Assembly: GCF_009730915.1 (NCBI RefSeq)
Contig: NC_052477.1
Span: 2,178,611 to 2,242,610 of the forward strand
Source: Dioscorea cayenensis subsp. rotundata
Lineage: Eukaryota; Streptophyta; Magnoliopsida; Dioscoreales; Dioscoreaceae
Length of the DNA stretch: 64,000 nt
Reading direction: 5' to 3'
Part shown: piece after piece, positions 1-64,000 of the stretch
Numbering within the stretch: the first letter of the stretch is position 1
How the letters are laid out: each line of letters opens with the position of its first letter
Notes under the pieces: model-generated
Told to the model about the DNA's origin: nothing
Databases searched by the model: none
Seen by the model: only the letters and a program-made list of their open reading frames with translations
Program-made: the position numbers and the translations under genes

Positions 1-6025
<6,025 letters not shown>

Positions 6026-8768
6026 GTATTATGATCAGAATGATCTAATCTAAATTCTCTGGATGGTCAGAGTTATTCTGGTTTGAAGCCACTCTGCAAT
6101 GTTGTAACTTTGTTCATCTTCTTTCTTACTGTTTTTGTTTTGTAATTTATAGTCAGTTTATTATTTGTATTATATTTCTTAATCCTAGATATTTGGCTTT
6201 TAAGGCCACACGTATTGATGCTCTTTTGATATTATTGATCTGAAGAGTAAGAGAAGGTTTTTGTTGTTAACTAATTTTTAAGTTTTCTTTATGATCCATG
6301 CCCCTGGCAAGTTCTTTTGAACTAAGAATATTATTAGATAAATCAGATAAGTATCGAATCACTAGTTTAGTTATCAAATGTTTTTTTAAAAAAATAAAAA
6401 CAAAGATGTACACGTGATTTTTGCTGCGTGATTTAGACATATACGCAATAGAATCATGCGCGCATAATCATTGCTCACACTTCTAAAAAAATATAATATA
6501 TTCTGTCTATCCATAAATTATTTAGTTGTTGGTAGTTATCAAAGATTTTTATACCAATATAATTTTAGGAGTGTGGAAGTAGGATCATTAGAAATTAACG
6601 AGAAAGATGAGAGTATTAGTTTTTTTTAATCTAAGCATTGAACTAAAGAGAAATTTTGCTATCATCAAACTTTAATTTAACTCGTACTAATTAAAATTAA
6701 ATATTTTAAATTAAAAATACATTTTTTTAAACTAATAACAGATGTTTGACTAATATGAACCATTTTTTAAAAAAATTAATTATTAAATACACAGTTGAAT
6801 TAACTAATGAGATATTCCCTGGGCGTTAAACATTAGCAAGCACAAAGATGTAAAAGCAACCCTAAACATTTCTCATAATCTTGAGCAGCTGTGTCTATTA
6901 CGAATTAAAAAAACATACAAAGGTATGACAAATGAAACATTGCAAAATTGGACATGCTGTTGACATATTAAAGAGTGCTTATAAAAACCTTACCAGCAGA
7001 AATGCAACCTATGCAACTCAATCATAAATAAGCCTGCAAATGCGAAAACCAGTTGAATCGGCAGCTTCGCTGAAAATAATATCTGGGAAAGTTCAAAGGT
7101 TGCTTTTATGATCAGAATAAAGACAATTAAGTGACTTAAACACTTAGCACTAAGATAGTTCAGTAGGACAAAGAATTGGACAAGCATATATATATATATA
7201 TATATATTTAGTGTGTGTGTGTGTGTGTGTGTTCATTGTCCTACTTGAGCAACATGCAACATTTCTCATATAGAAAGAAAGCCTATTTACCAAGAGACTA
7301 CAAGATGAAAAGTTCACCAAATTAATTAAAAAATGAGAAAGACTAAACATAAAGAAGGAAAAGAAATCAACCACAATTTAAATGTTAAAGGCCAAAACGT
7401 TTTCTGATACACTAAGCACAGAATCATAATAATCTGGACTAGGATTTATAGCAAAAGTGCAAGCAAACAAGACAATATGTAGAACGTCACACATTTTGAA
7501 GCTTAAAGATATATATACAAATACAACACCCAATTCAATGTACTAGTGTACTAGTGTGTGACTCCATAAGTTCGAGATTTTGCTAAACAATGGCAATCCT
7601 CTTCTAAACTGTGAAACACGAACAACTTTTATTTGCCACACTGATAAGAGATGCACTTTATATATATTCCCCAGAAAAAATGCATTTATGACATTCTCAA
7701 AGTCTCCAAAAATAATTTATCTTTATTATGCTAAGCATCATGCATGAAGGAAATTTTCTAATCTTCCATACTACAAGCCCATATAAATACTTAAGGCAGC
7801 AGCCAAACATGCCCTAAAGGTGCTTAAATGCATACATCCCTTATATAATTCGCAGTTGAAAAAATGTCTGTATAAAACACCAAATCTCACAACATTGCTC
7901 CTATCATCATTCACAATTGAATGAAAAATGTGGATTTAAAATTGCATGATGCCATTTTTACAAGGTATAGATGTAATAACATTGATTCCACACTATCATA
8001 AAATTTCTGCAGATAATTATGTGCAGGAACCTAACCCAACATATCCCTTGCAAAATTTTCAGCTGTATATCTTCATAAAACCTGAAAACTTTGCAAATTA
8101 TTCACACCATCATCTAACTACTGAATAAACATACAGATTAACAAAACATAAGGGGAAAAAAAAACTTTTTGATCAAGAATTTCACATAATGCTATTTCTG
8201 CGGATAATTATGTGCAGAAACCTAACCCAACATATCCCTTGCAAAATATTCAGCTGTATATCTTCATAAAACCTGAAAACTTAGCGAATTATTCATACCA
8301 TCATCTAACTACTGAATAAACATACAGATTAACAAAACATACAGTGAAAAAAAAACTTTTTGATCAAGATTCAAGAATTTCACATAGTGCTATTTCTGCA
8401 GATAATTATGTGCATAAACCTAACCCAACATATCCCTTGCAAAATTTTCAGCTGTATAGCTTCATAAAATCTGGAAACTTATCGAATTATTCATACCATC
8501 ATCTAACTAATGAATAAACATACAGATTAACAAAACAAAAGGGGAAAAAAAACTTTTTGATCAAGAATTTCACATAGTGCTATTTCTACAGGAAAAATCC
8601 AATGAAGTTCAGAACAAAGACTAAAAATTAATAATAATAAAAAAAATCAGTAAAATTAAGATTAAATGTATGAGTTCAGAGCAAAGGCTGAAAATTAATC
8701 AAAGAAAATTCAGTGAAATTAAGAAGAAGAATGTGAATTCATACCCTAAATCCATTGATTGTGGAAAT
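6026..8768. other. Intergenic spacer between CoaE and NIP7 (convergent 3' ends)
   Basis: AT-rich sequence with a (TA)n(TG)n microsatellite at about 7188-7232 and, on the right, the 191-bp tandem repeats. It contains the 3' untranslated regions of both flanking genes. I see no further gene. Confidence 0.6.
8005..8590. repeat. Three-copy tandem repeat, about 191-198 bp units
   Basis: Units begin with ttctgc at about 8005, 8196 and 8394. Each contains 'cctaacccaacatatccc', 'cagctgtat' and 'actactgaataaacatacag'. Copies are nearly identical. The third period is longer because of a 7-bp 'attcaag' insertion, and a partial fourth start lies at about 8585. The array sits just beyond the stop codon of NIP7. 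Confidence 0.9.
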
Positions 8769-9333
8769 TCAGATATCATCAGACATCCTGAGATACTCCC
8801 CAATGTCAGACTGATGATTGACAACAATAGATTTCACTTCTGCTTTCCTGCAATCCTGCGCTGACCTTGCAGCAACTCCCAAACCCTAGCGGCAAATCAG
8901 ACATGGAGAAGACAACGACGCCATCGCCAGCCTTGGTGTTCTCAGTTATCCTCCCAAGCCCGCCCTTGAGAACAGGATTCCCGAAGAGAAAAGACTGCTC
9001 GGAGGTGGGCTTCAGCCAGACCTTGTGACGAGCATGGGCGGCGAGGAGATCCAGGGACTGGACGGTGAGGCGGAAGCTGCCGCCTTTGGTGAATTTGCCG
9101 ATGCAAGTGCCGATGGATGCGAGGCGGTCACGGGAGATGTTGGTGGCGCGGCGGACGAGAGATTCACTGACATAGAAGACGCGGTTCTTGTGGAGGCGAA
9201 AACAGTAGCGGCCGCCGCCGTCTTCGGGGCCCTCGGTGGCGGGGCGTTCCACGATGTGCTTGAGGTTTGGTCCGGTGAATTTGAAGAGCTTCTCGAACAC
9301 CGCCGTCGTCTCCTTCTCGTCCAGTGGCCTCAT
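8769..9333 (-). pseudogene. NIP7: NIP7 60S ribosome biogenesis protein, one-base frameshift
   Basis: NIP7 is a nucleolar factor for 27S pre-rRNA processing and 60S subunit assembly, with a C-terminal PUA domain. Translation from 9333 gives [39 protein letters not shown] and [20 protein letters not shown], then [10 protein letters not shown]. Straight after this the conserved tail [19 protein letters not shown]...[12 protein letters not shown] continues in another frame and stops at 8769. The gap is a single base in 'ggga' (complement 8876-8880). Reading GG instead of GGG restores the family sequence at the usual length of about 187 residues. In the literal frame the protein would run about 30 residues of unrelated sequence to a stop at 8806. 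The gene is otherwise undamaged, so a sequencing error is as likely as a real mutation. Confidence 0.9.
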
Positions 9334-9379
9334 CGTCTCCGATTCCTCTCTCGAGCTCTCAATGGAGCTTCAATGGCGA

Positions 9380-9478
9380 TTAGGGTTTTGGGGGAGGAGA
9401 CGAGGGTTTTGTTCTCGTTTTTTTGGAAAAATGGGCTTTTATATGGGCCAGGGTTGGAGAATAAGGCGATCCAGCCCA
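9380..9478 (-). promoter_or_regulatory. Telo-box plus three site II motifs upstream of NIP7
   Basis: On the minus strand a telo-box AAACCCTAA lies at 9380-9388, about 50 bp before the start codon. Site II elements follow upstream: TGGGCT read on the plus strand at 9432-9437, TGGGCC at 9444-9449, and TGGGCT on the minus strand at 9473-9478. This combination is known from promoters of plant ribosomal-protein and ribosome-biogenesis genes and fits NIP7. Confidence 0.75.
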
Positions 9479-9499
9479 AAAGAATCGGTGGTTTTTTTA

Positions 9500-10751
9500 A
9501 AAAAAAACCCCTTGAAATTGTTATATTTGAGAGAGAAAACCCTTGTGATAACTTATTAATGCATTTTAATTTTTTTTTTCTTTGGAATTTTGATTGATTT
9601 TGTATTTTAACTAATTACCACTTACTAGGAATAGGATGATTATTAATGCCATTGAAATCATAGATAGTTTCAGATGTTTATTTATTTTTACATTTAATCA
9701 TAAAATTGTATATAAAAATCCCAATAGTCTAAGGTATACATATGTAAATTTGTAATTCAAGATTTCAATGATGTATATTTGTTAAATAGTTATTTATTTA
9801 TTTGCATGTATGTCTCTTCAAATATCAATCATAGATTCATACATACGCCTAATAAAATTTAAAGTGTTTGTATACTTTTAACATTAAGAACAATTTTCTT
9901 TTATGCATATACCCCTCAACCCAAGAACACTTGGCCAGTAAAATAAAAAAAATTAATTTTTTAAATAAAGTGTATGTAATAAAAAAAAATTATAATATTT
10001 AAAATACTCCTAGATGAAGGTGTTACTGTACCATATTTATTAATTCATTTTATCAACTATTGAGTATTGACAGGGAGAAAGGTATATATATACACACACA
10101 CATACAATGTAGTTATAAATTTCAAGTTTTATCAGGGGTATACATGCAATGACCAGTGCTTATAAGGGCATACACACAAAATTCCCTACCATATATATAA
10201 CCCTAAACATTTTTATGCAAATTTCACTGCTACAACCTTATAAAATCACCATTCATTCAACTCTATGGTTTCCCTATTACTTGCATATGCAAGAAACATT
10301 CACATGCTTGGACAAGCACCACCAAAAATGTCGAACAAAAAACAGAATTAAAGCATATTTAGCACAAAATAGAACAGATAAATTGCAATTTTGATCTGAT
10401 TAAAAGTTGTCTGTACACATAAATTTAGGTTTAGGGTAGACCTGATTAATATATATATACACTAGGAGACATCATATTTGCTAGACCTAAAAATTGTTTT
10501 TTGACGTGTCAGAAATGTGCACAAGAGGCGAGTTAATCCCTCAACATACACCTGTGCTCTCACACTGCATGGTGCGAGGTTTTGAACTTGTCTTGGATAA
10601 ACACCTTATGCGAGAAAATCCGTGCCAATAGAGCAAGAGGTTGGCAAGACCTAAAAACTCTAGGTCAACATTTTTGCATGGTTCTGAACAAAAGATTTCC
10701 AAAACAGAAATCAAGATGAATTAGAGATAATTAATACTCATCTCCAGATCC
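9500..10751. other. AT-rich intergenic spacer between NIP7 and ATG18
   Basis: It holds poly-A/T runs and a short (TA)(CA) microsatellite at 10085-10104. A block at about 10470-10690 contains, on the minus strand, 'agttcaaaacctcgc', which resembles a tRNA-type B box, so a tRNA-derived SINE remnant is possible but unproven. No gene is seen. Confidence 0.4.
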
Positions 10752-13700
10752 CTAATGGTTTTCCTCTGTTTTTAGGTAAAAGTGACATTCCAACTGCTTC
10801 ATCTCACCACCAGCCACGGGGTCGAACTCACATCGGTAAAAGCTGCAAAAACCAGTTGAATCCACAATGTAAGAAATTCAAGTAAGGTACCAAGAAATAA
10901 TATGTAATTTTTGTGTTTTGGAGGAGATAGTGTGTAGAAAAACTTGGATATTTTCTTTCACTTTGTTCATTTAATTGGAAGGAGTTCAGATTGGATAAAT
11001 GCAACATGCATTGCTATTAAATGACATTATTGGATAAAAGAACAAAGACTTGGCATGTGATGACTAGGGTTGTATTTGTATACCTTCCATTCATACCCAA
11101 AATAACAATAGTATTTTTTTGGTGACCAAAAGCTACTTTGTAGAGAGAACCTTCAGGCAATCTGAACTGTGCTAATGACCATTCTGAATGAAAATATTTC
11201 GGCAATACTCCTGCAGGAAAGAACAGAAAGGCAACAGAGTCAAATCCATATTAAACCAATTCACGAGAAATATACAGTATCATTTTAAATGTGGTGTAGA
11301 TGAAATGTGAACAAAATTATTCCAATAAGGGCCTACCAAACACCTAATGACCAAAAAAATAAATGCAAAACTCCCATTCTACCAACAGCATGGTTGATTG
11401 GATGGAGGCATTCTGAGTTTAGAAGACAGTTATGCTTTCATACTCTCCACAACCATATTGCAACATTTTCTCCTTATTTACTCTCCTCTTGAACAAACTA
11501 GTAGACAGGAGGAAAGTCAGCTTTATTTGAGTACATATTCAAGCACATATTTCCTACAAATACTCAAACAGACCAAAGGCCTGTGATATTAATACTATCT
11601 TCGCTCATCTTCTTGCAAGTCAGCACCATTCATGAATTAACAGATGCGAAAATGCTCCATGATTTGCACTAATAATAACAATTTCATGATAATAATTATG
11701 TTAGTAATCTTTTACCAATTCAATCCCTGGGTAAGGTTAGTTTTGAACTCATTCCAATTCTGCATATTCAACGATTCTTACCTTTTAATAGAGAGGGAAA
11801 TGAATAAAAAGCTGAAGCATTTGGTTCTGTTGAAGAAGGAGGTGCTTCAGATTCTGTTGATCCTGGATTAACCTTCAGCCTGAATACATGGACGGTTCCC
11901 TTGTCACTTGAGACCGCCAACCACTCCCTATCAGCAGAAAATGTGAGGCTGTATATTTCTGCTCTATCAGCACCTCTTCTTAGCTAAATAAACAAAGTCA
12001 ACAGTCACATTGTTTAGCACCGCCTTTCAAGAATACATAAAATCAAGAAATTGTTATGCTATAATATTGCAGCATTAAACAACAACAGACGCAATAATAT
12101 TATGGCAAAAAGAAAACTACTTAAAGAACATACACAAGTATACAAACAAAGAATTATGCCAAATTCATTGAATTAGATATTCAGTATGATTGTATCATTG
12201 AAGAGATACAAATGGCAAGAGTGCACAAGTCATGAATAATCCAAGGCAAAACATGGAAAAAAAAAGCATGTTGTTACTGCTAACACACTTCCATGTGTTT
12301 GAATTAATGAAAGTCACAAAATTTATTAACAAACTATCTCTTACATCCAATTTCTCTTCTTTGGATAAATGAGCAATTAATCCAAAACACTGGTGCAACA
12401 GCAATAACCCTAGAATACTTAGATGGATGATCTTTTTCAGAAGATCAGTCATTAGTTACCATAATCAAATGTACAGAGATAATATTTCTTCAACAACATG
12501 CTATGCTTTTTGCTCATGTCCTGTTAATAAGAGCCAAATCTTGAGCCATATTTGTTACTCCAGTGCAACACAATACAACAAGAGCAGGGTAACTAGCTAT
12601 GTCACATTTGTTTCAATGAAACTAATCTTTCAAAAAACCATCGCACTCAATATAGCAACCAAAACAAGCCCAACACAAGAGTCCCCCTCCCTCCTAATTT
12701 CAAATGATTTTTGCAAGAATGGTTATAATAGCTGACTATGCCCTTTTAATGGTCAATTACACCCCTTTATTCCTTTCGACTTTATTGGTAGGGCTTACTG
12801 CCTCTATGAAGCCAAAGTAGAAAATTAAATATAGTTACACACATAAACCTCCCCAAAACTTGCTCTCTCTCAATCAAGAGCTAGTCACTCCTTTATTTAG
12901 CTTTGAATTTCAATTAATTCATTAAGTTGATTTTGCTGTAAAAGGCGAAGTGTGTTTCAATCAATAGAAGCATGATCGAATTAATTGTTCACTTCATATA
13001 TTCAAAAGGAAATTCAATAAGAATTGTTCTCCAAGTTCCTTTAATATCATTATTACCATCCATAATTATGCACTAACATTAGATTTCTATCATGAACGAT
13101 TAACCTAAACTCTAAAAAATAAACCTGAAACATGAATTTCACAAAAGTTCAAAAGATGGAATTTCCAAAAACTATTTCCTAACTCTCCCCCAACATCATC
13201 ATCATCCAAAATTATGTATGAAAACCAAAATCTCTATAATGATGTTTTAGCCTGAACCATGAATATCAAATTGATAACAACTCAAAAGATGAGATTTCAA
13301 TAAAAAACAACTTTTCCAATTATCCTCAAACATCATTATCATCCACAATTATCTAAAAGGAAAGCTTACCCTAAACCCATAACCATGTACCGTGAACATC
13401 AATTAAATTTCTATCATGAAGGTTTACCCCAAAACCATAACCATCAACCATTAACATCAAAGTCACAATAATTATCTTCATAAAAATTCAACAAAAACTA
13501 TTTTCCAATTTCCCCTCAATATCATTATCATCCAAAATTATGCAAAAACCCTAAACCCCTGACTAAACATCAGTCAAAAAAATTCAAAAAAATTTCATGA
13601 AAGATTCAACTACCTCTTGTAGCAGCGATCCATCAGCAGTGCTGAACACCCGGACGAGTGTTCCCTTGGAGCTCGCCGTCGCAACAAGTTCCCCGTCCAG

Positions 13701-14363
13701 CGACAAAGCAAGACAAGCAATGCTTGAATCGTGTGCGGCAATAAACCTGGACCAACGCGACGACCCAAAGTGATCCACCCTGAGCTGCCCCTTCTGCGCG
13801 CTAGGGCACACCAGCACCAGCGATCCCTGCTGCTGAGACACCTCACAAAGCCCCTTCGGGTTGGGCAAGGTCACAATCTCCTTCACTAGTTTCAAATTCG
13901 CAAAATCATAGACAATAACCTTCTGATGGCACACGACGATGATGTTTTCACGGCGCAGCCGCACAGCGCGAAGCTCAGAACGGAAACCAAGCTCGCCGAT
14001 GAACCTCGACAATTGGTTGTCCCAGATCATGATCTTCGACGGCGGGCAGTGCGGGCTATCGCCGCCGCCGACAAGGGCAAAGATGTTGGATTGGAAGAGC
14101 ATCTCGACAATCCCGATCCCGCCTGCGTTTCCATTGAATTCTTGCCGGAATTTCTCAACAAAGGGGTCACAGCTGTAGATCCGAAAGCCATGATCGGTGC
14201 CAGCAGCGAAGCAGCTATCATCCTGATTGAAGGAGAGGTGGAGAAGCTTCGGCAAGCTAGGGTTTTGGGTTGGGACGTCGGCGTGGAAGGGCTCTTCACG
14301 GTGGTCTTCAGGGAGAGGATTGGGATTAGGGTTTAGATCGGAGGTGCCGGAGACGGCCGCCAT
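10752..14363 (-). CDS. ATG18: ATG18-type PROPPIN (WD40, PI3P-binding autophagy protein)
   Basis: PROPPINs are seven-bladed beta-propellers that bind PI3P on the forming autophagosome and recruit lipid-transfer machinery. Four exons join in frame: 13614-14363, 11782-11983, 11084-11210 and 10752-10842, giving 389 residues, close to the shorter plant ATG18 members. Exon 1 encodes the early blades ([42 protein letters not shown]). Exon 2 opens with [20 protein letters not shown] at residues 251-254 is the L/FRRG phosphoinositide-binding motif. Exon 3 encodes [19 protein letters not shown]. Exon 4 ends [19 protein letters not shown]. The N-terminus contains an NPNPNP stretch encoded by telomere-like CCTAA repeats. 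The paralogue letter cannot be assigned by eye. No frame breaks are seen. Confidence 0.95.
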
Positions 14364-14399
14364 TGACGAGTGAAGACGAGGGCAAAAGCTTTGAGGTTT

Positions 14400-15281
14400 A
14401 TTATGGGAATTTTATGTAATAAATAATGATTAACTTTAAGATTTACACTTTGCACTTAAACCCCTGTGTTATATATTTATTATTGTCTTATAACTTCTTT
14501 TATATTTGCAATGTGCCAAGGGTTTTATGATAATAGTGTTTTTATATTTTTATCATTTTTAAAACGTACGAAAAACTAGTATTTAAAATAAGGTTAGAGA
14601 CAATATATATCTTCTTAAACTCTTGTCAAGCATTGATCATATTCTAATTTTTTTTTTTTTTTTGTCCGAAAGCAATAAGGAACATATAAGTATAAGAGAT
14701 AGATAAATACAAAAATATGCACTAATTACAGTGATTTAAAAACTTCTGAAAAATAAATCTCCTCTGTTCTAAAGAATTGCTTAGTTCGCAGTAATATAAA
14801 AAATTATCATGTATTGGATGATAGTCTGAAAATATTATTATATTTAATATTACACTGACTGGAGGTGATAATATAGTAATATCACACTACCAACCAAAGG
14901 ACATTAATAAAAAAAAATTAATAATTATATTAATAATAAATTTTGTGTTTATCTTACATTATTAAATATGTGGTAACATGATAATTAATTATTTTTATTA
15001 CTATAATAATTTTATTACATAGTAAAATATCATTACCACGGAACAGCAACCTAATACTAAGTACATCTGGCTGAGCTATGTTGTTCCCATTTGTTTTCTA
15101 ATTTTATTTTATTGATGTGTAATTAATAAATAAAAATAGTGGAAACTTGACGGGTAAGTTTTTAATTTTATTTTTAATAAACAAAAAAAACACTTGATTA
15201 TTTTGTATACAAAAACAAACAGTCAAAACTACCATCACTTCTACAACATTCCGGCAACCACCGCCGAGCCGATTCAGCCCA
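14400..15281. other. AT-rich intergenic spacer
   Basis: It lies between the ATG18 promoter and the 3' end of the shorter SRC2-like gene. It contains poly-T and ATT-rich runs. I see no gene or clear mobile element. Confidence 0.5.
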
Positions 15282-15815
15282 TCAAGCCGCAGCCGCCGCC
15301 ACGGGCCGTCGGATCTTCCGGAAAGCCGGAGGCCAACTACCGGGATCACACAATGATTCACTAGAAGCTGGAGCCGGAGCCGGCGTGGCGGCGGCGATCA
15401 CAGCACCGAGCCGATAAGAGAGAAGAAGAACGCCTTTCGGCTTAACAAAACCCGGGCGGCGTACCTGAAAGCTGGCAACGTTCACCGGTCCCGGCCCGTC
15501 GTCAACGCCGATGAAGAGATCGCGAAGAGGGATGCGAACCTCGCCGGCGATGCGATCGAAGCTGGCGGCGCGATGAGCGCGGAGAGTGACGTGGAGGGCG
15601 GCGCGACCAGGTTCGGGGCCGGAGGGGACGGAGAAACGGAAGGAGCGGTTCCAGGTAGGGTTCCGGCCGCCATCGCGGTCAGTGAAGGTTCGATTGGGGT
15701 GGCAGGGGTCGGAGGAGAGCCAGGTCTGAGCGTAGATCTCCATCTTTGAGAAGCGATTGACGTTCTTGAGGTCGTGGGCGGAGATCAGAGTGACTTCGAG
15801 AGTCCTCGTCGCCAT
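15282..15815 (-). CDS. SRC2-like C2-domain protein (short form)
   Basis: Single-exon gene of 177 residues. An N-terminal C2 domain (about 5-135) begins LEVTLISAHDLKNVNRFSKM and includes EIYAQTWLSS, GGRNPTWNRSFRFSVPS and GEVRIPLRDLF, then VASFQVRRPGFVKPKGVLLL. This layout is typical of SRC2/BAP-type plant C2 proteins, which associate with membranes in a Ca2+-dependent way and take part in cold or defence signalling. The Pro/Gly/Tyr-rich tail of classic SRC2 is absent; an Ala/Pro-rich tail ends RRPVAAAAA. It is paralogous to the gene at 18183-19001 in the same orientation, which suggests tandem duplication. Function beyond the family is inference. Confidence 0.85.
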   Translation of the reverse strand: MATRTLEVTLISAHDLKNVNRFSKMEIYAQTWLSSDPCHPNRTFTDRDGGRNPTWNRSFRFSVPSGPEPGRAALHVTLRAHRAASFDRIAGEVRIPLRDLFIGVDDGPGPVNVASFQVRRPGFVKPKGVLLLSYRLGAVIAAATPAPAPASSESLCDPGSWPPAFRKIRRPVAAAAA

Positions 15816-15861
15816 TGAAGATGGTGGGAGAGAGATTGGGGAGATGGAGATGGAGATGGAG

Positions 15862-15869
15862 TTTATATA
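15862..15869 (-). promoter_or_regulatory. TATA box of the short SRC2-like gene
   Basis: TATATAAA on the minus strand, 47-54 bp upstream of the start codon at 15815, in an otherwise GA-rich leader. The position fits a core promoter with a very short 5' leader. Confidence 0.6.
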
Positions 15870-15899
15870 GTGGAATTTTGGAATTTATAAAAATAAATA

Positions 15900-18182
15900 A
15901 ATAAATATAAAATTATAAAATTATGGTTTTACATATATATATATATTTCGGCAAAATATCTTAATTGTTGCACAACCTTTTGTATTGTATGATTGTGTAT
16001 TGTGAATGCTTATTTATACATGGATCTATTTTATTTAAAATAAAAACACAATAATTTATGTATTAAATATCTTCAATCAGAATCTGTCCCAAATAAAAAG
16101 ATGATATTGTTACATAAAGATAATTCCCAATCAATACTACATATATGCTACTGCAAGAACAGCATTTTGATCTTAACTTTGGATTGTCTTTGCAATCATG
16201 TTTTCATCCACTGTTTTGACTTATACAACCGCCGTGTTATACCATAATTTCAGCCGGTGATTATTTATTTATTTATTTGTCAAACATCAAACAGGACAAT
16301 TTTAAAGTGACATTATTTTAAAGTGAAATAAAAAACTGAGTGATTAAAAATAAAATTTTTTTATAATTGAATGAATAAACGGAATAATTTAATTGCTATT
16401 TATGTGATTTGCCCAATTTAATATGATAATTTTGTGTTTATATAATTACCATAAAAATCTTACTATATCAACAATTTCATCATTATATCATATCAACTAT
16501 GGTATTTTAGAATTTACTCAAAAAGATTTTTTTATTAGAAGAATAGATGTTTATTTTGGTGTAAAACATTGTCCTTATTATGAAAATGATATATTATACT
16601 TGAACTAAGTTATTTGAACATTTTTTTCCCTTAAGACATGGTGTTTCTCCAACTTAAATTTTATATGTAAGTTGATTCCTAGAGTTAGGTGGCAAATCTT
16701 TAGATAATAATAATAATGTTGCTGGATCTTACATCAGCTCCCCTTTAATTGGCCCCGTCATATACTTGTCCTCATCTACTAGCATTTGGCAAAATTAGCT
16801 TATAACATTCTAAATTCTAATTAGTTCTGTCCCTCACTCAAAACAAAAATTAAAAAAAAAAAAAATAAAAAATCATTATCAATATATATATATATATATA
16901 ATGTAGTACTATTTATCTCACTTTATCACTGTTTATAATTATGATTAAATTAACAGTTTATCTGGATTAATAATTTAAAATTAAAAATAAATATAATTAA
17001 TCTAATTTATTACTGTTTATAATACTATTTTATTATCCATAAAATTCAGATGTTAATGAATTAAAAACCTCATATATATATATATATGTCTTATAAGTCT
17101 TTCACCATTCACCAATCCATTTCTAATATGTAAATTATAGACTTTAAATTAGTCCCAATGAAAAGCTGAACAAGAGAGGAATTTTTTTTAATAAATATTT
17201 TCTTATATATAAAATATTTAAATAATCTAAATTTTTAATGATCACACCCACACACAAGGTGTTATATATAAGGGAGAATGAATTATAAACTCCTCAAAAA
17301 TTCTATAATTATATATTTACCTTAAAAAAAAATATAATTTTTTATATATATCCCTAAAAAATATAAGTAATTATAGATATGCCCTAATGTTAGATTCCGG
17401 TAATCAAACTTGATTAACTTATAACTTGGATTAAGATATACAAAAGATTCCAAAATAACCCTTATATAATTTAAAAAATACTTTTCAAAAATATATATGC
17501 AATGATATAAAAGTAATTTTATATATTTATTGTTTGTTAATGGATGATTTTTTAACTAATTTGAACCCAAAGGATATATACACAAATTATGTATATTATT
17601 CAAGGGTATGTATGTAATTAATTTTTATTTAAAGATAAATATATAATTTCAAAATTTTTTGGGAGTAACATGCAAAAGCCTCTATATATATATAATATAA
17701 TTTTTTTATATTTTTAAAAAAATATGAAATTATATTTTTCTACCAACCGAGAACCGACCACTGATAGCGACCCAGTCACTTCCAGAAGTGTGGCAGTTTC
17801 CAACATTGAAACGTGCGCATGCAGCAACGTCAAACAAGTTAAGCAATACATTACAACGTCAAATATTCCATGCAACGGAAACGTTGGAATACCATGAAAA
17901 TACGACTCACGAGTCACGAGTCACCTATTTTTTTTTTTTTTTAAAAAAAAACAAATTTATTATTATATTTGACTTTATATATTTTATTTAAAATTTAATA
18001 CTAAATCCACCTTTTTAGAAAATATATTTATATCATTTAAAATAAAATAAAATAACACAAAAAAAAATCCAAAAAATAAAAGAAAAACATGCTCTCCTCC
18101 TCCAGTTCTCCTTCATATATTTATATTATATTTTTATATATGTATATAATTAAATAATTAAAAAAATGAAATACATGCAAAG
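15900..18182. other. AT-rich spacer between the two SRC2-type genes
   Basis: Several (TA)n microsatellites (about 15935, 16885, 17070, 17685). A block near 17285-17665 has imperfect inverted ends ('ctcctcaaaaattctataatta' against 'tataatttcaaaattttttgggag') and may be a small MITE. No coding sequence is seen. Confidence 0.45.
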
Positions 18183-19001
18183 CTAGAAATCGAAGCCATC
18201 GTCGAAGCCGGCGTCGTAGCCGGCATCGTACGCGGCGGAGTCGGAGATGAGATCCCCCATCAAGAGCCCGCCAAGGGTTCCGCCGATGAGCCCAGCGCCA
18301 AGCCCTAGACCTAGCCCACCACCACCACCCATTCCCCTTCCCGCCGCCGGCGGAGGAGGGGTGTAGCCATACCCAGCCGGCGGATACCCATACCCTGGCG
18401 CCCCAGCCTGGGGTGGGTAACCATAGGGTGGCGCAGGGTAGGCCGGGTAGCCGCCGTAGGACGGAGGTGGATACGCCGACGCCGGGTAGGCCGTCACCGG
18501 CTCCACAGGCTTGGCCGCCGGTGGGGTTGGGTAGACAGTGCCGTTTTCATTGGATTTGGAATTAGGGTTAGGGTTAGGGTTAGGATTGGGCATGGGATCT
18601 GAGAGCTTGTAGGAGAGATGGAGGACACCCTTAGGGCGGCGAGAGGAAGGACGGCGTACCTGATAGCTGAGGGAGCTGGAGGAGTCTCCGGCCGGGGAGG
18701 AGAGGAGCTCGGAAAGAGGAACGTGGACCTCGCCGACATCGCGATCTCCGAGAGAGCGACGGGTGCGGAGGAGGACGTGGAGGGTGGCGGAGGTCGCGGA
18801 AGGGATTGAAGGGACGGCGAATCGGAAGGTGGTGTTCCAGTTAGGGTTCCTGCGGGATTCGCGGTCGGGAGCGGTGCGATGGCGAGTGCGAGGGTCGGAG
18901 GAGAGCCAAGCGATGGCGTAGACTTCGAGGCGGGAGAAGATGTTGACGTCCTTGAGGTCGCGAGCCGAGATCAGGGTGATCTCGATGGATGCGAACGCCA
19001 T
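18183..19001 (-). CDS. SRC2: SRC2 homolog, C2 domain plus Pro/Gly/Tyr-rich tail
   Basis: Single-exon gene of 272 residues. The C2 domain (about 1-130) contains SIEITLISARDLKDVNIFSR, RRNPNWNTTFRFAVPS, GEVHVPLSELL and the trailing YQVRRPSSRRPKGVLHLSYK. A linker of alternating Pro-Asn (PNPNPNPNPN) is encoded by telomere-like repeats at 18562-18585. Then comes a Pro/Tyr/Gly-rich region with YPPPSYGGYPAYPAPPYGYP, a glycine-rich hydrophobic block GLGLGLGAGLIGGTLGG, and an acidic end DAGYDAGFDDGFDF. This order matches plant SRC2, a cold-induced protein reported at ER and vacuole or plasma membranes. The shorter paralogue lies 2.4 kb downstream in the same orientation. Confidence 0.93.
   Translation of the reverse strand: MAFASIEITLISARDLKDVNIFSRLEVYAIAWLSSDPRTRHRTAPDRESRRNPNWNTTFRFAVPSIPSATSATLHVLLRTRRSLGDRDVGEVHVPLSELLSSPAGDSSSSLSYQVRRPSSRRPKGVLHLSYKLSDPMPNPNPNPNPNSKSNENGTVYPTPPAAKPVEPVTAYPASAYPPPSYGGYPAYPAPPYGYPPQAGAPGYGYPPAGYGYTPPPPAAGRGMGGGGGLGLGLGAGLIGGTLGGLLMGDLISDSAAYDAGYDAGFDDGFDF
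18562..18585 (-). repeat. Telomere-like repeats inside the SRC2 coding region
   Basis: Three perfect TTAGGG units at 18562-18579 and one TTAGGA at 18580-18585. On the coding strand they read CCTAAC repeats. Read in register, the hexamer gives the dipeptide Pro-Asn. Confidence 0.95.
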
Positions 19002-19024
19002 TGGAGAGGTTGGAGAAGGAGGGG

Positions 19025-19066
19025 AGGATCTAGGGTTAGGGTTTCGGGAAATGAAGGGTTTATATA
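19025..19066 (-). promoter_or_regulatory. SRC2 core promoter: TATA box and double telo-box
   Basis: TATATAAA on the minus strand at 19059-19066, 58 bp upstream of the start codon. Between them is AAACCCTAACCCTA (about 19030-19043), a doubled telo-box near the expected transcription start. Confidence 0.65.
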
Positions 19067-19257
19067 GAGAGAGGAAGAGGGGGAGGTGGGAGGAGAAGAT
19101 GGATGCACGCGCGAAAACGATGAGGTTTTTATTCTTATTTTTAGAATTTAGTTTTATTTATTTATTTATTCTTGGGTTGCTTCGTTGTCATTATTTATTT
19201 ATTTATTAATTGATTTTTTTAATTTTATAAATAACTGATTTAATATATATATATATA

Positions 19258-19858
19258 GGAAAATTATTTTTTAGTTCCGGAAAGTTTCAGATCCTCTGAC
19301 ATTTGAATTTGCCAGATAGTCCCTCTTTTTTTTGACAGCTTACTTTTCAATCCTGACAGTATACTTTTCAATTAATACAACTTACTCTGTTAGTTTATTC
19401 TATTTTACAACATGTACTTCCCGCTTAAAAATATATAGTTTCTATTTAACATTGCGTGTTTTCATTTAACCACATAAATTTTTATTTAACATATAGCACA
19501 TTTGCATTTAAAATTTGTCTTTTCCGCTTAAAATTATTAGTTTTCGCTTTAAATTTGGTGTTTTCGCTTAACTACATAAGTTTTCACTTAACATATAACA
19601 CATTTGCGTTTAAAATTTGACTTTTTCACTTAAAATTATGGGTTTCCGCTTAAAATTTGGTATTTTCGCTTAAAAACTGAGAGTCAGCCCAATTAACATC
19701 TGTTACCTTTATGTCAACGTCAATCACATTTATGTCAAAAAGGTCTGAAAAGTAATCTGTCAAAAAAAGGAAGGATTTTTTGGGAATACTCAAAGTCATG
19801 GGTTTTTTTTTGTGAATACATGAACTTTGGAGAGATTTTTTGTTCATTTTCAGTATAT
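19258..19858. mobile_element. Non-autonomous class II element with TTAA-rich interior
   Basis: Left 'ccctcttttttttgacagcttacttttcaatcc' (about 19320-19353) matches the reverse complement of right 'ggtctgaaaagtaatctgtcaaaaaaaggaagg' (about 19743-19775). Both sit inside longer, poorly matched ends. The interior is a run of units such as 'ttcgcttaaaattatgggttt' and 'cacttaacatataacacatttgcg', repeated two to three times. It has no coding frame. It may be a small MULE-type element. Confidence 0.5.
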
Positions 19859-19859
19859 A

Positions 19860-21118
19860 TATATATATATAATTATTTTATGAAAAAATTTATGTAGGAT
19901 TTGATATGTCTTAGGATTTATTTATTTTTTTATATGAATTTCTAAGTTGAAAAGAATTAAAACTATTTTGGTATATTCTTTTGGATTTAAGTGTATTATC
20001 TGTACTTTAAGTTATTTTTGGGATAAGTATGAGAACAGAGAAAATATTATATTGTTAAATCCAATATTAATATTATATTTTTAAATCCAATGATTAACAC
20101 ATAGCTCACTAGGAGTTTATAATAAAATAATTTACAATTTTTTTTTGTTTGTTTTATATATGTTCCGTATAACTTGCTGTCCTTGAAACATAAGCACAAA
20201 TTTTATTAGCTAAATTATCAAATAATATATCTTTACAGGTGGATATTCTCGATTGTCTTATGTGACATTATTGGTACACAGTGGTGCAATGACATTACAT
20301 CTTTCCACAAATTATTTTAATAGGCAGCGTTAAAGGCTATATATTAAGAAAAATATATAAGCAAATATCAACGTTTTACAAAGATATGTGTTATATATAA
20401 TCATATTTTAGAGTTTTTTTTGCTTTTTTTCTACCTGTCACACTAAAAATTTTGTGCATTATTAATATTTTTTAATTTACTTTTTAATTTAATGTAACTG
20501 TACAATTTTCAATAAATCACAATCAACTAAATATTAAATCATATACTCCATTTAGTGAAATTTTAAAGACTGAAAAATAATAAATTTTTTTATAAAATTT
20601 AAATTGTCAATTAACTTCAACCGATTTTTTTAATGGATGTAAAATAGGTAAATCTGACAAGAAAAAAAAAACATATCATACATGAAATTCCCTTTAATAG
20701 AGAGGTAGGAAATTATATAAAAAAAAAAATGAATGGATTTTAGGGCACAAGGATCCACTATCACAAGCATGTTGGAAATTAAAAGATAAATGAGGTTGAG
20801 CCATAACTTTATTCCCAAGTTTGGAGATAAAAACTCATGCAACTGAAATAATATCCCAAGATTAGCTAAATTAGTTTAAGAAAGCAAGTAGCTGAGAAAA
20901 TTTTCATCAACCAAACCAGTAAAGATAATGTTTACATGGAGCGAAAATGTAGTAAACCAGCAAGTTAAATGTTTTTACTGACAAATTATTCAAACAGGAA
21001 AAGAAGTTATTTGCAACTCACTGCAGAAAATCACAGCTCTTGATACAAAGTAGATTTAAACCTGAAATGACTGAAAATGGATTGAACTAGCCCAACATCA
21101 GAGACATTCCCCTTCAGT
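19860..21118. other. AT-rich intergenic spacer 3' of QCR8
   Basis: No gene is supported. It contains AT-rich unique sequence and probably the 3' untranslated region of QCR8 at its right end. Confidence 0.5.
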
Positions 21119-23488
21119 TCAGTACCTATGGGCCAGCTTTTCCTTCTCTTGGTAATTCTGAACATAACTGCAACAAGAATCAAAGAGACAAAACGGGTGA
21201 AAAATTCAATGTTTAAACCAAGTTTTATTGCCCAAATTGATAAACTACATTGCATGGAAGAAACATACAGCTGAAAAGACAACATCAGCTCATAGCTATA
21301 CCATACTGCATGAGTAAAGCATTCAAACTATGAATTATATCAGCTTAAATATTAAATACTAGACTATTTTCACTAATATATCAATGTTTTGCAGTTACTT
21401 AGTACATACATCAGCACTTGAATCCTACTGCCATGAACTATTTATTAACCATTGAGTCAACTATTTGTCAAGAAGCATCAGATTCATTCATAACACAAAA
21501 ATAAAGCAAATTTCTTAATCCAAAACACATAATTAGCTGTCTATTGTTAGAGATGCACAGACTATTTTCTACCACCATTTCCAAAACATCAATGTTAACT
21601 CTTTCTTTTCAAGATAATTGCAGCATAAGATGCCATGTGGAGGATTTGAACATCCAATCTTCTTCTGGAGGGTAGTGCTTTACATTAGCAACGAGTGGTA
21701 GACAAGTGAAATTAGGCTCATTCTGATATAACTTATAAGGCTGGGGAAGAAGAACCAGCCTGAGAAACATTTAAGTCCAAATAAGAAGTATTTATTTCAT
21801 ATATAGTTTGGACCATTTTAAACCAATCAGGACATCCACAAATGTTGACTGAATCAAGTTGGACTACGCATTTCCGCTAGACTGGCCCAGTAGTAAACCT
21901 ATGTGGTTTGGTGAAACCTTCATCAGCATGATCAAGCTAGAACTCAAACACTTATTATATAAAACCTTTAAATGCCAGACCAAAGTGGTTGAATAATGGA
22001 ATAATGAGAATAAGGTTTAATGCAATTACAAACCTACATCAACACTTATGTATTTATAAATAAACCATTTAATACTTTTCAATTGATTGAACACTCATCT
22101 AGCAAGTTTTAAAAGGGTAAACAAGAGTAGGATTTCAATTAGCAGATGGAGAGTATCTAGGCTTGTCCTGCATAAATACTAAATCACCACTTAACTTCCT
22201 CATTAGAGGCCAAGAAAACAGCTGCAAATTCAACATCAAACATAATTAAACAAGGAGAACATGATCTATTAATTGAGCACAACAATAAGATAATTATTTT
22301 TCTTAAATAATTAAGCACTAAATACAATTGACATGTGACATTAAAATAGCTCAGTATGAATGCATTATAAATAAGTCAGCTTGAAGAACAACTAACCATG
22401 CACATAGACATAAATAAATAGTTTCATCATACAAAGGTAGTCAATGTCAGTATGGCAATCATGTGAGAATTACATCAGATTAATCAAACAAAACTAGTTT
22501 TAAACTTCTTTCCAGCGAGAATAAAAGCAGTGCTAGCCAGTGCCAAGTTATGCCTTGTCCAAACCGCAAATAAATTAATATCACCCCAAATAGATTTTAG
22601 TTGGTTGATGATTTTATCATGCAATTTTTCTGACCTGGTTTATAGCAACAAGCAGTGCTGGAGTCCGTAAAGTTGTGGTTCAATCACATATATGTATTGT
22701 CATGTGGAAACTCCATGAATTTGGAATGAACTATTTATCACTAAAGCAATCCATTTCCCTTATCTCCATATGAGCAGAAATCTAGTTCAAAATTATGCTT
22801 ATATATATGGTACATATTACTCAAGAGAGGTTAATCCCAACATCTGAAGAATTCTAGAAGAGCTATCTGTTGCATGGAATCTCCTTAGGTTAAGAACATA
22901 ATTCTTTAGCAACATTTTTATTAAAGAAAAGAAAAACTTTGTGGCATCCAAAATTCTTCGATTTGAAGCTTTAGGGGAAATTTTCAATTTAAATTTGCTC
23001 ATATATATCGTGAAAAACCTTTAATTTGCAGTCAGTGGCTTGCACAGATCGTGAATCAATATCCCCCATTTGGAACGAATGCAAACCAATAAAACCCAAT
23101 TATTTATCAAAAAAATACTGATTAAATCATCAAAAATCCAGAAAAAAAGAATTGCAAAAGGCATGATCAAACACTACCACGGATGAATCTAACCAAACTA
23201 ACACTAATTAGGTCAAATCGAAGCAACTGCAAGGAAACATCAACACAAGATCTAAAAATTCAACCAAAATAATCAATCACGCCATGAAATCATTGAAAGG
23301 ATTAAAAGAGGGCATTACGCATAGGTTCCGATGAGAGGTCCAAGCAAAAGGGTGGCGGAGATCCAATTCTCCGAGACCTTGTGATGGATCTTGTTAGGGA
23401 GATCATTCCACAACCCCGGCATCACCTTCTGTTGGAATGGTGAGAGACTGTAGACCACCGCCTTCACCCTCACCGGCACCTTCCCCAT
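21119..23488 (-). CDS. QCR8: Cytochrome b-c1 complex subunit 8 (QCR8)
   Basis: Small subunit of respiratory complex III in the mitochondrial inner membrane, in contact with cytochrome b. Two exons, 23319-23488 and 21119-21167, give exactly 72 residues, the length of the Arabidopsis protein. Exon 1 encodes MGKVPVRVKAVVYSLSPFQQ, GLWNDLPNKIHHKVSENW and ISATLLLGPLIGTYA, including the single hydrophobic segment. Exon 2 supplies YVQNYQEKEKLAHRY before the stop. The exon 2 reading is fixed by phase (GC|T = Ala) and the conserved EKEKL.HR end. The intron is about 2.15 kb with GT-AG borders. The assignment is firm although the gene is too short for most gene finders. Confidence 0.92.
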
Positions 23489-23772
23489 TTCTCCGATCGA
23501 TCTCCGGCTTCAAACCCTCGTCGTCGTCGCCGCCGCGCTCTCTCCGATTTCAACCTCGCGTTTCGAGAAAAATCCCAGGAAAATGGATCGCCCTCGAGTT
23601 GATTGACTCTAAGACTTAACGGGTCAGATTTATTTGGATCCGTTCAAGGTGTAAACCCGAATCCGAACTAGATGGTCTTTATTTGGATTCTTTTATTATA
23701 GAAATATGAAATTACGTATAGAACCCCATATATTTTCATAATTGCAAATGTACCCAACATTATATTTCGCAT

Positions 23773-24126
23773 CTCTAATAAATAATAATAATAATCAGAA
23801 TCTAAACCTACTTGAATTTTTTTTTTTCACAATAACAATCACTACCTAGTGTATTAAAATGTTATAAGAATAATAAATAAATAAACCCAAAATCAAATAC
23901 CTGACTTAACGGTACTTATTCACAAATCCTCTGTAAAAAGATATCATTTCTAATAAATAATAATAATCAAAACCTAAACCTACTTGAATTATTTTTCACA
24001 ATAACAATCACTACTACCTGGTGTATTAAAATGTTATAAGAATAATAAATAAATAAACCCAAAATCAAATACCTAGCTTAATGGTACTTGTTCACAAATT
24101 CTCTGTAAAAGGATATCATTTCTAGG
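23773..24126. repeat. Two-copy direct tandem duplication, about 176 bp, upstream of QCR8
   Basis: Units start at 'tctaataaataataat' near 23773 and 23949. Both contain 'cacaataacaatcactac', 'gtgtattaaaatgttataag' and 'aaatacct...taa.ggtactt'. The copies are highly similar. This lies 285 bp or more upstream of the QCR8 start codon. Confidence 0.85.
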
Positions 24127-25228
24127 ATTGCATGACAATAGATTTATTAATTTAGTTTAATTCCTCTAATATTTTCTAAGTGTGCATATAATAGGACTCT
24201 AATCGCCCAATGTGATATTTGACCGAATTAATAAATTCAGTACAATACTGTACCAGCTTATCCTTTTGACACCCCCTTGTGAGATGATGTTTATCATCTT
24301 TGTTTATAATATGACTCTAATCGCCCAAGTGTCTGCAGTAGAAATAACCTATTGGAAAATTGTTGGAAAAACAAAGCCCAACAAGTTCAATGTATTGATT
24401 TTCCTCAATAATAACAATAAGATAATAATTATAGAGAATAAAAAATTCAGACATTATTGCATCATAAACAGGATTAGAGTAAAAAATATACAGTCTGTAA
24501 ACAAACCTTTCAAATGAGTCTTGTACACACATGTTTAGCATAATACATGCTGAGTCTCAAACATAGGTATTGAGTTTTGGCTGTTCACTATGACATGTTA
24601 TGGCATGTTTGCACAAAGCTTAATCCTTTAATCATTAAAAAATAATTATATACAAATAGTGTATGGAACTACATGACATTGAGAGGTTCTATACATCTCT
24701 AACTATAATGAGTGACTTTTCCCCTTTTTTTTATTTTTTTTTATTTTTTTCTTTTTTTATCTTCGCAGTCACGAGTGGAAGGTGTATACCGGCGATGCAG
24801 TTCAAGAACAAACTATTTGTCGATGTTTTGTCATCCTCTCCAAATTCTCAGAAACCATAGAAGTCAGGTTCTGGTCCTCGAATTTAATGTCCCGGCCAAA
24901 CCTGAGAAGATGTGGAGTGTGAGTGAAATTTAAAAAGACGGACAAATGAATACAATGTTTAAGTGATGTTATTTCGCAAAAGATTGAAACTATTAATATT
25001 TTTTTCAAATGAAAGTCTATTCGGCAAGTTCCTTTTGTACAAATAGCATTGTCCTAACTGTTTTCTGGTTCTATCTAATGTTTTGCAAGGTGATGACAAA
25101 ATCTGGGTGATTTCTTAGTACCTAGACAATACCATAAATATTTCACATAATTGCATGACCAAAATCAAAATTTCCTAGTACCTACACAAACTCCTATGAT
25201 ATATTGATGTGGGATTATAGAACTGATT
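24127..25228. other. AT-rich intergenic spacer between QCR8 and the JMJ24-like gene
   Basis: No coding sequence is supported. 'cgcccaa.tgtg' and 'ataggactctaatcgccc' occur twice near 24190-24330, suggesting a small local duplication. Confidence 0.4.
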
Positions 25229-28200
25229 TTAATCATAAAGCAAAGTCAGATCATCTGATAAAAATGTGTAGAAGAAAGAGCAGTTGACATACTCAGGATC
25301 AAGCGTTATTTTCTGAATGTCTGTGATGACTGAACTGGCAGCATACAAAGAGATCTTTCCCACCTGCATTAGATTCCATAAACAGTATGTTCTTCAATTC
25401 CTAGGAAAAACTTACAGAACTAGGAAAATAATCTGTAAAATTTTGGTATTTGCTAACCTCCAGCATCTTTAATTTTGCATCATGATTATTAGGAAGACAG
25501 CGGATCTCCTGAGCCAACCTAATAGACTCCCCTAGGCTCTCAGGTGAAAGGAAGCCAAGGGCCAACATAACTGAAGACTGAAATAAATTGCTATTGAATT
25601 TCAGAAAATGGAGATTCCAATAACTTCAATTCAAGAGCTAAACAAACCATACCTTCAAGAATACAAAGACATAGCATTAAAATAAATAAAAAAAAAGGCT
25701 ATCCATTATAATGCAGGCATAGGATTTGGTGATGTTGTTTTCAACCAACAAACCTATACTGAAAGTGATAAGTTGATACTGAAAACCGCATTATATTCAT
25801 GCATAAATTGTCTCATGGCCTTTAAAACAAAACAAACATTCATCATCCTGTGTCCTAACAAAAATTCAACATTCTCATTCCTGCTATTTCAAGCACTCTA
25901 CCAAGTGATACTACTAGCTTAATTTCACATTAGCAAGAACTGGTCTAAGATCTAGATATCTCAATTGAAGAAAGATGTCAAGTCTACAGTTACAGAATTT
26001 GATTTCAACATCCAAGCCAACCCTCATTTTGTCTTAGCATGCTGTTCATGCTAGTTACCTAGCACTTTGCTAAGCTTTTACATAACCAGCTTAACCAGAT
26101 GCCTCAGCTTGCCATGAACACTTCTAAAATGTAGGTCACCTTTTGGGTGATTGTGCAGGGCCTTTAAGGTCCAAAATAATTGGGGTCAGACTGTCAGAGG
26201 AGTGATTATGGCTTATCATGTCAAAAGAATAGAAGAAAACCATAAAGACTAAACTGTTTTTAAGATAAAAGTGAAGATGTTAAAAAAAACAATATCCTCT
26301 AAAAACTAACAGCAATTCTCGGTGGAAACCATAAATTTGCAAAAATGAACAGATACAGTTTCATGCCAGAAGGCAATTGTCTGACGGTGTCCAGACTATG
26401 TGACACAATAAAGGTCAGTCACATTCGTAATAAAAACAGATACACATATCAGAGAATTTAGAATCTGTTCCATGAAGAAATATAAAGAGCTGAATTCAAC
26501 ACGCACAAGTTATGTGAAACAAAATTTTAGTTGGAAAATGAATTTAAAACAGCCTCACACGTTATGTAGTAGACAAGCTTAGTAGCTCACCTGAAGATTT
26601 CGTACTTGAAATGAACATCCAGCAGGGATGCATATAGCCTCACCAACATGCTGTTTGAATGTCCATGGCTCTATCCCTGCAGATTACAAAGATATGAGTC
26701 AAACACATACAAAAAAGACAGATAAAAACTTCATGAGTTAGGATTATCCATCCTTTTTGACAATTCAACATAGAAAAATAATGGGCTTGCTGCTACTTGT
26801 ATGCACTTACCAAACTCCTCTTTCAATTTTCTTTTGTGATCTTTATTTAGGAAAAATGTTTGATCATAAACAGGGCATAGGACCTGAGATTCAAGACAAT
26901 GAATATGATGTTGGTGAGAGCAACTAATTTTGAAACAGTAAAGCAAACTCAGTACACATTTATTTAGTAAAAGCTATATACCGAAACAACTGGCTGAGTG
27001 GCAAAAACTGTCAGCTCTTTCCTATGAACCCTCAAATATTCATTCAGCTTTGGAACATCCTTCCTACTGAAAACATCCCAAATGGCTCCAGCTACATCAG
27101 GTGAGGAAATTTCCTCACTTGACCTCATGCTGGAATCACCTAAGTGGACACTGCCGAGCACTTCAGATTCCTTCAAAGCTTTTCCATTCATGTCATTACC
27201 GGACCTCTCCCACCCTTGAATATCCATTTCAGCTGAGTGCATCAACAAGTAAACCTGGACAGATTAAAAAATAAAAAATGCACATGTTAACACAACACCT
27301 GAAAATGTAGCTACTAGAAACAATGAGAAAGTAGGAATTAACATCATTATTATTTAGAAGAGAACACAATACAAGGTTTCCCCCAAAAGAGGAACACAGT
27401 AATTATGTGCAAACTGAATTATTTGTTAAATGGTATGCTTCATAAAGGAGATTTTATGGCGAGACTCAAAGCTGAAGTTCAGGATTTACAGATAGTGACG
27501 ATATCTATGTAATCAAGCAACTAATTAGCATTGCTATTAAGATCAATTTAAATAAGTCAATTTAAGTGAGAAGATCTGTCCACTTACCAAATCACTCATA
27601 TTAACTTGAAGATTGGTCACAACATCACCTCTGCCAAGTTCTTCATGCATCCCATAACCAATGAACATTTTAGGCCCATGTTCAGTCTGCACACTACACG
27701 GGGGAAGTTTGGCAGCAAGGTTTAGAAGACCCCACTTAAAATGAATGAACTCAAGTAAAGGCAAACTGGTGAAAAACTCAGGTCTCTGGCACAATATGAA
27801 CTCTTCCAAGACACTTGGAGAGGGCCAATCTTTCAGTTTCAACATAACCAGTGATCCATCTTCTCGTTTACATCCCTCCCTGTACCCCTTAACAAACTGG
27901 CTGAGTTCAACATCTGCCTGTAAGAGTTCAACTCCAATGAACTTTACAAATTCCACAGTCAACAGATAAAGATCTTATAATTAGGGAATGGTGAAGGTAT
28001 TGAAATAAGGTCATCAGTTAATATGGAAAATAGAAGATCAAAGTTAACTAGTAATAAAGAAGCCATGTTATGCTGTTAAATGAATGAAACTGCAATGAAT
28101 TTGCACAAGGGAAGAAGAGGGGTTAGATTCCAAATAACAGAGTTAATCAAACTTGTACGACAAGAGTCTTCTCAATGAACAAGAGTTATAAGAACTAAAG

Positions 28201-31019
28201 CCAATGAGAAATATCCAAGACGTACACTGAAATCCAATTTTCTTCCACTAAGCAGACTAAATACTTTAGTTCTGATCTACATTGGTCTAATCAAAAGGTA
28301 TAGCACACACAAAAGCACTTCACAATTTCATGCACATATGCTGCTGGCAAATATCTTCCTAAAGATCAAGTTCATCAAGCTTTATTGACAGGCAATAACA
28401 TGTTAAATCACTCATAAGAATCAATATGATAGCAAGTTGCAAACAATGTAAAACCATGCTTAAAGTAATTGTTGCAAATTATTAGGTTTCCCCTACTTGT
28501 CTTGTTCTATGGGTGTTATGTAAAAATGCAGATTATGGAAATATGAATTTATCAATAAAACATGCTAGTTATGATTCACGCAGTGAGGAGTAAAATTTAT
28601 AGCACCTTGGAACAAGACTACTAGTAGAATTGAATTCCAGACTATAATGCATGCCCTCAAATTAGTTTCAGAAGTTATGATTCTTAGAGTGACTTAACTA
28701 AATCCCATAGGATTTACCCAAACTTGATTCATGGACATAAGCTATCAAAACCATAAAGGCACTCAGAGTACGAAGCACATATCTCATGCATTTGTCAAAA
28801 ACAGCAGTCATTGCCAACAAAGCTATAAAATAGGTCATCTGAAACTAAGCATCATTTAGAAATATACCTCTGACTGTTTTAAGAAATCTACAGCCTGGAC
28901 CAATATATCGTCTTCTTTCATTCTGCCATCTTCCATCTCTTGAATTCCTTTCCAGATACTAACAGGATCCCACTTGGATGCAAATGAAGGGTCAAAGGCA
29001 TGTTTAATGATGACTGGTTCACCCTTGACCCAATGCTGTTGGAAATGATCAATTCCATCATGCTTTAAATCGTCTGCTGACGGGCTATACAGTAATTTAT
29101 TACTGGTGCCATTTCCTTGAGAGCACAGAAAGAGTTTCCACTCCCTGGTAACACTTGTTTGTGGGGTAGCACTTCTTGTGCAAGGACAATCACCACAACC
29201 TTCTTGATCGGAAATTTTACATCCACAAACCATTTCTTCAGTATTTTTTAACAGCTTTGCCACCCAATTTATTTTGAGAATGCGCCTCAAGACCAGTTTT
29301 GAAGAGCCACAGCCACCAGCGTCAACAGGTCCACAAGGAATACTACCATCAGCATCTGCCTTCCATTTGGGAAATAATTCTAAAAATTCAATTGTTTTCC
29401 CATCAGATGTGGGTAACACCCTTTTATGATTAATAGTCCGTTCAGGTGATCCAGGATCCACTGCAATACTGGCAACAACATTACTTTCATCAGCCACATG
29501 ACGCTCAGTTGATTTACTTTTACTGGTTACTGCTGATGATTCTCTAAGGTCCCGGCAACAAGCAAGGCACAAATCATAATTACAAGTTGTGCAGTGACGA
29601 TGATAATCAAAAATAGGTATTCTGCAGACATCACTGTAACAAAAGTACAGTGGTTGGTTATTTAAGAAGCAAAGGTGAAAACTTCCGCATCTCAGAATAT
29701 TGTAAAATGACTAGCAGTCAAAATGTTGAGAAGCATTACCAGCACATCTGCTCATCTGCAGATATCTTAGCTCTGGGTATATCTGCTTTGACACCTGTTA
29801 TAACATGTGTTGAACATGGTTGAGATCCAATACAGAGACATGAAATCCAACAAAATAAACTGAAACAAAAAGGGAAACCAAAACTCACCATTCACTCTGG
29901 CCTCCAATTCCAGCTCAAAGCACTGTTCAGAATGAATTTGCTTAAGGACAGGAAGTAGAAAAGATAAAAGTCTGTGAAGATATCTCAACTTATCCAGAGA
30001 AGCCAATTCCTGGATTTTATTCTGCAAAACACATACAAATATATAGAGGTTCACTCTCCAGACGAGCAATTACTTCTGAACCACACTATGGAGAAATCCA
30101 AATAATCAAGGCAAAGCTTAATAGAAAACTCAAATACCTTTATTAAATTATCACCACGAGAGCAAATTCTACAGCTACAAGCATTACGACAAACAGGACA
30201 GTTACTTCGGAATTCCTCCCTTGGAATATCAGCATACCTTGCACATGATCAAATGACAAAACTAAGCTACACCATTCCAAGAACCACTGCAACAGTTAAA
30301 AGAAGCAGGAAAAAAAAAACTTTTTTTACCATTTTGATATGCAATTCTCGCAGTATCCCCTCCTAGAACAACCACTACACCACACAATATTTGTCCGATC
30401 ACTCCTCTGGCATTGATGGCAGGCTAGACCTTCGGCCTGGCCGGATGAATCAGAACTCTTTCCAGAATACTCCTACAATTCCAACAATTTAAAACATCCA
30501 ATTAACATATAGAACCAAAAAAAAAACATACAGAACCAAACCAAGAAACCGACGACATCACTACGTCAGTACTAGTAACACTACAACTACTACTGCTACT
30601 ACTACACATACCCCCCGAGCACTTTCAAGAAGTCCTTTCACCTCCTTGCTCAACGGAGACCGATTAGGAGTGAAACCATACTTGAGAACCGAATTCTCCT
30701 CATCCTGAAATCTTCTCCCAGACATCATCGTCTTCAAGGAAACAGATGCAGGGAACTGAGAATCCCCCAAGGGAGACACAGAACGAGGAATCTCCGGCGG
30801 CTCAGGATCAGCAATCGACTTCCTTCTAGCTTTCTTGAGGTTAGCCCGCATGGCGGAATTAGCAGCACGCTTCTTCGCCTGAATATAGTGCTTCTCACAC
30901 ACCGTCTTGTCCGGCATCGACAACGCGTTGCAGCGCCATTGCTTACCATCAGAGCGCTTGCACCGAAGGTCCTCAGGGATTCCAGACCCATCCTCCATCC
31001 CCATCCTCGTATGCTCCAT
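25229..31019 (-). CDS. JMJ24: JMJ24-like WRC/RING/JmjC chromatin protein
   Basis: Twelve exons join in frame to 873 residues: 30612-31019, 30330-30472, 30138-30237, 29889-30021, 29740-29794, 28868-29633, 27588-27917, 26982-27254, 26811-26883, 26591-26676, 25458-25577 and 25229-25363. Domains in order: WRC motif (about 17-52, [18 protein letters not shown]), RING-like zinc finger (about 154-212, [18 protein letters not shown] and [14 protein letters not shown]), a second Cys/His cluster ([20 protein letters not shown]), and a C-terminal JmjC domain from about 500. In KDM3-type demethylases the Fe(II) ligands lie in H-x-D before MSD and in GC-P-H-QVRN. Here these positions read Q639-V-N641 and GCSFQVRN (Phe783). 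Loss of the ligands together with a RING matches Arabidopsis JMJ24, a non-catalytic JmjC protein reported to act as an E3 ligase on CMT3. Orthology is inferred from architecture. Confidence 0.9.
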
Positions 31020-31218
31020 CACATCTCCATCATCATCATCATCATCATCATCCTACAAACACCAAACCAGAACATCAAAAAAACAAGATCAAAAATCAAA
31101 AAACCTAGATCGATCGAATCGGGTGAGAAATCGGACCTCTAGAAGGAGAATTTAGATGGAGAAGAAGAAAAGGGAAGGTAAAAGGAGGGGGATTTAAAGG
31201 AGAAGGTGGATGAGGATA

Positions 31219-31248
31219 AGGGTTAGGGTTAGGGTTAGGGTTAGGGTT
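31219..31248. repeat. Interstitial telomeric repeat in the JMJ24-like 5' flank
   Basis: Four perfect TTAGGG units (31223-31246) plus partial units on both sides, about 200 bp upstream of the start codon. On the transcribed strand this gives a multiple telo-box (AACCCTAACCCTAA). Confidence 0.9.
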
Positions 31249-31299
31249 GTTGGTTGATAGTGGAGGGTGTGAAGAGAGAGGTAGTAAGGTTGAAGGGGG

Positions 31300-34200
31300 G
31301 GAAGTGCAGAGGGGGGTATACATGAATACAGAGTTTTAAAGGGTGTAGAGTGAAAAAGAGACACGCAGAAGAAGAGACAGTGAGTGAGGAACAGAGAAAA
31401 TGGAGACTTCCTTCTTTCTTTCTTTCTTTCAAGTCTAGTAGGTTGGTTGCCAAGTTGCTGAGAAAGATACTTAATATTATTATTACTTGGCCCTCTTTTA
31501 AATGTCCTAATTCCTAAATTGCCCTATATTTTGGGTTGCACCACCCACCCTTATTTTATTTATTTGGTTTTTTTTTTTCTTAATTGGTTGGGCTCAACCA
31601 GCTCCAGAGTTTTATCATAATAATAATAATAATAATGATAATAATAATAATAATGATAATAATAGGTATTTTCTCCAGTTTCGCATCGGAGATTTTAAAA
31701 TTTTGTAATGAGTTTTGAGGTAATATCATATATAAAATAATATAATTAAATAATTCCTACCGTAGAAACTATTTTATGTTTTGGAATTTTAAAAGTTTTT
31801 ATGGATATTTATTATATAAATAATTAAATGTAATTAATATTTTTTAATTATTAATATTATAAATAATATGAATGTTATTAAAAAAATAAAATTGTTCTTT
31901 GAAACGCTTTCAGAGTAGATATAGATAATAATAGTTTTTTTTATAAATATAGATAATAATAGTTTTTTTTACAAATGACGTTAGTGTAATAATCAAGGAT
32001 ATGTGTATAATTAGAAATTAATTATCCCACTAATAATAATAATAATATTTGTTTTTAACAAATGTAATAATAAAAAAACATAGGTATAATAATATATAAT
32101 TTTTTCTGTCAAGATCAACGGTTAGGTCATCAAGAAAAATAAGAACGTACACAACAATCGACGGAGCAAGTGAGGGTCGGTCCGTGCACAATAGGTGCTA
32201 GGACTATCCACGCACAACTATTATTCACACTTTTTAAAATATATTGTCACCTATGATTTGAACTCTTACCGCTTGTAAATAATAATAAATGTTACAAGTA
32301 TAATAATTAGGGACTTACGAACAACCGGGAATTAATCATCCCTTTTATATTATATTATATTATATATTTTGGTCTTGCACTTTTTTTCCTATATGGTTAA
32401 GTAATCAAAGAGTTTTTGTTAATAATGTATTATATTCACACTTTTTTTTTCCTATATGGTTAAGTATATTAAAATTAGGGACTTACGAACAACCGGGAAT
32501 TAAATATATTTGTATTATAATTAACAAAACTCTTTGATTACTAAAACATTTCTTAAAAAAAGGAAAAAGTGTTTTTAGATCAATTTTTAATATTATTTTG
32601 GGTCTCACTCTTGTTCTTTTAACTGGTTGAGCTTAACCAATGGAAATTTTATTTATATTTATTATTATTAGTAATTTTAATATTTTAATTGGGTGTTGAT
32701 TTATTAAAATTAATAGATAAACATACAGGGGACCATTAGTAATGTGCTATATAGACTTGTCATAGACATAGTGGGTGGACAAAAAGAGAAAATAAGATTA
32801 TTTTTAAAAATATATAAATAATCAGTATGAAAAAATTAAAAATAAAAATAGCAAATTAAAAAAAAATAAATAAATCACAAAACAGTGTTTAAATAAATTT
32901 GTAATTTTATTTTTGGGGGCTCACTTTTTTTTACTAGCTCATTGAGCTTAACTAGCTCCAAAATTTATTATTATTATTATTATTATTATTCATTTAAAAA
33001 AAACATGCATCAAGACCTTTGGAGAAAATCTATTTACAAGAAAGCACTTTTTGAAAAGTGGTTTTCATTTTCGTAATTAAAATTAGTTACAATTAAAATT
33101 TTATAAATTTCAAAGGAAAAATCATTTTGGTCCAAGCACTACACAATGTTGGTCCTAGAACAAACTATTTTTTGGTTTTCAACTACAAGACTATAAATAA
33201 ATATGTTCACATTATTTTTTTCCGTACCACATCAATTGCATTAAAACTAAATTAATCATTGAATAAAAAGTCAATCAATAATATAAAAAAATAACTTAAA
33301 TAAATAATTAAATATTTGCATAATTCTTACCAAAATAAATTTTAAAGACAAATTATTGACTTTCATTGTTTCTTGTGAACTCAAGCATTATTTATTATAA
33401 CATTAAATAGAAAAATAAAAAAAAATGATAATTTATATATGACAAAAGATAATTTAGATAAGTTCACAAATTACTAATCTCTAGGGATGTTTAATTTAAA
33501 ATCGTTGAATCATTATCCAACGGTTGTTTATTTATATAAATATTATATATATATTACTGTTCATAACACTGTATAACACTGTAAAACACGCTTTTAGTAC
33601 TGTTTATGATGATCGAAAGTAGTCGGATTATCATCCCACGACTACTGTGAAATCTAGAGACATCCCTAGATTATCAGTCCTCTTTATATATATATATATA
33701 TATATTCAAGGATTATTCACTCAATTAGATTTGTTTCATATATTCAGAACTATCACAAGAAGGCATATAAAAATATATCATTAAAAACAAACAAACCAAC
33801 CAATAGAAACATTTCCAAATGAATGAGAGGAAAAACCCATAATGGGTTGACAATAACATGACAAACACTATACACACAAGCACTCCACAATCACAATATG
33901 TCAAAACACACACCATGAAGCTCATTTGCATCTGCCTTAAAATAACTCCAATTCCTGTGAATCATAAACAAGCCAACAACTAAAAAGTTTTAATTTATAG
34001 AATTCTAAAAGCAAGATAACTCACGGCAATATAAGACGAAATCAAAGCAATTGTAAAGCTTTTGATAGCAGTAATTTTAATTGCCGATAAAAAAAATGCT
34101 GTTCAGAAAGACATCGGTCAGGATTTTCAAGATGTTAAATTGATATAAGCAGATCTGGCAAAAGAATTTCAGAAGCGTCATGGCATATGAAATTCCGGCC

Positions 34201-34539
34201 GTTTATGTTGCATGGACGGTAATTATATGGCATCGAGAACTTCAAAATTTTGACCATATATCTTCATTACATGTGCACTTCATCTTGTAAAAATTAACAA
34301 TGGCACCGTTAATTTGCCCAATATGGTTCGATCTAGTACCAGATAGCCATTAAAACCTATTGTTAAATGATGCCATCAAGTCTAGGTCAATGCACATTTA
34401 CTCTATTTGCATGTATATAGTCTTTGAGAGGGAGAAATGATTGTAACTATAGATTATTTCTTCTTAAAACTGCAATAATTTACAGTGTTTTTGAATGCAT
34501 ATGAGGGAAGTGGTTTACAAGGTATATAGTACCTTGTCT
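31300..34539. other. AT-rich intergenic region between the JMJ24-like gene and gamma-tubulin
   Basis: It holds (AAT)n microsatellites at about 31617-31665 and 32967-32991. A phrase 'agggacttacgaacaaccgggaatta' occurs twice (about 32308 and 32477), and a segment near 32150-32270 has tRNA-like words. A candidate MITE lies at 33479-33671. No gene is supported. Confidence 0.5.
33479..33671. mobile_element. Candidate small MITE with CTAGGGATGT termini
   Basis: CTAGGGATGT at 33481-33490 is inverted as ACATCCCTAG at 33660-33669, both in the context 'aatct'/'agatt'. The interior has 'aacactgtataacactgtaaaac' and 'catcccacgactactgtgaaatc', a style seen in plant MITEs. There is no coding capacity. The family is not identified. 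Confidence 0.5.
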
Positions 34540-37500
34540 TTATATTGTGAGTTTTGCATCTAATGCTCCTGCAAGGCTTACTTCTCCTGATGAGCTGCGA
34601 TCCCCATCCTTATGAACACATATATATATCTCGGTAAATCTCACAATGAGGATTAAAACAAAACCTATAGCAATTGTTGTTTACCTCCATGCCCCACTTT
34701 ATGTAGTCTGGGGACTCACAGGCCTTGTATTCATCAACCAAGCTTTCAATTATCTCACGAGACTCATCAAATTCAGAAAGATCATTATCCTGTTGACAAA
34801 GAGCGTAATAAACTCAGAAACTTGCGCATGTGCAAACTGGTTTAAGTGTAGGACTTTATGCATGTATCAGTCTGAAAGGTAAGAGCGTAGAGCCAAGAAA
34901 GTATGAATAAAGTTTCATCTTAGGCAAAGAAAAAATCCCGGTCATGGGAAAATCTGGAGAAAATATTTTGGAAGCTGAGATTAAAACCTACGTGAATTGA
35001 GTATAACCGCTATTGACGAAAATATTATAACATTCTGTGAGGGGAGAAACAAGTGGTGCAGAATGACAAGTATTTAAAACTCTAGCATTTGCATGTACAA
35101 TGAGCCAGTTTGGTATGTTTTATCCAGAAATTCATCAAGTCCTTCGGTTGTTTGGTTGCATTTACATAAACTGTTGCAAGTGTTGTGAGTGGACCAAACG
35201 CTGCAAGTCGATGAACATTTTTAACATGGCACCTATATGTCATAGAAAATATCGGCATGTTCAACAGGGGAGGCTTAGCTAACCTATGACAACCAAACTG
35301 GAGCATTACACCACTGGTTCAGGGTATCACGGGTGTGAATGGACATTGCGCAGCTGACCACAAGTCTTGTTTGAAACATCACAAATGCAACAGAAATTTT
35401 AAGCCTTTTAAACATATCACTATAATGTCACCTGAGGAAAACTAACTTTAACCCAAGTAATGTCCTAGCAACAAAGGGGAATGACTAAACAACTGTTCAT
35501 CAACAAACAATCAATCATGTGCAAGAGAATCATAACAAAGAATTAGTAGGACAAACACTACTAGTGAACTTACAGCAAACACTGGGAACTTCCTATAATT
35601 GTCAAGGAAAGCTTGCTTTTTCCTCAGCTTCTCATATTGACTCAGGCACCTGCTGAAGAGGTGTCTGATGCTGGTGTGGTTTGCCAGCATTAAACCACTT
35701 ACCTATTAAAGTGAGCATACAGAAGCATAAGTGAGCTGTTATAGAGGGAATAAATCATAAAGAGAACCATTGTAAAATATCTGCAGCATTTATCTATTTG
35801 TCTACTCTTAATTATGGTGAACAGTAAATTGGGTGCAATTTGATGGATTTATAACCAAGAGTGAAACTGACACTTATCAAAGGCTTACTCTATGAGCTGT
35901 TTGTACATATGGTGACTTTCTGGACAAAGCAACCTGCAAAAGGATGAAATAGGATGGAGTAATAAGAACAAAGACATTGGAATTAGCTATTTTATTTTCT
36001 TATAATCACCTGAATACTAGCAGGTCCCCATTCAATAAAGTTGACAAGCTTTCTCTCACGTATCCGCTGCAAGCTTTCATGAACCTGGTTTAACAGGAAA
36101 AGAAAAACACAGTGATGGTATAAAATCTTAACTCTTCGAAACCATTACCTTGGATATCAAGAAAAAGACATGGGAGTTGCTGGACAAACAAATGGCAAAA
36201 ATTATATGATGTTTCATCACCCAAAGAACAATCATTGAAATGTAACAATAGTAGAAACTAAGATCTACATTTGGATCCCCTGCCCAACCATTAGGGGAAA
36301 AAAATGGATCACATTGATAATGCATAAGCATTTGAGAGATTTGACAGTCTATAGCCAACTTAAGAAACTTTCCCAGCCTATCACAAGGCCGCCATCCAAG
36401 CAATACCAAAAGATGATTACTTAATTTTTCAAAAACATGGAGAATCAACAAACCAATTTTTTTTAACACATCAACTCACATATACTAAGAAAATTTTCTT
36501 AATGGAATTAGCCCATGTAGCACCAAATGGGTGGCGGAGCAAAAATATACGCATATATAGCATGAGTATTTTATCTACTATTTTACGAGAACTATGTGAT
36601 AGAAAAAGTAAAACCATTAAGCATTGGCTACGCCTAACGGGCATATATACACAAATTGGGCAAACTGGCAATATTAGGACCATTTCCCATGCATAGTAAT
36701 GCTCTAGATGTGATCTTGAGGAAAATTGACCTACAAATAATGTGATCTGGTTCAATCGCATACATCTTGCAGTCAGGATCTGCTGCCAAGCTAATTTTCT
36801 CCACATAAGATCTTATTTATAATAATTTCCTTATGCACACAGAGGAATTTGTCTTGGCATAATGCATGCAAATGTTGCTACATGATAGTTAAATTTATGT
36901 TAGCCTGAGAGACAAAAGTGCCAGTTCCTGTGTCCTACAAGCAAATCCATGTACTTATGCTCTAGATATCTAGATCCAAGATGCAACTGAAACCAACGAC
37001 GCCTTAAAGAAAACTCTAACAACCCCAATGTGACTAAATAATTATGTACTGTCATCCAGACCACTAGGGGTAAATAATGCTATAAAAGGCAATGACAAAA
37101 TTTAATGCAATGGCATTCAGATCCGTATGCAGCTTTAAAGGACTTTACCTGGGTGGGGTCCACTTCTCCTTGTATGATGTTTAATATCGATATATATTTT
37201 GCTTGGCTAGCTTCTTTTGTACGGGCATAGGAAGAAACCATAATATTCTTTGTCTGCAAAACAGGGCTAAAATTGTCATCCAAACTGATATATGAACCAT
37301 AAATGTGCATGGAAACTGAAATCTTGCCTGCAAAAGTCTCCTCATAACATCAAGGACAGTAGTCTTACGAATAACATTAACCTGACAACAAAGAAGAGTT
37401 AAGTTACGAATTTTTACCTGTAATAACAATAGGCAGAACAATTCTAAAAACTTCAAAAAGGAGACATATGGCTTTTAAATTAAGAAAAGACTACTGACAT

Positions 37501-40500
37501 ATTATGACTCACTCACAACCAGTGTAATTAAAAGCGCTAGGCGCCCTTAAGGCGCTAAAACATTTTATTGCCCAAGGCGAGAGGCGCCACGAAAGGCACA
37601 TGCCCAAGCAAAATAAAGCGTTAGTTAATAAATAATTAATATATATATATATATATATATATAAAATTTTTGGAATAATTGAAGTCAAGCAAAGTTAAGC
37701 TTTAAGTCAAACAAAGCATAACATAAAGTCAAGAAAACACTTCTTAGATGTCTAGAACTAAAGCTTTTAGAGTGTAAATTCTATCTTCATGAGTCATTTA
37801 ATTCTAAGCATCATCATCCTCATCATCTAAGCTAGCTTCAACTCCAAACTAGATTTAGAGTTGTTGCCTCTTCACTTTTCTCTAATTAATAAGTTAATCC
37901 CTTAATTCACTCATTATTTTTTTTAAAAATACTACTTAAATCACCTAGTTTTTCTCTCCTAAATTTATTAACTGTGCATTTTTTTAAAATCACCTATTTT
38001 TTATACCCTAAATTTATTTCATTTCATATGAGTAAGTGTACTTTTTTTAAAATCACCTAGTTTTTCTCCCCTAAATTTATTTCCTTCCGTATTAGTAATT
38101 GTACCTTGTTTAAAATTACCTAGTTTTTCTTCCTTAAATTTATTTTTTTCCTTAATAGTAAATGTGCCTTTGTAAAGTCACCTAATTTTTCTCCCCTAAA
38201 TTTGTTTCCTTCCTTATTAGTAAATACGCCTTTTTAAAATCCCAATTTGAAAGCATTGAATATAGAGCTAATAGGAAAAAAAAAGAACAGGCGCGCCTAT
38301 TTTAATGCCTGGTGCCTAGCAAAAAGCGCTCGCCTTGGCTCGCCTCATTGAAGGCGCCTCGCCCAGAGGGTGTTGAGGCGCAGGGGCCTCGCTTTGCCTC
38401 GCCTGAGCGCTTAGGTGAGCGCTTTTCTCGCTTTTAATAACACTGCTCACAACTACCAGAAGATGAACCATTTATACTGGACACTAGACATAAGACTAAA
38501 ATCAAACATAAAGTGAAAACCCAGCAATTGCCAAGTTAAAGCAGGATAAAAAAAATTAAGGAAACTACATAAAGTTTAAACCAGGAAACTCTGTAGCTAT
38601 AGTTCAGAAATCAACTCTGGAGCAAGAACATCTAACCTGCCGCTCCACTGTAAGTGGTGTATACCCAGTCATCAGAAAGTGACATCTAGGAGTTGGAATT
38701 AGTGATGCAAGAAGACCAACCAAATCATTGTTCATATATCCTGGGTATCGCAGGGTAGTAGTGCTTGCAGACATGACGGTAGAGACCAATGAATTTGTTT
38801 GTGCAAATGTTGGATTGCTTAAATGCAGACGTTCCACAGCGATCCTATTTAGGGCCGTGTTATCAAGAACAACAACACAATCGGCATTAAGAGTCAGTCG
38901 CTTTAGAGTCAAAAGTGAGTTGTAAGGCTGAACCACCACATCACTGGTTTCCATCTGGTTGGGAAACACACTGTATGTCTGAACAAGTTTCTTGCTGTAG
39001 CGTTCATTAAGAGTTTCCAGCAAATATGAACCCATTCCTGCGCTAAAGCAAGGTAATTTCCATAAGCATATAAGAATATTTATTGAGAGAACTTCAGAGT
39101 AAATCATGATGAACATCAATGTAGTGATTCAGAATGAAGAACACACAGAATTGACAAGCATAAAGATTAAATAAATGAATAACAATATTATCTTATTGGC
39201 AAGCACAGATCTAATATGGGATAGTGGGGGGAACTACCCCTACTAAAATTTGAAAAATTACTTTTACAGTATAAATTTTAAATTATTTTTAATTTTGTCC
39301 CCAAATTGTAATATTGTGTGCGTGTATGATTCATAAAAATTGTGGGGATACAATTGAAAAAACCAAAATATTTTGTGACTAAATATAAACCAATTGTTAC
39401 AAATCTTTTGTCTTATATGAATGGCTATCACAGTTTAGATTCAATAAAAAAAAACAACATATAACCTATTTCAACATTCATGCCAGTTGCATCCCCTTTT
39501 TTCCCTTTAATCTATATCCTTACAGATTCTTCAAAATCAGAGCAATTATGAACCCTTTTTTTTATTATAATTGGCAATGAGAAGATTTTGCAATGATTTC
39601 AAAATATGAAGTCTCGCAAAGAACAATTATAAACCTTTAGTTAGTTTTTTATCATTAGTTTCTTTCCTTGTAATTTTGTCATCTTAAACAAAAAATTTTT
39701 ATTTAAAATTTTCCCCCACCAAAAAAAAAAATTCCTGCATCCACCTCTGCTTATCGGTAAATCTGTCAGGTATGATAAGACTTACCACCCTTTCTGGTCC
39801 ACTCAAATCACTATTTTAGCCTTATTATTTAAATCTTTACCAAGGAATCTTAACGCCAAGGTAGATGAGATATTGTAACATGCAGAGCATCATGCTTGTC
39901 AAACAGCTTGCCACATTATGGTCCATATCATGTGAATAATGGGCAATCGACTGGACCACCTATTTAAGGTATTGAATGATAACAATAGTCTCCAAACATG
40001 CCAAAAATCAGTCAGGCTTTAGCACATTCTGACTCAAAATTATGATTGGGCGACTATTCACCGTGGCCATACAGCATTTTCATCTCAAGTACTGTATTTA
40101 ATTGCTATCCATGGATCATACATGCCTTGAATGCTATGGAAAAAAGTACAGCATCTACACCAAGGAGCATAGTTACCCATGCTTGCCATGGAGTTTCCAT
40201 CATCATCATTCTACAAACCCATTTCGCATGGTAGGGAGGTTGAAAGCTACATGGTTCAGAACAAGAAATCCCATAAATCATGGAGAAGGGATATCTCAGA
40301 AATTGTCGAGAGTCATGTCTTTTATGATTATTTTTTCAACTGATGATAGAACTTCATATCTGATAGAGAAGGCTAATCATTGAATCTAACTCAGGCTTAG
40401 TGGTTCAGGGGGGAATTCTCTAGCCCGCTAGGAAAAAATAAACATACATAATTACATATGAATATTTACAAAACTTGCAAAATACAAAGGCATGCTAATC

Positions 40501-42145
40501 ATGTTCTCTTCATTAGTCATATAACAAAAATCATATAATCCAGATTCAGCACCAGTCAACTTGTAAGAGACAAAGCAAGCTCTTTACCATAAAGTGTCAA
40601 AAATCAACATATATAGTTTGTGGATTTATAAGACCAGGTCTATAAATCAGTAATGGCAAATAACATGTAAAGTGAACTTATTTCTAAATTAGCCATCGAA
40701 TAAGATGGTTGAGGAAAAATAATTGAGGAAGAACCTGATCCTGTTCCACCAGCTATTGAATGGCAAAGGACAAAACCCTCAAGGCTATCACTTCCATCAG
40801 CTTCTCTGTCCACCATATCCATAATATCATCAACAACTTGCTCTCCCTGTTTCAAACAATTGTAAATATAAGAATCATCTGCGCACTACAAGATCAGAAA
40901 AGCTTAACTATTGGATAAATGAATATCAGGTTTTTCAAACTTTGATCCCAACGAATGAAGTAAAATTCAGACATTAAAATCAATGACCATGAAAATAAGT
41001 ATTTAAGCATCATTTGTCATAGAATGTTCAAAGAGGAAATATAAGTCATAAATGAAGGTTTTTTTAACTGAATGGCAAAAGTGATTTAATCTACAAACCT
41101 GGTGATACCCATTTGCCCAATTATTTCCAGCACCACCACCATGATCAGAGAGAAATATATTCTCATGATTGTAAAGATTTCTATATTCACTATTTTGTAT
41201 GCCATTGATAACCCGAGGCTCCAAGTCCATCAAAAGAGCTCGTGGTATGTAATGTTGATCATCAGCTTGATAGAAGAAAACATCTTTCCGGTCACCTCCC
41301 TGTCACAGATATTATTATTTATTAAAAAACACAAAGAGACGAAAAACAAAGGAAAGAAAAGAAATATATTACCAAGGTCATTAAAAAAAAAGATCCTAAA
41401 TATTTAATAGCATGATAAGCATATGAAGATTGGGATAACAAGAAGATGCCAAGCCAAGTAAATGAAAGGTAGCCAGTAGTTGACATGAGTCATTAAAATT
41501 CAAAACTTTAACGCTCCAGAAGGTCAGATGATACAGATCTAATTTAGCAGAGTCAATGACCAAAATGTATAAATCACAGGTTCAATGTCCAATATCTATT
41601 ATCAAATAAATGTGTCATTAAAACAACAAACCACAAATTCTCTTCAAAAAACTTGAGCTAACATTAAAAATGCATGTACAGGGTTGGCTAAAATTTTACA
41701 GGAATTTGAATTTGAGACAACTCAAGTTCACAGTTTGAAGTGAAACAAGTCACTCCTGACTACATATTACTAGCCTGGTAAGTGAAAAACCAACTTTCAC
41801 AAGTTTAAACAAACTCAAAAGCAATCAACTATTGAACACAGGACAATAGTACGAAATGAACAAAAAAAGGGAATTTCTTTCGTTTAATGCGAGAATTCCA
41901 CCTATTGTGATCAACCATGCAATTCAAAAAACGAAATCACACATCAACCATCACAATTTCAATCCAGACAACGAACAAGCAAGCAAGCAAGCGTAGAGCG
42001 ATTAAAGCAGCCATACCTGAGTGGCAAAGTCCTCAAGGAGGCCATCCTTGCCGATGCCATGCTCGAGGCAGAGCTGCTTCCAGAACTCCATCCCGATCTG
42101 GTTCCCGCATTGCCCAACCTGGATGGTGATGATCTCCCGCGGCAT
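34540..42145 (-). CDS. TUBG: Gamma-tubulin
   Basis: Nucleates microtubules as the core of the gamma-tubulin ring complex. Eleven exons join in frame to 474 residues, the length of Arabidopsis TUBG1: 42017-42145, 41099-41299, 40735-40846, 38637-39037, 37328-37381, 37149-37253, 36010-36084, 35889-35933, 35574-35702, 34685-34789 and 34540-34608. Landmarks are [34 protein letters not shown], the tubulin GTP-binding loop [30 protein letters not shown], and [20 protein letters not shown]. The last exon gives an unconserved 22-residue tail ([20 protein letters not shown]...). The intron at 37254-37327 uses a GC donor. The intron between exons 4 and 5 contains a hAT-type element. All other borders are GT-AG and no frame breaks are seen. 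Confidence 0.97.
37520..38445. mobile_element. Non-autonomous hAT-type element in a gamma-tubulin intron
   Basis: A 926-bp insertion flanked by a perfect 8-bp duplication ctcacaac (37512-37519 and 38446-38453), the length expected for hAT transposition. The ends are CAGTGTAATTAAAAGCG and its near inverse CGCTTTTAATAACACTG. The next roughly 80 bp on each side are rich in GGCGC and GCGCTAGGCGCC-like words. The interior is AT-rich with repeated 'cacctagtttttctcccctaaattta' units (about 37930-38210). No transposase frame is present. Confidence 0.9.
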
Positions 42146-42206
42146 GATTGGATCAAATCAGGAGAACCAACAGTCTCACAGCTTAGGTTTTCGATCCAAC
42201 AACCAC

Positions 42207-42214
42207 TAGGGTTT
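42207..42214 (-). promoter_or_regulatory. Telo-box upstream of gamma-tubulin
   Basis: AAACCCTA on the minus strand about 62 bp before the start codon, probably in the 5' leader. Telo-boxes are common near transcription starts of plant genes active in dividing cells. Confidence 0.5.
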
Positions 42215-42286
42215 ATGCGCACTCCTCCCTGATCTTGCTCTCGTGCTCTCAGAGGGTTCTTCCCTTCTTTGAACGCAAGATGTTTG

Positions 42287-43320
42287 ATGAAATGCCAAAT
42301 AAAATGAATTTTTTTAAAAAAAGAAAATGCTAGAAATTATATATATTGATAATTATGTAAGATTTTACAAAGTAATTCACATGAGAACCCGTAAATTGTG
42401 AATAAATAATACTCCCTCCTCCATTCCGTTCTTTTTTATCTGTCTTGAATAACCGAATCTCACATAATAAAAAATTTGATTATTTCACATAATTTAATAA
42501 AAAATTAGTTATCTTTCCAAAATTACCCCTAATTTATATCTTTACATTTCTCTCCCATATTAAATTTTTTAAAAAAAATTGAATATAGTGGTAGGATAAT
42601 TTTGAGAAAAAATAATAATAAATATTTCTTGTTAAAAAAATGACAGATAAAAAAACATGGGTTTATAACAAATAAAAAGAAACAGAGGGAGTACTACATA
42701 ATATTTTTACAGTAGTAGTGATTGTAGAGGAATTTGACCCTCCACCTTCTCACTCACACCTACATGTTTTTTCACAGTGCTAATCAATTAATCAATATTA
42801 TATATTTAAATTATAGGAAAATTATCAAAAACTCCGCATATCTTTATCCAATTAAATAGTTTTTTATTTTTATTTTTTACAATTAAATCATAAAAATGCT
42901 AAATAGAATGAATTTTTTTTAAAGAAAATGCTCGAAATTATATATGTATATATATATATATATATTTGATAATGTGTGTAAGATTTTTTTTTTAATTTTT
43001 TTTTACAAAAGTAATTCACATGAGACACTATAAACCATGAATATATATATATATATATATAGTATTTACACAATATTTCTACCGTAGTAATTACAAAAGA
43101 ATTTGACCCGCCGCTCTCCCATTCACACCCATGTGCCTTCTCACGATCCTTGTCAATGTTGAGTTAATTGTGAAAATTCAAAATTAATCAATAAAATATA
43201 TTTAAATTATGGACAAATTATTAAAAACTCCTAGTTTAGTATATACTCATCACTTCATCCGAGTATATAGTTTTTAAATTTTTAAATTTTTTATTCAATT
43301 AAATGATAAAAATAACCCTG
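42287..43320. repeat. Diverged tandem duplication, about 600 bp
   Basis: Copy 1 (about 42287-42895) and copy 2 (about 42896-43320) share 'gaattttttt..aaagaaaatgct.gaaattatata', 'aagtaattcacatgaga' and 'gaatttgaccc.cc.c.ctc.cactcacacc', plus a shared AT-rich tail. Copy 1 is split by a Stowaway element that copy 2 lacks. Confidence 0.75.
42412..42691. mobile_element. Stowaway-type MITE
   Basis: A 280-bp element starting CTCCCTCC and ending GAGGGAG inside a TA target duplication (42410-42411 and 42692-42693). Inner inverted matches include 'ttttttatctgtc' against 'gacagataaaaaaa'. This is the classic Tc1/mariner-related plant MITE signature. The second copy of the host duplication shows the empty site. 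Confidence 0.9.
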
Positions 43321-43681
43321 GCACATATGAATACAAGAGGTGTAAGGCAGCAACGAAATATTATATATTATAATTTTTATTATAATTTTTCTACCACAAG
43401 AAATATTTATTGTGATCTATAACAAAATGTTATATCTAAACAAACACAATTATATTCACTTTTTGTCATTTCAAAGATGTCTAAATTAAATCAAAAGTTA
43501 AAATATTTTTTCTTTAAAATTTTTTTTTTTTTTACTGAGATTAATTAGATTATACAAAAAAAAAAAATAAAAAAAAAATTCATGAAATTTATTGATCAAA
43601 GTGTCACTTATATATATATATATATATATATATATAAGCCTCTCTTTGAAGCGAAAGCAAAGGATCAGCGAAGGTGGAGCA

Positions 43682-46600
43682 ATGGGGCAGGCCTTGCGCC
43701 GTGTCACGGGGAAGGTGGGGAGCTCAAGGACGCCTCCGTCTTTGGTCAAGGGCGTAGAGCCGGTGGCGCCGGTGAGACGCCAGGAGCCGACACCCCCCGT
43801 TGCCGGCGGGTCTGATGCAGGTGAGCTCCGAGGTGAGCATGCTAGGGTTTCTAAATGATTTCGTATAATTTATTGATTTTTAGTGGTTTTCTACTGTTTG
43901 CGTTGCTTTGCTGATTTGGATTTGGATTTGGAATTCTTTGATGAGATGTGGGAAAATGTATGAATTATCAGTCTAACAAATGTATGAATGTCTGTGATTT
44001 TGTTCAAAAATTGGTATAGAGTTGAGTGTTCTTGATGGTGGGGAGAATTAGAGACAATTTTTTGAAGGAGTTTTGGTTTGAAAGTGGAAGGATGTTGAGG
44101 TCTTGTAGAGATTGGTGTTTTTTTGAAGGTGAGTGATGGATGGTGTTGTAGGAGTTCAAGGGATGCTAATAACCTGCAAAAGCTAGTATTTTGAGAAGTG
44201 CTAAATCATGTTTAAGGTGGAGAGAGTAAAGAAAGATCGAAAGGAGTTTTTTCGATAATGGCTTGATATGATGGTGTGTGGTTTTATTCTTCAGTGATGG
44301 CAGTGGATGGAAATATAGGAACATTAGGGTTTTCTGATAATTGGCAAAGGTTTTATGCACTGTTATGTGTAGAAATAAGAGTTGAAGAAAGATTGAAAGG
44401 AGTTTTGTGGTAAGTGTAAGATATACGTTTTTGATGGCTTGTGGCCGTATTCTTCGATGAAAGCAGTTGATTAGAAGTATAGGAACGTAAAAGTATGTTG
44501 ATAACTTGCAAAAGCTAGTAGCTTTTGATGTATCATCATGTGTAGGGGAGGGTTAAAGAAAGATTTACAGGAGTTTTGTGGCAAAGGGTAAGATATATGA
44601 ATGTAAAGATGGGTGTTTTTGATGGAGAGTGTCGTTATTCTTCGGTTATGGTAACAGATGGGAAGTATAGGAGCGGAGAACGTCGGACAACACCAAAAGT
44701 ATTTCTACATTTCAGTGGTTTATGTGTGACCATATGAAACAAAAACAGAAATTTGTGTGGTTTTATGTTCTTCAAATATGCTTTCCTATGATCAGAACTC
44801 AATGGAGTAGAGGATTCTTGTTAATTATTAGTGCATTTTAAATTTCTAGAATTTTCATTTAAATGCTTATAATTAGATGTCATATTTAAGGTTTCTTCAT
44901 CGTCCCTGTTGGTGTTTTCTACACTTGTAACTAATGTCATCACCTGGGAATGTTTGTCTGCTGCTGACTGTTGACATTTTTAATTATCTATATATTTTAG
45001 AGGGTATTTCAAGGCCTGGTGATGATGTTGTGCTTGAAGAGAGAGATCCTGATTATGATGCCATGCTTTGTAAAATGGTTGGAAGAATCACAACAAAACC
45101 TGGTGGAAAACCTGAAATGGGTGAGGTAAGGTTATAATATCTACGTCTCATTTATTACCAGCAACGCTCATGAACTGAATGCTGATCTACTGCTCTTTTT
45201 AAACCTCCTTATAATCCTGAGAGATGATTGAATTTGACCTGTAGATGTCATTTATCAGCTGCAAATACAGCATGTTTTTCACTTTGATATGTTTTGGTTC
45301 CAAACTCCTAGACAAAAGTTTGAAGATCCAAATTTCACTGTTAGTTTGCTCATTTCGTCACCTATGAAGCCTATTGAATTTATTTATGGGCATGGAGTTG
45401 CTAGTTTTTGCTCTATGATCCCTATCAAATTTCCATATATGCCCCTGCAAAGACCTGAATTAGTCATATACCCTTGTAAAGTTTGTCCTTTAATATATAC
45501 CCTTGAAACATTGAGTTTTGCCTTTCCATATATACATATATATATATATATATACCCTATGTCTATGATAGACTCTATGTATATGCGAGGTTTTTGATCA
45601 AGTCCTTTCAAACCAATTACAAAATATCAGCATGGTCCTAGGTAGATTTAATAGAGCTCGTAATGTATATAGATTCAAAGGGGATTGTTCAGGTGAGCTT
45701 TTTCCTTAAAATCATTGGTGACAAGATCTACTTAACATTTTAGTGTTAAGTTCATCTGCACTGATCCTTGTAGATGCTAAATGGTTTTCGTGTAGATAGA
45801 TGTCTAAATGAGTGATATTGGAAATGGTGATCAAGTTTGAAGCGATAAATTAGAAGGTTGTTCATCTTGCTGAGGGTTCCAACGAAAAATGCTAGAACTC
45901 ATATATGTACATTCCCTTTTGAACAATGTTGAGTGCAGGGACTATGTGTGAATTAGACTTTTTGGTGAATTAGACTTTTGATAGTAAGTTTGATGTCTAG
46001 ACTCTAGACCTGTTTATCAATAATCTTATTATTGGAAATTACCTGTTTATCAGATAGTAAGAGAAGTTTTTCGGTTATCGGTACTGCCAACCAATTGTTA
46101 GCTTATCTCAATTGGAAACATTCAATTAACCATTTCTTAACATGTGAGAATTGATTTTTGTGTTCGATGTAGAATTAGAAAACTTCCTTTTAATAACATC
46201 TTTCCGAGCTCATCCACAATAAAGAACCATCTACTCATTAAAACTCGATCCTGGACTGCATCGAATCGAAAACCTTGTCAAGCAAGCTTGATTCATTCTC
46301 AAGCAATTGAAATTTGTGATTAAAGTTTGTTGGTACATGTGGCCAAGAATGTAATGTTTTCATTCTCTGACATTATATATACAAAAGGATTTCCTGGATT
46401 GAATCTATCGATGATCAATCGATTAAGTGAATGCATTTATATTACTTTTTTGTTGAGATAAACTGATTTTTATATATTTCATCATATGCAGGCTTTCATT
46501 GTAGAGAAATACAACAGACCGATGCCAAAGCTCCGCACATCAAAAGCAGAAGCTGATGGGCAAAAGCCAATACCTCCGGGAACCCTAACTGCCGTCCAAG

Positions 46601-46770
46601 TCCAGGAAATCATTCTTTTATATCAGGGCAAGTCCAGTGAGCACCAAGGGAAAATGCAAGTTGATGAGATAGCAAAAAAATTCAGTATCGATGCCATTCA
46701 AGTGCAGAGAATAGTCCAGTTCATCTCGTTGCTTCCGGAAGACCTTAACAGCAAAAATAACAAAACCTAA
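43682..46770 (+). CDS. NDUFAF4-like mitochondrial complex I assembly factor
   Basis: Three exons, 43682-43820, 45001-45125 and 46492-46770, join in frame (g|ag = Glu, then phase 0) to 180 residues. Exon 1 encodes MGQALRRVTGKVGSSRTPP with Gly2 available for myristoylation, as in animal NDUFAF4, followed by a Pro-rich linker. Exon 2 encodes the acidic block RPGDDVVLEERDPDYDAMLC and GRITTKPGGKPEMGE. Exon 3 encodes AFIVEKYNRPMPKLR and a C-terminal region PGTLTAVQVQEIILLYQGK...DEIAKKFSIDAIQVQRIVQF that parallels the NDUFAF4 end (basic repeat, then hydrophobic helix). The gene is conserved in plants but rarely named. The role in complex I assembly is inferred from the family. A telo-box (TAGGGTTT, 43843-43850) lies just inside intron 1. 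Confidence 0.75.
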
Positions 46771-46921
46771 ACACGGATAGACATTTTGTAATGTAAGAGC
46801 ATTCAATAAAGAGCTGAAAATTTTGTGTTGTATTTTTGCAACCTGTTTATCAATTGTAATCAAACCTCACCCTTTCCTGACAAAAAAGATGAATACTTTC
46901 ACCATACATGTCATTGTTTGC

Positions 46922-48069
46922 CTAATCTTCAGTGAGACTAAAAGAATCAGCAATCTGATACAGCTTCGCCCGGACTAATGACCAATCGGACTCGGGTGCC
47001 TGAGCATTCAGAGTGAACAGTTTTCCCGCTCGTGCGGTGCAAACGGCGACATTATGGCGTTGAAACGCTGTGCTTTCAACTTGAAACTCAAGAATGTAAT
47101 ACTTAACATTATTGACAGGATCTTCCCTAAGTTTTGCACCAACTAATGTGGCTTTTACATCTTGTCCTCTCCTAGATCCAGCAATCCTTCTAAGCACAGC
47201 TTCTCCCACTTCCTGTGGACCTCCAAAACTCTCTATTCTGCAAAAATCAATTGTGGAATGATGTTTACAGGTATCAATGAGCAAAGAACTTGCAGGTTTG
47301 ATTTAGTTGAGTACGAGAAGTCTTGAGGGACGGGGGAAACAATGACGCTGACGTTGAGCTCTCCGGTGGATCCCGGAGGGCCAAATGCCACTACAGGCTC
47401 ATTAACATTGCGAGGCGGCCGGCCAGCAGTTTCTCCGGTGATCGGAGACGGTGGATCAAGAGGCCTCTGAGCTTCTGCTTTGTCTACAATTCTGTATAGC
47501 AATGTTCTGTCTCCCACCCAATCTGCTGGGTATATGAACTCTGCATAGAACAACATCATCAAGAGATTTGAGTAATAATAACTTTTAAATATGGAGTTTC
47601 TCTCCAATTTATAGTGAAATAGTAATAATAGGATCAAAATTTCTCTAAATCTCTCTGCATATAATAAGCAACCAAATACCATTATTAATTTATTATATGA
47701 ATGTGATAAAAATACTTGAAACCTCTTTGCCTTCCTTTAAGATGTTATTTTCATATAATAAAGGTGAGACCACTTTTGAACTCCTAATTATAATCCAATA
47801 TTCATTTTGCCACTAAATACAAATACATAACTAAATAAAAATCAATTCTGTCCACAATGAGAATTTTTATTTTTATTTTTATTCCAAATTAAGAAACACA
47901 ATTATAAAAATTCCCTGATGGTTTTCACGCTACTCTTCAATTTACAATTAATTTTTCATGGTGAGCTATTTTTATTTAAGTGACCAGAATTTACTATTTG
48001 GACTAACCTCCATTATTAAAAATCTATAATATTTTTATCAAAAAAACGGTAAAAAAAAAAAATTAAAAC

Positions 48070-48115
<46 letters not shown>

Positions 48116-48863
48116 CTATAACATTTTTATCCATTTTTCATAAAAAAATATTTAATAACAATAATAATGTCCATTTGCAGGTTGTACATAAAATCAAAAA
48201 AACTTCTAAAAAAAGAAATTTTTGATCAAATCTCAAATCCATCAGATTTAGATGCAGAAAAAAAACAGAGATTGAGAATTGAATGGGGGTTGAGGGATTC
48301 CCAATGACATCTCACTTCTTCATTTCAATGTTATTCAACAAAAATGAGATGCCATTTAAGCAACCAGCAATTCAAAATTCAAACTCCAAAGTTCAATTCC
48401 ATTAAATCCCTCAATGAGAAATATAAATAGATTCTTTGGGAGAGAGCATTGGGTCACAATGGCATCTCATTTTTTTATCAATGTTTTTTTATCAAAAAAA
48501 TGAGAAGCCAAAAAAAGGAATCAGCATTAATCCAAGCTCCAAAAACTAGAAAACCATAGAGATAGAGATCAAACCGAAGCCATAGTTGGGAGCAAGGCAG
48601 CGAGTGAAACCCTGAACAGGATAAAGAACATCGAGGCGAAGACCACGGCCGAGATCAGGGCTGAGACCCAGGATGAAGCTAGTGACGCCACCGAAGTTAG
48701 ATCCAACCGCCACAAGCGATGCCGCCCCGATTCCCGTGAGCAGACGCCGCCGGAACACCGCCGCCATCGAGACCAACACCTGGCCGGAGCATCGGACCGG
48801 AAGCAAAGCCGAGGAGGAGGCCGAGGAGACTCCACCGCCGACGAGACCCAGCGCGAAAGCCAT
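46922..48863 (-). CDS. PsbP-domain thylakoid lumen protein
   Basis: Three exons, 48575-48863, 47315-47540 and 46922-47237, join in frame to 276 residues. The N-terminus looks like a bipartite chloroplast and lumen signal: a Ser/Ala-rich stretch, then a twin-arginine motif FRRRLLTG (residues 37-44) before a hydrophobic segment (IGAASLVAVG), as in Tat-exported PsbP-domain proteins. The mature part follows the PsbP fold: GFTRCLAPNYGFEFIYPADW, RNVNEPVVAFGPPGSTGELN, VSVIVSPVPQDFSIESFGGP, GEAVLRRIAGSRRGQDVKAT and the end SDWSLVRAKLYQIADSFSLT. The exon 2/3 join is chosen because TC|A restores FSIESFGG. PPD proteins assist photosystem or NDH assembly; which member this is cannot be said. Its 3' end lies about 150 bp from the convergent NDUFAF4-like gene. 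Confidence 0.88.
48066..48116. repeat. (AAT)n microsatellite
   Basis: About 15 consecutive AAT units in the intron between exons 1 and 2 of the PsbP-domain gene. A similar (AAT)n run lies at 31617-31665. Confidence 0.95.
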
Positions 48864-49964
48864 GCTCTCTCGAGTTTCTCGGTTTTTGAGAGCTCGTTTG
48901 AGATGGGGATAGATAAAGCGCTCGTTCTGGTGTGCCGCCGGAACAGTTTGAGCCTAAACTGGCAACCAATAGTAACCGACTTATTTAAATTTATATATTC
49001 ATTTTATTTATATAAATAAAGGAAAATTACTGTTCACCCCTCGTAATTTTCAAAACTTCCCAAAAAAAACCCCTCCTACTTTTTACTACAGACGGATGAC
49101 TTAGTTGAGTGTTTAAACTTCACTTTCTCACTCTCAGATTCGACGAATGGGTCAGTGTTGTGAAATCCCAGTTTTTAGTACGAAAATGGTGGGAAAGGAA
49201 AAGCGTAAATCACGTCGTGTTCGACGCTTTTTGAGAGAACTTTCTGCTTGGTTTCGATGAGACGATCTAGGGGTTACATTCGTCTTGTTATTCTCCTCGT
49301 TTATCATACAGAAATATATAAATCGGTTTCTCGAGCGGAAAATGAAATTGATTTCCATCGGATTGGTCAAGTGCTTCATCTTCAAATGAGTCGTAGTCGA
49401 TTTTTATTGTCGAGGCGAGCATGTGCCATTGTCGTGCTTCTCGTTTATGGTTGTAAAAGTTGTATTACTGACGAGAAAGAACGATGAATTCGACGAGTTC
49501 GTTTCGATTTGTAAAAGTTCTTCTCGTTTATGGTTATCTATTTGTATATTTTTAAATAATGTTTAACTATTTGCTATTATCCGTTTAAATATTTTTACTA
49601 ATATGTTTAATAATTGTCATATCCGTTTAATACTTCCCATCTCAGTTTTAACGTTATCTTTACATGTATAACTATTCATAAGCGTGTAAATTCTCGAAAG
49701 TCTCACGTAAAGCGGTGATCTTTTTCGTTTGATCGAATTGTTGGCATGTGCGCGTGGCGGTGTGCAAGGTTATGGTATCCCGTGCGTAGAAATTAGTGGC
49801 GGCATTAATTCTTATGCTGCGATATACATTTCTCGAACACCCGTTCGTTCTCGTCGATCGATATCGACGCTGTGCGTTTAACTTTTTCTCGGATACGAAG
49901 AGTCGAGTCAGCTTGTGGACTTCACACCATAAATAACCAGGAAGAACCCTCCCCATGGACAACC

Positions 49965-50020
49965 ACTCCTCGTCGTCCTCATCATCCTCCTCCTCCTCCT
50001 CCTCCTCTTCCTCCTCTTCC
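49965..50020 (+). repeat. TCC/TCG trinucleotide run
   Basis: A CT-rich triplet run that would encode a string of serines following ATGGACAACCAC at 49955. The surrounding frame shows no recognisable domain, so I do not call a gene. Confidence 0.7.
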
Positions 50021-50607
50021 CATGGACTGACCCAGCTCTGTCCGAAAAGGATGTTTTCAGTGAGCCTTCTTCCTTATCTTGAGAATCGATTAGCCGTAAT
50101 CACCGAACTAGTTAAACTATCTTTTTCACCTTGCCGGAAGTCCTCTCATAATTGCACGAATGCGAGAGGATTCTCCAGTGATGGATGACGGGAAAGCAAT
50201 TAAGAGAGCATTTCGACTTGGGTATGAAAAGAAAGTTTTTCACGTATTAGCGTGATTGCGGAGGATTCTCTAGAGGAGGAGATCAGTGAAAACATCCTTT
50301 AAGACGAGGGTTGACATTTACCACTGAGACTTTTACGTTAGCGTTTAAGAAAATGACGTCGATGTACTAGCTATTACGTTACGTGTTTAACTTCATCGGG
50401 ATCGATCGTTTAAGTCCCTACCATGACACATTGATTAATAGTCGTTTTTCATGAATGTGTGTTGTTTAACCTTTTTTTAATGTTATGCGTTTTGCGGGGT
50501 TCGAGTTGATGCGCTTGTTATGCGACCCGTCGTGAGCATTCGAATGTCGAGACACTTGTTTCGTTATCACGAGGGTCGAGTCGTGAGTGTCCAAAGTCCG
50601 AGCGGAC

Positions 50608-50692
50608 GTTGTAAATGTTGTAAATGTTGTAAATCTTTGTAAATGTTGTAAATGTTGTAAATCTTTGTAAATGTTGTAAATGTTGTAAATCT
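50608..50692. repeat. 28-bp minisatellite in the MULE
   Basis: Three copies of a unit made from 'gttgtaaat' repeated twice and then 'ctttgtaaat'. It lies in non-coding sequence of the element. Confidence 0.85.
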
Positions 50693-51939
50693 TTTATAAA
50701 TAAAAGCGAAACAATCGTATTTGTTGTGAACTCACGAAATTTAAGCAGAGACCTAGTAAAAAAACAATGTGGGAAACAAAAAAAGCGTCATTGTAAACAA
50801 TAGAAAAAGTTAAACAATACTCGAGTTACTCTTTAAACAATGAAAAGCGGTGTTTAAGAAAATACGTAAATATGTTTTAAAGCGGTGACCCGGGGAGGTA
50901 CCCATCTAGCGACGCGTTGTCGATTGAAAAGCATTCAATTTAAACAATAACATATTATTTACATGATATAGACTTTAGTTAAAGCAGGTTAACCGTTATT
51001 TTTAAACACTATATGTATCTGTTTAAACATAAAAAGCTTGAGCGTTTACAGGAGACTCATGTTGAGTTGAGAACTTTCATTCGAGCGATGACAACATGTC
51101 TTCCTCGCGACAATGACATATATTTCCCTTTTTGCCCTTGGGATGGAGGGAAAAAAATACCGCTCAATCACATCACGTCTAATCTAACCTCTATGCATAC
51201 AAGCTGTGCACTTTTTTTGTTTGCGATTACGATTGCTGTTTTGTTCTTTACATCTTCTACTTCTTCTTCAGTCGTCTTCGTTTTGTTCTTCATTTCATTT
51301 GGTTTTGATGCGATTTGGTTTTCGACCCGATATATTATGGAGAGTTTTTTTGTGGTATTGCTAGATTGACGGGGAGGGAAGAGTGCTAATGTTCACGGCT
51401 CGAGACTTCTTGGGAATTGGTGTTAGGTGAGATATGTGGCGATGGGGTCTCGAAGTTTCTCTTATCGAGGGGTTAAGTTCATCACACGGATGGATATAAA
51501 AGCGGTTTGCCCCGATAGAAAAGCGATGTTGACTTCCAGTCGGATGTGTCACGTCCACTCCGTCTTCAAATGTGTTGTAGTTGATCTTGTCGTCGAGGGA
51601 GCGAGAAAATGCGCCCGTTGCTGAGATCCTAATGAAAAGCGAGGTTTTACTCGTTGTAAGTTCCTTTTTCTTTTAATTATTCCGGTTATGCGGGGTCATT
51701 ATTGTTTAAATATGTCCGATCATTTGGTTAACATATTATACTAGTCCTTTACGTTATTAGTTAATTGCTTAAGTATTTAATTTAACGTTTAACTATTGTC
51801 ATTATCAAAGCTAAACATTATACTCTCAGCTTAACGTATTGATCTTTTCATTTTGAGTGAAGTGTTGGCGTGAATTCGAGTCTGCGAGTGCTCCCGATTC
51901 ATCCCATGGTGACCACGGCGGTGTGGGATGTCTTCCTTC

Positions 51940-53690
51940 CTCGTCGGATCGTTACGAAGTGTTGTCGTTGGATATTGGACAGACGTTTTTGACGGTGTCG
52001 AACATTTTTAGGGATGTGCTTGAAATCATGCGATCAAAAGGAATTTTTGACTTCGAAATTCATAAAGAGCGAAAAACATCGGGTGTCGTGGAATCTTGTT
52101 GCCGATGGTTGTCGTTGGGCGCCTTCATCATCGAAAAGAGTATAACAAAAATACTTTCGAGAATCAAGACAATCAACCCGTCGCACACTTGCGGTGGTGG
52201 CGTAGGTTGATCGCGTCCGAAAGCGTCGAAAAATGGGTTAGCGCGCGAGTGATTGAAGCTCGAGGGACAGTCCCTTGTCTGAGGCCATCGACATTCGGAA
52301 GGACATGTTGCGGGAACATGGTGTCCACATACCATACAAGCGAGCTTGGTTGGGAAAAGAGCATGCCGGGTGGTCCTCGGCCAGCGGTGACATCTCCGGC
52401 TATGATTTGTTGCTTTGGTATGTGGATAAGGTGGGTGAGGACAAATCCGGCGGCGTTGCGATGCGTGGAGAGGCGGTGATCGTTTTAAGCGTGCATTCTT
52501 TTCTTTCGGTAGCGTGTATTGTGGGATTCAAGAGGGCTTGCGGGCGGCTAGCTGTTTCTCGATGGTACCCACCTCCTTGGAAAATATCGGGAGTACAGCT
52601 CTTTGGGTGCTACGAGGAAAGATGGTAACAATGGTTTTTCCGCGTCGCCTTGCGGTATAGTCGACAGCGAGACCGATGCCGATTGGACTTGGTTCGTATC
52701 TAAGTTGAGGCGATGCCTTATCGACGGGTGGAGATTATCATGAGATAATTACCTTCCGTGTCGAGACAGGTCGAGGGCCTTGTGAGCGCGATTGCGAGTC
52801 TTCCCTTCTTCGCCACGTGCGTCGTCTTCGACATTTGGAGGCCAATTTTATGAAAGCCAATGTCGAGACTTGGGAAGGCATTGAGGGAGGAGTCTTGGTC
52901 CATATGCTTCGCATTGCGTGGGCATCACGGCTAAAGATTTCGATGATACAGTGAATGAGCTGCAGTAGTATCACCCGAGCTCATCATTTTGGTTGATTAA
53001 TAAATCGGATATGGCACATTGGTCGAATTATCCGTTGGAGGTGATCGTTGGGGTGAGATGTATTCGAGCGTCAGCGATCGTTCAATGCTTGGATCAAGGA
53101 AGCTCGTCATTTTCACGGTGGCGAAAATGGTCGACTCCATAAAGATCTGCGAATGTTGATTTACACTTAACATTTAGTATTACCCTTTAAACATTCTCAA
53201 TCTTTGTTTAATTACACGTTTCGACTTTTAAATATTAATCATTTCGTTTATTTAATTACAATAATGTTTTAAACATGTTGATGAATTATTTAACCATCAT
53301 TTGTCTTTGTTTAACCTTATTTGCGGACACTAGCGTGCTACGAATTATTTGTCGAAGGTGGCAGAGTTTATGGTATCCCTCGCAAACATGCTTACGTGAC
53401 AATGATGACGAACACCAGCGTACATCGATTTATAGCGGGTACTTCAGCGTCGACAATTACAACTGCATACAAAGGAAGCTATATTCCCCATGCACGACGA
53501 TGACGAGGCCTTCGAGACGGAAATCGTGAGCTTCGTTCTGGACTGCGTGACTAGAAAGCGACACAGGGCGGCCTAGGCGAAAGAGGATCGAGTCGCCCAG
53601 CGTTTGATGTCCATGAGTTACATTAGCGACTGCCAGGATCCGGTCACAATCGACGATCTTGCAATGAAAAGCATCGCCGACTAGACATTG
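51940..53690 (+). pseudogene. MuDR/mudrA-type MULE transposase, frameshifted
   Basis: Pieces of a Mutator-like transposase occur in the right order but in changing frames. They are the N-terminal DNA-binding domain (FDFEIHKERKT near 52050, HTCGG near 52185), HGVHIPYKRAWLGKEHA near 52317, KDGNNGFSASPCG near 52620, the hallmark DWTWFVSKLRRC near 52685, NKSDMAHWSNYPLE near 53003, FNAWIKEARH near 53085, and the SWIM-like zinc site GIPRKHA near 53375 followed by YFSVDNYN near 53445. In family members the SWIM reads GIPCKHA, so a zinc ligand is Arg here. About 53160-53320 is non-coding and TTTAA-rich, probably an intron. Multiple frame changes make the gene non-functional as read. The family call is secure from the ordered motifs. 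Confidence 0.85.
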
Positions 53691-53754
53691 TTAATAAACC
53701 CGGCGATGACGGAAACATTGTGTATTTATACTTGAATTGAATGTATTTACGGAG

Positions 53755-54290
53755 GCATTGTTATTTTTAAAGCGGATACTCTGTAATTTGAAATATTTCA
53801 AGCGATGTTTTAAGCGATATATGGTATATTTAAACAATGAAGCGGAAATGTACACAACTCTGAGCGTAAATTAAACAATGAAATGAAAGCCGAATGAAAT
53901 TTAACACGCCTTACAATTGAAAACAAACAAAATTTACATTGAGATATACAAAGTCATGTTCTTTGAAAACAAAAACAACGAATTGAATTGTGTATTGATG
54001 GGCGACTTTCCGTGTTGAGTTAAACAATAAGTGCATTCATTTAAGCAGGAGAAAGTGTTATTTTTAAAGCGGGTACACCGTGATTTGAAATATTTAAAAG
54101 CGATGTTTAAGCGATATATACTATATTTAAACAATGAAAGTGAAATATGCACACAATCATAGCGTAAATTAAACAGTGAAATAAAACCCAGATGGAATTT
54201 AACCCGCTTTACAATTCAAAACAAAACAAAATTTACATTAAGATATACAAGTCATGTTCTTGAGACACGAAAACAATGAATTGAATTTGT
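53755..54290. repeat. Two-copy tandem repeat, about 290 bp, between the convergent MULE genes
   Basis: Copy 1 starts near 53766 and copy 2 near 54057. Both read 'gttatttttaaagcgg.tac', 'gaaatattt.aa.agcgatgttt', 'taagcgatata', 'atttaaacaatgaa' and 'acaaaatttacatt.agatatacaa.gtcatgttctt'. They differ by scattered substitutions. The repeat occupies the spacer where the two genes converge. Confidence 0.85.
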
Positions 54291-54379
54291 CGAGTTTACA
54301 TTTGAAAACAAAATTGACGATCAGGATATACTGAGACATGTTATTCAAACAATTTAACGCAGCTGGCGACCCCCTTTGT

Positions 54380-56303
54380 CATGGACGACGTTGCCCTCCC
54401 TCCTTAAGTATCTCGGGTAACATACCCAGTAATCGAGGTAAGGAGCGTGCATCTGCGGTGGCCGTAACTTCTCACCCCCGATGAATTGCTCGATAAACCG
54501 CATGGCGTGAGGCCGATGTGATCGGCGCTTCCTTGTTTTGGGCGTGGGGTTTTACGTAGTCGTGCAGGCGGGATGCTTCTTGCCTGGGCCGACTCGCCCT
54601 AACTCCATATCGACACAAAGGTCGAGATAGATTCCATTGTCGAGATATGCAAGTCGAGATTAGAATACCCGATTTAAATACCAAGCGAGATATTAATCGG
54701 ACGTAATTAAAGAACTTACCATGTCAGTGCGTCCTTATCGTACCCCGGACATGAAGAATAATACTGTATTCTTGTTTATCATTGTCGGAGGACGACGACA
54801 TGGAAGTGGCCATTCATGATTATCGGGAGGATGACAATTTGAACTTCATGCGAGGTTGCTTGCGACATCCCCGATCATAGCCATAATTGTGTCATGTGCG
54901 TCGTCTGCTTTGACATAAGCAGTATGAGCGATGATCGATGATGGAGGCGCTTCTTATGAGGATATGGCTCTTTGCTCGGCGACTTTTTGTATTATGCATA
55001 CTGAAAGCGTCCATCACATCATCGGTGACCATCTCCTTCCCCTCAAGCGGGCGTGTATAACTTTGTGCGTGTGGTGTCGGCAGTGACGTCGTTCTTCCAC
55101 ACGACGGTCTTTGAGGATTAAACGATAACGAGATATTAGAAGACCATATTGTAAATATTTAAATGATATTATCAATTGTTACATGATATTATATATAATT
55201 AAGCGGTAAAGGCGAAAACTTAAATGATAACATAATGGTATTAAACACTATTAGGTAATAGTTAAACACTATAGAAACTCTTTTAAACAATATCATAAAA
55301 AGCGTTACACTTACGGTCCATGAGGCGGTTGAGGAAGATCCTCATCAACTCACTGCTCGTATTTGTTAAAACGACTCGAGGCCGACCCATTTCTTCTTCT
55401 TCGGAATAAAAGCTTTCAGAGCCGTGCGGTCCAATTTTTGATTGGCGCTTGATCATCTCTCTCGTTGCTCGGTCGGGGTCTTCATCGAGCATCTTCCTTC
55501 GATCGCGGGGGACGATGCGACGGCATCATGCTGACAGCACGTCCTTACATTGTTGTTCTTGTTGTGGGATTGTGTACAGCTCCGATCTTGAGGGACGAGC
55601 GGTGGCGACATCAACCCGCGAGACACTTCCTTACGTGGTTCTTGTTGTGGTGGGATTGTGTCTGCTTGGGCTAGCGATCTTGTATGCCGCGGCCACGACA
55701 GCGGATTAGAGCGATCTTCTCGGCCCGTGGCCGTACAGCGGCATCGTTGGGAGACACGCGCCCTTAACTTGTTCTTGACGCCGAGGGATTGTGTCCATCT
55801 TTGATCGCCGATCTCGGCAGGCGGTTCCAGCGGGTCGGCGATTTCATCGAGGAAAGAGTCGGCGACCTTCTCAGCCGTGTGCAGCGGCCACATCATCTCG
55901 ATGTCCTCCATGAGTCGTGGCCATGTCATCAGCGGCGACGGACTCGATGCTGACATCGTGCCGATGGTGTTGCTATTGTTTCATCGTCGTCGGCCGGTGG
56001 AGGCGAGGCTGATATGTTCTCCTCTTTTTCGCAAGTCTCTTCGAATGTGGCCACTGGAATGACCTTCCCGATGATGTAAGTAGATGCGTCAAATTCAGCG
56101 CCTCGTTCGTCCCGGGTGCTTGGTTCTTTCGAGGGATGGCGCGAGGGTTTGTGAAACGTCCTTCCAGCGCCTCGCACGGCGACAAGCCGAGGAAACTCGG
56201 TCATCAATATCTGGCATGCCTGCATAAGAGTTGCGGTGACATCTTCGCCCAATGTTACCGGTGAAAGTGCACCGCGAGTCGGAGGCCATGGTCGGGGGCC
56301 CAT
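54380..56303 (-). pseudogene. Ulp1-like (C48) peptidase of the MULE, frameshifted
   Basis: Minus-strand pieces follow the order of Ulp1-type catalytic domains: VTDDVMDAF with VCIIQKVAEQRAISS in the next frame (about 54960-55030), VILPIIMNGHFHVVVL (about 54785-54835), and MRFIEQFIGGEKLR (about 54460-54503). The His of the GHFH segment corresponds to the catalytic His. Where the family has Q...DCG before the last helix, this copy reads KQGSADHIG, so the Cys appears lost. Upstream to 56303 is a GC-rich, Pro/Arg-rich leader without recognisable domains. A TTTAA-rich stretch at about 55135-55315 may be an intron. Ulp1-like domains carried by MULEs are known from the Kaonashi group. The frame changes argue against function. 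Confidence 0.6.
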
Positions 56304-56399
56304 CGTTGTCGTGGTGAGGGGTTGTTGCTGCTAGGGGTAGGGGAGGGCTTCTCCGGTCGGGAATGCGTCGCTGGCGTGGTGGGGAAATTTTGGAAGTAG

Positions 56400-57537
56400 G
56401 AGAGCGGCGTCAGTAGCCCGCGATAGAGAGCCCTGATTCTCTTGATTTTCTCTTGATTTTTTGAGTGCCAGATTGATAAATTACCTTGGCATGTTCACTT
56501 GAGAAGGAGTGATCCATTTCATCTTGACAACTTGTGTGGGTATTTTGTTATCATAAATAAGGTGGACTTCGTTGACTCTATTGTAATTTTTCGCTTCTCA
56601 ATTCCTTGTTGTTTGTAAAGTGCGGGAGTGCATTATCTGTGGTGATTGCTTTCTTGTTTTGTTTCTTTCTATTTTTTATTATTTTTTCTCTATGGCATCT
56701 CTTTGTTGTATTTGTTGTTTTTCTTAGTTGTTTTGTTATATATTCATTCTGTCTATTTGTTATGTTGTTTTTGTTCTCTTATTGTACCGATTTTTTTTTA
56801 ATAAATAAGTGGTTTATCTATTCTATTAAAAAAAATTCTAATTACTTATATAAACATTTTATGTTAAAAAATTTGAAATTAGATGAGGATGGAAGTGACT
56901 ATGGATTAGTCTTTCTGTTATAACCACCAAGATGTTGAAGATTTTTCAATAATACGGATAAGAAATAATTAAAATATCTTGGAGTACTGAACCGAAAGAA
57001 TGCCATTTTTTTCCAAGAAATTAATTAGTATTAATTAGTAATCTAACCCATATTATATTTTTTACCCTGAATTATAAATAAAAGATTTGAATGGGATATA
57101 GATAACATTGAAATATGGATGGATATTGGTTGGGGATAACATAGTAAAAATCACTAAATTGATAAATTATTGGGGTATAAACCAAAGATTAAAAGCACAA
57201 ATACGAGAGTTATTACAGGAACAAATGATCAATGATTCAACAATGAAAGACTTAATTCAAAGAAAACTAAAATTCTCATTTTTTTTTCCTTTGAAATGAA
57301 ATGAAACAAGAATTGTCTGGAGGTAGACCACCACCACCACCACCACTCATATTTCCAATGTCTTCAAAGATTTAATGAGTGTTTGTTTCCTAAGTCCTAT
57401 TCACAATCCTAACATGTAAACAAGAATTTTGATCAGCAGGAAACAAAACTGGGAAACTCTGTTGAATCCTCATCTGTCGAATCCTCGTCTGCCCGCCGAC
57501 AAATTAATGTACAAACTAATGATCAAGAGATCATCAA
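56400..57537. other. Spacer between the MULE and the LUMINIDEPENDENS-like gene
   Basis: T-rich sequence at about 56600-56830 followed by AT-rich unique sequence. A (CCA)n run lies near 57328-57347. No gene is supported; the right part probably holds the 3' untranslated region of the LUMINIDEPENDENS-like gene. Confidence 0.5.
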
Positions 57538-60500
57538 TCATCTCCAATCTCGGTCTCGCCCTCTCCGGCCAGCATCACTAGGCCGGTTTTGCCAGTCGAT
57601 GCTCGCGGGATTCCAATTTGCAGGCCATTCAGGCCTGTAACTTGAGCCATGTTCCCTTCTAGAGTCTGGAAGTCCTCTATTAGAATACAACTCAGCATTG
57701 TTCCTCACTGCATTCATTTTGGCCTTGAGAGGCTGAATACATTCTGTGGTTATATTGGTTAGCATCAAAATGAGTACTCGGGGCGACACTAGAGCGGCAG
57801 CCAAGTAGGCATAGTAGAGTTCAACAAAAGGCCTAGAAGCATTGTGCATTTTGTGCCAGAGATGAATGATATGCACTTGTATTAGAGCTTTGTTGAGCAT
57901 ACATGGTAGCAGCTGGAAGCTGTTTATAAGCCCTGATGATTCATGAGGTGTGATTCTGTGTAGTAGTAGGGTTCAAGTTTGTTGTTACTGTCAACTGAGG
58001 CATTGTTAAGACAACGGCGGGCACATGAGGAGGTTGCAGTAGCTGAGGTGGATTTCTGGTGAACGGTGACGGCTCCGATCTCCATTCGCTCTGTCAAACA
58101 AGGAAAAGTTTAGAATAAATAGCAATGACAATGAGCATTGAATCAATCAATGGTGTTTAGTGATATAACCCACCCTTGACTCTGAGGGCGGGGTTGGCGA
58201 TGGAAGCGAAGTCGGTTCTTGAATTTCTCTAGAGCTTTGAGCAAATCCAACTCCGCTCTTCTTGAGCATATCCAGCAAGGCTACTGTTTGGTGACTGGTC
58301 ATGTTGCTCGTCTGGCCGGAAGTCAGGGCGAACACCAGCTCAGGGTTTTTAAGAAGCACAGCTAGCAACTCCATATCGGCTTCAGGTGGTGCATTATTGA
58401 TTGCCGGAGCCAAAGAGGTTGCTGTTGGCAGGACCTCCACTTTTGAAGCTTGGATGATGCCATTGGGCAAAGATGAAGAAGACGATTCAGGAATATCAAC
58501 TTCGGGTGGCTGCTCGATTGGTATTTCTGTAGTGAGGCTGTCATCGAAGTCCATTTCCGTATCCCAAAGGCTCCTTTGGATTGGGAGGCACTTCCTGTTG
58601 GTTTGCATACAATGTTTCCCTTTTCGGCGAGTCCTCGCCGTCTGCACTCCAACTTCCTTGCTGTTTTTCCCCAGCTCCAGCCCTCCACAATGAATTGATC
58701 TTCACCTCTGCACAGAACACCAGTCAAAACAAAAGCAAGAATTTCTCAGTCAAACAATGCCTTGCATTGGTAACTCCCAGAAACAAAAATAATGGCATAA
58801 AATTTAAATAACAAAAACATCAAGGTGCATGTGTAATCTCTCTCATTGTTAGTATGATTTTGTTTTGTATAACAAGATCTGCTTAAACATTGTTAAAGAG
58901 AAAACCATCAAAACCAAATACTGTTCCCAAACATATTCATCAAATGGATGATGATTCAGACCAAATAACAACACCCAACCAATTGCATCCTCTGAATACC
59001 TCACATCAGCAGAATTTTGATTAATTGAGCAAGAAATTAATGTCTAACCATCAAACAATTTTTGGTAACTCAGAACAACATTAAAAATAAAATAAAATAA
59101 AATAAAATAAAATAAAATAAAGGAGGTTAAGGTAAGTCCCAGAGATTGGGTCCAACATGCATACTGAAGTTTATGGAAGGTGCTTTTGTGCAGAAGTAAT
59201 GAAAAGAACACTTGTGACATCATTTTTACCCATTAACTCCAACAAATTAATTGTCCCCAAAAGTTAGCTAACATTGTGTTACAGAATACTAGATACTTCA
59301 GCTCAAAAATAAATACCCCAACCTCGGTCAGCGCAGAACAACCAAGAATTAACACAGGCAAACCCAAAGAAAAATTAAACCATCATCACGGGGAGCCATC
59401 AGCCTAAATAAATAACACATGAGATCATTACAAAGAGGCCAATGAGGACAAATCTGCAAACCTTGCAAAACCCACCCACAACGACAACTATCTTTTCAAA
59501 TTTTCCACAGCATTGAAAGTCTGAGGGATGTGATTTCCAGAGACCGCTTGATGTAACCATAATTATACAATAAAAATGATAGTTCTAGATTGAAATGAAC
59601 CACCATATACTCAAACCAGAGACCACATAGTCTATAGTTATAATGCATCCCACATAATGAATCAGTGAAATAACTCTCAACTATGTAAACTTCTGCAAAT
59701 AAAGAAAGGGAGTCGGATATAGAAATGAAGTAAATTCAGGTTAGAATCTGGTTGAATTGACCACCTGAATATCATGTTTGTTGGGCTATATCAAAGCGAT
59801 TAGGGCCGGGGCCAAAATTATTCAGGGAGATATTTTGTATCGGCATCAGAGTCAAATTTAATGGTGAGGGATTACTACTAATACATCATAAATGGAACTT
59901 CTGGAAGGACAACTAAATGAACCCAGATACTTTTTACTCATCCAAGCAAGTTCTACACTAATGTCCCATTCATTGTTAGCAAAGATTGAATAGTAGCCGC
60001 TGGGCGGGTTGCAAAATATTGCAAGAAAAATAGCTTCACCAATGCCTGCGGTGAACTCCTCCACATACCAGCCCAACTCAAAGCAAGTGCTGTGATCAGT
60101 GTTCGTATAGAGACAGAGAGACAGAGAAGACAGAGAGAAAGAGGTCCAGCTGTTTTCCTGGCCAATCTCCATAACGTCAGAAAGATGATAAAAATCCTTA
60201 CGGCTTGAAATTTCCGGAAGGGTTCAGTATGAGATCCTCCAACATCCATGCTATTTAACATGACCAAACTTAAACATGCAGTGCACGTCGAAAGCTCGAT
60301 TACCTGTGTGTTGGAGGCTGCGTGCCATTGAGGATTCCGAACACTCTTTAAGCCTCTCAGTAAGTGTTCCGGTTTGTTTGACTTTGGTCGGTTTTCCATC
60401 TTAACAGGAGACGGTTTCTAATAGGTGTCAGAGGTTTCTTGTCCTCATTCCACTTTCAGTATGAGAGCTGGGCTATTCTAGATGAAGGCGTTGTTTGATA

Positions 60501-63500
60501 ATTTATTGAAAGATATTTCACGGTTTACGCAGATGCCCAAAGATTTTTCGAGGGAGTGGAAAGCACATCACTCCTTGCCATACCATGTTTGCATGAACAT
60601 AGCTCGCATCTTTGCTTTCATAAAGATGTCATCAGCCGAGCATTGAGCGGCTTTTGATTTGAAGAGCCCTGCTCTTGCAACCTGTGCTTACACTTCTGCC
60701 AGCAGCTTTACTGTCCAGGCTGATCCTGTATTGAACTTTGGGCTGCGCTGCTTGTTTCTGGCTGTGTCCCATTAAGGAGCGATAAACCAAAATCCAAGTA
60801 TAGAAACTTAACATAAATCTGATCAAATACAAATAATAATTTGAGCAAAAATATATTCGACTAGTAATCTAACACAATCGAAGTTTCTTGGCAGCTAAAA
60901 CTAATTAAAGAGAGAACTGGCTTCAGAGAGAGTATCCAGCATATGACTTGCTTTATGTAATACTTCCTGGGGAATCAAATCACATCAAATTTTGTGAGGA
61001 AAGCAACTGTAGCGAAATTGTAACAAATACAGTAACAGCTGTCTGAGAGAGAAAACTACTCACCAAAGACAATTACCCACTTTCCTTATATGAAACCCAT
61101 GTCCTACATGTCTGTTAATAGCGCTGGGAGTGTCAAGTCAAGCATGGCTCCCAGGCTCATCCTCTCTAATGATCTAATGTAAGCCATTTCCTATCTAAAG
61201 GGGTCTTGCTTCTGGTTTATTAGCTTTCTCATGATCAAGTCCAAGCAAATGGAGAAAAATCAGAAGCCCGATAAAAATACACCATGAAGTGGTCATACAT
61301 AAGAACCACTCCCAAAATTCAAGCCTACGAAACATCCTAACTACTGCAAGGGATGGTCGCTTAACACACACACACACACACAAACTAAAATATAGAAAAC
61401 CAAATAAACCCATGCGTGTCACACCATCCCTGGAGTTCTCTGGCAGCCCGGAACCTCACTGGCAAAAGAATGAGAGATACCTGCAGCCAGTAGTAATAAA
61501 GAAAAGATGAGATAATTTGTTTCTATGATTTCGTTTTTAGCAGAAAGGATGCTACAGAGTTGAGGCAGCTCTGACTATGCCTTTTGTTTGACTCATCAGC
61601 TGATGATGTGAGGAGCTTCAGCCCTGGTCGAGGCTTTCCTGTTCTCCTGCATAAATCAATAGCACTTTGTCTCTGACGATATTAAGGAGGGCTCTGCAAG
61701 TTTACAACAAAGAAGCTCCTTTTCTACCCAAATAATAAAACACCATAATAATATTTATACCCTGCTCATGTCATTATTTTCAGTCAATGCGAGTATTTCC
61801 TCTAAAAGAGGCAAGAAAAGAATACCAGTCACCTATTATTGAAAACAGAAATTTAAGAGGCCTGCTGATAATATAATATCATGAGCAGCTTACAGGGATG
61901 TCAAAATTTTTGGACTGCCATAGATTCAGTCACTCAGAAGGATTTCACTGATCCATAGCATAATAGTAAAAACAAATACATCAAAATATTCACTCGTCTG
62001 CTGCAGTGTAAGAAGAAATCCACGTGCCTTTGTTTCCAGCGAATGATTTCCTTATCAACATCTCTGGGCAGTTTGGGAAAATTGACTTCTTCATAGCTGG
62101 TTCCGAATAAAAATCTTGCTCAACCTGGACAGAAGTTCGCCTGTTTGATATGTCTGATCTTCAAATCAGATAAGTGAGTTCCAAAAAGGTCACCATCAAT
62201 TTCATGCCAATAAATAAATAAGAACTTATTACATGTATGTGAAAAAATTTCAAAAAGTGACAGGTGACCGGGTTGTAAAACAAAGAAACTATGCCAGCTG
62301 AAGACAAAAAACAAAACAAAACAAACAAAAGAATAATCAACCAGAATTCCAATGATTCATAGCTAAAAGAGTAAAGCAAGGTTTTAGGAAACTAAGCGAG
62401 CACATGTAAGGATTGGTTCAAGCTCCAATCTTAAATGTGTGATGAAGGGACACAAAACTGTTGCACTTCTAATAGGATAGAGAAAATAAAAACGAAACTA
62501 TTATATGAAGAAAAGAAATTTATTAAATGCCTTATAATTTTAAGATCGAATAATTTACAACGGACTATTAGGTTAATTTTAAGTTTGATGGGGTATAAAA
62601 GCAAATTCTGTTTTGTTAACACAATCAAAGTTATTTACAAAGAAAAAGCTATAACCAACACTAAAATAAGATAAGCACTGATGTTGGCAGCTGCACCAAG
62701 CACACATACACACCTGATGACCTATTATAAAAGCGCGTTTTTTTAGAACTAGCTTTTGCAAGATGCTTACCGGCATGTCTGTCAGTGGCAACACTTTATG
62801 CAGAGGCGGGCATAGAACCTGTAACCACAACAACAAATTTATATGAAGTACACTTGGGGAAAACACAATTATAAAATAACAAACAAAATTTGTTGATGGC
62901 AAAAACATTCGAGATGGCATGGACCACGAAAGTGAACTAAAACAAGCTTATTGTTCTTGAAACATTCACTAAGCCATCGATGCTAAAATGGGTATACCAC
63001 CTTTAGTTAAGAACCTGAACAGGAACATCAAAAACATAATCAGGTAACTAAATATCAAAGTATATCTTGGAAAATCTGACTGCATCATAAATCACCAGTT
63101 CCAGAACAGCTATGTTACAATTTGAAGAACCATTCCATGAGCTTGTACCTGCCCTGAAAATGTCTCTTCTTTCTTCATTAAATTGAAAATATTCTCCAGA
63201 AATTTTTATCCTCAGAATCAATACCATCTATAAGCTTCTTCTGGGGTGAAACAAGAAGCACGCAACTATTGAACAGTGCCTTCCAGTGGAATTTACAGGG
63301 AACCTGTTTGCCCGCCTTCGGTGGCTTTGCATTCCCTGTACTCCAGAACCACCAGTAGTGTTGGACTGTCCATAGGATTCTGATGTTCAAACTTGCGGGT
63401 GCTTCAATGGCAACAGGCAAGGCCTTTCGACACTGTTGGGACACACATCAAGGGGTTTCCCTTGGAGTAGCTACGGTGAGGTTGCTGCTCACGGACTGGA

Positions 63501-64000
63501 TGAAAAGCTTTTCTCCCCTGGAGCGGATTGACCAACAAGAACTCCTGACCTGTGTTTGCAGCTAATATACACAAGGTTATGCATTACAGGAAAGAATGAA
63601 AAAAAGGAATACAACAAAACATTATTAGCGAAAATGATTCCCATGCCAAGCATCACCAACCAATATCTGGTGACGAGGGGTTCTAGAAATGATAACAAAT
63701 CCAGTTAAGAAAGCAAGCTATACAAAATAAGCCGGGCCAGAAAGATATTACGGGCATGGAGCATAATCCCAACACCCAGCTACTCAACATTTTTAAGAGA
63801 AAAAAGACTAGAAACATTTTTCTTAATTTTAAAAAAAACAAATAAGACATACATGTTGCATAGAACTTTTGAACAACTTCGCTTTTGAAATAGACTAAAG
63901 CTGGGTCCACTAGCAGATATTAGCAAGTTAGCAAGTCCATGATATAAACTAACTCCTCATTTGAGGGCCGTGCAGGAGCCTGAATCATCTAACAATACGT
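57538..64000 (-). pseudogene. LD: LUMINIDEPENDENS (LD) homolog, 5' end off window, many frameshifts
   Basis: LD is a nuclear homeodomain protein of the autonomous flowering pathway. Its homeobox would lie beyond 64000. Recognisable blocks in family order are: about 63045-63560 (FLENIFNLMKKEETFSGQ), 62760-62818 (VLCPPLHKVLPLTDMP), about 61990-62150 (DISNR, ELLSRLSKIFIRNQ), about 61560-61650 (GLKLLTSSADESNKRHSQ), about 60570-60770 (SADDIFMKAKMRAMFMQT), 60304-60420 (KPEHLLRGLKSVRNPQW), 58174-58707 (WDTEMDFDDSLTTEIPIEQP, LLAVLLKNPELVFALTSGQ, LPSPTPPSES) and 57538-58090 (Tyr/Asn-rich tail ending GRRGRDRDW). Splice borders are well kept, but the frame changes at least five times inside exons, mostly by one base at short homopolymers. 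Either a decaying pseudogene or poorly polished sequence fits. Confidence 0.8.
59083..59121. repeat. (AAAAT)n microsatellite in an LD intron
   Basis: About seven to eight consecutive units of 'aaaat/aaata' inside the roughly 1.6-kb intron upstream of 58707. Confidence 0.9.

Follow-up and report, generated by a model that had tools for sequence, protein, structure and literature searches.

LUMINIDEPENDENS (LD), which belongs to the autonomous pathway of flowering, is described in PMC9303297 as having a homeodomain followed by a TFIIS-type helical bundle. For small genomes, PMC12007338 describes how long-read errors cause frameshifts, such that sound genes resemble pseudogenes. The Oxford Nanopore (ONT) start and end adapter sequences are printed in PMC7730629. 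We analyzed a window of 64,000 nucleotides of the Dioscorea cayenensis subsp. rotundata genome (C7:2178611-2242610; 584.2 Mb in 2249 contigs), the right end of which holds the 3' part of a gene with broken reading frames. We take this gene to be LD, a name resting on a sequence-only reading of the window and on domain order. X denotes the contig ending at the right end of the window, Y the contig starting at C7:3464057, and copy Y the second rendering of the gene on that contig.

The joined exons of copy Y gave a homeodomain-like match (PF00046, all 57 positions; E value of 0.00031, 21 bits) and then a match resembling the TFIIS bundle (PF08711, Med26; E value of 0.027, 14.7 bits), the same order as in the LD description of PMC9303297. 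However, both scores lie below the curated Pfam cut-offs (22.9 and 20.6, respectively), and the comparison was with Pfam profiles. The exon carrying homeodomain positions 1-46 lies outside the window and is a 5' exon of copy Y. The window LD also resembles the genes described in PMC12007338, in that long-read frameshift errors would mimic a pseudogene. The setting differs: that description concerns small genomes, whereas the locus analyzed here very probably reflects two contig ends that overlap but were left unmerged, in a genome of 584 Mb.

Two renderings of the LD region on C7

Window positions 47533-63989 are rendered a second time at C7:3464072-3480391, in the same orientation and 1.24 Mb further along the pseudo-chromosome. 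The two renderings share 85.5% identity over 16976 columns (blastn; 1282 mismatches and 699 gap openings), which is low for one locus and counts against an overlap of contig ends. Genome searches with window segments 57300-59000, 60000-61000, and 63000-64000 each hit the window itself and one further place, within C7:3473765-3480391. The search for a second, intact LD copy that the sequence-only reading had proposed thus yielded an open-frame copy on the same pseudo-chromosome, which that reading would have counted towards a pseudogene. We do not read it as evidence for one: where it lies, the adapter remnants flanking the overlap, and the error profile described below indicate that it most likely shows the same locus, carried by an overlapping contig.

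The large exons of copy Y lie within stop-to-stop stretches of 190, 253, 187, and 197 codons. Six exon stretches, comprising 622 codons, are free of stops, as is a seventh; "open" refers to these seven stretches and not to a verified transcript. Copy Y continues into the 5' LD exons, which the window does not have. Across the same six stretches, the window carries 78 indels under one permissive scoring, 70 of them frame-breaking. The seventh stretch (414 nt), missed by that count, holds 26-34 by four scorings (Table 1). Because cheap gaps favor indels, we applied four scorings to four of the exon stretches; counts for the remaining three come from a single scoring. In a six-frame search with the joined protein, the window copy gave matches of 37-42%, which contained 4 and 8 stops. 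Three of the five matches on Y contained one stop each, and these matches overran exon ends into introns.

The sequence-only reading had reported that the frame switches inside exons at five named places (six points). All of these bear frame-changing indels relative to open copy Y, at or beside the point (57717, 58566, ~60639, 62096-62139, and 63202). Copy Y also reads as had been predicted at two of them: TT rather than TTT at 58566, and one more T on the + strand at 63202. That list of breaks was a large underestimate. The exon borders had been called normal, and by eye AG acceptors precede the exons at 63549, 58708, and 58090, the three borders inspected. Other genes in the window had been described as unbroken. 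A tubulin ORF (38607-39128) and a PROPPIN/ATG18-type ORF (13587-14411) matched Pfam families, which bears on these ORFs and not on whole genes; ORF 28859-29710, in the JMJ24-like gene, matched no Pfam family.

Table 1. Window coordinates of the overlap, the LD exon stretches, and the terminal adapter remnant
Feature	Window position	Strand	Observation
Overlap with contig Y	47533..63989	.	same orientation in Y; blastn
LD last exon stretch, 184 codons in Y then TGA	57541..58090	-	9 indels, 8 frame-breaking, all four scorings
LD penultimate exon stretch, 180 codons in Y	58168..58708	-	3-4 indels, four scorings
LD middle exon stretch, 138 codons in Y (approximate ends)	60305..60736	-	26-34 indels, four scorings
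LD exon stretch, 45 codons in Y (approximate ends)	62027..62157	-	6 indels, 4 frame-breaking
LD exon stretch, 31 codons in Y (approximate ends)	62718..62818	-	9 indels, 7 frame-breaking
LD exon stretch, 31 codons in Y (approximate ends)	62925..63013	-	8 indels, 7 frame-breaking
LD exon 4 (our count); in Y 453 nt, open, 151 codons	63095..63549	-	23-42 indels, four scorings
ONT end adapter remnant, last bases before N run	63991..64000	+	9/10 match to A+GCAATACGT

Edges of the overlap and nanopore adapter remnants

At the Y edge, a 1000-N gap ends at 3464056 and similarity starts at base 16 of contig Y. At the window edge, similarity stops 11 bases short of the last base, and an N run then spans 2242611-2258610. 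This run is 16,000 long rather than 1000, which counts against contig ends that simply overlap; it may be partly masking, and the window-side contig end was placed by the adapter and the end of similarity. A genome search with window 44000-48500 placed the start of the Y match at 47533 and found no partner at Y for 44000-47532. The end of X thus overlaps the start of Y in the same orientation, as a dovetail. A gene spanning window 46925-48953, putatively PsbP-like by its ORFs, seems to straddle the left edge at 47533 and would be cut in copy Y.

We compared the sequence past the N run (65 kb without Ns) with the next 30 kb of contig Y and did not see LD carry on. This comparison gave two matches of 74-77% on the reverse strand, and the stretch matched recurs near C7:3.456-3.459 Mb and partly at window 55075-56381. 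Shorter repeat matches connect window 51115-56373 to both sides of the overlap on Y (BLAST).

Contig Y begins with GAAGTTACGTATTGCT, the last 13 bases of which are the exact 3' end of the ONT start adapter. The window ends with AACAATACGT, where 9 of 10 bases agree with an A plus the first nine bases of the end adapter. The last 8 bases of AACAATACGT are absent elsewhere on the + strand of the window, and one other window 10-mer (at 17842) lies within 1 mismatch of the 10 terminal bases. Both edges of the overlap therefore carry ONT adapter remnants, as expected of contig ends that are read ends. Genome-wide, the full end adapter had 14 matches with at most 2 mismatches, and a reversed control had 0. 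We extracted 8 of these places: at 3 of them a 1000-N gap is no more than ~100 bases away, and another sits close to where its contig ends. Four of the 8 have no N within 1.5 kb, which counts against adapters as markers of contig ends and makes a chimeric internal adapter at 64000 possible. Taking the adapters at the edges together with the 14 genomic matches, the assembly is at least partly nanopore, with read ends left inside.

These edges bear directly on a competing explanation, in which a true segmental duplication of ~16.4 kb left the window LD copy as a decaying pseudogene. An open-frame copy 1.24 Mb away on the same pseudo-chromosome and dozens of frame breaks in the window copy are what such a duplication would predict, but its boundaries would have to fall where a contig starts, where an N run begins, and where sequencing adapters lie. 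Together with the error profile below, this leads us to consider it very improbable. Instead, the broken LD is very probably an error-filled nanopore contig end that overlaps a contig with an open LD; its damage would stem from assembly rather than from gene decay. The last 16.5 kb of X (window 47533-64000) would overlap the first 16.3 kb of Y, both ends being nanopore read ends that still bear adapter. X and Y would have remained unmerged and been set 1.24 Mb apart by scaffolding, doubling the 3' part of one LD gene, open in Y and riddled with indels in X. Under this explanation, X and Y would be one locus, from the same or an allelic haplotype; poor accuracy at one or both ends probably blocked merging, and short-read polishing may have stopped short of the end of X, leaving the window end near raw-read quality. 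Of the two explanations that the sequence-only reading had offered, base-call errors at the right end thus gained support, and a young pseudogene did not.

Error profile of the overlap

Where sequences have truly diverged, indels are usually far rarer than substitutions. We counted both by stretch in a gap-friendly (cheap-gap) pairwise alignment; a MAFFT global alignment was dropped because it drifted in noisy stretches, where apparent mismatch reached 31.6% over one kb. With cheap gaps, the whole overlap holds 945 indel events versus 870 substitutions. By stretch, the counts were 36 versus 11 at 47533-49000, 589 versus 625 in the repeat-rich 49001-56500, 31 versus 13 at 59001-60000, and 261 versus 162 at 60001-63989. 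At 56501-59000, substitutions lead even with cheap gaps (28 indel events versus 59), and BLAST gave 250 gap openings versus 313 mismatches for window 57001-63989; both counts weigh against overlapping contig ends. Under the least gap-friendly scoring, two noisy exons had 23 indels versus 57 substitutions and 26 versus 32. An excess of indels over substitutions therefore depends on scoring, being true only with cheap gaps. Regardless of scoring, there are at least about 0.4 indels per substitution, noisy coding sequence included. Since the edges and adapters are independent of scoring, this dependence leaves the probability of overlapping contig ends unchanged.

Neutral decay would leave indels a clear minority, which is not what we observed with either cheap gaps (945/870) or BLAST (699/1282). 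In both of these whole-overlap scorings, there is about one indel, or at least half an indel, per substitution, most indels being of 1-2 nt, which argues against a true duplication. So does exon 4, whose 23-42 indels in 453 nt are, in our judgement, not expected for so similar a copy. Coding sequence is not spared at 60-64 kb, where indels are as heavy in exons (99 per 1120 aligned bases) as in introns (162 per 2623). At 57.5-60 kb, the quieter part, exons carry fewer indels than introns (13 per 1083 and 35 per 1336, respectively), a pattern that counts against overlapping contig ends and favors a duplicated gene.

Homopolymer errors, which the sequence-only reading had suspected, fit the quieter stretches, where most one-base indels fall in runs of three or more: 17/22 at 47533-49000, 14/18 at 56501-59000, and 14/20 at 59001-60000. 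They do not account for the noisy part at 60001-63989 (45/166), where differences are scattered in the manner of raw reads; this fraction, like that at 49001-56500 (78/388), is near background, as 21.7% of the bases of Y lie in such runs. We read this as two regimes, a consensus with residual homopolymer errors and near-raw sequence. The repeat at window 51115-56367 has a third copy, and all six pairwise comparisons among this copy, the window, and contig Y showed 5.0-6.5% short indels. The noise there is therefore not confined to one contig, and the third copy did not decide which contig is the noisier.

Substitutions are also patchy. At 58751-59250, none of the 498 aligned bases is mismatched, and stretches at 4-5% lie nearby; the rate is 1.3-2% in 57-60 kb and ~4-5% from 60 kb on. 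A duplication of a single age would hardly give such patchiness. We give scant credence to the reading that the noise conceals a genuine LD-region duplication of recent date, with the window copy truly disabled at some sites. A possible reading, to which we lean somewhat less than to its alternative, is that the end of X and contig Y represent different alleles of LD, as haplotigs, such that the difference is partly true heterozygosity. This would be a version of overlapping contig ends and not opposed to it. The 1.3-2% substitutions in 57-60 kb and the presence of LD 5' region pieces on C16 and C1322 are consistent with two alleles, but allelism alone accounts for neither the indel rate nor the adapters. 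An annotation or pseudogene census of this assembly could list a second, broken LD gene and so a duplication, 1.24 Mb apart, that is false. The signature seen here, similarity that ends at adapter remnants beside an N run and a very high indel rate, could flag similar places.

Further LD pieces in the genome

In the searches made, no place except copy Y had both halves of LD. Pieces of the 5' region were detected at C16:2347819-2349762 and C1322:10370-13118 at 87-96% identity (96% over 501 bases on C16; 93% on C1322). Both matches end at one shared point upstream of LD, C7:3484982, beyond which C16 resembles C7:3498055-3496414. Copy Y therefore has ~11.4 kb at this point that is missing from C16, perhaps an insertion for which the haplotypes differ. 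About 1.3 kb of the LD middle, introns included, is found at C9:21622784-21624084 at 89% identity, either as a dispersed gene fragment or as another misplaced contig piece. Together, the C16, C1322, and C9 pieces may represent additional haplotype segments left unmerged, or else gene fragments that mobile elements have carried. An LD intron of copy Y also contains a high-copy repeat (L006:1069-2036), with dozens of copies at 88-95% among the 40 of 3611 candidates that were scored.
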